A program made the position numbers and the translations under genes. The notes under the pieces were generated by a model. It saw nothing but the letters and a program-made list of their open reading frames with translations. It was not told the origin of the DNA and did not search any database. DNA of 64,000 nucleotides from Escarpia spicata (lineage: Eukaryota; Annelida; Polychaeta; Sabellida; Siboglinidae), in assembly GCA_963995525.1 (NCBI GenBank), contig OZ023205.1, forward strand, positions 41,211,879-41,275,878. The letters are read 5' to 3'. This document shows positions 1 through 64,000 of this stretch, piece after piece (the stretch's first letter is position 1; each line of letters starts with the position of its first letter).

Positions 1-58
1 AATATTTAATTATGGCATTTTAATTATGATTAATATAAAACTAAAGACGGCTAAACGT

Positions 59-81
59 TATATATATATATATATATATAT
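59..81. repeat. (TA)n microsatellite
   Basis: A pure TA run lies just upstream of the retrotransposon insertion site. Confidence 0.9.
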
Positions 82-107
82 TTACTGCTACAAGTGAACA
101 ATAACAT

Positions 108-258
108 TGTGACACACTGCAATTGTGCTATGTAGTATCATGACGCTATGCCTATTACGTTCTATCATGATTGTCGTTTTATTAACCAATGACGTTCCTC
201 CTTGTATTCTGCCCACATAATAAAAGATGTCGAATTCATACAAAGCGTGCTTGTGACA
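108..258 (+). repeat. 5' LTR
   Basis: This 151-bp LTR begins TGTGACACAC and ends GTGCTTGTGACA. It matches the copy at 4302-4453 apart from one T in a homopolymer. An AATAAAA signal near its 3' part could serve polyadenylation. It is short for a Gypsy LTR. Confidence 0.95.
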
Positions 259-267
259 TGGTGTCAG
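259..267 (+). other. Primer binding site, probably tRNA-Leu
   Basis: TGGTGTCAG directly follows the 5' LTR. It is complementary to the CCA-bearing 3' end of a typical metazoan leucine tRNA. The assignment rests on only nine bases. Confidence 0.6.
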
Positions 268-337
268 AAATATAAACAACTACGCCTACTCAAGTAAGTT
301 GTACTTTTGCGCACAAATGCCGCACTAGTCTATAACT

Positions 338-1597
338 ATGGAATCGCTACGAAGGCCCGATACTATGCGTTTTGACGTGGCCAATCTAGCGGTAACTTGG
401 CGAAGATGGAAAGCAAATTTCAATGTGTACCGACAAGCTGCGGAACTGAGCGATAAAGCAGCCGTTACGCAAGTCGCAATTCTACTGCACAGCATGGGGT
501 TCGACGCGGTTGAAATTCATGAAACGTTCACGTATGGTACAGATGAAGACAAAACTGACATTGAAGTTGTGTTACGAAAATTCGACTATTGCATTCCACG
601 CGAGAATAGCGTCTACGAGCGATACAAATTCTGGAGCAGAGACCAGAAAGAGGGCGAGAGCATTGATCAGTGGGTCACTGATTTGCGCACTCGTGCGTCG
701 ACTTGCAATTTTGGAGATCAACAGGAGCTGTTGCTTAGAGACAAAATGGTGTTCGGCGTGCGTGACGAACGCATAAAAGAACGATTACTCAGGGAAACTG
801 ACCTAACTCTTGGTAAGGCACTGTCCATATGCAGAGCTTCCGAAGTTAGCAAGGCACAGTTACAAACGATGTCAACGAGTGGCAACCCTGAAACAAGTAC
901 TGAAGTTCACGTCATCAAACGCCGACAAGTTGACAAATATAAAGCTAAAGAGAGCACCAAACTGATACGCGATTGCAAGTACTGTGGGCGAACGCACGAA
1001 GCAAAGAAATGTCCCGCGTTTGGAAAAGTCTGCAGTCAATGCCAGCGACGCAACCATTTCGCAGCGGTTTGCAAGTCAAAAGTGGTGCGAGCAATAGACT
1101 GCGATGTTCGTGACGTCGAAAACGAACTGTTCATTGGTTCGTTGTTCATTGGTGACATTCCAGACAAGTGGCAGGCAGACGTATCATTTAATGATACACG
1201 CATTCGTTTCAAGCTTGACACCGGTGCTCAGGTAAACGTGCTGCCATATCAAGTGTACTCAAAGTTTGCGAGCAGCGTGCCAATGAAACCGACAAGCTGT
1301 GTTCTAACGGCATTTGGAAACTCCAAGGTACTGCCTATGGGTACAGTCGTGCTAACCCACACGAGCGGTGATGAACGACATGCGGTTTCATTCTACATCG
1401 TCGACGATATCAAGTCAGCAATACTTGGACACGACGCATGCGAACGCTTGAAGCTGGTGTCCCGCCACAATATCGATGAAGTGAAAACGAATGAGAAGGG
1501 CAAGCTCACCAAAGAAGATCTGCTAAGCGAATACCCAGCAGTGTTCAACGGCACAGGCATGTTTGCCAAAGAATATTCACATCGAAACATCGAGTGA
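338..1597 (+). CDS. gag-pro: Gag plus aspartic protease polyprotein of the Gypsy element
   Basis: The 419-residue frame starts with a Gag capsid region (about residues 10-190). Two zinc knuckles follow: a CX2CX3HX4C knuckle near residues 213-225 and a CX2CX4HX4C knuckle near 233-246. The retropepsin active site DTG is at about residue 294, and the second protease motif ILGHD is near residue 365. The ATG at 338 is about 80 bp after the LTR, the usual place for gag. The frame ends in a TGA that overlaps the next pol frame. The protein sequence suggests a one-base insertion near 1577-1580 that splits an originally continuous gag-pol frame, rather than a programmed shift. Confidence 0.9.
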   Translation: MESLRRPDTMRFDVANLAVTWRRWKANFNVYRQAAELSDKAAVTQVAILLHSMGFDAVEIHETFTYGTDEDKTDIEVVLRKFDYCIPRENSVYERYKFWSRDQKEGESIDQWVTDLRTRASTCNFGDQQELLLRDKMVFGVRDERIKERLLRETDLTLGKALSICRASEVSKAQLQTMSTSGNPETSTEVHVIKRRQVDKYKAKESTKLIRDCKYCGRTHEAKKCPAFGKVCSQCQRRNHFAAVCKSKVVRAIDCDVRDVENELFIGSLFIGDIPDKWQADVSFNDTRIRFKLDTGAQVNVLPYQVYSKFASSVPMKPTSCVLTAFGNSKVLPMGTVVLTHTSGDERHAVSFYIVDDIKSAILGHDACERLKLVSRHNIDEVKTNEKGKLTKEDLLSEYPAVFNGTGMFAKEYSHRNIE

Positions 1598-2984
1598 AGT
1601 CAGGCCGTGCATCCAGCAGCAACGCAGAATCCCATACACACGTCACGATAAACTGAAACAGACACTTGATGACTTGAAGCAGAGAGAAATTGTCGATGAC
1701 GTCGATCGTCCTACGGATTGGGTCAGCAACCTCGTTATAACGGAGAAATAAAACGGGTCGATGCGTGTGTGCTTAGATCCGAAGCCTCTCAATACAGCCA
1801 TCAAGATAGAGCATTATGAAATGCCAACAGTCGCTGACGTCCAGGCCAAACTGGCTGGGAAGAAGATATTCACTGTGCTTGACCTCAAGGATGGGTTTTG
1901 GCAAGAGCGTTTGAGTGACGAATCATCATATCTCACAGCGTTCAACACACCGTGGGGGAGAATGCGCTTCCTAAGAATGCCGTTTGGCATATGCTCAGCC
2001 AGCGAAGTCATGCAGAAGCGGAACATGGAGACGTTTGGTAACATCCACAATGTGCATATTATCGGCGATGACATGATTATCGCAGCTGTCGACAACGAAG
2101 AGCACGACGCGATCATCCGACTGGTAATGGAACGTGCGCAGGCAAGTCACGTGACATTCAACAAATCGAAGATACAATACAAGGTAAACCAGGTGAAGTA
2201 CATGGGTCACATCCAGACGCCAGACATCGACAAAGTGAAAGCCATATTTGAGATGCCTCGACCTGAAGACAAGACTTCACTGAGACGGTTCCTTGGAATG
2301 GTGAAATTCCTGTCGCAATTCATCCGGAACGAGTCTGACATTACAGCGCCATTCCGATCGTTATTGGCAACGGACGTCGAGTGGGCGTGGCATCCGGAAC
2401 ATGACGCAGCCATCGAGAGACTCAAAACAATATTGACCAGTGAACCAGTGCTGCGATATTATGATGTCACGAAGCCCGTCAAAATACAGAGTGACGCATC
2501 GCAACGAGGCGTTGGCGCTGCATTGATCCAAGAGCGGCAGCCAGTGGCATACTCATCACGGGCAATGACATCCGCTGAGTGCAACTATGCTCAGATTGAG
2601 AAAGAACTTTTGAGTATAATCTACGCGTGCGAAAAATATCACCAATACATCCGCGGAAAAGTGGTGGAGGTCGAGACAGATCATCGACCTCTGGAAGCAA
2701 TTCTGAAGAAGCCGATCGCACGTGCATCACCTCGCATCCAGCGTATGATGATACGCCTGCAACGATACGAAATCAATGTGAAGTACGTGCCGGGTCGTCT
2801 CATGTACCTCGCTGACACGCTGTCGCGAGCGTACAATCCTAAACAGGAAGAAACGCACGATCTACATGCCGAAATGGAAGTCATGGTGCATACACTGGTG
2901 GAAAACATCCCGATGAGTGCTGTACGAAGAGAGCAGATACAGACAGTCGATCCTGAGACAACAGATCAGGCATGGTTGGCCTGA
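1563..2984 (+). pseudogene. pol: Reverse transcriptase and RNase H region of the Gypsy element (broken)
   Basis: The reading frame contains RT motifs: LRVCLDP-like sequence (here MRVCLDPKPLN), LDLKDGFWQ, the finger motif MPFGICSASEV, and a catalytic box reading IIGDDMII where YxDD is usual. RNase H follows, with SDASQRGVGAAL and the TDHRPLEAI motif. A TAA at 1749-1751 interrupts the frame just before the RT core. A one-base shift near 2970 separates this frame from integrase. The product would copy the element's RNA into DNA and degrade the template strand. Confidence 0.9.
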
Positions 2985-4161
2985 GTATAGACGAGATGCG
3001 CCGATCGTCATCCAACAGTACTGGCACCTGCGAGACGAGCTGCACGAGGCTGAAGGCATCATTTTCTTAGCCGACAAGATAGTGGTGCCAGCATCTCTGA
3101 GACAACAAATGTTGAAAGTCATCCACGAAAGTCATCTCGGTGCTGAGAAGTGCAAGGCCAGAGCGCGCATGTGCTTGTATTGGCCGGGCATGAGCACCGA
3201 CATAGAGGAAGTCGTGTCGAAGTGCCAAGCGTGTCTGAGGTACAGACCAAGGCAACAGCGTGAGCCGCTGAAGCCTCATCCCATCCCCAGTCTACCATGG
3301 GAGAAAGTTGGTATGGACGTCATGACATACAACAACCATGACTACTTAGTGATTGTGGATTATTATTTCAAGTACCCTGAACTATGCAAGCTCGACAGTA
3401 AGACGGCCAGCAGTTTGGTTGTGCACTGCAAGTCGGTGTTCGCGAAGCACGGCATACCTCGCGAAATCATCAGTGACAACATGCCATTTAACAGTGCCAC
3501 CTTCAAGGCGTTCCTGTCCGAGTGGGGAGTTGAAGGAACAACATCCAGTCCGCGGTACCCACAGTCAAACGGTGAGAGCTAGCGTTTCGTTCAAACACTG
3601 AAGCGCATGTTGCAGAAGGCGAATTTCGATCAAGGTGACCCATACATTGCGCTCTTAGAGTATCGAAACACGCCGGTGTCTGGCATGACGTTATCGCCAG
3701 CTGAGATGTTGATGAGCCGTACGTTGAGGACGAAGTTACCTGATTCGAAGTCGGCGTTGCGTCCACGGGTAGTCAGCGCAAATTCTCAACTACTACAACG
3801 CCAGGCGACGTACGCCAACCACTACGACCGTGGCGTGCGTACGCTACCTCCACTGCGTAAAGGCGATGCCGTACGCATTCGCTCCGGTGCAACATGGGAG
3901 CGAGCCGTCGTGAGCCGAGTCGAGAATACTCCTCGCTCATATACGGTGACAAACGAAAACGCGCAGGCATACCGACGAAACCGGCGCGACCTCCTGAAGA
4001 CGAAGGAGAAGCCGCCGCTCCCGACACCGCCGACCGCGATCGACGAGCCGGAGGCACAAGGAAGGCCTCATCATCAGGCTGTCCCCGAAGCCGTGGCTCC
4101 TTTGCGACGTAGCAACCGCAACGCAAACCGCCCAGGGTGGTTGAGTGATTACTTCGGCTGA
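2960..4161 (+). pseudogene. pol: Integrase region of the Gypsy element (catalytic Glu codon is a stop)
   Basis: The zinc-binding HHCC domain is visible (HESHLG, then CQAC). It is followed by the core domain with the first Asp in GMDVM and the second in IISDN. The expected catalytic Glu lies five residues after a PQSNG motif, and there the codon is TAG at 3580-3582. That single change removes the third member of the DDE triad and truncates the protein. The same frame resumes to 4161 with a basic, proline-rich C-terminal tail. No chromodomain is evident. Confidence 0.9.
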
Positions 4162-4288
4162 ATATGCCAGACCAGCTGAGGACAGTCTACTCCAATGAGG
4201 CTGGTCACCTGTTTTTTGCGTTAATTGCGTTGTTAGTGTTTTTTAGCAGTTAGTATTCGTGACTCTATATAACCATATCAATTACTTC

Positions 4289-4301
4289 GACGAAAGGGAG
4301 A
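4289..4301 (+). other. Polypurine tract
   Basis: A purine-rich stretch, GACGAAAGGGAGA, directly abuts the 3' LTR. This is the expected position of the plus-strand primer. Confidence 0.8.
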
Positions 4302-4453
4302 TGTGACACACTGCAATTGTGCTATGTAGTATCATGACGCTATGCCTATTACGTTCTATCATGATTGTCGTTTTTATTAACCAATGACGTTCCTCCTTGT
4401 ATTCTGCCCACATAATAAAAGATGTCGAATTCATACAAAGCGTGCTTGTGACA
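4302..4453 (+). repeat. 3' LTR
   Basis: This 152-bp direct copy of the 5' LTR is followed by the AACAT target duplication. Confidence 0.95.
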
Positions 4454-4674
4454 AACATAACCAATAATATGGCAATATACGATGATTGTGGTGGGAATGG
4501 TTTTAATTAATGCTGGAAAGCGTCTACTGATGCCGTCATACCATTCGGTTTATGCCTTACGTAAGCATAATATGCAGTTTTCACCAAAAAATTTTGAAAT
4601 CGTTCAGCAACGTATCGATATTATTAATCAGAACCACCCATTTCACCAATGGCATGCAAGCAAAGCGTCAAATA

Positions 4675-5047
4675 AGTTGTTTTTAGTGAAATACTTACAA
4701 TATTCGTAAGACGATAATCACTTTACGCGCCTAACGCCGGAGGCGGAAGCACTCGGTTTCTGCCTCATCGTGTTCAAAATCATCACTGTGCGACAAATCG
4801 CAATACATTCACTGTATAAACTCCACGGGCTGTTCGTTAACTTTCCTGTGGTGGTTAGGGTGAATAGACGCTTGCAATTTCGCCCGATAAATTTAAATGT
4901 TAGTATTGTTACGGTTGTTTACAATTACATCACGATATGTTGCACAGTAGTGTAGTGTAGTCACGTAGTCTGCGTTGGCTATCAAAATATCTGTCAAAAA
5001 CCTGTTTGCCTCGTTTTAATTTGAGACAAATAACTTTGTTGCAAGTT
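4675..5047 (+). repeat. Dispersed repeat, copy 1
   Basis: About 370 bp that recurs at 17156-17503 in the same orientation with many substitutions. It includes the shared segments CACTCGGTTTCTGCCTCAT and AACAAACTTGTTGC-type sequence near its end. The first of these motifs is repeated in inverted orientation at about 5150-5185, which suggests the end of a non-autonomous element. No coding content is seen. Confidence 0.8.
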
Positions 5048-5189
5048 TGTAGACCTCCTTAGGCTTTGCTCATTGTGTCCGATATATTTGACTAAAGATG
5101 TATTTAATATGACATCCAGCTATATAATCGTAATGAGCCTTAGTTACTTATGAGGCAGAAACTCAGATAGGGCAGAAACCGAGTAGGTG

Positions 5190-7030
5190 ACTATACCATT
5201 TTATAGCTAATCTTTCATACTAGACTGCCTTCGCAATTTCATGCACCTCCTCGAACATTTAATGTAATTGTTTAAAAAGTGTTAAAATAAATCAAAAAAT
5301 CAACCAAACCATTAAGCTTCACATACCTGTACCGGTACACAGAAACGTTCGCGTTCAAAATGAACAATTCAAAAATATGGCTTCATATGTAACAACGTTA
5401 TCCATTGGTTGATTCTACGGTCAAGTGGTCATGTTTTCCTAATTTGCATATTAATTGGAACCAATCAAAAAAGGTTTTAGAAAACACTTAGTGCGCAGCG
5501 GCGCTACGCAGGTCTGCACTTCCGTTTATAAGCTGCAGTATATTCGTGAATTTGTTTTATCTGCGCCTTATTTATCATCGGGAACAATACATGATAGAGC
5601 CAAGTCGCAAATGTAAGATAATAAGAATGGTACATGCGCGATGGAATTAGTACAGGTTAGTCGTTACTTACAACAATTCTGAGAACCACAGCACAGGCAC
5701 ATTGAATTTGATTGGGATTCGGAAATTTAAAAAAATGTTGGTGTGCTTTCAAGTTTCAATAGCACTCGCCAGCACTGAGGCGTAGCGCTAAATACACTAT
5801 ATATACATAGCGTGTGGTGATTTTGAGCGTGCGCGAAAAAAACCCGGAAAAGACGGGCAACCATTGATGTATCGGCATTGTTTACCTGTTGGATCATTGG
5901 CGATAAAAGCTGTTGTATTTATGTATGGTAGGTTGCCAGTATAATACTGATTGTCCGGCATGGCATCAATTCAAGATACGGTCATTGACAGCACCCGCGG
6001 ATGTTTATTTCTCCCCTTTCCCTAAACGTAGTTAAAGTTAAGTATGCACACCTCCCGACGCGACACAACTTGTAGTTGTACCTTTTTAGTTGCAGTTGGT
6101 CCGAGGGAAGGCTTCGTCAACTTACAACCAATGGCAATGCCGGGCTCCTGAAGCCTAGGGATAATTTATCGACCTTACTGCAGCTAGGGATGTCGATGAC
6201 AATTTCAGACTGTATATCCATTGGTATTGTGTTTTATAGTTGCACGTCCTAAATTCGTGCACCGTCCAATTCGGTATCCCCTGGACGTTGTCTCTTTTGA
6301 CTGCTTCGGTGAAAGTGTATGTTAAATTGGCAGATACGCCTACATTCTTAATAAACCTGGTTGGTGTACCATCATTTAGTACAAGTTTTAGGTTTAAAAA
6401 AAATTACAATACAGTGTTGCAACGGAATTTCGCGTCCAAACGTTAGCACAAGAATAAAATCGTCCGAGACCAATGCAGCAGCGTCAATCAGCGCTTATTA
6501 CAAGTCGTTAAAGTTGCAAATAAATATGTATTATTCCCGAAGTGTTCCGTTTGTTGACTTCCTTACCACAGCATGGCCAACTCTATTAATGAGCTAATTT
6601 GTTAAACTACGTCTATGGTGTATTGTATCGATATGGCCTATTTGGTTTTAATTTGTGATGGTATGTGTTGCTATCGAATTAATATTATTACAGGGGTTAT
6701 AAAAAAGTTGCTGTTGACAACACTAATTATTGTGAACTTACAGTAAAAGTTTGGGTTTTGGTATTGACAGCCTTATTATGTATACTTATTTCACAATTGC
6801 AAATAATACCAGAACTATTACACTTTTCAACTGAATACGAACAACGTTTATTTGTGTTAGATAATGTTAATTATTTCACAATTAAGACAACTGTTTACAA
6901 TTTGTTTGTACTCAATCGATGACATAACATTAAAAATTTGTAGTTTAGAATATTGATTCTTCACACGAAGGTTTCCTCAGATTTGTGTGAAAACAACATG
7001 TATTAATGTAATTTAAGAGAGTAATTAAGC
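5190..7030. other. No feature recognised
   Basis: AT-rich sequence. The short open frames lack recognisable motifs, good start context or splice signals that I could defend. Confidence 0.6.
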
Positions 7031-7143
<113 letters not shown>

Positions 7144-7144
7144 T

Positions 7145-8110
7145 AATAATAATAAACTGCTAATTGTATAATGTCGTGTATCCGGATAAAAAAAAACTTT
7201 CCATATTAAAATACATCATTGCCATTGGTAAAACATAATCACTATCATAACAATTTAAGAAAGATAATTAACCATAATTTTGACATGGACACCTGTACAG
7301 CTCACCCTATATTTAGCCCAAAGGCAAAGTATTAAAGTACCGCACTCTGCCCGATTGCCCAAGATCCGACTCATCTCGACCGTCGTAGTACAACCGTTTA
7401 TGAATGTAAGCTTCCTGCACCCTGCTACGAATCTTCACCACTAGATGCAAAACGTGTTTGTCCAAACATCACACGACATTTATTATTTTCCATTAGTGCA
7501 AATATACTCTACAACATCGTGAATAAATAAAGGTTTATGTTGAATATTCCAGTTCCCTTCACAAAATAATAAAAAGAAAATCCATACAAGTTGTGTTGAC
7601 ATTACTTAAGACATAAATACTACAACGTTTTATCTTCTCAGATATCATAACGAAAAAGGAATTGAAGGACTGTCAAAATATTTACCAAATAATATGTGGT
7701 GATAGTCCACGTTTAGAAATTCAATCCCAAAAGTCATCTTATGTCTGCCCTTTGAAAAGAAATGTGGCTCGAGTGGTCAATTATTCGCAAATATGGTAAG
7801 AAGACGAATCTCGCCGTATCGTTAAGACAGACCGCAGCTACGTATATTACGCATCAATGAATAGATAAATCAGTAATAAATCATTAATATAATTTCCCGA
7901 AAAAAATTTCAAATTTTGTAGAAAAATGCCCACCCATATTTTCTATTTTATGTCTCCCCGCAAAGAAATGACAGTGAAGATTGCAATAACACGTACATTT
8001 ACGTTGCAGCGCCTGCTCATTTATTACTTGCATTCGATGGAAGTGGTCTTTGTGTCGTGGGAGACATCTCGTTTAATGTTTGGTGGGTATATTTAATGCA
8101 CTTTTAAAAC
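7145..8110. other. No feature recognised
   Basis: AT-rich intergenic sequence between the CA microsatellite and the minus-strand pseudogene. I see no coding, RNA or repeat feature in it. Confidence 0.6.
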
Positions 8111-8116
8111 CTAGGA

Positions 8117-8894
8117 CTAGTTGATTAACCCTACGTTTTCGTTTTTTGACCCAGTAGTCCGATCGGGACGAAACCAACCTGATCCCTGATGACATGTAGT
8201 CGAGGCCACTGTGACTTTTGGAGTGCTTTTGTTGCAGCTCTCTTTCCTTTTCCAAATGGATACGACACTGTGGCACACCCCGTGAGCGCATGCATGTGTA
8301 AAAGTTTGAGACATGTCACCAAACTTGTCTGCTGATGAATTAATGCTGATGATGCTGTCGTCAAACCGTTTCATTGTGATATTTGAAGCAGAATAGACTG
8401 CACACCCCTGGATTTGCACCACTACGATATCCTTTCCGAAATGTAACTTCAGTTTTTCTAAAATAGATTTACAAGACTGTTGCCCATTTTCATTTCGGTA
8501 TAGCTCATGCAGCTCCATTGATGTCCACCTCCTAGATGGATCCACATTCATTTTGATGATGAGAGAATCGATTGAACCATCAGTCGTGTATTTAGAAGTA
8601 TTTTTCTTCACGGCATAACTCACGTTGCTTTAAGCAGTGAACTGTTTGTAGAAGCTGATATTGTGCATCAGCTGCATGTAGGTATATCACTCCTAGACTT
8701 CTCTTCACCGCATCAGAAAGGCTGTCCTTTCTTTCTCTACATTTCCGACGCAGGTGGTCTTTCAATGACGTACAACCAGGACGTTCAACTGTTCTGCACT
8801 GGCGCACCTTTTGCCATCGACCTGGATTCTTTGGATTGAGGGGAAGGCATATTTTGCCACATACAAAACATTGTTTCTTGAAATTTAAGGACAT
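8117..8894 (-). pseudogene. Fragment of an uncharacterised invertebrate protein family with a Cys-rich N-terminus
   Basis: On the minus strand the first frame (8894-8592) has a CFVCGK zinc-ribbon-like start and a charged segment. A shifted frame (8623-8117) continues with DPSRRWTSMELHELY and, in a third frame, HALTGCATVSYPFGKGK. From memory this order is typical of a large, poorly characterised gene family that is abundant in corals, molluscs and deuterostome invertebrates. The frame changes and the missing C-terminal half mark it as a pseudogene. No intron is visible. A further fragment of what looks like the same family lies at 47590-48305. Confidence 0.6.
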
Positions 8895-8899
8895 TTCAG

Positions 8900-9780
8900 T
8901 GCGCCTCCTTGTCCGAGGGGGGGTTTATTCCTGCTCACCTTTTCTCTTGAGGTGGCGTGTGGTATGGTGATGTGACGTGTATGACGAAACACAGCTTTTG
9001 TGACATAATGTTGCTAGCTTTGAATTGTCGATGTACCTTTGTTCTAATTCGATATGGTATACATAATTCCTCTTCTTACTACTATCTATAATTGTTTTTA
9101 TGCGGATTGGACTAGCAGTTATTAATGGTTCTGCTTTTAGGCAGCTAAGAAACAGACCTCAACACTGACGTCAGTGGAATCATTCATGCTCATTCAACAA
9201 ATACATCTGAAATCAGCAAGACGTATTCCAGTTTATAATTCTAAGAGGGGCAGCTTATTGGTGTTTGCTAAGATAAAAGATACATTATTAAATAACTGAG
9301 GTCTCTCGGTGGCTATAAATTTATTGAATATTACATAGTGTCAAACGTTATAATATTTACGGTAAATAACAGCACTGTAACGTTTACATTAGACTTTCTT
9401 CCAGAGGCCATAACATTCCAAAAAACAAAAGTTTCAATTTATATCAATGCGTGCAAAAATAGATAAGCTAGCGAAAAATGTATAACTCAAAACACGACTA
9501 AAACATGAAATTCTACGGTCCCTAGCACCCTCACGGCTCGTCCTGTCCCGACGATCTTGGTATCCTTTGAAAGGATGCACTTTTTGTTATTCTAGCGACA
9601 TCTATATTTCCCGGTAACCGTTCAAAGAACACCGATAAATGGATCTACAATCACGCCGTTTTCGGTGTTCTGTACGGTTTCGAACGATGTTGTCGGCGGG
9701 TACTTAGTACACTAATCTTCCGATTGCGGCGCTGTTTTCCTCATTTGCATAGGTTCAGACATGCGCACTTCGCCATTTCT
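8900..9780. other. No feature recognised
   Basis: AT-rich sequence with no coding or repeat feature that I can support. Confidence 0.6.
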
Positions 9781-9781
9781 T

Positions 9782-9986
9782 GATTTCATGTAATAAGCTC
9801 CACCCACTTTTAAACCGAAACCGATATATCTCTACGTCGGCGTGACGTCACAATAAAGTACGCCACCCAACGGGTCTAAATTCGTTGCGTTGGTTGGTTG
9901 ATATACGTGATTGTGACGTCACGCCTACTTCACGTATGTCATTTTAGCAGCCGTTTGAAAGTGGGTGGAGTTTATACCATGAAATC
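9782..9986. mobile_element. Palindromic MITE-like element
   Basis: About 205 bp whose ends are inverted copies of each other. GATTTCATG...CTCCACCCACTTT on the left is matched by AAAGTGGGTGGAG...CATGAAATC on the right. GGCGTGACGTCACAAT is also mirrored in the interior. The whole could fold into a long hairpin. There is no coding capacity. I could not define a target duplication. Confidence 0.65.
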
Positions 9987-10314
9987 TGATAGTGGTGCCT
10001 CAATCGGTAGATTGGTGAACTGTGTCGACGAAACAACATGGTTCGCAGTGTCTAAGACACCGGAACGGGCCCGGTTGTAGGTCCGTTTTCAGTTAATTTT
10101 AGGAATGATTATCAGGAAACCATTTATATGTTTGAATAGCAGAACGTTTAAACTTTCAAACGACATCAATATTGTTGGGATCAGACGAACCGTAATGGTA
10201 CTAGCAACCATTAAAAAGGCGTTTTTCGAACGTGTTTGACAGTTGTTCATTTTTCGCTCGCTTATCTATTTTTGATACGTGTTATATTGACATCACGCGT
10301 CACGTGATACTCCA

Positions 10315-10990
10315 GTGTCAGCCATTTTGGACGGCAAAATCAGCACGGCGTGTGAATGGGGGATTCGTGGCAGGTCAAAGCTAGATACCTTTGAACGCCG
10401 AGAAGCAAGCAAGAGGAAACGGGAGGAATTGAAGCGTACTGCTCCTGAGGGTCTGCTCAACGTTTCATCAGAAGCTGGTGACAGTCGTGACAATGCTGAT
10501 GAATTAGCAACACCTCACTGTGACGCAACTGGGAAAGAGCAGCCTCTCTCGCCGATTCCATGGACACTGCATATGACAAATGTAGGGGTACACAGACTCA
10601 GTTGACTGTAACTGACATTAGTGCCATGGAGTATGAGTGCAGAGTCTGCGTACTGAACATTATGACTTGAAAACTCAGTTTGAAGTTGGCAGTGTTTGAT
10701 GAAACTTCCTGTGAAGGAAATGATGAGAAGGTAAATACATTCAGTGGCCTGTCTAGCTTTACAGTGATGATGACATTGTTCAGTGTTGTCAGGCCTTGCC
10801 TGAAATCGGTTTCAGTAATTCCATGGCTGACCAACTGGGCCTTCACTGTGCCTCACAGATTCCTGTATTCACGAGGGGGAAGAACCAGCTGAGTGCGGTT
10901 GAGAAAACTAGAAACCTGTACGGATTGATGCGGAATGTGTTATTGGCATTGCAAGACAGAAGTACACAATGTTACAAGGGACTGTGCCAA
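10315..10990 (+). pseudogene. HARBI1/ISL2EU-type DDE transposase remnant with the core deleted
   Basis: The region begins with a basic coiled-coil-like segment (10315-10605). It passes in other frames through DEKVNTFSGLSSFTVMM, which resembles the 'FYTGL' block at the start of the DDE_Tnp_4 region. It then jumps to IPVFTRGKNQLSAVEKTR (about 10850-10910), which resembles the block near the end of that domain. The intervening catalytic core (normally about 120 residues) is absent, and frames change several times. I infer an internally deleted, dead Harbinger-superfamily transposase. The identification rests on recalled family motifs. Confidence 0.55.
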
Positions 10991-10999
10991 TAACAATGT

Positions 11000-13910
11000 T
11001 GCAGAATGACCCAATATTGTGAAAGTAGCCTGTGCAATGACCAATGCCTGTGAATATGTTTAGGGACACTGACTTTCCGTTTCAAAAAAGGGCAAACTCT
11101 GTTTCAATTCCGTTTCAGAAAATGGCAAATTCTGTATCAAATTCCGTTTTAAACGATGTATTTCCCGTTTCAGAAAAAACAAATTCCCTTTCAAATGACG
11201 CATTTGTTGGTGTCAAATTACGCATTTCCCGTTTAAAAATGGCATACAAGACAAAGAAGCCCATTTCTGTTAAGAAAATAAATATTTAATTTCAAAGTTA
11301 ACTTTGAAAAAGAATACATTCTGTAAAATATCACAATGTTATGATTTCTGCATAATTTTTATATATAAATAATACCGTTTTACGGTGTGGCTAACTTTTC
11401 TAACAACATCATTTTTGTAATATTAGCACCACAGTAACAACCGTACAAAAACAATTTAGATAATAAAATAATTCCTGTCATACAGTTACATATAAATGAC
11501 AGATTGTTCCTAATGCAGCAGTGCATAAGGTGGCTGCATCGGCTATTATATGCTTCTTTTGAAGATAAGCTAACCATTTTTTCCCAGAGTTTGCCTCATA
11601 TATTAAACATTACTTCAGACCAAAAATAATTTATTTGTTTATGTTGTTTAGAAATATTTAAATGTGTTTAAAGACAATAAAAAAATATGTTAAACAAATC
11701 ACCTTAAAATGGCATTTTATTTCATTTTGAGAAACTGCCCAAAAGAAAAATTGGTATGGTTGTAAGTACAAACATGTTATTGACATTCATACGTGTTTTT
11801 GTGTAAACAAATGCATATTAAGTTTGATACAGCTTGATAAACATTTTGCTAGGATGTTGAAAGACAGCAAAAATCCGTACTGCATTTTTGGCACGACCCC
11901 TTCACCAAACATAAAACCAACCGTAGTTTTTATAAAAAGTTACATTAAGTAGTACTTCCTGGTTGTCACTAACAATACACGTGTCACCAGATGCTTGTTT
12001 TTTGCTTAGAAATGTGACTTTACTGGCATGTGGCTTATTTCAACACAATTTGACAGACACTTCTATTACTGAGATTTCCCCCCAAGGTTTTCCTGCCAAG
12101 TTGTCTTATGATATTGTGTTACGAAGGGCCATGTGTTGAACTAGTAGTCAAGACTGATTGACATCTCCTGGGGTCAGTCACGTGGCATTGCAAATGGCGG
12201 CTGAGGTCGGGCATTATCGGAGAATAAACAAAACTACCGCCAGTATTTGGTGATTTGACAGAGTGATGCATTTAGGTAATTATAATACAACAGCATAGTG
12301 GCATGAGAATAACCAAACTATTATGATCTGCATTCGTGGTGAATGAATTTATGTTTGAACTGGGCTGACGCACACATGATCGTCATTATGGAAACATCGT
12401 CAGTTTCCAAGAATCTAAAAAGGGACTTTCCAAAGACACACTAAAAATACAAGTTTTTTAAAGGACTGATTGGTAACATATGGCGCTAGTGCCTTGGTTT
12501 TTTAATAGTACACATGTTCATACTGACACCTACTAATGTTCTATGAAGAAAAAAATAAAGAAATCAACTGACGTGATACCCGGTGCAGCTACCTTAATAT
12601 ATAAGTCAGCAAATGTAAATTATACAAGCAATCATATTAACAATTATGTATGTTCAAATCACTGCTGTTTCACTAATAATTTTGTTCAACCATTAAAATA
12701 TTTAATGTTTAGCTAGCGCTTTATATGTCGCCATCTAACGAAATTTGTTAGAACTACGAAACGCGGACTATCTCACTTTTAGCCAGTGTAACCTAGGCTG
12801 TTGTTACTCCTTCGCGTTTTGTGTTCGAAACCGGAATATGTACATCATACGTGTTCTAATGATGTGACAACTACATTTAATTAGCAACATGTCTTCCATG
12901 CGCTTAGCGGACAGCCAGACAACGATCGTTAAACGGTTTATGTTGGCGCATTCTGCGCGTGTCCCTGTTTACGTCGGTAGACATGAGGTAGCACAGGCAC
13001 CATGACACTCGCAACGATTTGCCTTGCGCATTTTAAAAATCCACAAAATTAAATTAACATCGTTGCATATTAAACATATTTGTTTCAAAATATCTCCAGT
13101 TAAGGCATTATTGGTGAAAAGGCGGTGGTTTTGCAATTGTTTGCGATCAAGGAAGATCCTTTTGAAAACGCAAATACCGCGATTTCGTCCGTTTTTTTGC
13201 GATCGCGGAATTTCCGTTTGAAAAGGCTAATTCCGTTTCAAACCGCCGATTGCGTGAATTCTTCCCGTTTTCCGCGATCGCGGAAAATCAGTATCCCTAT
13301 ATGTTGTTCCATTTGATTAATCAAGTGGAACAAGAGGTGAATGTGCAGACTATTAGATTTCCCGACTCATACATCTCGAAAGTTCACCTGGTGGTGCTAC
13401 AATATTGTAATGTTAATGTTCATCGGGACTTTACCTGTTGCTATAATAATTACGAGGGATTATACTAAAGATATATATACATAAGAATGCCTGTGAATAA
13501 AATAAAGGATGGAAATGAAAATTTGGGTGCTGACAACTGAACCTTGTTATCAGTGTGGTGATATTCATTCTGATCAAACAAATTTGAATGAACAATAATC
13601 CAAATTAATATTGTGAAGTTGAAGAACGATATATTGCTCATTGTTCACAAGAGAAGACTTTTCCAACATAACTGTGTCATGACTGTGCCAATAATATCAT
13701 TAAAATCTTACAGTAACTCCAGCAATATCTACACAATAGTCAGTGGAACCAGGTGCGCAAATCTAACTTTCAATTAAGTCTGGCCTGATTTAGGTTATAC
13801 ATACATGTAGGACATCATAAAATACATGTAATAGGTAAAGCAGATACATATTCATCAATCACGCGTAAGCAGACTACAGTGTCACTGTCACACATGCACA
13901 GATATGTAGT
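11000..13910. other. No gene recognised; short degenerate repeats
   Basis: AT-rich. Two stretches, about 11070-11260 and 13130-13300, hold irregular repeats built on TTTCCGTTTCA and GCGATCGCGGAA-like words. Their apparent reading frames follow the repeat, not a protein. A 37-codon ATG frame at about 12889 is not supported by anything else. Confidence 0.5.
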
Positions 13911-13917
13911 TGCCTAG

Positions 13918-14676
13918 TTACTCTTCTTTTTCAACTTCCTGCAGTCCGGATATAGCCACTCTCTCTTGGACGCGCTCTTCAGGCATGTGAGATTCGGCAA
14001 GTCATTCCCGAAGAACATTTGCACGCGGCGCGGCAAACTGGGGAAGAAAGGGGGGTCTGGATTAGATACATCTTTGTTTGTGATGCAATCTAGTGTATTT
14101 TCACACTGTTTTTGTATAATCCTGTAACTTCCATTTCATATAAAATCGTGCATAGAAACACTACATTTGGGATTGTATTAATCAAAAGTGTAAGCATACA
14201 GTTCCGTGCACATCAATGTAAAAGCACATACTTTTCATACCACACAAAAAACCAGAAGCAGTCTACATTGTCAAAACTACAACATTACACAAATGGTCAA
14301 TGTGACAAAAATACACAAAAATGCTTTAAATAACTAAGGTTTATTAAAATTCTAATTCTAATGTACAGTACACTGAAATTCACACACAAATGTCCACATC
14401 TACTATTGCTCACTGAAACCATAAACTTGTAAACTTTACAAGTGTTCATTGTGGGCATGCGACTTCACTTCTATTCTTACCTGTGCTTGATCCTGGCACT
14501 CACAGCTTTCTTTCTCTTCTCTGCCTGAGCAAAGACTGAGGAGAGGAGGTGGACAGACTCTTTGGCCCTTTACGTCTTGGCTCTTGGGAAACCTGTTCAG
14601 CTGCTTTTCTCTTGCTTCTTCAAATTCAACTCGTCCCCTCTCTGTACAACATCCTTCTTGGTGCACGCCATATCCC
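13918..14676 (-). CDS. Possible two-exon gene piece, unknown function
   Basis: On the minus strand, exon-like segment 14676-14481 is preceded by a CTTTTAG acceptor and ends at a good CAG/GTAAGA donor. A second segment (14037-13918) follows a CCCCAG acceptor. One of its frames encodes a basic tail containing a WLYPDCRKLKKK-like end. The first segment is rich in Glu, Lys and Gln and resembles a nuclear coiled coil. The frames do not join cleanly, so this is either a pseudogene or a wrong exon model. I do not recognise the protein. Confidence 0.25.
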
Positions 14677-14699
14677 CTAAAAGTGTTCATATTAACAAC

Positions 14700-15440
14700 G
14701 TCAGGTAATTTTAATTCAAATTGTTATTTAATTAATAATAACCTAAACCATACGTTAAAGTGAACAGGCGTACTATACGTTGACATATTATCGTCCATCC
14801 AAGAAAACTTACAAGTTTTGGCATATACTTATTTTTATCCAAAATAATCTATAAACCCCTCTAGGATACCTTAAAGTTATCGCCAAAACTTATACTCCGC
14901 TTACAATTCGCGTTTACATATCGTTAACGGTGCTGTACTATGCCATGACCCGTAACGTCAGCGACGTGAGCGTAAGCCGGCGCCGTAATGTAAGTCATAT
15001 AGCCTTAGACTTAGGCCATTACAACGCCTCGCGTGGCAAGCTAAACGATCTAATCTTTTTTGAAATTACGATCTTCAAATCACTCGTCTGCTACGTTAAT
15101 TCCGATAATTCAGTAATTGACTCATACAAAAATGTTTGAAATAAGAGCGGACATCTTACTGTAGACAGTAGCTGATGCTTCGTTCAACTGAACGCGACTG
15201 TGAACTTCGAAAACAACTAGCAGCCGCAACTGATTTGCCGCCAAAACAAATGCACGGATTGTAAGCTGGGCCGTGATTCACAGTTTCTGGCCAAACAGAA
15301 TGTGGCTTGCTTTTGAGAAAGGACGACGATCACGAAATTTATAATTTTTATTGTCAAAGTTTGCCAAGTCACAACCCCCCACCCCTATATTAAAAAAAAA
15401 AAAATCGGATTTGGACGAATCACAGAAACGGCCAAATCGA
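14700..15440. other. No feature recognised
   Basis: Mixed-composition sequence with no supported coding, RNA or repeat feature. Confidence 0.5.
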
Positions 15441-15445
15441 GTTCA

Positions 15446-15760
15446 TTAACCGCGGAAATCCGCGTTTTCGCGGAAGAATCTCATGCTTGGACTCTTTAGT
15501 CCCAGACACTTGAGATGAAAGAACCTGACAGTACAGGAGTATGCCGTGCTCTGCACCTTGGCCATATCATGCTCTGGTTGCCTGCAGTAGCAGTACAGGG
15601 ACAGTGGATGCGCTGGCAGCTGGATGCAGTCCAGCACCCAGTGTATACCACATGCCCAGCAGTTCTGACATGACCGGTGTATGCAGAGGGGTTGAATATA
15701 ACATACTCAGTAGTTGTACAGGTCGTGGTAAGCAAAATCCGGCACTGCAGAACACGTGCG
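15446..15760 (-). pseudogene. PHD-finger remnant
   Basis: The minus-strand frame (15637-15446) reads YCYCRQPEHDMAKV and then VRFFHLKCLGLKS. These are the first Cys pair and the His-x2-Cys step of a PHD zinc finger. The central Cys pair and the last pair are degraded. The upstream part lies in other frames. PHD fingers of this kind often end large transposon-related proteins in marine invertebrates. The fragment is too short to assign further. Confidence 0.45.
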
Positions 15761-15799
15761 CTCGCGTCGTTCTGTCTGTTTACGTTCTATAATGATATA

Positions 15800-16440
15800 T
15801 ATATATAATATAAGTGTGTGCAACTGTAGGCGTAGCGGCAATCCCAAGCCAATAGCTCACCTCTTAACATCAGAACTGCTCCGTCGCGACGCCATCTCCG
15901 ATTATAAAGATCCCAAATCAATGTTCCAACTATTGTTGTCACAATACCAACTTTTCGTAACAAAAGGATTCGTATTTATTACATAAAGAAGTGTTTTAAT
16001 GAGTCGCGCACACATTTAAACATACTGCGGTTGACAGATATCCCTGAAATGACCCGGGGAATGCAGCCAACCCGGTCACGAGCTCTCGCGGCACACCTCC
16101 TTTGCGTAGTATTCATCCATATACAAATGCAGTTGCGCGCCCAGAGACGCTCTCCACTTCAAACCCCGATTCTGACAGTTCGTTGTCACTGCATGACGAG
16201 GATAGTGTGCATCGCTTTAATATATAAAATTCTGGTGAGTAATTTATACATTTCATGGAATGCACTATTAAGTAATTGCGTTTATTACGTACAAAATATG
16301 CTGGCTCTGCAAGGGAAGGGTACACTCGTGTAGCTGAACAAAATTATGCCTTCATTATGCTCCCCTTCATTGTTGTTGAAAATATCACACCAGGTGCGAC
16401 ATGACGTTTTGTTTTTTGGCAGGACGCATTCACATACCTT
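15800..16440. other. No feature recognised
   Basis: Sequence upstream of the helicase pseudogene. It could contain further 5' exons of that gene, but I could not define one. Confidence 0.5.
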
Positions 16441-16749
16441 TTTCACTCATCGCCCTCAGGCCTGTGTACTCATAACACACCTGAGAAGCATGCCATGTCG
16501 CTTTGCACCAGTGGCCACAATGCCATTATCACTGGTCAAGCTGGCTCTGGGAAAACGACACTCCTTAAAAAAATAAAGCATGAATGTGTTCAACTATGGA
16601 AAACCGTTGCTGTAACAGCTTCCATGGCAATAGCAACCGCCCAGTTTGATGGCGACGTCATGACACTGCACAGATGGTCAGGTGTGCAGGTGTGTATTGG
16701 TTTGTTATTCATGTTCAAGCCTCCTTTTCTTGTGGTATGTCCTCACACA

Positions 16750-16858
<109 letters not shown>

Positions 16859-17155
16859 GGTATATGTTCATCAGGATGGCAGATTCGCTACTTCACAATT
16901 ACGTGAGTTAATTGTGAATGACGAGGCATTCTGTGACATTATGTGGCGCATAACATCTACAGACGTTCTACTTATTGATGAGATATCTATGGTGTGTTTA
17001 CGGGTATATTACACATTTATGCTATTGCAGGTGCGGTCAGCGAGCGCGGTTATAATTAGCTTACAGTTAACTCGGGTCAACGTGGACACCTTGAGTGCGG
17101 ACAGTATATACAGGGTCACTCAGTTTCTGCCTTACACAAGCATTATATGAAATCA

Positions 17156-17503
17156 AACGTCAAATAAGTTATTTTTATTTAAATACGTACAATATTCATC
17201 AGACGATAATCACTTCACGCGCCATACGAAAGCACTCGGTTTCTGCCTCATCGTGTTCATAATCATCAATGTGCGACAAATCGCAACACATAAATTCCAC
17301 GGGCTGTTCGTTAACTTTTCTGTGGTGATTAGGGTGAATAGTTGCTTACAATTTAGCCCGATGAATTTAAATATTACGGTTGTTTCAATCACCGTCACCG
17401 ATAGGGTGCACTGTGGTCACGTGGTCTGAGTTCACAAACAAAATATCTGTCAAAAACCTGTTTGCCTCGTTTTAATTTGAGACAAATAACTTTGTTGCAA
17501 GTC
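17156..17503 (+). repeat. Dispersed repeat, copy 2
   Basis: Same family and orientation as 4675-5047, here inside the second helicase intron. A CACTCAGTTTCTGCCT motif just upstream (about 17117) resembles the repeat's internal CACTCGGTTTCTGCCT word. Confidence 0.8.
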
Positions 17504-19805
17504 TTTGGTATTTATATATGTAATAAAATTACACGTTACATAAGTTCATAATGCTACAATTACCTTGCTTTTTATGCACACATTAGTCTCACAATATTCA
17601 ACCAAGTGGATAACGTCTGCCGCAAAGTCCACCGAAACAACGCTGGGTATGGTGGCATCCAACTGGTGGCTTTAGGTGATTTCTATCAATTGCCGCCAGT
17701 CCCCGATATGGAATATGGGGATGTTGGGGATTTGCCCTTCACCTCAAATTTTTTCCAGTCAATGAATTTACGTACGTGAATTTGACAACTGTCAAGCGAC
17801 AGCACTGCGGAAGCTTCATATAAGCTATTGGCGAAGTATCGACCGGTAACGTGAGTGCTTTGTTTTATTTTTATATGTTTGGATCGCATTGGCTCCACTG
17901 AAGTATCGCACTCTCAAACTAGATACATTCCGGGTGCTAATGTTATACTGCCGTTTCGAACCTTGAGGAAGTTCGTTTACTCTACTTCAATGATCTCTAA
18001 GAATGAGTACCTAGCCATAGACACTGGTGGATATTTGTGTACGTTCACTGTTCGAGCATTTATTGCAGCGTGGCTGCATGCTTCCCCAGATAAGGCCAGA
18101 TAGTTTTCGATTGAACAGGTCTGCCAGGGAGTAAAGTGTACAGCATTGAGCATTCGTGAGGACTGGGCTATATATGAAGTGGCTTTAAAAAATACAATCG
18201 TCTCCAAAACGTCTTAGATATCAATATATTTTCCAATTCATCACTACATCCTTCGACCTTCAGTTGTATCATAACATATTCCGTGTATTTGCCAAACAGG
18301 TCAATGAGGCCACTGGCGTCGACATGCACAATCACGACTGCCTCGAGGCAATCGATGAAGAAATACAGTATATCACTCCAGAGATATCGATATGTCGTGT
18401 ATACAATAGATACATGTACTTGCACATTTGAACAGTGTTTCTGACCTTTACGTACAATCACATGTTACAATCACATGTATGCGGTCGATAGTTACAATAA
18501 ATGTAGCATAATGTATGTATAATTCATTGTATATATGTATATATCATTTATATGACCTTGGTATTTGACCGGGAAACAGAACCCAACACCTCAACTACAT
18601 TATAGTGTGTTCATTTCCTGTACAACCGGGTGTACGTGTTGTTTAATTGTATAACAATAGAATTGTTATTAATTTATTGCCGCAGGTGATGCTTCGTTCG
18701 TGCGACGGATGTTGACGCCGGCAGACTTATATCTGGAGGTTAATGCACCAGTGATTATAACTTCTAACGTTTCTAACCGCTTGGTGAACGGCATGCAAGC
18801 CGTAGTTCTGCAAACCTGCCCCGAATACGTTACAATAAGAACACAAGATGGACGCATAGGAACATTACACAAGGCGGCGTTTGTTAGCTACTCCCCAATA
18901 ACACAGAAACTGGCTGCGACCCGGTATCAGATTCCTCTGAGGCTTGCATTCGCAGTGACGATTCACATGTGTCAAGGCAAGTAATTCCATCAATAATAGT
19001 AATTACATTTTATTTCTTACTACACTCACTATTTGTATAACAAATAAATCTGTGCCACATGACAGCTGCGCACCTCCTGTATCTCTTTTTCTATGCATCT
19101 CCACATATATGATTTTCTCTCACGAGCACACGCACAGTGGTACGTTCACATTTCTGTATTTATGATGTATTATTTTACCCATACTTGCTAATGACGATGT
19201 AAGGATGTTGCAAAGACATACTATTGAAAACAGCATGTGGATACTTGACACCGAAATGGCATAACGTTGTAATTCCTACAAATGTCGAATGTGTTCCTGT
19301 AAGGTGCAGTTATAAAAATACAACATTTATTATGATTTCAAAGCTCTATAATACATGTTTTGTTTCTTTCAGGCGTAACACTTCGACGCACTGTTGTGCA
19401 CGCAGAGAAGGTGTTTGCATCAGGCCAGCTAGGGGTCGCAATAAGCCGGGTGCGGAATCCTGCTTGACCTTCATTGGCTTCATAAAGCAAGTGTGTCTGG
19501 CACACAACAGTTGTGTTACTGATTTCTACGCACGCACGCCTCTTGCAGTGCAACAAGACGTAAGCTGTTGTCCGCATGCTATCGAAGATTTGTGATTTTC
19601 CTTCCGATGTATTATTGAACAGTTCAGGTTATGTGCAAATCCCTCACCTCCAGAAGAAAATTCGAGACAAAAACCGAACAGAATTCATGAGATCATGCAC
19701 TGATTTCTTCAGGGTGAGTACGCATTGGAATATGGTTGTTTAAAACATAAGAATAAACATTGCATCATAAATATATGTTTTACTTTTTCATATATTATTG
19801 TAATA

Positions 19806-19872
19806 ATTATATATATATATGTGTGAATATATATATGCATATATATACCTATATATATATATATATATACGT
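19806..19872. repeat. TA-rich microsatellite
   Basis: TA repeats broken by GTGTG, GCA and CC. Confidence 0.9.
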
Positions 19873-20047
19873 ATATACAAATATTACGTACTTTGTCTAC
19901 ATTGTAATGTAGAAATTAAAGATATTTCCTTTCAAGGTTTGTGTTGGCACACACATGAAAACTCTCTGAGGAACTACCATGGCGACATGGCAACACGTGG
20001 CAGCGGCCTACGTCCTTAACGTGTGTACGTCATCTGCGACGACACTC

Positions 20048-20225
20048 CATAAAAGCCCGAGCAGTCAACATCTACAGCGTCACCACCCAGCAACATGACA
20101 GGCGCAGGGCTAGGTCAACTCAGGTACCTTGGTGGGAGATGTATAGCCGTGATGCAGTATAACACCGTAAACCGCCTCAGACGCCATATGCACGTCAGTA
20201 GTGAGAGAGGATTTTGTAATACGTA
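20048..20225 (+). promoter_or_regulatory. TATA box (CATAAAAG) with short downstream frame
   Basis: CATAAAAGC is followed at about 25-30 bases by a CAGTCAACA initiator-like stretch and then an ATG at 20094. The frame from that ATG is only 43 codons, but a CAG/GTACCT donor-like site lies early in it. It could be the start of a spliced gene. The layout matches the next TATA box about 0.8 kb downstream. The function is unknown. Confidence 0.3.
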
Positions 20226-20418
20226 ACCGGTGGGAACAAGAGCACCCACGGATAAATTCGAAGATGGTACCTGTCATGGTGGTCACGTGATCTAACTCCT
20301 GGCGGAAAGAAGTGGAAGTAGTGTCACCTGGGGAAATATGCAATGTGTACTGGATGAGTGTAAGATGAATTCCTGTCACATCGCATATAAGTAGGTATCG
20401 GAAAACAACATATTTCAA
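20110..20418 (-). CDS. Hypothetical 102-residue frame
   Basis: A minus-strand open frame with moderately balanced composition, starting at an ATG after AT-rich sequence. It contains no motif I recognise and overlaps the opposite short frame. It may be chance. I list it only because it lies just upstream of the Polinton region, where small accessory genes occur. Confidence 0.2.
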   Translation of the reverse strand: MKYVVFRYLLICDVTGIHLTLIQYTLHISPGDTTSTSFRQELDHVTTMTGTIFEFIRGCSCSHRLRITKSSLTTDVHMASEAVYGVILHHGYTSPTKVPELT

Positions 20419-20864
20419 AGTTTACAACGTTTTAATTATTTATCAACGCCGATGCCACTTTGTAACATAAATGATAATTTTGAAAACGGTCTGTATGAAT
20501 TATACATTAAATCTTACACATAGGAGAGGTATATGTTAATACCCAGTCCGATTATGCAGACACATTGTGTAGAGAGAAGTTGCAAAGTACAAGTCATATT
20601 GGCTAGTAGCCTCTTGACATTGGCCAGATGCACCTTATCAGAAAACATGCAACAATTTGCGAGTACAAAAACCCCGTCACATGTTGCGTCGCGGATGTCG
20701 TCAGGCGTTCATTAATAAACACAAGGCCGTGTGAAAGAGATAAGTGTTGAGTCACGGCTTATCGCATACTGCACCCGCTAACGAGCACATGCAGAGAGCG
20801 GAGTTCAACTCGTGACTCCATAGTCTCGTGATTGAAAAGACATAACGCCTCTATCGGGTTTGTG

Positions 20865-20872
20865 TATATAAA
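20865..20872 (+). promoter_or_regulatory. TATA box (TATATAAA) of a truncated gene
   Basis: A consensus TATA box lies about 80 bases before an ATG at 20947. A plausible start region (ATATCACTTTC) sits about 25-30 bases downstream. Confidence 0.5.
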
Positions 20873-20946
20873 CCTACCATAAATCTAGTGGACCATATCA
20901 CTTTCTACCGACCTCGAACAACGCAACTTCAGTCCGACTGCTGAAG

Positions 20947-21009
20947 ATGGCGAGCGCTCAGGACAAGGCATGCCACGAGGACAAGATGATTATTACATGT
21001 CTCGAACAA
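20947..21009 (+). CDS. Orphan first exon, 21 codons, with strong splice donor
   Basis: The ATG opens a charged 21-residue frame (MASAQDKACHEDK...) that ends exactly at CAA/GTAAGT, a consensus donor in phase 0. With the TATA box upstream this looks like a real 5' end. The sequence beyond it turns into the TAATTAGGG array and Polinton copy A, and I found no matching acceptor exon. The gene may have been split by the Polinton insertion, or this may be an early exon of a Polinton accessory gene. Confidence 0.35.
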
Positions 21010-21139
21010 GTAAGTGCTGCAAGCTATACATTTTATCGCCCACTGACCCTCATGATATGCGTTTGACCTCCCAAGTATGTGTGTTAGATTTACGGGTGAC
21101 AAAAGGGGTTCCTCTATTGCTTTGGAGTTTTATAGATCT

Positions 21140-21660
21140 CATGTGGTGGTGATGAATATGTAAGGGTAATTAATTATGTATACGTAAGGTGTCATTAAGG
21201 GTATTTATGAGTAACTTAGGGGTAATTAAGTGGTAATTGTAAGGAACTAAAGGTAATAAAGGGCAAGTATGATATATTCAGGGGTAATTAAGGTGTAATT
21301 AAGGGTAATTAGGGGTAATTCAGTTTAAATAAGAGGTAACTATGGGTAAGTGTCATTAAGCGTAAATAAGAGGTAATTAGGGGTAATTACTGCTTAATCG
21401 ATCGCGGGTAAATAAGGGTAATTAGGTGTAAATAAGGGGTAATTAAGGATAAATAGAGGTAAATAAATGTAATTCATGGTATTTAAGGCCAAGTAAGATG
21501 TAATCAGGGGATAATAAGGTGTAATTAAGGGTACTTATGGGTATCTAAATATAATTAGGGGTAATTAAGTTTAAATAAGAGGTAACTATGGGTAATTAAT
21601 GGTAAATCATGGGTAACCAAGAGGAAAGTAAGGATTACTAAGGGTAATTAGTGTTAACTA
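21140..21660. repeat. Degenerate GGGTAATTA-type short tandem array
   Basis: About 500 bp of irregular 10-12-bp units such as GGGTAATTAAG and AGGGGTAATT. Related words, in inverted orientation, occur at about 35450-35475 (AATTACTCCCTAATTACC), beyond the far side of the Polinton pair. The array may therefore lie in the terminal region of copy A. Confidence 0.75.
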
Positions 21661-22128
21661 GGGATTCAAAGTTAATACTACCTTCTGCTTAGTAGTTATA
21701 GATGAACAGGTATTATAGTTGTTATAATATAGTCGAATACTATGTTGTAGTTAAGACTAGGTTGACCTTAGTCAGTTTATGATATGATACTAGTGGTGTT
21801 GTTGTTCAAACCAATACCACTTGTTCTTTAACATTATATATGTAGTGTGTAATATTAAAACGACAATGTGTTATGAATATTATTGTAATATTTAGTCTCA
21901 GAGAATAAAATTAGTTGAAATGGTACTCTTAGTTATTCGTTATTAACCTTTCACATTGAAGAGTGACCTTCCGTACATGCCCTTTAGTCACACGCACGCA
22001 CACATATGTCAGTTGGGCTTAGAGGCGCTTCTAGCTGTCACGCGGTTAGTACGCAGATAGTAGGCCAGAAACAAAATAACACTATTTAGACAGATGTTAC
22101 GCAATCGATTGTCATAGAACACCATGTC

Positions 22129-22287
22129 ATGGACGCGGTAGTAGCGGTAGTAGGAACAGTTGGGGTGTACCTGTACGTCTGGTCCATCTTATTGTATGTT
22201 CCCCTTCGCTCCTCATGTGGTGGAGGTAACGTCGTATCTAACGTCACGACAAACGCGACATTGTCGAACGTGACCACCACCTACTAG
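22129..22287 (+). CDS. Small membrane protein with clustered N-glycosylation sites (copy A)
   Basis: This 52-residue frame has an N-terminal hydrophobic segment (VVAVVGTVGVYLYVWSILLY) and a short tail. The tail has three N-x-S/T sequons (NVT, NAT, NVT). It ends 11 bp before the ATPase start. Copy B has a homologous frame of 59 residues at the same place, with the hydrophobic segment and three sequons (NST, NAT, NAT) kept despite substitutions. That suggests selection for a membrane-anchored protein with an exposed tail. I know no family for it. Confidence 0.55.
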   Translation: MDAVVAVVGTVGVYLYVWSILLYVPLRSSCGGGNVVSNVTTNATLSNVTTTY

Positions 22288-22298
22288 AACACGACTTA

Positions 22299-23141
22299 AT
22301 GGATACGCGGTGGAAACATTCCTTCACCTGCATCGTCGCGAGTCCGACGGGGTGTGGTAAGAGTACGTTCGTGACGCGTTTGCTACGTCACGCCGCAACA
22401 ATGATAGATCCGCCTCCTGAGAAGATCACGTGGCGTAACGGAGAATGCCAGAACGCTTACGCGTCTGTATACAACGACTTGGTACAGTTCGAGGAACGCT
22501 TGCCGAGCGGCGCGTTCGACGCTTCGACGCGGAACCTCGTGGTCATAGACGATCTGATGGCGGAAACGTACGAACGGGTCACGACCTTGTTCACGAAAAC
22601 GAGTCATCACCCGAACACGTTCGTACTGTATCTCGTGCAGAAACTATTTCCAATAAACGAGGAGAGTCGCACGATCAGCCTGAACGCGCAATACATGGTG
22701 CTCTTCAAAAATCCTCGCGACGCGTCACAGATAGGTCACTTGGCGCGACAAAGGTATCTGGGACGCCTGAAGTTTGTACAGGACGCGGTCACAGACGCCA
22801 CGTCGTCACCGCATGGCTATCTCCTGATCGATCTGTACCAGGAAACGTGCGAAGACATGCGTCTGCGCACAACCGTCTTTCCGGACGACGGCGTTCAGTA
22901 CCTGGACCATCAAAAAGGTAAAAGACGACCGCGCACGCCCCTCTTCAGTTGCGCCATGTCTGAGCTCGTAAAGAGAAACATACTCTACATACAGGCGCTG
23001 AACAGATACAAGAGCACTAAAATGAGACGAGCCATCATCAACAACGCCGACGCCGGTCTTCTGTGTGCACTGGCTGAGTGCCTGCAACATATTGAAGAAG
23101 AACATTCCCTTCACCGACATACAGAGACGACGTTTGGATAA
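22299..23141 (+). pseudogene. FtsK/HerA-type packaging ATPase, run on into the next gene (copy A)
   Basis: The N-terminal 205 or so residues match the intact ATPase of copy B: a Walker A of SPTGCGKST near residue 15 and a Walker B of LVVIDDLM near residue 80. Polinton ATPases of this type are related to the genome-packaging enzymes of nucleocytoplasmic viruses. An extra base near 22912 removes the normal stop. The frame reads through the short gap into the next gene, whose own ATG is at 22956, and ends out of frame at 23141. Confidence 0.8.
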
Positions 23142-23329
23142 GTACAAAACGAAACTCCGCGAGTTGGGACGGAGAGGCGTGCAGGCAGCAAGGAGATGTC
23201 GCATCTCGCTGCAGGGTAACCAGGTCGGCGAGGGACAGAAGGGCGGTTTCCTGTCGGCTTTGCTAGTACCGTTGGCCGGTGCAGTCTTTCTACCCTTGCT
23301 CAAAGAGGTGCTAATCAAGTACAAGACCA
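22956..23329 (+). pseudogene. pX-like small basic Polinton protein (copy A, frameshifted and fused)
   Basis: The frame starts MSELVKRN at 22956. A two-base loss near 23085 shifts it to the frame containing the hydrophobic motif GGFLSALLVPLAGAVFLPLL. The motif recalls the Gly-plus-hydrophobic C-terminal segment of adenovirus pX-like virion proteins. The normal stop has also gone, so it joins the following gene. The homologue in copy B is 29512-29883. Confidence 0.6.
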
Positions 23330-23760
23330 TGGAACACGCACGGAAGATGGTCTTGGTAGATTCACGACTGTTGGACAGCGCACCACCATCGACGGATACC
23401 CTAGGACGCAAGATGCAGGTCCTCGACGACAAGATGAAAGATATACTCGACAGACGCTATCTGACCGACGGAGAAAAGGTCGTAATGTATAATCAAGTGT
23501 TGCAACGGTACAACGCGTTGGCCGATCGACGCATGCACGAACCGATACGCGTGATGACGGTGAACAAGGGGATACGCTCACAAGGTTCCCCAATGGCCAC
23601 GGCGGCAGCGGGGGCGAAAGGTATAGAAGCGGAATTCGCGACAACCTTCCCAAGGCGCTTCAGGCCAAAGCCAGATGACTGAAGAAACGTGTCAAACGAG
23701 ACGTAGCGTGGAGTGCGCGCGATCGCTCGGTAGAGCACGACGAACGCTGCAGTTGACATC
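23330..23760 (+). pseudogene. Conserved Polinton coiled-coil-like protein (copy A, C-terminal deletion)
   Basis: MEHARKMVLVDSRLL begins the protein, followed by a helical segment (LDDKMKDILD, then MYNQVLQRYNAL). Compared with copy B, about 240 bp encoding most of the C-terminal domain are missing near 23727. The remaining frame closes at 23682. I recall this protein as a regular, unassigned member of the Polinton virion block. Confidence 0.6.
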
Positions 23761-23953
23761 CGTCCTACCCACGCCACCGTCGGTAGGACGCAAGACATCG
23801 GAATGGGAGAGTCTTTAAAGGAGGCGCACCGTCACGAATCGACAGCATAATGTTCGATCCACGGAGCAGTCTGCATTGTCTGTTTGCCGCTATCGCTTAC
23901 GTCGGAGTTCACATCGTGAGTGCAATTACAATCAACTACGTTATCCTTGTATC

Positions 23954-24545
23954 ATGGCCCGCCGTCGAAAATAGCTGCATGGAGTCTACTTCGACTCTGC
24001 TAAGGTGGGGAGTTACGGGGGAATCGAGTCTTTGCGCAGAGCCACCTTCCGACCTATGCAGGGTGTACCGACAAAGATCGTCGAACAATGGCTATCGGAA
24101 CAGAAAGCCCTTACCGTACAGAAACCGGTGACAGTTCGTTTCAAGCGGCCACGTGTGGTCGTCGGAGGCCGGAATCAACAGTGGCAGGCCGATCTCGTCG
24201 ACATGTCCAGTCTGAAAACAGACAACGACGGTACGACGTTCCTACTCACAGTGATCGACATCTTCTCGAAAGCCGCCCGTTGCGTTCCACTGAAGACCAA
24301 GTCTGGAATTCTATAACCGTAGCGTTCGGGGTGTATTGGACAGGTACGGTATCCATCACTTCTCCACCTACAACGAGGAGACCAAGGCGAGCATCGTGGA
24401 ACGTTTTAATCGCACGTTAAAGACACGTATGTGGCGATACCTGACGAAACGCGAGACGTGGTGATACATCGATACCCTTCAGGACCTGATATGCTCATAC
24501 AATACGATCGATGCCAAGGCCCTCGTCGGCTATAAAGACTAGTCA
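23954..24545 (+). pseudogene. Retroviral-type Polinton integrase (copy A)
   Basis: The start ATG is at 23954, but the seventh codon is TAG. Downstream, frames carry QQWQADLVD (first catalytic Asp) and FLLTVIDIFSKAARCVPL. About 75 bp that should contain the second Asp are deleted near 24303. The region with the third acid (KASIVERFNRTL) survives in another frame before a junction at about 24530, where the 3' third, the membrane-protein gene and the start of the penton are lost. Confidence 0.8.
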
Positions 24546-24559
24546 AGCGTCCGACAAGC

Positions 24560-24826
24560 TTTCATTAGCCCACCCATGACGTCGTAAAGTCACGTGTCGT
24601 CGGAGATATTCACGCACCGTTGCTGCGGAGCGTTGCATTTATCGGACGGAACCGGGCCACCGTGATCAAGATTTTCGATAACGTCCAATACGTCCCTCTG
24701 CTGTGTAAAGAGTTCGGGACGATAGAGATCGATAAAAGAGACGACACCGGACGACGCGTGCCATTCGAGATCGGTAAAGTGACGGTGACACTTAATTTCC
24801 GACGACGACGGACGGCACTGTTCTAG
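24560..24826 (+). pseudogene. Penton (minor capsid) remnant, C-terminal third (copy A)
   Basis: The frame 24620-24826 matches the last 60 or so residues of the copy B penton: VPLLCKEFGTIEID, then VPFEIGKVTVTLNF. The N-terminal two-thirds are deleted. Confidence 0.75.
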
Positions 24827-24827
24827 A

Positions 24828-25235
24828 GATTAATTACAACGACTACTACACTCGTCAAGCGGGAGGTGCGCTTCCCTATTTCGCAGGTGCCCGATAACAA
24901 CGAGGACACGGACTAGGAGGTCTATTCGGAGGTCTACTGCGTAGCGTCATGCTACTCGTTAAGAGAGGTGCCGTGGCTTTGTGAAAGAGAGCGGTATCGA
25001 CCGGCACGCACGTAGCCGATGACGTCTTGTCGGGACAGAACATCAGAACGGTCGACAAACGTCGCGTCATTGCTGCCGGTAGGGACATGTTGAGCGACCT
25101 CTTGACCCCTGGCGTGTAACCGTGTAAGCGTATAAGACGCGCAGCCGCCACGGAACGAGTCAGTACAGCCGGGGGACTTACGAAAACACGCACGTCGTCG
25201 CGGAAACGTGAGCCCGACATATTCGACGATGTCGT
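24828..25235 (+). pseudogene. pVI-like basic protein remnant (copy A)
   Basis: Homologous along its length to 32771-33190 of copy B, beginning NYNDYYTRQAGGALPYFAGA. Stop codons at about 24894 and 24981 and later frame loss disable it. Confidence 0.7.
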
Positions 25236-26495
25236 TCGTGCATAAACAATCGTGTGAGGGACACAAGAGCGAGCTCGAACTCTTCACCGTGCCTTCGTCT
25301 CAGACCAGCATCATCGATAGTCACACGGTACGACACCATCCCATGTCCTCGATCGACTCGTGCGGACTGATAGAATTCGTTATACCCGCATCGGGAGATG
25401 ATTACCTGAATCTCGCCAGCACGATGCTACACGTTCAAGCGAAAGTGTCCCGTGCCGAAGGAGCCGACCTCGACGCAGCCGATGCCGTCGGTCCCGTGAA
25501 TAACTGGCTCCATTCGCTATTCAGTCAGGTCGACGTCTACCTGAGCGGAACGCTCTTGACTCCCTCGACCAAAACGTACCCGTACTGCACCTACATAGAG
25601 ACGCAGCTGAGTTACGGAGACGATGCCAAGGAGACACAACTCACGAGTCTGATGTGGCACAAGGACACGGGTGATCGCATGGAAGCCGTCGAAATAGCCG
25701 CCGGCGATGCAGCCAACGCGGTTTTCGTCAACAGACGCAACAAGAGCGTTCGAAGACGCGTGGTTGACATGATGGATCGTCTCCACGTGGACCTGTTCCT
25801 CCAGGATAAATTTGTCATCAACGGCGTAGAGGTCAAGATACGTCTGTTGCGCAGCAAGGATACGTTCGCGTTAATGGCCGGTAGCGCCAACCGCGACTAC
25901 AAGATAAAGATAATCAACGCCACACTGTTCGTCAAGAAGGCCACCATGAATCCGGGCATGCAGATGGCTCACATTAAAGCTCTTGAAAAAGCTGCAAGGT
26001 CTACTCCATGCCCACGGGTACCCGCTCGCACACGTACGAGAACCTCTTCCTTGACACTCTTCCAAAAGTGCCATGCTGTGCTGCATCGATAACGACGCTT
26101 ACAACGGAACCTACGCTAAATAACCTTTGCACTAAAAAAACAACCACACCAACTTCCTCGCCGTGTACGTGGACGGACGACAGATACCATCCAAACCTGT
26201 CCAGCCCAATTTCTACGATGATTTCTTCGTCAGGTGCAACACAACCTGTTCACCTCGACAGGTAAGGTGTGGCAGGACCTAGTCAACGGCTTGTCTCGCG
26301 CCGACTTTCGACACTGGACCTCACCTCGGACGCGTGCGACGACTGCTGCTTCCATCTGGTACAAAAGGGCAACCTGCGCATCGAGATTCATTTCCGCGAT
26401 GCACTGACGACCACTGTGAACGTCGTCGCCTACGCCGAGTTCGAGACCCTGCTGGAGATAGACATAAGTCGCAACATCATCTACGACTTCTGATG
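25229..26495 (+). pseudogene. Major capsid protein, double jelly-roll (copy A)
   Basis: An open frame from the ATG at 25229 covers the N-terminal jelly roll for about 255 residues (FSQVDVYLSG, then NWLHSLFSQ). A frameshift near 25985 changes frame. The sequence then passes through several frames before the C-terminal segment CFHLVQKGNLRIEIHF and the stop at 26494. The family is the one annotated in many animals as F54H12.2-like, which established work identified as the Polinton major capsid protein. Unlike copy B, A keeps the central stretch between the jelly rolls, though in broken frames. Confidence 0.85.
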
Positions 26496-26695
26496 GAGAT
26501 CCTGCAGAACGCCCGCCTACTCGTCCTGGACCCACACGCCGAGGCCATCGTTCGCGCAATCGTATCCAAAGACAGACTACTACAGACTCATAATTCCAAG
26601 AGACTTCAGAGTCCCGTGTCTAACGTTTGCGAACAATACTGTGCTGCTTATCTCATGTTTCGCTGTCGCGGACTTCCTACGGCACTATTTTGGTG
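26493..26695 (+). pseudogene. Adenain-like cysteine protease, internally deleted (copy A)
   Basis: The ATG overlaps the capsid stop (TGATG). The N-terminal 25 residues and the C-terminal block NVCEQYC remain. About 210 bp in the middle, including the catalytic His and acid, are gone. The catalytic Cys codon is retained. Copy B shows the opposite loss. Confidence 0.75.
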
Positions 26696-27043
26696 ACAAA
26701 CCATTGCCGTGTATTTGATTGGCTTAAACAATTTACATAAGATGTGTTTTTCGACACTATGTATACTACTGTTTCGGTATCGATAACTAGGTCATCATAG
26801 GACAGACGTCAGCGTGGTTGACATACCGTGCATGTACCGTGTTTCATTAACGGGCAGGTAGCATCATCATCATTATCGTTGGAGCCTATGGCGCGGTGGT
26901 CAGACACCCGTAAGCTGACGACCTCTGGCGCGGTGTTCAGTCACCCGTAAGTCGTACCACCATATGAGCCACTGGCGACACGTAAGCTCACGACCGCTGT
27001 CGTGTTGTTCAGTCACCCGTAAGTCGTCCACTTGTCTTCAGTT

Positions 27044-27118
27044 AATAAAACACTGTTTCATGCATGATATCACACACGCATGCATATGCTCATTACGCTT
27101 TTATCTTTCGTCAATAAA
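27044..27118 (+). terminator. Two AATAAA polyadenylation signals (copy A right arm)
   Basis: AATAAA occurs at 27044-27049 and 27113-27118. Both are conserved in copy B at 34916 and 34957, so they probably end the rightward virion-gene transcripts. Confidence 0.5.
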
Positions 27119-27129
27119 ATTCGTGTGCA

Positions 27130-27135
27130 CTCGTA
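27130..27135. other. Left 6-bp target duplication CTCGTA
   Basis: Matches 35258-35263 exactly on the far side of copy B. Six base pairs is the known Polinton duplication length. Confidence 0.9.
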
Positions 27136-27259
27136 AATAGTGAATACGAGTTTTTGAATCGGTATCCTGTGGTGGGTTTTGGTCATTTTTGAGTGATACT
27201 AGGGAGGTTTCGAAAGCCGCCCCCCTGAGCAAAGTGAGTAGTCACGTGACCGTATGTGT
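27136..27259. repeat. Left terminal inverted repeat of copy B
   Basis: 124 bp, inverted relative to 35134-35257, with about three mismatches. It includes CACGTGAC and a C-rich GCCGCCCCCCTGAG segment. Confidence 0.95.
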
Positions 27260-27299
27260 GGGCGTATGTAGCGCGCCCTCTGGCGGTTGAGTGAGCAGT

Positions 27300-27555
27300 C
27301 ATGGAAGTCCTATCGTGTATATGAAGAACGAAAGACCAAAGAGGAAAGTATAATAACGAAAGATCAAAGGGGAAAGGTGTAACAGGTGTTGAAAGGAACG
27401 AAAGATCAAAGAGTCATAACGAAAGATCAAAGAGAAAAGTTGTGTGTGTGTGTGTGTGTGCGTGTGTGAATAATGTTTATAAACCGTATATATATATATA
27501 TATATATGAAACTTTTAAATATGTGAGGTATGTATGTATGTATGTATGAAGAATT
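27300..27555. repeat. Subterminal simple repeats of copy B
   Basis: Several copies of a (T)AACGAAAGATCAAAGRG(G)AAAG unit (27320-27440) are followed by (GT)n, (TA)n and a short (TATG)n. Confidence 0.85.
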
Positions 27556-27701
27556 AGTGCTAAGGGAATAACCGACACAAAAAAAACCACAGTTTGAAAG
27601 TTGATTAGGTTTTTAATAAAGAGCGTTCATCAGCAACATGTTAGTGTTCAAAAAGCACAGTTGAATAGTTTGTTTTATAATTATCGTTCATCAATAACAT
27701 G

Positions 27702-27897
27702 TTAACATTCAACATTGATCTCAGCATCCCTGATCTCAGCATCCCAATCTTCGATAACATCCTCCACCGGAGAAGAAGGAACAGGGTCTGCATCAAAGGT
27801 AGCCCGTGTCGTCAGGAGTTCGCGCAGTACGTGACAGAAGAAGCTGTAATGAATGTCGCGGAGTTCCTCCTCTCTGGAACATATATGAAAACTATGA

Positions 27898-27929
<32 letters not shown>

Positions 27930-28132
27930 ATATACACTGTATAAATGAATATTATGCGAAGTACAACCAGGTGGAATAAGCCATTGGAGAGAATCAGAAA
28001 CGCGGTAAGAGAAACATAAATAAGGTAGTAAAAGTGTTGTTGTAATCGTTGAACACTCACATGCAATCCTCCATTTCGGAACAAGGTGACGGTGAACAAC
28101 ACGAATTATGGCAGTCGGTGGCACAGGCAGCC
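27702..28132 (-). CDS. Two-exon Cys-rich accessory protein, minus strand (copy B), partial
   Basis: Exon 28132-28061 follows a strong polypyrimidine acceptor (TTTACCTTTCAG) and ends at a GTGAGT donor. It encodes 23 residues with six Cys (ATDCHNSCCSPSPCSE). Exon 27873-27702 follows a TGTTCCAG acceptor and joins in frame to an acidic tail containing EEELRDIHYSFF and IEDWDAEIRDAE before a TAA. The intron holds a TA microsatellite. Upstream exons are not defined. Its place in the left arm and opposite strand suggest a lineage-specific Polinton accessory gene, perhaps captured from the host. The function is unknown. Confidence 0.45.
27899..27935. repeat. (TA)n microsatellite
   Basis: TA run within the intron of the minus-strand accessory gene. 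Confidence 0.9.
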
Positions 28133-28240
28133 CTGAAAGGTAAATATAGACAACCGTGATTGACACATAACAACGCGGGAATAATAGAGGCGAGACGTCA
28201 CAGGTAGTTTACGTGAAGAACACTGTGATTATAGTATGAT

Positions 28241-28501
28241 ATGTATAGGATCTACTATTGTTCGGGTACGGTCGATAAATACACCACCAAAGGACTGAAC
28301 AAACGACTCAACACCATCGACAAGCAGGCGTTCCTGGACGTGCTGACCAATCGTCGCAACGGAAACGGGAAGAACCGCGGGTTCCGGGTCAATCACTCGT
28401 CCGTGCTGACGTACATCCAGGAACGTGCGGCGTTGACATGCTTCTATGCCAAGCGCGTGGTCAACGAAGACGGAATCACCACGGGTCCGGTGGATGTGTA
28501 A
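28241..28501 (+). pseudogene. C-terminal remnant of the Polinton B-family DNA polymerase
   Basis: An 86-residue frame with KGLNKRLNTIDKQAFLDVL, then NRGFRV and FYAKRVVNEDGITT. This pattern, a basic KG..R segment, an RGF(R/L) motif and a KR...DG..T end, fits my recollection of the extreme C-terminus of Polinton PolB proteins. A stop codon lies directly upstream. The palm and exonuclease domains (normally about 1,000 residues) are absent from the window, so this would be a tail left by deletion. The family call is from memory and should be tested. Confidence 0.5.
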
Positions 28502-28656
28502 CGCCGAACCACTGCTGACACGATGAGGAAATGCGCCCCTACGTCAGTTGGGGTTATAGGCGCCTCTAGCTGTCACGTGGTTAGTAAGCAGAGACACACG
28601 AAAAAAAGATAAAATTATTTAGACAGATGCCACGCAATCGATAGTCATAGCGCAGC

Positions 28657-28836
28657 ATGTCACGGACGGGAACGGTCGTAGCTGTAGCACTAGTGGGAAT
28701 ACTCGGTCTGTACCTGTACGTCTTGTACGTCTTGTTCCGCGATCCCTTCCTTCGTTGGTGTGACGGAGGTGTCGTCGTCACATCTAACAGCACAGTGGAC
28801 AACGCGACATTGTCGAACGCCACCAGCGACTACTAG
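28657..28836 (+). CDS. Small membrane protein with clustered N-glycosylation sites (copy B)
   Basis: A 59-residue frame ends in a TAG that directly touches the ATPase ATG. It has a hydrophobic segment (VAVALVGILGLYLYVLYVLF) and a C-terminal tail with NST, NAT and NAT sequons. It is the homologue of 22129-22287. If the tail is lumenal or extracellular it would be glycosylated. Candidates for a virion or entry-related membrane protein should be considered, but nothing in the sequence proves this. Confidence 0.6.
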   Translation: MSRTGTVVAVALVGILGLYLYVLYVLFRDPFLRWCDGGVVVTSNSTVDNATLSNATSDY

Positions 28837-29454
28837 ATGGACACGCGGTGGAAACACCCCTTCACCTGCATCGTCGCGGGTCCGACGGGGTGTGGTAAGA
28901 GCACGTTCGTGATGCGTCTGCTACGTCACGCCGCAACGATGATCGATCCGCCTCCAGAGAAGATCACGTGGTGTTACGGCGTTTGGCAGAGCACCTACGT
29001 CGACAACGACCTGGTACGCTTCGAGGAAGGTTTGCCGAGCGGTGCGTTCGACGCGTCGACGCGTAACCTCGTGGTCATCGACGATCTGATGGCGGAAACG
29101 GACGAACGGGTCACGACCTTGTTCACGAAAAAGAGTCATCACCAGAACACGTCCGTACTGTATCTCGTGCAGAACCTGTTTCCAAAGAACAAGGAGAGTC
29201 GCACGATCAGTCTGAACGCGCACTACATGGTGGTCTTCAAGAATCCTCGTGACGCGTCACAGATCGGACACTTGGCGCGACAAAGGTATCCGGGACGCCT
29301 GAAGTTTGTACAGGAAGCGTTCCGAGACGCCACGGTGCTCCCGTACGGTTATCTCCTCGTCGATCTGAAACAGGACACGCCCGACGACATGCGTCTGCGC
29401 ACGAGCGTCCTTCCGGACGACGGTGTCCAGTACGTATACCAACCCAAGGTATAA
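28837..29454 (+). CDS. FtsK/HerA-type packaging ATPase (copy B), intact
   Basis: 205 residues, with Walker A GPTGCGKST at residues 15-23 and Walker B LVVIDDLM at about 78-85, plus a C-terminal RQRYPGRLKFVQEA region. The protein would power packaging of the element's DNA into capsids. It is one of the few copy B genes without an obvious break. The length is normal for this compact family. Confidence 0.9.
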   Translation: MDTRWKHPFTCIVAGPTGCGKSTFVMRLLRHAATMIDPPPEKITWCYGVWQSTYVDNDLVRFEEGLPSGAFDASTRNLVVIDDLMAETDERVTTLFTKKSHHQNTSVLYLVQNLFPKNKESRTISLNAHYMVVFKNPRDASQIGHLARQRYPGRLKFVQEAFRDATVLPYGYLLVDLKQDTPDDMRLRTSVLPDDGVQYVYQPKV

Positions 29455-29511
29455 GACATCCGCGCACGCGCCTCGTCCCTTCAGTCGCAGCATGGTCGTG
29501 AAGACAACAGC

Positions 29512-29883
29512 ACGTCCGAACTCGTGAAGAAACACCTCCTCTGCATACAGACGCTGAACAGGTACAAGAGCACGACATTGAGACGAGCCATCATCAGAAA
29601 CGCCGACGCCGATCTGTTGTGTGCACTAGCCGAGTGTGAATACAACATATTGAAGAAGAACTTGCCCTTGAACGACGCGCAGAGACGCGCTCTGGGTGTG
29701 TACAAAACAAACCTGCGCGCTTTGGCAAAGAGAGACGCGCCGGCGGCGAGGAGACGTCGCATCTTGCTACGGGGTAACAACCAGGGCGGCGGGGGACAGA
29801 CCGGTGGTTTCCTGTCAGCGCTGCTGGCACCTTTGGCCGGTGCGGTCTTTCTACCCTTGCTAAAACAGGTGCTACTCAAATAG
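29512..29883 (+). CDS. pX-like small basic protein (copy B), start codon apparently lost
   Basis: The frame encodes TSELVKKHLLCIQTLNRYKS, then a Lys/Arg-rich middle and the hydrophobic motif GGFLSALLAPLAGAVFLPLL. Where copy A has ATG, this copy has ACG at 29512. No other ATG is suitably placed, so translation would need a non-ATG start or the gene is dead. The Gly-plus-hydrophobic C-terminal segment resembles pX-like virion core proteins described in adenoviruses and adintoviruses. The frame is the same as that of the ATPase just upstream. Confidence 0.6.
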   Translation, partial: TSELVKKHLLCIQTLNRYKSTTLRRAIIRNADADLLCALAECEYNILKKNLPLNDAQRRALGVYKTNLRALAKRDAPAARRRRILLRGNNQGGGGQTGGFLSALLAPLAGAVFLPLLKQVLLK

Positions 29884-29892
29884 ACGACGAAG

Positions 29893-30560
29893 ATGGAACA
29901 CGCACGGAAGATGGCCTTGGTAGATCCACGACTGTTGGACAGTCTACGCGCACCGGCACCGACGGATACCCTAGGACGCAAAGTACAGGTACTCGACGAC
30001 GAGATGAAAGTCATACTCGACAGACAAGATCTTGCCGACGGCGACAAGGTCGTCATTTATAATCAAGTGTTGCAACGCTACAACGCGTTGGCCGATCGAC
30101 GCGCGCGCGAACCGGTGCGCGTGATGACGGTCAACAAGGACACGTCCCCGGCGGCGGCGGCCAATACGGACCCGACCCCGCCGGAGCGGTGGTGGCAGGT
30201 ATGGAAGCGGACGTTGTCGACAGCGTTCTCAAGGCACTGCAGGCCAAAGCCAGACGACTGATGGAACGTCTGAAACGAGACGTCGCGTGGAGTGCACGCG
30301 GAGAGCTCATGCCCAAAGGCGTGGCGGTACCCGGAAGTAACGTGGTGGATCTCGTGAACGATCTGTTGCGCCAGCGCAAGACCGTCGGCACTCCGACGGT
30401 GTGGCAGGTGTTTGCGCGCCAACTCAGTGCCATGAATCTGCCCATGGAGTTGGTGGGTAACGAGGTCAGGAGACTGGCCATTCAACAGGAACAGAGGAAG
30501 AGTGCCGTAGCGGCGGCGGGCACACGATCGCTCAGTAGAGCGCGTCGAACGCTGCAGTGA
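29893..30560 (+). pseudogene. Conserved Polinton coiled-coil-like protein (copy B, one frameshift)
   Basis: The first frame, 29893-30261, begins MEHARKMALVDPRLL and carries helical segments (LDDEMKVILD, YNQVLQRYNAL). A second frame, 30189-30560, holds the C-terminal domain (ADVVDSVLKALQAKARRLME, then PGSNVVDLVNDLL). The two belong to one gene broken by a shift near 30190. I do not know its role. Its place between the pX-like gene and integrase is constant in both copies. Confidence 0.65.
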
Positions 30561-30766
30561 ACACCCCTCGTGCGGAGACGGTCTCGAATGAGCCCGTCCG
30601 CTCTACCTACACCACCGTCGTCGACCAGTAAGTCGTGGGAGCGTCTCGAATAAAAGAGGCGCACCGTCTCGATTCACCGACAGTCTAACACGTCGTCTGT
30701 TTACCGGTGTGCTTACGCTGGACTTCCCATCGTTTGCAGGATTATCATCGATTATATCATGCGATC

Positions 30767-31660
30767 ATGGTGCGACGACGGAAACAGCTGGAGGACGTCT
30801 ACTTCGACCCAGCCAAGGTGGGAAGTTACGGGGGAATCGCGTCTTTGCGACGAGACGTACCACGCGTACCGAGAAAGATCGTCGAACAACGGCTATCGGA
30901 ACAGAACGCCTATACCCTAAACAAAGAGTTCGTTTCAAGCGACGACGCACGGTCATCGGAGGACGGGATCAACAGTGGCAAGCCGATCTTGTCGACGTGA
31001 CCAGTCTGAACAAAGAAAACGACGGTACGACGTTCCTGCTCACGGTGATCGACGTCTTCTCGAAAGTCGCCCGATGCATTCCGCTGAAGAACAAGTCGGC
31101 GACGTCTGTGTCGAAGGCGCTGAACGGACTCTTCACCGACATTCAGCCGTTGTTTTTGCAGACCGATAGAGGTCTGGAATTCTATAACCGTAGCGTTCGG
31201 GGTCATCCAACACTTCTCCACCTGCAACGAGGAGACCAAGGCGAGCATCGTGGAACGCTTCAATCGCACGCTAATGACGCGGATGTGGCGATACCTGACA
31301 CACAAAGAATCATGGCGATACATCGATATCCTTCCGGATCTGGTGCGCACGTACAACGACACGTTCCATCGTAGTATCGGGATGCCTCCGTCGCAGGTGG
31401 ACGCGACTAATCAGGAAGAGGTGTGGCAGCGCCTGTACGGTGGTCATCACGGTAAGGGCGTGCCCAAGTACCACGTAGGGGATCGCGTGCGTATCAGCTA
31501 GTTCAAGAGACGGTTCGACAAAGGCTACACGGTGAATTGGACAGAGGAACTATTCACGATACGCGAGGTGCATCCGTCCGATCCGCCCGTCTATCGTCTA
31601 ACGGACGATCTCGGAGAGATACGGTGCCTTCTACGAGCCGTAGTTTCTGCCATGCGATGT
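30767..31660 (+). pseudogene. Retroviral-type Polinton integrase (copy B)
   Basis: ATG 30767 opens MVRRRKQLEDVYFDPAKVGS. A shift near 30920 leads to QQWQADLVDVTSL (first Asp) and LQTDRGLEF (second Asp). A deletion of about 16 bp near 31205 shifts frame again, to TKASIVERFNRTL (Glu) and a C-terminal domain. A TAG at 31499-31501 stops that frame before a chromodomain-like tail (NWTEELFTIREV). The DDE residues are all still encoded, but in different frames, so no working enzyme is expected. Confidence 0.85.
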
Positions 31661-31673
31661 CAGTCGTCCACGC

Positions 31674-31970
31674 ATGGCAGACGAGACGACATCACGGATC
31701 ACCGTTAGTGACGAAGAAGAAGAAGACGTCGACGCCACCCCGCCAAAACTAAAGAAAGAGAGGACTCCGTGGCATATATTCGGCACCGCGTGTCCCAAAG
31801 AGGAGATCGTCTTTCTGTGTCAGGTCGTCGTCTTGTACACGGTCATCTTGGTCAGCATCTACAACCTGACATTCGGACACCACGCGAATCCGACTCTTTG
31901 GACGGCCCTGTTGAGTAGTTCGTTGGGTTACCTGCTACCCAGTCCGACGTTGAAACATGACGACGAGTGA
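31674..31970 (+). CDS. Acidic two-pass membrane protein (copy B)
   Basis: 98 residues. The N-terminal 30 are acidic (SDEEEEDVDATPPKLKK). They are followed by a hydrophobic helix (IVFLCQVVVLYTVILVSIYN) and a second one near LWTALLSSSLGYLLP. I recall similar small membrane proteins beside the penton gene in other Polintons. The stop overlaps the penton start by 14 bp. Copy A has lost the gene. The frame is intact. The function is unknown. Confidence 0.65.
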   Translation: MADETTSRITVSDEEEEDVDATPPKLKKERTPWHIFGTACPKEEIVFLCQVVVLYTVILVSIYNLTFGHHANPTLWTALLSSSLGYLLPSPTLKHDDE

Positions 31971-32766
31971 TTTATATCTCACGTTGCCCAGCAATGCTTC
32001 CATGGACACGCACCCCGACGACAACACACTGACCCACTACGTCACGACGCTACCGAAACGTATCCTACTACGAGGACAATGGGAGTGCGGACTGGTGGAG
32101 GTACAGTACCCGCACAGTTGGTACAACGTCGTAGGCGACGACGCGGGGTTCGCTGTAACGCTACCGATAGACGAAGACGCGGAGGAGGGGAATCCGTGGC
32201 CCATGCACACGAAGGTTACCCGAATCGGGACCGGACACTATAAAGATCCGTGGTCACTGATCCTCGTCATTAACGCCGCTCTACGTCGCCTGGTGGGAAA
32301 GGGACGGGTGAAACTGAGCTACAGCATCATCACGCGTAAGGTATCGGTGCACATGGCACATGTCTTCCGTGCCGCTATGCTGACCACCCTTCTCGGCTTT
32401 CGCATCTCTACGCTGACGGCGCTCCCAAAGGATACCGTGGCTCCCAAGTTCAAGGTATGTATCGTGGAAGCCGATACCGTGGTCACCATGGAACGAGGAT
32501 CGCTTTACATCTATACGGATGTCGTGGAACCGCGAATTGTCGGTGACAGTCTCGTACCGCTGCTGCGCATCGTTCCTGTGAGTGGTCACCATGGCGACAT
32601 CGTGTCGAAGACCTTCGGTAAGACTCACTACATACCCGTGCTCTGCAAAGAGTTTGGCACGATCGAGATAGATATAAGAGACGACATCGGACAACGCGTG
32701 CCATTCGAGGTCGGCAAGGTGACGGTGTCACTTCATTTCCAACAGCAACGGACGGCACTGTTCTAG
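31957..32766 (+). CDS. Penton (minor capsid protein, single jelly-roll), copy B
   Basis: 269 residues and intact. It begins SDLYLTLPSNASMDTHPDD and QWECGLVEVQYPHSWYN and ends VPFEVGKVTVSLHF, which I recognise as the conserved Polinton minor-capsid pattern. In the virion it would form the capsid vertices. It is read from an overlapping start inside the membrane-protein gene, typical of the tight packing in this block. Confidence 0.8.
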   Translation: MTTSDLYLTLPSNASMDTHPDDNTLTHYVTTLPKRILLRGQWECGLVEVQYPHSWYNVVGDDAGFAVTLPIDEDAEEGNPWPMHTKVTRIGTGHYKDPWSLILVINAALRRLVGKGRVKLSYSIITRKVSVHMAHVFRAAMLTTLLGFRISTLTALPKDTVAPKFKVCIVEADTVVTMERGSLYIYTDVVEPRIVGDSLVPLLRIVPVSGHHGDIVSKTFGKTHYIPVLCKEFGTIEIDIRDDIGQRVPFEVGKVTVSLHFQQQRTALF

Positions 32767-32770
32767 AGAG

Positions 32771-33190
32771 ATGAATTACACCGACTACTACAGTCGTCAA
32801 GCGGGCGGTGCGCTTCCTTATTTCGCGGGTGCTCGACGCCAACGAGGACACGGACTGGGAAGTCTATTCGGAGGTCTACTGCGCAGCGTCATGCCGCTCG
32901 TCAAGAGAGGCGCCGTGGCGTTGGGAAGGAGAGCTCTGACGACCGGCGCACGCATAGCCGACGACGTCCTGTCGGGACAGAACATCAGAACGGCCGCCAA
33001 ACGTCGCGTCACCACTGCAGGTAGAGAAATGATAAGCAACCTCTTGACCCCTGGCGTGCAACCTCGTAAGCGTATAAGACGTACACCCGCTGCGAAACGA
33101 GTCAGTACACCCGCGAGACGTCGAAGGAAGCAGCAGAGACCGAGGACACGTCGTGAACCAGATATATTCGACGATGGCGTTCGTTCATAA
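32771..33190 (+). CDS. Basic pVI-like virion protein (copy B)
   Basis: 139 residues. The N-terminal half has a Gly-rich amphipathic stretch (RGHGLGSLFGGLLRSVMPLV) and the C-terminal half is strongly Arg/Lys rich. The layout is reminiscent of adenovirus-type membrane-active or core proteins, but this is by pattern only. The start is 4 bp after the penton stop, and the end overlaps the capsid ATG at 33174. Confidence 0.6.
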   Translation: MNYTDYYSRQAGGALPYFAGARRQRGHGLGSLFGGLLRSVMPLVKRGAVALGRRALTTGARIADDVLSGQNIRTAAKRRVTTAGREMISNLLTPGVQPRKRIRRTPAAKRVSTPARRRRKQQRPRTRREPDIFDDGVRS

Positions 33191-34255
33191 ACTATCGTGC
33201 GAGGGACTCAAGAGCGAACTCGATGTCTTCACCGTGCCTCTGACTCAGACCAGCATCATCGAGAGTCGCACGGTCCACTACCAACCGATGTCCTCGCTCG
33301 ACTCGGGTGGGCCGATCGAATTCATCGTACCCGGTTCGGGAGACGATCACCAGGATCTCACCAGCACGACGCTACACGTTCAGGCGAAGGTGACGCGTGC
33401 CGACGGAACCGATCTCGATCCTGCCGATCCCGTTGCTCCCGTGAATAACTGGCTCCATTCTCTGTTCAGTCAGGTCGACGTCTACCTGAACGGAACGCTC
33501 GTGACTCCCTCGACCAACACGTACCCGTACCGCGCCTACATAGAGACGCTGTTCAGTTACGGCAACGATGCCAAGGAGACGCATCTGACTAGTCAGATGT
33601 GGTACAAGGACACGGGCAATCGTATGGACGCCGTCGTCATTGACGGTGCCGATGCAGCAGCCAACGCGGGGTTCGTCGCCAGACGCAACATGATCGTCCA
33701 GAGTCGCGTGGTCGACATGATGGGTCGTCTCCACGTAGACCTCTTCCACCAGGATAAACTCCTCGTCAACGGCGTCGAGGTCAAGATACGGCTGGTGCGC
33801 AGCAAGGATGCGTTCGCACTGATAGCCGGTGGGGCCAACCCCGCCTACAAGATACAGCTCGTCAACGCTACACTGTTCGTCAGGAAAGTCACCCTGAACC
33901 CGAGCTTGCAGATGGCACACATCAAATACCCGCCAAACCTTTCCAGCCCGACTTCGACAACGACCTCTTTGTTAGGTCCTACCATAACCTGTTCACCTCG
34001 ACGGGTAAGGCGTGGCAGGACGAAGGTAACGGCTTGTCTCGCTACGACTTTCGACACGGCTACACCTTCTTCGCCGTGGACCTCACCCCCGATGCGTGCG
34101 ACGACTGCTGCTTCCATCTGGTACATAAGGGCAACGTGCGCATCGAGGTTCATTTCCACGACGCGATGGCAACCACTGTGAACGTCGTCGCCTACGCCGA
34201 ATTCGAGAATGTGCTGGAGATCGACAGGAGTCGTAACGTCATCTACGACAACTGA
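33174..34255 (+). pseudogene. Major capsid protein, double jelly-roll (copy B, internal deletion)
   Basis: From ATG 33174 the first jelly roll is open for about 250 residues (NWLHSLFSQVDVYLNG). After MAHIK (about 33925), roughly 185 bp present in copy A are missing, and the frame changes. The second jelly roll's end, CFHLVHKGNVRIEVHF, is read in another frame to the TGA at 34253-34255. The family is the F54H12.2-like Polinton capsid protein. Confidence 0.87.
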
Positions 34256-34707
34256 TGGAAACCATACAGCTCGTCCGCCTACTCACCCGTGATACGCACG
34301 TCCGTGTCGTCATGCGCGGGATCGTACCCCAAGACGTACTCCTCAAACTCCGGATAGACGCTTACCCCGTCGCCTTCGTATGCAACACGCACGACGCGGA
34401 TAAACCCGGCGAACATTGGATAGCGATCTACGTAGACGACAACGATCGCGGCGAATACTTCTGCTCGTACGGCTTGCCACCGCAGCACGTCGAGTTTTGC
34501 CGCTTCTTGAATAAACATTGTGTAACGTGGACTCATAATTCTAAGAGACTGCAGAGCCCCGTGTCTAACGTTTGTGGACAATAGTATGTTGCTTATCTCA
34601 TGTTTCGTTGTCGTGGAGTTGTCATGAAGGATTTCGTAAAAGGTTTCGGCACTGATCTGGTCGCAAACGATTGCCGCGTATTCGATTGGCTTAAACAAGT
34701 GCAATAA
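34255..34707 (+). pseudogene. Adenain-like cysteine protease (copy B, catalytic Cys lost)
   Basis: The ATG overlaps the capsid stop. The His motif GEHWIAIYV is present (His 54). The acid motif reads FCSYG, where FDSYG is usual. The catalytic block reads VCGQ, then a TAG stop, then Tyr where the nucleophilic Cys should be. So both the acid and the Cys are gone and the protein is truncated at residue 109. Sequence after the stop still encodes the old C-terminus to about 34707. The enzyme would process virion proteins during maturation. Confidence 0.8.
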
Positions 34708-34915
34708 CCGTGTTTCATTAACGAATAGATATCATCATCATCGTCATTATACTACGATTCGAGCCGTAAGCTCACGGCCTCTGGCGCGGTGTTCACTCAC
34801 CCGTAAGTCGTACCGTCATCACCCTACGAGCCACTGACATGGTCGTATCGATCCCTAAGCTCATGACCTCTGTCGCGGTGTTCACTCACCTACTTGATGT
34901 TCGTGCGCTTCGCTT

Positions 34916-34962
34916 AATAAAACACGGTTTCATGTTATAGGCTTGTATCTTTCATCAATAAA
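34916..34962 (+). terminator. Two AATAAA polyadenylation signals (copy B)
   Basis: AATAAA at 34916-34921 and 34957-34962, at the same places relative to the protease gene as in copy A. Confidence 0.55.
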
Positions 34963-35133
34963 ATACGTGTGCACTCGTATACACTTGTGTTTCGTTAGTT
35001 CTTTCATACACGAGCATTCATACACACTAATCACACTCTCTCTACACTAATCACACTCTCTCTACGCTTCCCGTGAGGGGGACGTCACCTACTATTTCAC
35101 CTCTGACGTAACCGACAGGTGGCGCCTCTCGTT

Positions 35134-35257
35134 ACACATACGGTCACGTGACTACTCACTTTACTCAGGGGGGCGGCTTTCGAAACCTCCCTAGTATCTC
35201 TCAAAAATGACCAAAACCCACCACAGGATACCGATTCAAAAACTCGTATTCACTACT
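35134..35257. repeat. Right terminal inverted repeat of copy B
   Basis: Inverted partner of 27136-27259, ending TTCACTACT next to the duplication. Confidence 0.95.
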
Positions 35258-35263
35258 CTCGTA
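35258..35263. other. Right 6-bp target duplication CTCGTA
   Basis: Pairs with 27130-27135. The sequence that follows resumes the right arm of copy A. Confidence 0.9.
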
Positions 35264-35302
35264 TACTTTTGTGTTTCGTTCGTTCTTTCATACAGGCGCA
35301 TT

Positions 35303-35421
<119 letters not shown>

Positions 35422-35593
35422 TTCTCTAAGTGAATACCTCACTAAAACTAATTACTCCCTAATTACCACTGTATATCTCACCTTCCCGTAGGAGGCACTA
35501 CGTGTTGCATCACCTTATAAGATGGGACGGACAGCTACGAGCAACGACAACAATGCCTTCTTTACTGGATGTCACCATGAGCAAATAAAACGT

Positions 35594-36393
35594 CAGCCGA
35601 TCGCTGATCAATAAAAGCGACGACGTACTATACTTCTTCACCACACTGCACAACGCTGTCCGCCTTCTGCACGGACTGGACGCTTTAACGGAGCATGGGG
35701 CCAGTGTCCTCAATGTAGTTAAACATAAAGTCCTTGCAGTCGGTGACATTACAGAGTCATTTATGAAGTGCATGCCATGTGGCGGCGACGTCGATGTGAT
35801 CAATGTTGTTTTTTCAGAATGTGTTGGCCGCTATGTTGCTGTAAGCAATAATCAATTTCGCAAGGCATTGGTCACGATCTACGACAAAAAACATCAGCAC
35901 ACAGACTAGAAATACAAAAAAGGCAAGAACAACATCGACTTCAGGGAAACCCCCGGCCAAGAAGACCAAACGCATGGACAACTTATGCAACATGTGCGGA
36001 GGCCGCTACAAAACATGTAAGCATTACATGTACGCCATCGTTAGTAATCACATTCCAACATGTACTAATGATTTTATTAATCTATACATAACACTCATGT
36101 ACATGTAGTATTGTGTGCACGTATGACATACGGCTATTAATAATTGTATAAATGGGATATGTCGGTATGAATATAAACAACATAAAAATATTACTCATTA
36201 TAGCAAAAACAATTTCCTTTTGGTAATACTTGTTTTAATTATTACGTAGCACAAACTTGGATATAATGCGACATATGTCAACAATGACTGCACCGCTCAT
36301 GCAGCCAGCTGACTGCAGAAATGTGGTTAGCGCCGATGGCAAAGAAGATCTCCCATTCGCGTGTCCGAAGTGTGTTGACAGCGGTTCAGAGTG
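35594..36393 (+). pseudogene. PHD-finger protein 3' end, two exons, broken
   Basis: An open stretch to 35909 encodes a plausible globular segment (KSDDVLYFFTTLHNAVRLLH, later FSECVGRYVAVSN). A shift then leads to a basic tail and DNLCNMCGG, the first Cys pair of a PHD finger. After an apparent intron, 36250-36393 gives CDIC, LHRSC and FACPKC, the remaining zinc ligands, ending SGSE and a TGA. Stops replace residues in WI*CDICQQ*, so the gene is dead. I do not know the upstream family. It lies immediately outside copy A. Confidence 0.5.
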
Positions 36394-36899
36394 AACTGTA
36401 CGTTAACATATGTTGAATGTATGGACATTAGATGGAAATGCATGTGTTTACGACGAGTTTATGAGAATTTATGAAGAAAAACATCAACTTGCAAATGTAT
36501 TCTAAGGTTGTATAATAAGATAAAAAATAAATTAACTGAAACCCTGCAAGAAGTACATTATTTTTAGGGCTAACTTTACATATTTATCACATTTCTTGCA
36601 TTTAGTATGATTTATGTTTATGATCGTTTGCCTCGTTTATTCAAAGCTTTCTTGCAAGAAAAATAGTAAGGAAGAGCTCTTTTTAAAACAGCATTTGATT
36701 TCTTTGACTTTTTCTTACCGCTTCTCCCGAGCAACACTGAATTAACGCCTTTGGAATGTTAGAGGTATGTCGGATTTGCATTGGCGCCAATGTTTTTGCG
36801 ATCTTGGCTGTGAACATTCTCCACTATGTCAGTATTTAGACGTGATGCCAGAATGGAACTGCCAGATGTGATACGGTTCTTCATAATTTTTCACAAACT

Positions 36900-38587
36900 C
36901 GTACAGCAAAACATAATACCCTCCCTAATTTCGTGGTACTTGAGATAACTTTTTTAGGAGGGTGTTGACATCTGCACTGGCAAGGATTTCCTTTTCCCAG
37001 TTAGAAAAAAGTGACATTGTTGTTTCTAGAGTACACAATCTGCTGTGAGCTAGGTGAAAGACAGGAGAATCATTGTTTAAGAAAGATATCAAATCACTAG
37101 AAATAGAAAGAAATTTGAAAGTACCGGTAAGAGGTTTTCATTGTCCTTCACCTAGACTGTCAGCGTAGTTCTTCACCAGGGACCACATGGCGCTGTTCAG
37201 GCATTCTTCTGCTAGGTGATTTCTAATTTAGGAGTGGTAAGAAAATATGTTCTTTTGTTAACTTGTGGTACAGACGGGTCATCTCTGGATTACACATTAT
37301 ATCCCAGTTAAAAGCAGAGTGCCTGTGATCCCAGGTGATTGGAAATCCTTGCCAGTGCAAGTGTCTAGTGCAAAAAGATGTAGTTCCACTGTATAAATCG
37401 TTATTATGTAAATGTTTGATGACATGTTTAACGTCCATTCCTAAAACTATTGTTTCACCCAAAACTTGTAAGTTGTCAATTGTCATATTGTTGTCCAGTG
37501 GTTTAAGTGGGTGAAACAACAGCTATTAGCGCTGGCTAATAACCATAATCGAAGAGTTGGCTAATAGGTTTCCAGAATAATAGAACAAGATGGTGCGCTT
37601 GCACACCGACGGTAGCGACGTGGGCAAATGGAAACACAAATCCTGTGAATCCAAAAACTCCACCTGGAGAACATTCGTCGCTAACAATGTGTTGCTGTTA
37701 TTTCACTTATTTCCCTGCACACCGTGTAATTTATCTAATGCGTTGGCTTCCCTTTCCATGTCGACTACCCCCGACAGTCTCCTTTCGCCATCCCGAGCAT
37801 CCAGTTGGAGATCTTGCTGTATTGACATTTCATCGAAGATGAGTCCGCCTTGTCTCCCACATTCAGGAAAGTGTTTGTCAGTTGCGGTTCTGTCCATCCA
37901 GTCGAAAACATCATGGGGATAGATTAATAGTTAATGTTATGAGCATTTGGTTTGCCTACATTGCCAGTGATTTTAGCAAGGTTCTCCCTTTAAATCACGT
38001 GCGTTCGAGATAAAATACACGTTTGTCATGGTGGGTGAACAGTTTACGAAAATGGAAAGGGTTACCGTGTGGTGTAACAGTGGTCATATCAGTGTGTCAT
38101 CGCGGTAATTATGGAGGAGCAGGATATGAAGTGACATGCCAGGTATACGTAAATATGACCATTATAATGATAACTTAACCACACCTCGCTGTGTATATCT
38201 TTTTTTGCACGTTACTGTCACAGTGAAGACAACAGCTACTCATGAAGTTGCACGCAGTGTTGATTGGGCAGAATAAATGTAAGCATTGTTTTTTATGCAA
38301 AAACTTGATAGTGTAATGCACCCACCTGGTCGTTGATCGACGGAGTTCTTGTAATACTGGAGCAGTCTAACCGACGGAAGAAGTAACGCGCCAGTATCGG
38401 TCGCATCTGCATAGGCTGCGGGTGATCGGTTCCAAAGACCGAGGGCGAACTTGATCACAGATCGCTCCCATCGTCGTCCCTGTGGGGACACGGTGCTGAT
38501 TTTCACCATCGATGTTATCCCATCAATGCACTCATCGCCGAGGTTGGGGGCTTGCCGGTGTAGGATTTCTTCAACGTCGACGTTACG
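36900..38587 (-). pseudogene. P-element/THAP9-like transposase
   Basis: On the minus strand, exon 38587-38326 (good acceptor, GTGGGT donor) has GRRWERSVIKFALGLWNRSP and LLLPSVRLLQYYKN. 37900-37700 has GGLIFDEMSIQQDLQL, matching the DEMSI block of P-type transposases. 37690-37620 has LLATNVLQVEFLDSQD, in the place of the usual ATHVLQL block. 37519-37223 has MDVKHVIKHLHNNDLYSG, the HLxKxxRN-like block. Further blocks continue to about 36900. Frames change and the gene is fragmented. The THAP DNA-binding domain, expected further upstream (above 38.6 kb), was not found. Confidence 0.7.
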
Positions 38588-38639
38588 CTATACACATAAA
38601 AGTACAGTATTGACGCACTGGTGGCATATGTGCAAACGT

Positions 38640-40650
38640 TAACGGTAATTTATGTGTGTTATTCATGATGCCTTATGACTATTTTGTAACAGAATGTAAT
38701 CGTGAAGTACTATTATGAATTTCATAACTATAGATATTGCATAATAAAGCACAATTTCTGTCACATATGTACAGTCAAAAGATTTAATGTACAATTGACA
38801 GCAATTTGTCATGAAATAAGGTATTTATCACCTGTGCTGTGTCAGCTTTGGACGTCGCGCGAACTCGGTTGTAATACATGTGTCTGCAGTACTCGGACAA
38901 TGTTCCCTTGTTATGAAGTGGCATCACAACAGGGCAGTGGACATGATTGATGTATTGCACACCACGTGCATGGTTGTTGATTTGCTTGTGATTAGTCTGT
39001 CACTGCCAACCTGCACTCCGTCACAGAGTTGACTGACATTGAGGACGTCCTTGTAGCTTGGCAATGAAGAAATCCGCAACTAATAACTTGTTGGCTCGGG
39101 TGAACACTCCTGTCTTTTCTACGTTTGCTGTAGTTCCACCAGTTTATCGTGAGCATATTGTGGTACACGGTCCTTCCGCTGGGGTGGTTCGATTGGACCC
39201 ATGTTTAGCTTTGCTTGAAATGGGTCTGCTTTACCGTTGTACCTTTTGATATTTCGAATGAACAGAAATGTTCAGTTGGTACAAATGCAATTACTATTGA
39301 AGTTCTTGATGATATAGCAAAGTACTCTACAGGTACAGATGAAATTAACATTTTGATACGACATATACAGTTCTTAGTGCTCAAAACATAGCAAAGCTTC
39401 CATAGAGCAAATGTGCTGTCAAGATTAATTAAGATTGCCATCCAAAACAACAAACACCAGATGACACGTGGACAAGGAAGCACATGGTGACTACACTGGC
39501 ATACGTGTGACTACAATGGACCTTGTACACAAGTGTGGCATAACGAATGGAGGATTCTCAATGCACATGCTACAGCCTAGTGGTTAGTGAATTCAAGTCA
39601 TCAGTGATAATTACACAATGCAGATTTATAGTTAAACATAAGTTGACAGAAGGCCAGCTGAGGTTATGATGATGTGAACAGAGTTGTTGTTTACATAAAA
39701 TGAGGAGAAGGATGACAATGAATGATGCTGAAGTCAGAAGTAATAATAATGTTAGAGAAATTAGTTATCGCCATAATAAATCAGTTGTACTGTGGCCTAA
39801 AAATGAAGTCTAAATAAAATTTATTAATAATTTCTTACACAGTTCCATCAAAATAACTGTTCTGGAACAACTAACAATCGAAATAAAAAAATATAAAAAT
39901 TTCATAAATTACACAAAACGAAAGGTAAAAGTGCTCCAGCCTGTACCTTGTTTCATACGTATGGATAGGGAAGAAGGTACCAACGTACAGACACAGGCCT
40001 ACAGGTGGAACAGAGCGAAGAAGGCTATGCCGACGATATGCTGTGTGTTGTGGTATCTACAAAGTTTGCATATGTACACGTACATATGGTGCTTTCACGT
40101 CAGAAACAAGATAATCACCTGTAATGTGAATCTTTTTAAACTATAGCTATACAATCCATAAGTGCTTTTTTAGTATGTGATTGTGATTACATGCTAGTTG
40201 TGATCAGTTTGAAAGTAATGTTTCAGAAAGTGATTATTTTTACATGTTTTCTAATTATAATAAATAATAACGTTGCATGTTTTTGAGTGAGTCGCTCTTT
40301 GTGTCTTTCACTGAGCATATGTCTCATTAAACCATTCTCATTTAACATCGTTTGTTGTCATTGTCATTTTACATTAAATCCCAAAGAACCCTTACCACTT
40401 GAGTCCAGTTGCAATATGTTTATGTTCTTACTTCGTGTTTCAAGCACACGTGGGTGATCACTGTTGAATAAGGAGACTTTCTGGAGCTTCGTGCACAAAC
40501 TATATGTTGACATTCTATGACAACCACAACGAAGAATATCTCTGGATGCATACCATCGATGTAGGAACTTGCAAACATGTCACTTTGTCAGTACAAGCGC
40601 TTTGATTCTTGGAATAATTTTAGTTTCACAAACGTTTGTCACATCAATGA
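38640..40650. other. No feature recognised
   Basis: AT-rich. Frames near 39058-39249 and 39205-39483 lack motifs and overlap each other. Confidence 0.5.
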
Positions 40651-40654
40651 ACTA

Positions 40655-40965
40655 AACGTATGTCATACAATGCAGGGACCAAGTGTCATTGTTTCAGCCT
40701 GACAAACGATGAAGAAAACTTCCAGCGTCTGGAGCACATTCTGACATCATGGAATCACACATATCAGATATGTCATACATCGCAGTGGACAAACGTCATT
40801 GTTACAACCTGACAAATGATGAAGAAAACTTCTAGCGTCTGGAGCACAATCTGACGTCATGAAATTAAACATATGTCATACAACGCACAGGACAAATGTA
40901 ATTGTTATAACCTGACAAAATGAAGACAACTTCTATCTTTTGGAGCATATTCTGTAAGACGATGT
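40655..40965. repeat. Tandem repeat, about 105-110-bp unit, three copies
   Basis: Units begin TGTCATACA...GACAA at about 40661, 40770 and 40874. They share CCTGACAAA.GATGAAGA and CTGGAGCACA.TCTGAC blocks. The copies differ from each other. Confidence 0.8.
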
Positions 40966-40999
40966 ACAAAACAAGCCGTGTGACCTATTGAAGAAGAAA

Positions 41000-42100
41000 T
41001 TTAACGTCAAATGTAATATTCCCTTTGGTGAATCAGTCGTCTAAAAATCATGATGTATTAAGCCAGTGTATACCTATAACTAAATAAATAAGTAAATGCA
41101 ATGTATACATGTTTTATTACATGACCATACGCTCCCATCTGGTACGCTAGTTGTTTGTGATCAGTTTGGCATGACTTTGACATTCAGACTTTCAGATGGG
41201 AGATACAAGTGGGTCACCATTGTTAGAACAAAGTGATTCCATGGAGCATGGTGCATGTTCTATATGATGATAACAAAACAAACATCGTGTCCTACTTAAG
41301 AACCAATCTCCAACCGTTTAACAGGCCATGGGATGATAATCAGACATCAGGAAAGTGTTCATTATATTATGACTTCTATGTATGTTTTTGGCACACAAAT
41401 ACACACACACACATAAAACATCATTATCAAAAAGCATGAATATTTTAACAAAATGTTAATTCTCTTATTAGGCACATGGTTTAGACCAATGTGAAGAATT
41501 GGTTACAAAACAAAAGAAACAGGACCATTAATGGCAGCATTGGTATCGGACCCCCCTGCACCCAGAACTGCACGACTACACGGTTATTTGTAAAGACATT
41601 TTTGAAATTGACATTGAACCTTTTCAACTTGTCACTTCTATCGCTAATGGATGAAGAATGGGACCAGGTCTTTATGCAGGATACCATTTTTGACCAGTCA
41701 AAAATGTCCTTGTAGATATGTGTACGTCTGCGCAGTCTAAATGTGCATATAAATACACACAGTGTATGTATACAATAATACAAGCATGTAATTAAATGCT
41801 CCTCACATTTCAAAAGCATAATGGACATATACATAACAGTTCCATCACAGTAAATAATAGTTTTTTTCTTGCTCCTAAAGTGTCCATCCGTTCAAAACAA
41901 ATCCAGGATATTTTGTTTATATGTCCTTCCTAAGACAGACATTATTAATTAATTCGAATTTTTTTTTACCGAACTTGTTTAGAAAATGGCGGACATACAG
42001 CTCGGTGTGTGTCAATTGTAACACCAAGTACACGTGTACCCGTAACAACGAACTTGTCTTCCTTGCTGTAATCGTTGTGTTTGTCCAAACTATTTAAGAG
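41000..42100. other. No feature recognised
   Basis: AT-rich. Open frames on both strands at 41481-41834 overlap and lack recognisable motifs. Confidence 0.5.
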
Positions 42101-42109
42101 TTCCTTTGA

Positions 42110-42265
42110 TTACGGTCGGTCAAATTTAGGCAGAGTGAATGTGGAGGAAGGGATTGTTAATTTTGTGCTGTAATCAATCACGTTTGCCGCCGGCGATGCC
42201 ATGATGGCTTCCCCGTTCGCGCATCGAGCCCCAGTCAGGGCTTCGGCTTGGCGTCGTCTTTTCAT
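42110..42265 (-). CDS. Possible small protein or first exon
   Basis: A 51-residue minus-strand ATG frame (MKRRRQAEALTGARCANGEA...) in a locally GC- and CpG-rich patch. The composition is protein-like, but no family or splice partner is seen. Confidence 0.2.
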   Translation of the reverse strand: MKRRRQAEALTGARCANGEAIMASPAANVIDYSTKLTIPSSTFTLPKFDRP

Positions 42266-42744
42266 CTTGTAAATTGCAATTATTATTCATAAATAGGATG
42301 TATAAAAGGTTCACCTCAATTGTTTTCAATCTATCCCAACATTAAGCCTAAACTGAGGTGACATAATAAACAAGCATCATCAAATTATGCCAAATATTAC
42401 CAGTGTCTGGAAGAGATGAACTGGTTGCCAGCGTATGAAACGATGGAACGCATTATCAATTGACGCACAATTTGTGCATTAAAGAATCATTCTAAATTGA
42501 ATGACAAATGAAGTGAGACAATTAACGATTGTACACGTTACCGTTTTTAATATATAATTATCGTTCACTCTGCATGTAGCAACAATTCGGATCACATGGT
42601 AGCAACGACAACTTCGTGACCCAGGCAGCTGTTCTCATTGGTTCAGTGATGGGTCATTTACATAATCTGTAAACACACGCATGCGCACCATGTATTTCCA
42701 CGACGCCATTGCTGACCCAGATAGCGATTAAGAAGACACGAAGA

Positions 42745-42897
42745 ATGGCGTTTAACGTGGCGAAGCTGTTAAATTCGGATGGAAGTGATCACGCACAGAT
42801 TGACAGTTTAATCGAGGAGTATTTTTTGGAAGACTTAACGTATGGAAGCGAGGCGGACGAGGACGAACTTTTAGCAACATCTGTCCATGGTAACTAA
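42745..42897 (+). CDS. Acidic short frame, possible first exon
   Basis: 50 residues from the ATG at 42745 (MAFNVAKLLNSDGSDHAQ..., then GSEADEDELL). A CATG/GTAACT site near the end could be a splice donor. Acidic N-termini of this kind begin many transposase-derived proteins, but no downstream exon was identified. Confidence 0.3.
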   Translation: MAFNVAKLLNSDGSDHAQIDSLIEEYFLEDLTYGSEADEDELLATSVHGN

Positions 42898-42899
42898 GG

Positions 42900-44040
42900 T
42901 ACATTTCGTGAAACATAACAAATATTTTGCATCAACTTTGACGGCCGTTTTCTGGGTTTGAAGGTTTCTACCCCACATGCGTTTGTTAAGCCATAACTTC
43001 AGTTATAATTAAGATATCGTATTACATGATACACCATGTGAAAGCAGAGATTCTGTTCTTTGCAAGGCTATTATTAACTAAATATTAAAAATGTCCGACA
43101 TGCGACTCATTTTGTTAAGATGGGTCACACATATATATACAGTGCTTAATTCCTATCAGTAAATCCGTTGATATATTGTCACCCCTTTACCATGTGTCGG
43201 TTGTACTGGTCTGAACTACGGCACTAAGATGCCTGCCCCTCCGATGAGCGGACACCCGCAATGTCGGGACACTTATGCTTGGATACAGAAGTGTCCGCTG
43301 AAGAGAGGGACTACTGTATTTGGGAGTCTGCAGAAAAATTAAGGAGTCCGCACATTTTCAACAATTAAAACCCCACCAGATGACACTACTCACAACATCA
43401 CTCCACCAGGTGGCACAACCATTATTTTTAACTTAACTTTCTGCACGGCAATGTAAGATGGCTGCTGATGAAACTGAATAACATTCACTTTCACATGCGG
43501 ATCAACACTGGTGTGAGCATCAACTGATAGACGAAGTAACATAGTTCAGCCCAAAACTAACTTACAGTAAAACAAAGATTATGCCTTATGGATCACACTT
43601 GACCATTCCCCACCTAGGGTGATTTGAAGCAACCCTGGAATCCGATAGCCGCATCTGCATTGCCCTCAACAACTGAAACGTTTGAGCAGAACATTCGCAG
43701 AGCACACCATCAGCTCGCTCAATGGTACAGTACCCTGAAATGAGATCCACCTCCTCTCAATGCAGTAGACTACGGATAGGAAAACGGATGACATAAATAG
43801 ATGCCTATTCTGGCCAAACATGGAAGATACAGAACCCTACGCTCTCGAACACGTCCTCAAGTTGGTCAGGTGTGGCTATGAATCAGAGCGAGCTTGTAGA
43901 GGTGGGTACTGTGGCTGCACGATGTTCTACGCTTATGGTGGTGGTCCTGTCTGCACAAATCCCCTCAACACCAATTGAAATCAGTTGCTTGTTCCTGTGA
44001 AAAATTTCCAAGCTGTGCCTTGGGTTAGATTGAGAAGATC
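42900..44040. other. No feature recognised
   Basis: Intergenic sequence. I see no supported gene or repeat. Confidence 0.5.
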
Positions 44041-44049
44041 AAATTGAAT

Positions 44050-44700
44050 ATTAGTGTCTTAGTATTAAGCCGGGAGTGTGTCATGAGATTGGGTCAGAGC
44101 AGCTATGATGGCCTTCTTGCTTACAACTCTCATACCTGCTGGTAGTGTAGACACCAACATAAGAACCAATCAATTGAAATGTGATCAGAACAAATTAAAT
44201 TGATGGAAAAGGGAAGTGCACGTGACTTTGGTTCAGGGCAACCATGGTGGCCTCCTGAATTATGACTACCATACCTGCTGGTACTTGGCAATGCCAGACA
44301 TGAACATGCGCTTCAATCAATTGATACATCATACGATCAAACTAAATGTTAGTGTTAAGCTGTGAGTGTGTCGTGAGATTGGGTCACAGCACCTAAGATA
44401 GCCTCCTTATGACAGCTCTCATACCTGCAAATGGTGTCAGACACCAACTCAAGAATGAATAAATTGATAAGTATGAATTAAATCAACCATGGTTGATGTG
44501 GAGAAGGGGAAATATGCCATGACATTGGGTCAGAGCTGCCATGGTGGCCTCCTGGACTACGACTGTTGTGCCAAAAACCGATGCAAGCATCAACCAGTTG
44601 ATACGAGATGGACCGAAGAAAATCGACCGTAGCTGGTGTAATGACGGGTGTATGCCACGATTTGGAGTCCAAGCAGCCATGACACCCTCAAGAACTATGA
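44050..44700. repeat. Degenerate tandem repeat, about 145-bp unit, five copies
   Basis: Units with the core TGAGATTGGGTCAGAGCAGC followed by ATGRTGGCCTCCT start at about 44078, 44216, 44368, 44513 and 44650. Each also carries CATACCTGC and CAATCAATTGATA-like words. Divergence is substantial. Confidence 0.75.
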
Positions 44701-44926
44701 CTTGTGTCTGCTAGAGGTGATTGAGGTGTTTATAGTGGGCATCCTGCCAACGACTTAAGTTGAATGTGCTGCCTTTAGTCCAAACCCCAACTGTCTTACA
44801 GAGCTCAATGGTGTCAAACTCCAATGCACGCATCTTGAAACTGGACTTCAACCACCATATGTTTTTAAGCTTCGTAAAAAAGAGGGACGACATTGTCAAC
44901 AATGCAGACAGGAGTGTTTATCGGGG

Positions 44927-46740
44927 TCAAAATGTTGAATGGAATTTGCCCCAATAAGCTAAGAGTTCTGTGGCGCAGTGGGTACTGGCTGGCTTTGTGT
45001 ATAGGCTGGCATGGATATCGACGAGGCCGATTTGAATTGTATACATCATGTTGAGCCTCGCCATACATCTGCGCTGTTCTAGGGTCTGCCATTGCAATTG
45101 GTGGAGCTTGAAGGTTGGGCTGCTGCGGCGCCGCCAGACACCATAAACGTATTTGGCAGCACGCCTCTGTACCATCTCCAGTTTGTCGATGTTTCGCTTG
45201 GTGGCAGGGTCCCAAACGGCAGAAGGGTACTCTATTGTTGGTCTGACGTATGTTTGATAGCAGTATGATTTAACTGGTCTGGTGCAGTTGCTGGTGTTTC
45301 GGTTAAGGAAGGCAAGGGTGCTGTTTGCTTTCTTAATGATGGCGTCCACGTGGTGGTTCCAGGACAGTTTGCTATTGATGTTGACGCCTAGTTACTTTGC
45401 TGTGTTGTGTAGGTGTTCTCCTGTAGACGCTGCAAATTGCCTAGCTTCCTGCTGTTTGACATGGGGATGTGGTCTATGGCTAAAGCTAATTTATGGTCAT
45501 GAATGAAATATTCTGAGAGGATAGGTTTTTTGTTTTGTTGGTGATTCTTAAGATTTCACATTTGTCTGGGTGGAAGCTCATGAGCCAGGTCTTTTCCCAC
45601 TCCTGGAGCCCATTGAGGTCCTCCTGTAGGCGCACTGAGTCTTCCACACTGCTGAATCTGCGATACAGTAGGCTGTCATTTGCATTCAGTTTGATGTCAC
45701 GCAGTTTGGTATATCGTTGACGTAGACAAGAAACAGCAGCGTTCCTAACACAGTGCCCGGCGTGATGCCTGGTAGGACGGGGGTCTCTTTGGAAGAGCTT
45801 CCTTTCACTAAGACTCTCTGTGTCCAGTTATGTAGGAATGATTCGATCCATTCTAGGACCCCGTAGTATTTAATTTTTAGTATGAGTCTCCGATGAGGCA
45901 CTTTGTCGAACGCCATCCTGAAATCAAGGAGTATGCAATCCATTTGTCCTATGTGTTCAAGGAGTTTGCATAAGACAGAGTTTAGGGAGATGGGGCGGTA
46001 GTTTTCAGCTTTCCCTCTCTCGCCTTTTTGAATGCTCGTATTCCATTGGCTTTAAGCCAATAAGATTGGGTGTGTTGTTGAATGGATGTCTGGAATAGGA
46101 GGGTTATGGCGGGGGTAGCTCATGCACAGTTTCTTTCAACATTCTGGTGGGGATCTCGTCGGGTCCTGTTGCTTTATGTGGGTTTAATCCAGCCAGGAGC
46201 TTGTTCACTCCTTTGACGGTTATGGTGATGGCTGGTAGTGTGGGATATGGGCTGGGGCCTAGGCTGGGTAGGGGGCCTTCTGGTTCTTTTGTGAATACCG
46301 ATGAGAACTGCTCATTTAGTATATCGGCTTGGATTTTATTGTCACTATGTGTCTGACCGTCTCTCTTAAGGGGGGATACGCAAACATTGTCACTGCGCTC
46401 TGATATGACATAAGTCCAGAGCTTTTTCTTAGCACTGAAACCTCTACATGTGATTAGTCCATTGATATAGCGGTCGTGTCCTTGTCTACAAGTGCGCTGC
46501 AGCTCGTTTTTCAAGCTGCGGTACCTTTCCCATTTCTGGGTTCGTTTGGCTTGAGTGTATGCTCTGTGGACTGTGTGTTGACTACGAGGATTCTTAGTGT
46601 GTTTTTGTTAGTAGGTGGTGTTTTGGGTGAATTTGGTAATGCTTTGGGTAATGAGGTGTGGAGAGGGCTGCCAAGGTGGTCTTGGAGTTGGTTGGGTTCA
46701 GACAAGGCGCTGTATCTATTAAATAGTGACACATATGGGT
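44927..46740 (-). mobile_element. Non-LTR retrotransposon (CR1/jockey-like), 5' and internal deletions
   Basis: Reading on the minus strand: 46732-46511 begins with an endonuclease start (LRILVVNTQS) but jumps straight into the pre-RT helix region. 46514-46104 has HKATGPDEIPTRMLKE. 45943-45686 has LDFRMAFDKVPHRRLILK and the GITPGTVLGTLLFLVYVNDI block. The catalytic box near 45675 reads NANDSLLY, where the pattern FADDxxLY is usual. 45349-44927 has the C-terminal VKSYCYQTYVRPTIEYPSAVW region. Several frame changes are present. No poly(A) tail was identified. Confidence 0.85.
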
Positions 46741-46749
46741 GGTAAAACA

Positions 46750-47590
46750 GAGTTGAATCCGTGAAGTTGAGTCTCCCGCATGTGAAGCATTGCCATGGGG
46801 TTTCGCGTTTTAGACCTTTTTAAGACTACAGTTGCCACACCTAGGCAAGTCTTATGGTACCAGGTGTTGCAGTCGTCAGAATCAACTGATGGATTCGTTT
46901 TATACCACGTGACTGCACGTTCGCATATTCCACATGATAATTTTGGTTTTAGTTTAGTTTTTGGGGGTCACCTCTACATCTCCACTGGTGAGGAGCGTGT
47001 GATTTCCGGTTGAGGTTGGGCCGAAGTGAGTAGAAAGTGGGTTTGCAACATCTACATTAATGTAACTATAATCCAGGAATTTATTATAATGACAAAATAT
47101 ATTTGTAATGTACCACTAGATGCCATTCCAATAAAGCCATGCGATTTTGAAAACTTATACTAAACTTTTAAAAGTGCAAGGGTTGGTTTAGTGCAATAGA
47201 ACCAAATAATAGTTTATATGATATTTTTAGTTCTGGACCGACTCAGCACATAGATAAAGGGCCTGTTAGTGACTCAACAGGTAATAGGACTGAGGAGGGA
47301 AGGTTAGTTTTGTTTAATGGTTGCAAGCTGTGCCTATGTACTTTTTGTTTATGCGTATACACTGGTTGATGTGTTGGGGATGATTTGGTTTCGTGTGCTT
47401 TCATTATTGTTTACACCTACGCCATCTTGTTTTGAAAAGTTTGGGCTGTTGTTAAGCAAAATAATTTAACATGCACGTATAGTGGTGATGATACTATTGT
47501 TCGTCTGTCAATTTTAGGTAATGACAATCATTAGAATTGGTGAAATTAAGTGCCAACGTAGGAGAGGGAAAAAAAAGACAACACCTGACG
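46750..47590. other. No feature recognised
   Basis: AT-rich intergenic sequence without a supported feature. Confidence 0.5.
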
Positions 47591-48305
47591 CATGTGCACT
47601 TGACCACGAGGGCCTCGATGGTCCGAAAAGGAGCGACGTTTGCAACTGCGTATCTAAATTTACCGTAGGATTGTGCACTGTGTGCATAGTCACGGTCTAG
47701 TACGTCAACTCTGCCAAAGCCTGGTTGTCTACTCGGTGGTACTGGATGTGTATATGCCCAGTTGTCGATACCTCCTTCGTACTCTTGGGCTGTATGGACT
47801 GGGCGACTATCTGTTGTTCCTGGTGTGACAATCGCTATAATACCCAGGCCATGGAATGTGTCATTCCCATCTAGGGTCCTGATGGGTCGATGTTATCAGC
47901 TGCATACTGAACAAATGCAATGGTTTAGCTGGTTATGTCAGTGCCTTGATCTATAGCCGCATTCTGTCAAAACCGTTTGACCCCTTTGTACGAACTACAG
48001 AATCCGTGATTGTGAAGCGAGTCAATGAGAAAACGAGATGTAAAATGATGATGTAATTGCACTGTTAATGCAGTTTTAAGTAGGGCAAACAAAACCCGTG
48101 GTCGCGCTGCTTGTATGATGGCTTTTCCAATGGATGCTTCCTTTACACCAACATCTCTTCCCTTCATGATTCTTTCAAGCAACATCTTCAAACTAGAAGG
48201 TAAGTAGCCGAGACAAGCTTCTTCAGATTCGATTTTATTTGACGCTGGGTATGATTCATATGACGTGTCTACTGCTTTGTTGCCCTCCCGTATGAACTTT
48301 TCAGC
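47590..48305 (-). pseudogene. Fragment of the same uncharacterised family as 8117-8894
   Basis: The minus strand from 48305 reads AAEKFIREGNKAVDTSYESY and LPSSLKMLLERIMKGRDVG, then HHHFTSRFLIDSLHNHGFC to 47967. In shifted and stop-broken frames it continues with VQYAADN, FHxMG-like and TVSR-like pieces to about 47590. I recall these blocks from the middle of large, unnamed invertebrate proteins whose N-terminal part resembles the 8-kb fragment. The fragment begins within a few bases of the left end of the giant inverted repeat. Confidence 0.5.
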
Positions 48306-48379
48306 AGCTAAAATGGGTAAGTTGGACTTTGAAAATAGGGCAACACTTAAATTCGATTAATCGTAAATGTATACGACCA

Positions 48380-48720
48380 CTTTTTGAGGCCGAGGTTCCA
48401 TTTTACCCCTATATTTTTAGTCCTTCAAATCCCATGTTAAAACACAGCGAAATTTACCTACATTTTAATTTTTCGAGTGTTCGATTTACCCCAAATGTCT
48501 TTAAAAAACAAAACTGTCCTACCAATTTTCTCCATGTTAAAGGATAGGGAAATTTTCCCCATGATAGAAGATAGGTCATTTTTGTCATGTTAAAGCATAG
48601 GAGCTTCCAAATTACCCCAAAATATCCTCTGAAATCTGTCCTACCAATTTTCTCCATGTTAAAGGATAGGGAATTTTCCCCATATTAAAGGATAGGTGCT
48701 ATTATCGTAAAGGTATTCGA
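48380..48720. repeat. CATGTTAAAGGATAGGG modules, left arm outer zone
   Basis: Several spaced copies of CATGTTAAAGGATAGGG(A) with TTTTCCCC-like spacers. The inverted counterparts are at about 60285-60600. Confidence 0.8.
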
Positions 48721-49079
48721 CAACTTTTTTGAAACAAATAAAATATACCGAACAACATTTGAACCTGTCACACACGAGATTGCTTGGCCCGTAGGCCGAG
48801 GCTCCACCAAGGGACCGAGCCCATAGAGCGACCATCTTGGAATTAGACCTTTGGTATCATTTCCGTACGGTAGTTTTTCTCTACGTTAAAGAATAAGGTA
48901 ACTTCTCCATCTTAAACGTCAATTCTCTTTATCGTAAATGTATACGACAACATTTTGAGTTTGAGGTGCCAATTTATCTCAGGCTAAACATATAGGCTAT
49001 TGTTATACGGTAGTGGTTAAATTCGTGTCTTTTATAAAACCCGTACTCGAGATGTGTCTGGACATGTTTGTTTGTCGTG

Positions 49080-49610
49080 GGCGTGAGCGCGCGCACCCTG
49101 TACGACGCCATCAAACTGCTACGCGTTGTAATTTTGTAGGCGAGGTGATTTGATCAAACAGGTAGTGATTTGGTTAGACCTTGTTTTGAACACGCGCGCT
49201 TGAATATAATTCCATCATCAGGGTCAATGACGTCATGGTCAGTGACGTCATCAAACTGCTACGCGCAGTAATTCTATTTGCGATGTGATTTGATCAAACA
49301 GGTAGTGATTTGGTTAGAACTTGTTTTGAACTGGCGCGCTTGAATATAATTCCATCATCGGGGTCAATGACGTCATGGTCAGTGACGTCATCAAACTGCT
49401 ACGCGCAGTAATTCTATACGCGAGGTGAGTTGGTCAAGCAGGTAATGATTTGGTTAGACCTTGTTTTGAACTTGCGCGTATGTAATGTAATCACTTCATG
49501 TGACGTCATGATGTAGTGACATCGTTAAACTATAAACTGCTACGCGCCGTAATTTTGTGCGCGAGGTGAGTTGGTTATACAGGTAGTGATTTGGTTAGCC
49601 ATCGTTGGAG
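49080..49610. repeat. About 140-150-bp units with TGACGTCA sites, left arm
   Basis: Repeated units contain GCTACGCGCAGTAATTCTA, GGTAGTGATTTGGTTAG and TTGAATATAATTCCATCATC. TGACGTCA (the palindromic CRE) lies at 49228, 49243, 49368, 49383 and 49501. Right-arm partners are at 59729, 59744 and 59879. Confidence 0.8.
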
Positions 49611-49699
49611 GTCCCAGTTTATCCCTACTTGTTTTACCTCTACATAGCCCATGTTAAAAGATAGGGGCTAAACCTCATGTTAAAGAATAAGGGCTAAAC

Positions 49700-49860
49700 C
49701 CTAGCTGGCCTACAGCTCATAACCACTGACAAACAACTTACAAACACTGATATACAACATACAAACATTGACCTACACCATACTTATACCAACCTACAGC
49801 ACATAACCAGTGCTAAACATTGACCCACAGTCTGTAAACACCGACATACATCATAGGTCA
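49700..49860. repeat. CTACAACA...AACACTGAC short repeats
   Basis: Degenerate units of about 30 bp (CCTACAGCTCATAACCACTG, TACAAACACTGA). They are mirrored at about 59260-59430 and echoed at about 62220-62290. Confidence 0.65.
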
Positions 49861-50451
49861 AACATATAGGCTATTATTATACGGTAGTACGTAAATTCGA
49901 GTGTCTCATAAAACCCGTACTCGAGACGTGCCTGGACATGTTTGATTGTGACGGGCGTGAGCGCGCGCACCCTGTATGACATTATTAAACTATCAATTTC
50001 TACGTATAGTAGTTGTGTGCACGAGGTGAGTTGGTTATACATGTAGTGATTTTGTTGCCATTGTTTTGAACTTGTGCACTTGAACATAAGCCTATCATGT
50101 AATGTTATGGTCAGTGACGTTGTGTTACAGCCAGTGGAAAATTTCCCTGTAAAATGTCATTCTAGAAGTTCGTTTGGTAATTTTAAACAGGTAGCGCTTT
50201 GGTTAGCCATTGTTTTGTGCTTTCGCGCTTGAATATAATTTCATCATATAACGTTATGGTCAATTTCCCTGTAAAATGTCATTCTAGAAGTTTGTATTAG
50301 CTATCATTTGTAAGAATTATATCGAACACTGACTATAAACAAAACCAGTATAAGCCTTTGACCTATAACATTAGCTAACATACGACATTTGTACTTACCC
50401 GCCTTTGTAGCATTACCGATATAGTTAACACTCTTTTGTGAGAATGTGGTT

Positions 50452-50467
50452 GGCTCTAAAAATAACC
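50452..50467 (-). terminator. Histone-type 3' stem-loop c (left arm, degraded)
   Basis: On the minus strand: GGTTATTTTTAGAGCC, preceded by AAAC and followed by AACCACATTCTCACAAAAGAG. It has the layout of the replication-dependent histone stem-loop with mismatches in the stem. It ends the 116-bp-repeat cassette. Confidence 0.55.
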
Positions 50468-50699
50468 GTTTAAAATAAAAAATAAAAAATTAAACTCTTA
50501 TAAAAACACCGACAGTGTAGAAATATACCATCTCCTAAACGGCAAAAGGTCCTACCACACTTTGCCTGTTGTATGTGCAACAGTACCTTCAGCAGAAAGA
50601 GAGATTGGCGTCGACACATCAGTTAGAGCCGGCTCATGCAGTGTATATTTTGTATTGCCACATTGTATTGTCTTCTAATACAACAGAACGGGTGGGTTG

Positions 50700-51320
50700 G
50701 GCTGGCTGAGACGAAGTACATCACCGAAAAGGCCGTCTCCGAGGAGCACATCGCTGCTGCTGACAGTGGTTCAACAAACTCTGCGCTGTCGTCGTCGGTA
50801 ACTAAAAGTACTACGGACTGGCTGAGACGAAGTACATCACCGAAAAGGCCGTCTCCAAAGAACACATCGCTGCTGCTGACAGTGTTTCAACAAACTCTGC
50901 GCTGTCGTCATTGGTAACTAAAGGCACTACGGACTGGCTGAGACGAAGTACATCACCGAAAAGGCCGACTCCAAGGAACACATCGCTGCTGCTGACAATG
51001 TTTCAACACCCTCTGCGCTGTCGTCGTCGGTAACTAAAGGCACTACGGACTGGCTGAGACGAAGTACATCACCGAAAAGGCCATCTCCAAGGAGCACATC
51101 GCTGCTGCTGACAGTGTTTCAACAACGTCTCCGCTGTCGTCGTCGGTAACTAAAGGCACTACGGACTGGCTGAGACGAAGGACATCACCGAAAAGACCGT
51201 CTCCAAGGAACACATCTCTGACGTTTCAACAACCTCAGCGCTGTCGGCGTCGGTAACTAAAGGCACTACGGACTGGCTGAGATCAAGTACATCACCGAAA
51301 AGGCCGTCTCCTGGTTCAAG
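50700..51320. repeat. 116-bp tandem array, left arm
   Basis: Units starting GGACTGGCTGAGACGAAGTA lie at 50815, 50931, 51047 and 51163 (exact 116-bp spacing), with a shorter one to 51270 and a partial first unit at 50700. The unit length is not a multiple of three, so the reading frames across it are not a protein. The array lies between a TATA box and stem-loop c. Confidence 0.9.
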
Positions 51321-51353
51321 ATTCACTTGTCCTATCTTCGTGGTGCCGTTTTC

Positions 51354-51361
51354 TTTTTATA
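51354..51361 (-). promoter_or_regulatory. TATA box of cassette 1 (left arm)
   Basis: TATAAAAA on the minus strand, followed by GAAAACGGCACC. Upstream lies the shared promoter module with CACGTGGGCGTGCCGAAAG. Confidence 0.7.
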
Positions 51362-51384
51362 ATCGTTCGATGGAACATAACGTT

Positions 51385-51475
51385 CACGTGGGCGTGCCGA
51401 AAGATCACCGACTTCAGAGGACAAACTACACATGCGCAGACGATAGATTAGAAAAGTCAAGCACGGACTTAAGAG
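51385..51475 (-). promoter_or_regulatory. Shared upstream promoter module with CACGTG (left arm, cassette 1)
   Basis: The block CACGTGGGCGTGCCGAAAGATCACC...ACACATGCGCAGACGATA recurs before each cassette: left arm 52390-52470 and 53214-53290, right arm about 56475-56545 and 57785-57870. It is a candidate common enhancer or core-promoter element. Confidence 0.65.
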
Positions 51476-51991
51476 TAGACATTATAGGTACAGACTGTAG
51501 AGTAAAAATAGCTTTCAACACAGATTCATCGTACTATAAACAATTTGGTACCAATCGTATTTGAAGTAGAAGTGTGTTAATTAATCAACATTTTGAGCTT
51601 TCTAGTACGTAATTTAATCCCAATCCAGATATTTTTCCCCACAATATGTAATTTCATGAGTGACGACGTTAAAACAATTCTTGATAATATTTTCATACGA
51701 TAGTACCTAAATTCGTGTATTTTATAAAAAAAAACCTGTACTCGAGATGTTTCTGGACTTGTTAGTTTATTGTTGTGGGCACGAGTGGGTGCAACGTGTA
51801 TGACAGCAAAGCTATTATAGTTATTTGGTTAGCTATCATTTGTAAGAACTATATTGAACACTGACGTTATATTTACGTTGTATCTTGGTCAAAAACTTTG
51901 ACCTACAACATTAGCTAACATAAGACATTTCTACTTACCTGACTTTATAGCAATACCGATATAGTTAACAATCTTTTGTGAGAATGTGGTT

Positions 51992-52007
51992 GGCTCTGAA
52001 AAGAGCC
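51992..52007 (-). terminator. Histone mRNA 3' stem-loop a (left arm), perfect
   Basis: On the minus strand: GGCTCTTTTCAGAGCC, a perfect six-pair stem with a TTTC loop, preceded by AAAAC and followed by AACCAC. This matches the metazoan replication-dependent histone stem-loop bound by SLBP. A purine-rich CACAAAAGA stretch about 12 bases downstream is a candidate histone downstream element for U7. Confidence 0.85.
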
Positions 52008-52038
52008 GTTTTGTTTCTAGATTTAGCGTGTAGAGAAC

Positions 52039-52336
52039 ATAGCGTGTACTGATATATTTCTTCACTGACTTCGTTCCCTCACTATCAATGTGCTTAGCAA
52101 GTTCGCCGGGCAGAAGCAGACTGACGGCCGCCTGGATTTCTCGCCCAGTAAAACAAGCGCTCGACGAATACGAGCCAAGAGACGATTCCCCAGCTATACG
52201 TTCAAATATGTCGTTGACGAATGAATTCATGATGCTCATTCCCTTGCTGGTGATCCCAGTGTATGTACTGTTTGAGCACTTTGTAGATGTAGATTCCGTA
52301 ACTCTCCCTCCTTCGTCGGCGGTGCTTCTTGTCGCC
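52039..52336 (-). pseudogene. Histone H2B-like, left arm (frameshift, stop lost)
   Basis: The minus strand encodes [10 protein letters not shown] and [14 protein letters not shown] five-base deletion near 52262 shifts frame to [48 protein letters not shown] and [10 protein letters not shown]. These are the alpha1-L1-alpha2 and C-terminal helix motifs of H2B. The segment between (SYSSSACFT) differs from canonical H2B. The usual stop position holds TAT, so the frame runs on through the 3' stem-loop. The N-terminal tail before GDKK is missing. The 3' stem-loop is about 35 bp beyond. Confidence 0.85.
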
Positions 52337-52344
52337 TGTAAACG

Positions 52345-52360
52345 CACAGCTTTTATTTTA
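52345..52360 (-). promoter_or_regulatory. TATA-like element of the H2B cassette (left arm)
   Basis: AAAATAAAAGCTGTGC on the minus strand lies directly before the H2B sequence. It leaves no room for the normal N-terminal tail, so it is either a promoter fused to a truncated gene or chance AT sequence. Confidence 0.4.
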
Positions 52361-52891
52361 CAACAAACGTCGCTCGAATGTGCATAACGGTCACGTGGGT
52401 GTGCCGAAAGATCACCGACTTCAGAGTACAAACTACACATGCGCAGACGATATATTAGAAAAGACAAGAACGGACTGCTGAATAGAATGTACATAAGTAC
52501 GGACTGTGGAGTAAAAATAACTTTCAACACAGACACATCGTACTTTAACAAACTGGTACCAATCGGATTTGAAGTAGAAGTGTGTCAATTAGTCAACATT
52601 TTAAGCTTTCGTGATTGTAATTTAATCCCGATTCATATATTTTTCCCCACAGTATGTAATTTCATCAGTGACTTCGTTAAAGCAATTATTGATACTGAAA
52701 TGTTTCTAGACTTGTTTGTTTGTTTGATTGTTACAGGCACGAGTGGGGGCAACGTGTATGACAGCTATATATTTATGTAATATCTTGGTCAAATCCTTTG
52801 ACCTATAACATTAGCTAACATACGACATTTGTACTTACCCGACTTTGTAGCAATACCGATATAGTTAACACTCTTTTGTGAGAAGGTGGTT

Positions 52892-52907
52892 GGCTCTGAA
52901 AAGAACC
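52892..52907 (-). terminator. Histone-type 3' stem-loop b (left arm)
   Basis: On the minus strand: GGTTCTTTTCAGAGCC, with one G-U pair in RNA, preceded by TTTAAAC and followed by AACCACCTTCTCACAAAAGAG. It ends the 41-bp-array cassette. Confidence 0.75.
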
Positions 52908-52954
52908 GTTTAAATTCAAAAAACAATTCAAACTGTTATACGGTATAAATAAAG

Positions 52955-53132
52955 CACACCGGCAGCGAGCGGACGAAGGCAGTGAAAAAATTAAGCACAC
53001 CGTCAGTGAGCGAACGAAAGCAGTGAAGAAATTAAGCACTCCGTCAGTGAGCGAACGAAGTCAGTGAAGAAATAAAGCACGCCGTCAGTGAGCGAACGAA
53101 GGCAGTAAAGAAATAAAGCACGCCGTCAGCGC
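52955..53132 (+). repeat. 41-bp tandem array derived from H2B C-terminal codons, left arm
   Basis: About four units of AAGCACGCCGTCAGTGAGCG plus AACGAAGGCAGTGAAGAAAT. Read on the plus strand one unit spells KHAVSERTKAVKK, closely matching the H2B C-terminal helix KHAVSEGTKAVTK. The H2B-like gene nearby is on the opposite strand, so the array is antisense to the cassette's promoter and stem-loop. The 41-bp unit breaks the frame each time. Confidence 0.85.
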
Positions 53133-53138
53133 GGTTTT

Positions 53139-53146
53139 CCTTTTAT
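53139..53146 (-). promoter_or_regulatory. TATA box of cassette 2 (left arm)
   Basis: TATAAAAG on the minus strand, followed by GAAAACCGCGC. It is spaced about 240 bp from stem-loop b. Confidence 0.65.
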
Positions 53147-53376
53147 AGCAGTTCGATGGAACATAAAGGTCAAGTGCTAAAAGAATATGGATTGTAGGAT
53201 AGTACATAAAGGTCACGTGGGTGTGCCGAAAGAACACCGACTTCAGAGTACAAACTACACTTGCGCAGACGATAGATTAGAAAATTCAAGTACGGACTAC
53301 ATAGTAAAATAATAACCTGACATTGGTAACTGAAAATGGTCTCATAGAGATATACATAGATCCAATTTGACTACAA

Positions 53377-53484
53377 TGAATAAAGACTGGTTGACTATTG
53401 TGTTAGACGCACGTCTTAAACTAGCCGACGAACAGTTGTGTAATATCAATACTTGGATGCAAGACTCCGTTTCGAAACAGTGGT
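53377..53484 (+). CDS. Short frame conserved between arms
   Basis: ATG opens about 35 codons (MNKDWLTIVLDARLKLADEQ...) ending QW and a TGA. The right arm has the inverted counterpart at about 56375-56268 with only a few changes. Both stop at the same TGA. It could be an exon or a small peptide, but conservation may only reflect the age of the arms. Confidence 0.3.
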
Positions 53485-53854
53485 GAAACACTATGAAACA
53501 AATGGTTCTGACAATAATGGGGGGTGACATGTAAAGAACTTTCTTTTATCTTATACACGATTAAATTTGGCAAGACTCTGTATCAATGTCTAGTCTCTGG
53601 TTCTTGTAGTTATGGAGCGTGACATGTAAATACGTTTGTGTTGTTCACGAATACACTGTGCAAACCTCATCTTGTGTCTTTTTCATAGTGTAATGCAAAG
53701 CATATGCTGAGAACCTTACTAATAGTCTTACACTTCACAATTAAAGATATGCTATCAGCATTGTCAATATTAGCGTCATCGATTTGCGTAAAACAGGTTC
53801 TTGTGCGATATGAAAGACACACGAACAGTACCATGGATCAACCTTAACCAAACT

Positions 53855-54309
53855 AAGACGACTACGGAACTTGTACGTTGTATGAATTGAACTCAGACCA
53901 ACTAGTTGTACGAACGAAACACTACACTTTGACCAATACGCTGCACGAATTGAACTCAGACCAACCAGTCGTACAAACGAAACACTACACTTTGACCAAC
54001 AGGTTGCACAAATTGAACTTAGACCAACTAGTTGTACAAACGAAACACTACACTTTGACCAATACGCTGCACGAATTGAACTCAGACCAACTAGTAGTTC
54101 AAACGAAACACTACACTTTGACAAATACGCTGCACAAATTGAACTCAGACCAACTAGTTGTACAAACGAAACACTACACTTTGACCAACAGGTTGCAGAA
54201 ATTGAACTTAGACCAACTAGTTGTTCAAACGAAACACTACAATTTGAGCAAAACGCTGCAGAAATTGAACTCAGACCAACTAGTTGTTCAAACGAAATAC
54301 GAAACTTAA
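53855..54309 (+). repeat. 63-bp (21-codon) tandem array, left arm inner end
   Basis: Seven units start at 53886, 53949, 54012, 54075, 54138, 54201 and 54264, exactly 63 bp apart. The plus-strand frame is open throughout and spells variants of ELNSDQLVVQTKHYTLTNTL. There is no ATG in that frame after the stop at 53854, so translation would need splicing. The other strand is also open for 127 codons. The right-arm partner is at 55565-55865. Confidence 0.85.
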
Positions 54310-54395
54310 TGGGTTACTGCGTCAAAGTAAACCAAAACGAGGCAAATAGATGGTTTACCGTGTGAGATTCCATCAATTTGAAGGAATTCCATCAG

Positions 54396-54428
54396 AAAAT
54401 ATAAAATTTTCTGAAAATTTTATATTTT
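54396..54428. other. Perfect hairpin at the left edge of the spacer
   Basis: AAAATATAAAATTTT and AAAATTTTATATTTT are exact inverted partners around CTG. The hairpin sits at the point where homology between the arms stops. Confidence 0.8.
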
Positions 54429-55475
54429 GTCCCTCTGGGACAAAAACATAAATTTTTCGCGAGATTAACCACAAGTTTTTTTCTCTATCTAACCCTAATT
54501 ATAAATTGTTTACCTGCTAGATGGTACCATCGTGTACTTCAATTATCAACTAGGGGGCGCTACGCCGGATGTGATGTCATACCGGAAGTCATTTAACTGT
54601 CATGGCGGCCTCTACCAGGAACGCTACGCGGGAAGTTACATCGTACCGAAAGTTATTTGAATGTCATGGCGGCCTGTCATGGTGGCTTCTATGGTTTTAC
54701 CATTTCCGGAAGAGTGTCGACGAATAGAGATATGTCATTTTCGGTAGATGGCGTTATTCTGAGTAGTTACATTGCTATCCGTTGGAGCCCTCGGATGTCA
54801 CCTGTCTCATGAACGTGCACAGTTTTTGTGTTAAGGGAAGTCACGTGATGTATGTTCGATCTGATTGGATATGCAAATGAGATGATGCCGAAAACTAATG
54901 TATATATGTAAGTCCTACCAACACTAAAAATGTCTCTGTCGTAGTCTCGTGCGCTAAGTTTGGTAGAGATGTCACGCGGTAAACTGTCAAATTGTATGAA
55001 AGAGGTGAGATGTCTCGCAATGAACTCTCGAATTTCCTGAAAGAGGTGAGATGTCACGTGATAACCCGTTAAGTTTTGTCTAAAACTGCCTGTGTATCTA
55101 GGTCGATTGATTGAATTTGCCTACTTATCTTCGTCGATTGCCTGAATTTGCCTGAAACTGCCTGTATATCTTGGTCGATTGTCTGAATTTGCCTGAAACT
55201 GCCTGTGTATTTTGGTCGATTGCCAGAATTTGCCTGAAACTGCCTATGTATTTTGGTCGATTGCCTGAATTTGCCTGAAACTGCCTGAAACTGCCTGTAT
55301 ATCTTGGTCGATTGCCTGAAACTGCCTGAAACTGCCTGTCGAATTGCTTGAAAGTGGAGGGAATTGACGCGATAACACGTCTATTTGCTCCCTTTTGATG
55401 GAATCTCACGCAATAAGTAGTCTATTCTTATGGAATTCCGTCAAATTGATGGAATCTCACGCGATAACCCGTCTA
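54398..55475. other. Spacer between the arms
   Basis: About 1.1 kb unique to the centre. No transposase or other recognisable gene is encoded. Its right half is a 41-bp repeat array and two copies of a GATGGAATCTCACGCG motif. Confidence 0.7.
55085..55345. repeat. 41-bp tandem array in the spacer
   Basis: TCGATTG starts units at 55134, 55175, 55216 and 55257 (41-bp steps), each with GAATTTGCCTGAAACTGCCTG. One unit is longer by 10 bp. The Ser/Gly/Arg frame on the minus strand follows the repeat only. Confidence 0.85.
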
Positions 55476-55564
55476 TTCTGATGGAATTCCGTCAAATTGA
55501 TGGAATCTCACACGGTAAACCGTATATGTGCCTTGTTTTGATTGAATTTGAAGCAGTAACCTAT

Positions 55565-55865
55565 TAAGTTTGGTTTTTTGTTTGTACAACTAGTTGGTCT
55601 GAGTTCAATTCGTGCAGCGTGTTGGTTAAAGTGTAGTGTTTCGTTTGTACGACTAGTTGGTCTGAGTTCAATTCGTACAGCGAATTGGTCAAAGTGTAGT
55701 GTTTCGTTTGTAAAACTAGTTGGTCTAAGTTCAATTTGTGCAACCTGTTGGTAAAAGTGTAGTGTTTCGTTTGTACAACTAGTTGGTCTGAGTTCAATTA
55801 GTGCAGCGTATTGGTCAAAGTGTAGTGTTTCGTTTGTACAACAACTATTTGGTCTGAGTTCAATT
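55565..55865 (-). repeat. 63-bp (21-codon) tandem array, right arm inner end
   Basis: Inverted partner of 53855-54309, with about five units. The minus-strand frame 55797-55564 keeps the ELNSDQLVVQTKHYTLTN pattern. A stop interrupts the farthest unit. Confidence 0.85.
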
Positions 55866-56594
55866 CATTCAACGTACAAGTTCCGTAGTCGTCTTAGTTT
55901 GGTTAAGGTTGATCCATGGTACTGTTCGTGTGTCTTGCATATCGCACACGAACCTGTTTTACGCAAATCTATGACGCTAATATTGACAATGCTGATAGTA
56001 TATCTTTAGTTGTGAAGTGTAAGAATGTTACTACGGTTCTCAACATATGCTTTGCATTACACTATGAAAAAGACACAAGATGAGGTTTGCACAGTGTATT
56101 CGTAAACAACACAAACGTATTTACATGCCACGCTCCATAACTACAAGAACCAGAGACTAGACATTGATACAGAGTCTTGCAAAGTTTTATCATGTACAGG
56201 ACAAAAGAAAGTTCTTTACAGGTCATCGCCAATTATTGTCAGAACCATTTGTTTCATAGTGTTTCACCACTGTATCGAAACGGAGTCTTGCAACCAAGTA
56301 TTGATATTACACAACTGTTCGTCGGCTAGTTTAAGACGTGCGTCTAACAAAATAGTCAACCAGTCTTTATTCATTGTAGTCAAATTGGATCTATGTATAT
56401 CTCTATGAGTCCATTTTCAGTTACCAATGTCAGGTTATTATTTTACTCTGTAATCCGTTCTTGAATTTTCTAATCTATCGTCTGCGCATGTGTAGTTTGT
56501 ACTCTGAAGTCCGTGATATTTCGGCACACCCACGTGACCTTTATGTACTATCCTACAATCCATAATCTTTCGGCACTTGACCTTGACGAACTGC

Positions 56595-56603
56595 TATAAA
56601 AAG
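56595..56603 (+). promoter_or_regulatory. TATA box of cassette 2 (right arm)
   Basis: TATAAAAAG followed by AAAACCGCGC, with the CACGTGACC promoter module upstream. Confidence 0.65.
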
Positions 56604-56610
56604 AAAACCG

Positions 56611-56822
56611 CGCTGACGGCGTGCTTTATTTCTTTACTGCCTTCGTTCGCTCACTGACGGCGTGCTTCATTTCTTCACTGACTTCGTTCGCTCACTGACG
56701 GAGTGCTTCATTTCTTCACTGCCTTCGTTCGCTCACTGACGGCGTGCTTCACTGCCTTCGTTCGCTCACTGACGGCGTGCTTCATTTCTTCACCGCCTTC
56801 GTCCGCTCGCTGCCGGTGTGCA
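56611..56822 (-). repeat. 41-bp array of H2B C-terminal codons, right arm
   Basis: Inverted partner of 52955-53132. The minus strand spells KHAVSERTKAV repeatedly. Confidence 0.85.
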
Positions 56823-56867
56823 TTATTTTTACCGTATAACAGTTTTAGTTGTTTTTTAAATTTAAAC

Positions 56868-56883
56868 GGTTCTTTTCAGAGCC
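56868..56883 (+). terminator. Histone-type 3' stem-loop b (right arm)
   Basis: GGTTCTTTTCAGAGCC after TTTAAAC. Here it lies only 33 bp before the H2B-like frame. About 500 bp present in the left arm between these points is missing. Confidence 0.75.
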
Positions 56884-56915
56884 AATAAAATAAAAGCTGT
56901 GCGTTTACAGGCGAC

Positions 56916-57212
56916 ATGAAGCACCTTCGACGAAGGAGGGAGACTTACGGAATCTACATATACAAAGTGCTCAAACAGGTACACCCATACACTGGGATCA
57001 CCAGCAAGGGAATGAGCATGATAAATTCATTCGTCAATTATATCTTTGAACGTATAGCTGGGGAATCGTCTCTTGGCTCGTATTCGTCGAGCGCTTGTTA
57101 TAGTGGGCGAGAAATCCAGACGACCGTCCGTCTGCTACTGCGCGGCGAACTTGCTAAGCACATCGATAGTGAGGGAACGATGTCAGTGAAGAAATATATC
57201 AGTACACGCTAA
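56916..57212 (+). CDS. Histone H2B-like protein, right arm, open frame
   Basis: 98 residues: a basic start, [19 protein letters not shown], then [42 protein letters not shown] and [14 protein letters not shown]. The histone-fold helices of H2B are recognisable. The stretch [10 protein letters not shown] replaces the usual basic loop, and the acidic-patch-to-C-terminus helix is diverged. The ATG aligns with a Lys codon in the left arm, and a CAG precedes GCGAC, so the true N-terminus may be lost. An intact frame followed at 31 bp by a histone stem-loop suggests possible expression. Canonical H2B is about 122-125 residues. Confidence 0.8.
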
Positions 57213-57243
57213 GTTCTCTACACGGTAAATCTAGAAACAAAAC

Positions 57244-57259
57244 GGCTTTTTTCAGAGCC
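57244..57259 (+). terminator. Histone 3' stem-loop a (right arm)
   Basis: GGCTTTTTTCAGAGCC, one C-to-T change from the perfect left-arm stem-loop, with AACCACATTCTCACAAAAGAG downstream. Confidence 0.75.
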
Positions 57260-57892
57260 AACCACATTCTCACAAAAGAGTGTTAACTATATCGGTATTG
57301 CTATGAAGTCAGGTAAGTACAAATGTCGTATGTTAGCTTATGTTATAGGTCAAAGGATTTGAACAAGATACTACGTAAATGTAACGTCAGTGTTCAATAT
57401 AGTTCTTACAAATGATAGCTAACCAAATAACTATAATAGCTTTGCTGTCATACACGTTGCACCCACTCGTGCCCACAACAATAAACAAACAAGTCCAGAA
57501 ATATCTCGAGTACAGGTTTTTTTAAACATAAAATACACGAATTTAGGTACTATCGTATGAAAATATTATCAAGAATTGCTATAACGTCGTCACTGACGAA
57601 ATTACATACTGTGGGGAAAAATATCTGGATTGGGATTAAATTACGTACACGAAAGCTCAACATGTTGGCTAATTGACACACTACTACTTCAAATACGATT
57701 GGTACCAAATTGTTTATAGTACGATGTATCTGTGTTGAAAGCTATTTTTACTCTACAGTCTGTACCTATAATGTCTACTCTGAAGTCCGTGCTTGACTTT
57801 TCTAATCTATCGTCTGCGCATGTGTATTTTGTCCTCTGAAGTAGGTGATTTTTCGATACGCCCACGTGACCGTTATGTTCCATCGAACTACC

Positions 57893-57900
57893 ATAAAAAG
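57893..57900 (+). promoter_or_regulatory. TATA-like box of cassette 1 (right arm)
   Basis: ATAAAAAG followed by AAAACCGCACC, with the CCCACGTGACC module upstream. Confidence 0.6.
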
Positions 57901-57944
57901 AAAACCGCACCACGAAGATAGGACAAGTGAATCTTGAACCAGGA

Positions 57945-58440
57945 TACGGCCTTTTCGATGATGTACTTGATCTCAGCCAGTCCGGAGTGCCTTTAGTTAC
58001 CGACGCCGACAGCGCAGAGGTTGTTGAAACGTCAGCGATATGTTCCTTGGAGACGGTCTTTTCGGTGATGAACTTTGTCTCAGCCAGTCCGTAGTGCCTT
58101 TAGTTACCGACGAAGACAGCGCAGAGGGTGTTGAAACATTGTCAGCAGCAGCGATGTGTTCCTTGGAGTCGGCCTTTTCGGTGATGTACTTCGTCTCAGC
58201 CAGTCCGTAGTGCCTTTAGTTACCGATGACGACAGCGCAGAGTTTGTTGAAACACTGTCAGCAGCAGCGATGTGTTCCTTGGAGACGGCCTTTTCGGTGA
58301 TGTACTTCGTCTCAGCCAGTCCGTAGTGCCTTTAGTTACCGACGACGACAGCGCAGAGTTTGTTGAACCACTGTCAGCAGCAGCGATGTGCTCCTCGGAG
58401 ACGGCCTTTTCGGTGATGTACTTCGTCTCAGCCAGCCCAA
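57945..58440. repeat. 116-bp tandem array, right arm
   Basis: Inverted partner of 50700-51320, with about four to five units (CAGCCAGTCCGTAGTGCCTT). Confidence 0.9.
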
Positions 58441-58667
58441 CCCACCCGTTCTGTTGTATCAGAAGACAATACAATGTGGCAATACAAAATATACACTGCA
58501 TGAGCCGGCCCTAACTGATGTGTCGACGCCAATCTCTCTTTCTGCTGATGGTATTGTTGCACATACAACAGGCAAAGTGTGGTAGGACCTTTTGCCGTTT
58601 AGGAGATGGTATATTTCTACACTGCCGGTGTTTTTAAAGAGTTTTAGTAGTTTTTTTTATGTTAAAC

Positions 58668-58683
58668 GGTTCTTTTCAGAGTC
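58668..58683 (+). terminator. Histone-type 3' stem-loop c (right arm)
   Basis: GGTTCTTTTCAGAGTC with AACCACATTCTCACAAAAGAG downstream. One stem mismatch. Confidence 0.65.
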
Positions 58684-59549
58684 AACCACATTCTCACAAA
58701 AGAGTGTTAACTTTATCGGTTTTGCTACAAAGGCGGGTAAGTACAAATGTCGTATGTTAGCTAATGTTATAGGTCAAAGGCTTATACTGGTTTTGTTTAT
58801 AGTCAATGTTCGATATAATTCTTACAAATGATAGCTATTACCAATTTGTAGAATTACATTTTACAGGGGAATTGACCATAACGTTATGTGATGAAATTAT
58901 ATTCAAGCGCGAAAGCACAAAACAATGGCTAACTCAAGCACTACCTGTTTAACATTACCAAACGAACTTCTAGAATGACATTTTACAGGGGAATTTTTCA
59001 CTCGCTGTAACACAACGTCACTGACCATAACATTACATGATAGGCTTATGTTCAAGTGCACAAGTTCAAAACGATGGTAACAAAATTACTACCTGTATAA
59101 CCAACTCACCTCCTGCACACAAATACTATACGTAGCAATTGATAGTTTAATAATGCTCACGCCCGTCACAAACAAACATGTCCAGGCACGTCTCGAGTAC
59201 GGGTTTTTTATGAGAGACTCGAATTTACGTACAACCGTATAACAATAGCCTATATATTTGACCTATGATGTATGTCGGTGTTTACAGACTGTGGGTCAAT
59301 GTTTAGCACTGGTTAAGTGTTGTAGGTTGGTATAAGTATGGTGTAGGTCAATGTTTGTGTGTTGTATATCAGTGTTTGTAAGTTGTTTGTCAGTGGTTAT
59401 GAGCTGTAGGCCAGCTAGGGTTTAGCCCTTATTCTTTAACATGAGGTTTAGCCCCTATCTTTTAACATGGGTTATGTAGAGTTAAAACAAGTAGAGATAA
59501 ACTGGGACCTCCAACGATGGCTAACCAAATCACTACCTGTATAACCAAC

Positions 59550-59900
59550 TCACTTCGCGCACAAAATTACGGCGCGTAGCAGTTTATAGTTTAACGATGT
59601 CACTGCATCATGATGTCACATGAAGGGATTACATTACATACGCGCAAGTTCAAAACAAGGTCTAACCAATGCACTACCTGCTTGACCAACTCACCTCACG
59701 TATAGAATTACTGCGCGTAATAGTTTGATGACGTCACTGACCATGACGTCATTGACTTTGCTGATGGAATTATATTCAAGCGCGCGAGTTCAAAACAAGG
59801 TCTAACCAAATCACTACCTGTTTGATCAAATCACCTCGCCTACAAAATTACAACGCGTAGCAATTTGATGACGTCATACAGGGTGCGTGCGCCCACGCCC
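59550..59900. repeat. TGACGTCA-bearing units, right arm
   Basis: Inverted partners of the 49080-49610 units, with TGACGTCA at 59729, 59744 and 59879. Confidence 0.8.
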
Positions 59901-60284
59901 ACTACAAATAAACATGTCCAGACACACCTCGAGTACGGGTTTGATAAAAGACACGAATTTAACCACTACCATATAACAATAGCCTATATGTTTGGCCAAA
60001 GATAAATTGGCACCTCAAACTCAAAATTTTGTCGTATACAATTACGATCAAGAGAATTGACGTTTAAGATGGAGAAGATACCCTGTTCTTTAACATAGAG
60101 AAAAACTACCGTACGGAAATGATACCTAAGGTATAATTCCAAGATGGTCGCTCTAAGGGCTTGGTCCCTTTGCGGAGCCTCGGCCTACGGGCCAAGCAAT
60201 CTCGTATGTGACAGGTTCAAATGTTGTTCGGTATATTTAATTTTTTTCAAAAAAGTTGTCGAATACCTTTACGATAATAACTCC

Positions 60285-60600
60285 TCTCCTTTAATATGGG
60301 GAAAATTCCCTATCCTTTAACATGGAGAAAATTGGTAGGACAGATTTCAGAGGATAATTTGGGATAAATTGGAAGCTCCTATGCTTTAACATGGCTAAAA
60401 TAACCTATCTTCTATTATGGGGAAAATTTACCTATCCTTTAACATGGAGAAAATTGGTAGGACATTTTTTTGGGTAGACATTTGGGGTAAATCGAACCAA
60501 CGAAAAATAAAAATCTAGGTAAATTTCGCTATGTTTTAACATGGGATTTGAAGGACTAAAAATCTAGGGGTAAATTGGAACCTCGGCCTCAAAAAGTTGT
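60285..60600. repeat. CATGTTAAAGGATAGGG modules, right arm
   Basis: Inverted copies of the left-arm modules (CCTATCCTTTAACATGGAGA). Confidence 0.8.
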
Positions 60601-60666
60601 CGTATACATTTACGATCAATCGGATTAACGTTTTGCCCTATTTTCAAAGTCCAACTTACCCCTTTT

Positions 60667-61910
60667 AGACCTATACGTTTTGGATGCACATTGGATTGGA
60701 TTGGCGCAATGCCGGAGGAAAATCTGTCAACATCCGGCTATTTCCTTATCTTTTAACATGGGGACCGGAACTACTTTTCCTCTTGCTCAACGGAAAACGG
60801 ATGTTGCCTACGCTGGACCACCTATATTATTACTCAGAGGCGTACCAAGGATTGACATGTTGGGAGTTTCCAAACGGTTTTATGGAGCCGCATATCTTCA
60901 TATCTTCTTTCACCTTGTGGCTGTGGCATTTAATGGGTGGCAGAACCATATGTCTGTCACCCGAGAGAAATTCCAGGAGGCAGGTGCCCCCCTGCCCTCT
61001 TTTCCTGAGCCTATGCACCCTCATCTTTCCCCGTACACATGTACATTGCCATAATATTGGTCACACAAGAAACCAGAAACTCCCCCTGGCTACGCACTTG
61101 ATAAACACAGAACACGTAACTACAAAAGTGAGAGAAACACTAGCTGATTGAGATTAACCCAGTGTAGTCCAAATTATTCGAATTACCAACAGAAGGAAGA
61201 AAATATTATTTTCAGCAGCTATTCTACCCAATGAAAAGAATTAAAGGAGGTAAACTGCGTTAACTATTTTGGTTTGACCAACGACAGGACACTAACATAG
61301 AATAATAAAACCTACAACGTGACTAAGAAGGCTAACAACTCAAGAGCTATCCTACAGTGAAACACCAACGGATGATCCAAGCCATCCGCGCGTTATGCTA
61401 CCAGACATTCGTATGACCATCGAGGAATACGCGTCGATAGTATGGGATCCATCCGCGAAGAAGAATATCATCTACCGGTGGAAAATGCTCAACAACTAGC
61501 AGCTCTTTCGCTAAGAACGACTACCGTCGATGATGCATTGTGACCGATGATAGGGCATTCTGATCTTCCTAAACTTCACAAACGCGATATAGGCTAACCT
61601 ATGTACCTTAAGCGGCGCTATACCACCTGCTTTCAACAGCGACGTTCCACTCAAGCTTGACAATATAACCAGATACACGTGGCTAACATAGAGTGATCAG
61701 CTAGTCAGAAGGAGAACATAAATCTACAATTGAATGTTGAATTAGCATTTCCCATGGCACATACATACATGTTATAATCGATAAGTATATGGATGGGCAA
61801 TGCATCACAACGTTATTGCTATTATTTTTATGTTAATACGCAGGCAGGATGGACAGGCATATCTTACAAATTACGTCAGTAGTTATATAGGTGGTCCAGC
61901 GCGGGCAATG
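60667..61910. other. No gene supported
   Basis: Overlapping open frames at 60680-61151 have no recognisable motif and look accidental. One CTTATCTTTTAACATGGGG word at about 60750 belongs to the inverted-repeat module family. Confidence 0.5.
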
Positions 61911-61914
61911 ACGC

Positions 61915-62700
61915 GGGATGGAGCAAATCCCATGTTAAAAGATATGATTTTCTTCCATGGCGCTCCCGTGTTAAAAGATAGGGAATTTTTCCCAATCATA
62001 AAAGATAGGGATTTTCCCCAGGACGCTCCCAGATTAAAGGATAGGCCATTTTTACCCCATGTTAAAGGATAGGGAATTGTCTCCATGTTAAAGGTTAGGA
62101 GCTATTATCGTTAAGGTATTCGACGATATTTTGACTAGGAGATTCCAGTTTATCCCTACTTGTTTTACCCCAACATAACCCATGTTAAAGCGTAAGGCCT
62201 AAACCTCATGTTAAAACATAGGCCGACCTACAACACATAACCTGTGCTAAACATTGACCTACAAATCTGTAAAACACTGACATACATAACTGGTCAGACA
62301 TTAGACCAGTGTTATTAAGTAGTGGTTAAATTCGTGACTTTTAAATATATGAGAACTGCCAAAATTCGTGTCTCTTGCGCGCATGCGTGCAATGGAGCCC
62401 ATGACGGATAGGTAATGAACTACAAACATCTCTGGCGGAGAAATGTTGAACTATATATACGAGTACAGGCAAAATTCGTGTCTCTTGCGCGTTTGAGTGC
62501 AATGGAGCCCCCTAGTGCTTTGGTTAGCCATCGTTTTGAACATGCGCACTTGAATGTAATCCCATCATATGACGTCATGGGACGCGCAGTAATTTTGTAG
62601 GCGAGGTGAGTTGGAAAAACAGGTAGTGATTTGGTTACCATCGTTTTGAACTTGCGCACTTGAATGTAATCCCATCATGTGACGTCATGGTATGCGCAAT
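61915..62700. repeat. Third, partial copy of the inverted-repeat element's outer modules
   Basis: CATGTTAAAGGATAGGG modules, CAGTTTATCCCTACTTGTTTTACC, the AACACTGACATACAT stretch and two TGACGTCA units (62570, 62680) occur in the same order and direction as in the left arm, with gaps. It is outside the 12.36-kb palindrome. Confidence 0.75.
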
Positions 62701-62714
62701 CAAACACTTATCAG

Positions 62715-63450
62715 ACATAGAGACATACATATAGAGACATATATAAATATATACATAGACACATACATATAGAGACAGACATAGATATATACATATAGAG
62801 ACAAGCAGCTAAGACCAGCGACTTCCGTGAATCAAATACTTGTCAGACATAGAGATATACATATAGAGACAGACATAGTGATAAACATACATAGAGACAG
62901 ACATAAATATATAAATTTAGCAGACATAGAGATATACAGAGATACATGCATAGAGACAGACATAGATATATACATAGAGCAGACATAGAGATATACATAG
63001 ATACGTACATAGAGATATACATAGATACATAGAGAAATACATAGATAAATACATAGACACATACACAGATACATACATAGAAACATACATAGATACATAC
63101 TAAGAGACATACATAAATACATACATAGATACAGACATACAAAAGATACATACATAGAGACAGACATAGAGACATACATAGATACAGACATACAGCAGAC
63201 ATAGAAATATACATAGATACATATATAGAGACAAACATAGATACATACACAGAGACAGACATAGATACAGACATAGCCACTTACATAGATATATACATAG
63301 AGACAGACATAAATACATACATAGAGAAGATACATACATAAAGCCAGACATAGAGACATACATATATATATATACATTGATACATAGATACATACCTAGA
63401 GACAGACATAGAAACATACATAGAGACATACATAGATACATACATACAGG
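62715..63450. repeat. ACATAGA(G/T)ACAGACATA microsatellite-like array
   Basis: About 735 bp of short ACATA/GAGACAGACATA words. The long Cys/Tyr/Val frames on the minus strand are artefacts. Confidence 0.9.
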
Positions 63451-63894
63451 AGAATGAAGCAGGGCTGCTGCCAAAGGAAGCAAGATAAACAGCGGCGACG
63501 TAAAGAACAACTTGAAGAGCTAACAGTAAGCTTCAATTTATCATGGTGTTCAAATGCTATTGATGTCATTTTGTTAGAAAATATTCAAAAGAACATAATA
63601 TTAAAATGTTTCTTATACATAACAGTTCACCATTAATTATTAAGCTCATCTCGTAACTGTTTCATCGACAAGAAAATGAGCGCATTGCTGCAACCGTCGC
63701 TACTTCTGCGTCTTATCCTGCCGTCGCGACAAATATCGTCCCACCAAGCGACTGTCTCAGCTGCTGAGCACACCCAATCAGCGCAAAGAGAAAAGACGCA
63801 TCTTGAGGTTGTTGGTCCAGTGCGAGACGCACATGGTTACCTGTTTGCAAACTGGTTTTAACTGGTATTCGCTGTGCAAGTCTAATCTACTATA

Positions 63895-63981
63895 CAGTCC
63901 ACGCGTGTACTTTCTACTCCCAGATCCGTGGTCGTTCGGCACGCCCACATGACTTGTCGGCACATTCACTAACTATATAAG
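63895..63981 (+). promoter_or_regulatory. Another copy of the histone-cassette promoter module, with TATATAAG
   Basis: CAGATCCGTGGTCGTTCGGCACGCCCACATGAC resembles the shared promoter module. TATATAAG follows at 63974-63981 near the window edge. The transcribed part would lie outside the window. Confidence 0.5.
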
Positions 63982-64000
63982 CGCACTGCTTTGTCAATCG

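Follow-up and report, generated by a model that had tools for sequence, protein, structure and literature searches.

The DNA between positions 48308 and 60834 of the window (the complete 64,000 nt stretch of Escarpia spicata DNA that was analysed) very probably belongs to a family of large non-autonomous transposons that combines Maverick/Polinton ends with a foldback structure. We regard it as a giant non-autonomous, foldback-structured Maverick derivative because it has (AGT)2 ends and 6-bp target duplications and because its outer arm is common to a gene-bearing Maverick. This shows that Maverick-type elements can become giant self-complementary hairpins. Mutator is where foldback elements have mostly been placed, although some, like Galileo of the P superfamily, fall elsewhere (available parts of PMC4079207 and PMC3573991), and the family described here is placed among the virus-like Mavericks by its ends, its target duplication, an empty site and the common arms. 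Its arms bear parts of histone transcription units, and two of its copies appear to have inverted the segment between them. In the open-licence literature we found no paper on non-autonomous or miniature Polintons/Mavericks under those names, and the papers mentioning both Polinton and foldback describe no such element in their available text.

Minus-strand self-BLAST revealed an inverted repeat at 48308–60668 (blocks of 1,964, 1,550, 1,238 and 1,155 columns, 90–94% identity), with a self-match of 2,911 bits versus 36 bits for the best match in 20 dinucleotide shuffles of positions 47001–62000. Global alignment of the left arm (48308–54400, plus strand, outer end truncated) with positions 55420–60668 gave 94.45% identity over 5,151 aligned columns, which confirms the arms of about 6.1 and 5.2 kb described in an earlier note on this DNA. 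These long modular arms make up most of the element. They are separated by a spacer of about 1 kb (54401–55419, from TRF and the arm alignment), which contains further arrays of 41 and 51 bp and has homologous stretches in other family copies, in a comparison that passed over loci L001–L004, L006 and L008 because they lie inside the C1 copies. Alignment to other copies extends the right arm to 60834 (55420–60834, minus strand), with the terminus 5'-AGTAATAATATAGGTGG read inward. The arm alignment contains six gaps of at least 30 bp. Four of them (140, 116, 126 = 2 x 63, and 529 bp) have the size of array units or of a stretch of cassette; the other two measure 33 and 53 bp.

The earlier note had also seen arrays and histone parts in the arms, and both are present. 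TRF detected arrays of 116 bp (50702–51311, 5.3 units; right-arm copy 57942–58435), 41 bp (52947–53129, 4.5 units; right-arm copy 56613–56828) and 63 bp (53885–54297, 6.6 units; right-arm copy 55576–55866) in both arms. For a 140-bp array, TRF gave the left-arm copy (49104–49598, 3.5 units) and BLAST the right-arm one (about 59521–59876). The left-arm coordinates of all four arrays refer to the plus strand.

Alignment with other copies placed the right terminus of the window copy at 60834 and not at 60666, where the earlier note had set it, and the left limit, given there as 48310, turned out to be a deletion scar at 48308 and no terminus. About 1.9 kb was lost at this end, including the 166 bp left terminus, and CTAAAA stands at the join, so that the copy measures 12,527 bp as it stands. 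The 78 bp abutting the scar (48230–48307, plus strand) match, at 96%, flanking sequence of the sister copy at C1:41.37 Mb, some 1.74 kb beyond the end of that element. Both ends (AGTAAT...) are retained in the four sister copies on C1, where CAGAGG on both sides forms a 6-bp target duplication; the right copy of this duplication is found in the window at 60835–60840 (plus strand). The search for an empty site, suggested earlier, was successful: C8:8210223–8210511, a paralogous locus, aligns at 91% across the junction and contains one uninterrupted CAGAGG.

The family end form is AGTAGT...ACTACT, from which the window insertion's own terminus AGTAAT differs by one change. Among 25 aligned ends, 22 start with AGTAGT or AGTAAT (14 with AGTAGT), and the other three are the truncated left end of the window copy, one AATAAT and one AGAAGT. 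The end pattern AGTAGTAATATAGGT, with up to one mismatch, had 1,195 matches in the genome versus 287 for the reversed control. Eleven two-ended copies were tested for target duplications: six had an exact 6-bp direct duplication, one matched at 5 of 6 positions, and four had inverted flanks (C9_8.165, C9_8.244, C3_38.36 and L039/L040). No direct repeat of 7, 8 or 9 bp was found in the 11 pairs of flanks. When flanks were cross-paired as a control, 6 of 6 positions agreed in 2 of 110 pairings, both of them, by the printed letters, between C9 copies. In a pair of C9 copies the target duplications are exchanged, the pattern expected if an inversion had occurred between the two. The further copies that share its ends, the 6-bp duplications and the empty site bear out the earlier view of a large foldback-like mobile element.

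A link to gene-bearing Mavericks is provided by a locus on C8 (L027). It has a family end, and inside this end lie an integrase with a match to rve (PF00665, 1.4e-11) and ORFs resembling three more types of Maverick ORF present in the window. Further in on the same Maverick a PolB-like ORF was found (L059); read from its right end only, this element has rve integrase, PolB-like and ATPase-like ORFs. About 1.5 kb of its outer arm is common to the window arm at 86–92% (92% over 240 columns, 86% over 974 and 87% over 163), and it also has the 140-bp array (86%). When L027 was used to search the genome, its best matches after itself were from the foldback family (best 40 of 2,272 candidates). A weaker, array-type match was obtained with L060 (342 bp at 80%). 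Maverick ORFs are also carried by a two-ended copy with the duplication GATATT (L048/L049).

In the sister copies L009–L016, eight Maverick probes had no match at E 1e-4; the window copy itself was among the subjects only as short loci. The autonomous Maverick/Polinton gene set (integrase, PolB, ATPase, capsid) was thus not found in these sister copies at this threshold, and the element is therefore classed as a non-autonomous derivative and not as a Maverick proper. Pfam, applied to 7 of the 17 ORFs listed in the element region, gave only a histone match above the cut-off, and neither an integrase nor a polymerase was detected in the element. Mobilisation in trans is the most likely mode of movement: the integrase of resident Mavericks would act on the AGT ends and so move the element. 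It speaks against this that, by eye, only one of the 100 ends listed out of the 1,195 (C2:44446229) has an integrase within 5 kb inward, a lower bound for the whole set, and that none was seen within 5 kb inside an end among the integrase matches listed as most like the window's own. As polymerase probe in the genome PF03175 was poor, with at least one match (91 of 246 candidates scored), and the L059 PolB-like ORF gave at least 81 matches (81 of 2,344 candidates scored).

The window has Maverick-like genes of its own at 22–35 kb. Their 122-bp inverted repeat starts differently from the foldback ends, and their integrase is only about 42–53% identical to that of L027; they therefore represent another Maverick family and were rejected as partner.

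Each arm of the window copy contains an H2B-like ORF. In the left arm it is a pseudogene split over two frames (52042–52333, minus strand), and such a split is seen in four of five left arms. The right arm has an open frame of 98 aa (56916–57209, plus strand), which has no match to residues 1–22 of a generic H2B and whose first Met corresponds to Lys in each of the five further arm copies examined. For six arm copies (15 pairs, with few changes) dN/dS was 1.18–4.33 in 10 of the 12 pairs with dS above 0 and 0.97–0.98 in the other two, and one copy had a stop codon. An intact H2B frame under purifying selection, as demanded of a functional replication-dependent histone gene, was not seen, and a working H2B was rejected in view of the split frames, the stop and the dN/dS values.

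One histone stem-loop in the element scored above the Rfam gathering score (Histone3, 37.1 bits, gathering 34); with its downstream element it lies at 51967–52012 on the minus strand. Together with this one, six stem-loops fit the canonical form when up to three mismatches are allowed. 3'-end cassettes were assigned to unit 1 (50280–50490, a stem-loop variant) and unit 3 (52760–52930) of the left arm, both on the minus strand, and to the H2B unit (57220–57440) and unit 1 (58650–58880) of the right arm, both on the plus strand. Promoter-like cassettes are found on the minus strand at 51375–51477 (unit 1, with a CACGTG block and TATAAAA; right-arm counterpart at about 57720–57920), at 52383–52474 (H2B unit; gone from the right arm inside the 529-bp gap) and at 53204–53306 (unit 3; right-arm counterpart at about 56445–56610). 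The element carries the histone-type cassettes, including the H2B fragment and its stem-loop, as cargo of host type, and the H2B frame is decayed. Histone palindromes were also observed at C3:33.82 Mb and C12:35.39 Mb.

One alternative is a classic foldback from the Mutator or P superfamily (FB, Tetris and Galileo are examples), mobilised by an as yet unseen cut-and-paste transposase; such elements share the internally repetitive long arms, varying arm length, transposase-free copy and inversions between copies (available parts of PMC4079207 and PMC3573991). Most foldbacks seem to fall within Mutator, and Tetris has duplications of 8–10 bp, according to the available part of PMC4079207. However, the duplication here is 6 bp, compared to these 8–10 bp and to 7 bp for Galileo (PMC4079207 and PMC3573991, available parts), the ends are AGT...ACT, and the genes of the gene-bearing relative are those of a Maverick type. 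A Mutator-type foldback was rejected on duplication length, and we consider this whole explanation improbable.

The five copies on C1 (window copy and four sisters) have flanks in common at 95–98% and are segmental duplications. This, and the dominance of arrays and histone cassettes in the arms, would agree with recombinational amplification, without transposition, of a chromosomal palindrome or of a histone-derived satellite. Against it stand the target duplications, the empty site, family copies on chromosomes other than C1 and the inner module found within five other elements listed with both ends. Amplification by recombination holds for the local copies on C1, but the empty site refutes it as the whole story, and a simple histone satellite is rejected on the same ground; the chance of this explanation is slimmer still. 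The histone-derived satellite palindrome that had been proposed earlier as mobile unit gives way to a family with Maverick/Polinton ends and outer arms, inside which the cassettes lie.

In trees of two regions the C1 arms cluster by side, left with left and right with right (10 arms in one region, 9 of 10 in the second, where the left arm of copy 41.06 had no match of at least 500 bp). Because the arms group by side, the palindrome is shown to have formed before this one insertion was segmentally duplicated into the five copies. Perfect palindromes are a familiar assembly error, and in L039/L040 there are 544 Ns and the inverted flanks are 99.9% identical; with 5.5% divergence and unequal array copy numbers between the arms here, and with arms that cluster by side in the C1 copies, an assembly artefact is extremely unlikely.

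As to the origin of the arms, which we judge from anatomy alone, host recombination is rated above copy-back. Host recombination, whether one copy inserted in inverted orientation into a second or inverted copies recombined, may have made the palindrome of a Maverick-derived element, and we tentatively give this reading close to even chances. The four copies with inverted flanks indicate that inverted rearrangements do occur at family elements, and another family end lies at 61878, 1 kb away within the window. However, C1_41 and C9_16.4 carry palindromic arms within one direct target duplication; the unit was therefore inserted as a palindrome or turned palindromic within a single insertion. 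On either reading, a shorter Maverick inverted repeat would have grown into a near-complete palindrome, and point mutations together with the gain or loss of array units would then have made the arms diverge.

Less probably, the arms were made by template switching (copy-back) in protein-primed Maverick replication. A template switch near mid-genome would yield symmetrical DNA with two functional ends, which the Maverick integrase would then fix in the chromosome. It is conceivable, if rather doubtful, that each giant palindrome is the snap-back (defective-interfering-like) genome of a virus-like transposon that acquired histone-type cassettes as cargo. If so, foldback transposons, at least in this lineage, would be a fossil record of the defective genomes of a resident virus. 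In a genome rich in Maverick genes, the question of foldback formation becomes testable.

Long modular inverted repeats are also a feature of the sea-urchin TU elements, whose target duplication differs in length from 6 bp. In vertebrate Mavericks the commonest end motif is (AGT)2//(ACT)2, and intact ones have 6-bp duplications (PMC8097293, available part). The present family resembles Mavericks/Polintons in its (AGT)2 end motif, 6-bp target duplication and inverted terminal repeats (PMC8097293, available part) and in the outer arm that it has in common with a gene-bearing Maverick from this genome, but differs in that its C1 sisters do not match the eight Maverick probes, its arms are 5–6 kb long and histone cassettes and arrays are its cargo. 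Like Tetris of Drosophila virilis, it is a modular foldback with internal tandem repeats and without conserved ORFs, whereas Tetris has 8–10 bp duplications, is attributed to Mutator and has arms of up to 1,735 bp (PMC4079207, available part). Galileo of Drosophila belongs to the P superfamily, with 7-bp duplications and arms of up to about 1.26 kb, but shares with the present family internally repetitive long arms whose length varies greatly and peaks in non-autonomous copies, as well as chimeric copies with unmatched duplications and inversions (PMC3573991, available part).

As query for a search of the assembly (1.06 Gb, 1,097 contigs), in which the window occupies C1:41211879-41275878, we used 491 bp of the left end of the element, which gave at least 85 matches (40 of 1,782 candidates scored). 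Twenty stretches from 14 places were fetched, and 25 ends were aligned, including both window ends. AGTAGT starts 14 of these ends and AGTAAT eight, all of the latter from the window and the copies near 41 Mb on contig C1; AATAAT (right end of the 41.37-Mb copy on C1) and AGAAGT (copy at 35.21 Mb on C1) occurred once each, and the remaining end is the truncated left end of the window element. The right terminus in the window is at 60834 (5'-AGTAATAATATAGGTGGTCC), with unique sequence beyond. The earlier note had set the right end too short, since homology among the copies extends another 166 bp, and at its left end there is no terminus: the true left end is missing. The 78 bp preceding 48308 correspond to flank that lies, in the 41.37-Mb sister, about 1.74 kb away from the element, and therefore about 1.9 kb was deleted here; the junction reads CTAAAA. 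A second family end (AGTAGTTATATAGGTGGTCCAGCG) was observed at 61878, 1 kb past the element, reading right and leaving the window; the 41.37- and 41.48-Mb sister loci have near-identical counterparts in the corresponding position.

CAGAGG directly flanks both sides of four sister copies on C1 (41.06, 41.37, 41.48 and 41.60 Mb), and the window element retains the right one. The flanks of these copies are common at 95–98%, so that sisters and window represent segmental duplications of one insertion. Other copies and an empty site, both proposed as checks in the earlier note, were found. The joined flanks of the C1 insertion match C8:8210223-8210511 at 91%, unbroken across the junction, and the 121 bases fetched there contain one CAGAGG and no element; this locus is paralogous rather than allelic. 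Among 11 two-ended copies (C1 41-Mb group entered once), six have an exact direct 6-bp duplication (CAGAGG, CACCGG, CATGTT, GTGGCA, GACACT, GATATT), one matches at 5 of 6 positions (L045/L046), four have inverted flanks (C9_8.165, C9_8.244, C3_38.36, L039/L040), and none has direct repeats of 7, 8 or 9 bp. In a cross-pairing control 2 of 110 pairings reached 6/6; by the printed letters, both combine the left side of C9_8.165 with the right side of C9_8.244 or the reverse. These two palindromic copies (C9:8164902-8175791 and C9:8244048-8253048), 80 kb apart, have swapped target duplications and, each, mirrored flanks (804 bp at 97% plus 672 bp at 93%; 476 bp at 98.5%), the mark that an inversion between them would leave. 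The palindrome L039/L040 (C1:39128278-39140355) has 1.5-kb flanks mirrored at 99.9% and 544 Ns in one arm, and could be an assembly error. The 41.60-Mb sister measures 17.5 kb and contains ORFs of 677 and 412 aa unlisted in the other sisters, and the 41.37-Mb copy holds a 333-aa ORF of its own; these are possibly nested insertions.

The inverted repeat reported previously is present: 48308-54400 aligns with 60668-55420 over 5,151 columns at 94.45% identity, far above chance expectation, around a spacer of about 1 kb. Of six alignment gaps of at least 30 bp, four match array units or a cassette stretch in size, so that much of the difference in arm length reflects the arms' own array copy number. 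Left arms and right arms formed separate groups in bootstrap trees (95 and 100%; 200 trees, two regions), and the palindrome is thus older than the segmental duplications.

The available excerpts of PMC8097293 give (AGT)2//(ACT)2 as the commonest end motif of vertebrate Mavericks and describe 6-bp target duplications for intact ones; Maverick genes were therefore sought between the family ends. Eight ORFs from a Maverick region within the window itself (22-35 kb) served as probes, three of them with a Pfam match relevant to their name (two ATPase-like, one of these above the cut-off; integrase, rve below cut-off). The names penton-like, capsid-like and protease-like are our assumption, without family match. 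This region (22242-35255; ATPase-like gene, integrase with rve below cut-off, and ORFs that we take to be capsid-like) belongs to a separate Maverick family, with an inverted repeat of 122 bp at 98% (27138-27259/35255-35134).

On C8, ORFs similar to ATPase, integrase and two further Maverick ORFs lie inside a terminus of the palindromic element's family (L027). The integrase matches Pfam rve at 1.4e-11, and the ATPase-like piece matched no Pfam family. Farther inward (L059) follow a presumably penton-like ORF and a 536-aa ORF, which had no Pfam match by itself; many of its relatives carry PF03175, DNA polymerase B (protein database, 7,999 candidates scored), and identity to the 120 relatives listed is mostly 44–50%, with two at 65 and 68%. 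The outer arm of this Maverick is colinear with the right arm in the window (92% over 240, 86% over 974 and 87% over 163 columns), and its best matches in the genome, its own locus aside, are C9_8.244, C1_35.21 and the group near 41 Mb on C1, to which the window belongs. At E 1e-4 the fetched C1 sister copies had no match to any of the eight probes. Since a gene-bearing Maverick has ends and outer arm in common with the window element, and these sisters gave no probe matches, the element is a non-autonomous Maverick derivative.

Maverick ORF pieces were also found inside L048/L049 (7.7 kb, duplication GATATT), C9_8.165, C9_8.244 and C1_35.21 (one end only seen); those in L022 fall outside the C3_38.36 element. 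An exact family end at C2:44446229 is followed 4.25 kb inward by an integrase and farther on by a PolB-like frame; it matches the window arm at 80% over 342 bp of array-type sequence, and among 100 listed ends it alone was seen with a C8-type integrase so near. This integrase has at least 136 genome matches (136 of 3,042 candidates scored) and the PolB-like ORF at least 81 (81 of 2,344), many with long open frames. The Maverick population of this genome is large and apparently young. Many matches of both genes have equal scores.

The arrays and promoter/stem-loop cassettes described earlier are seen in both arms. The left arm has three same-strand units, in which a body (116-bp array, H2B-like frame or 41-bp array) stands between a promoter-like block and a 3'-end block; they recur in the right arm except for a 529-bp gap, which removes the promoter block from the H2B unit and cuts away part of unit 3's 3'-end block. 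Six stem-loops fit the canonical form with at most three mismatches, including the one over the Rfam threshold. Splice-donor-like GGTAAGTA follows the stem-loop in all five aligned 3'-end cassettes (window 51800-52030 and equivalents). The H2B-like protein has at most 73% identity to the best 120 of 1,382 H2B matches. Among the named relatives of it and of the PolB-like ORF are siboglinid tubeworms, or a contig catalogued as belonging to an endosymbiont of tubeworms, and the H2B relatives listed also include fish, mammals and sea urchins. Changes among six H2B arm copies are mostly non-synonymous, with small counts; one copy has a stop codon, the first Met of the window frame is Lys in the other five, and the frame is split over two frames in four of five left arms. 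From its sequence, the H2B-like frame reads as a pseudogene. The host tandem histone cluster, which repeats mostly every 7,867 bp (C4:36.722-36.859 Mb), matches the H2B cassette at 75%, through the stem-loop region; many H2B match scores in this cluster are identical. Inverted pairs of the cassette at C3:33.818/33.821 Mb (93%) and C12:35.384/35.388 Mb (87–88%) point to further palindromes.

With at most one mismatch, AGTAGTAATATAGGT occurs 1,195 times in the genome versus 287 for the reversed control; 17 facing end pairs, 2.2-21.9 kb apart, were counted by reading 100 listed ends of the 1,195. Arm length varies across the family: 186 bp in an 846-bp copy (C12_12.55), about 2.9 kb in a 6.1-kb copy (C9_16.4), about 0.2 kb at 79% in L048/L049 and at least 1.3 kb in L032/L033 (1.5 kb per end compared), while in C9_8.165 (10.9 kb) the arms nearly touch around a 94-bp centre. 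In a search with 40 of 1,020 candidates scored, the inner module 53310-53870 was found within at least five other two-ended elements (C3:22.196, C2:44.119, 44.243, 48.059 and 49.479 Mb). It also forms an inverted pair at C13:46.739/46.746 Mb, both outer sides of which are homologous to the Maverick outer arm as far as traced, to a point short of the terminus itself.

Insertion of this family generates a 6-bp duplication, and an integrase acting in trans would move the element. The arms may have grown through host recombination, which we favour tentatively; growth through copy-back in protein-primed replication is somewhat less likely, and the two together do not take up all the probability. 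A close analogy is the behaviour of Galileo, for which the available part of PMC3573991 describes variable arms, chimeric copies and inversions.
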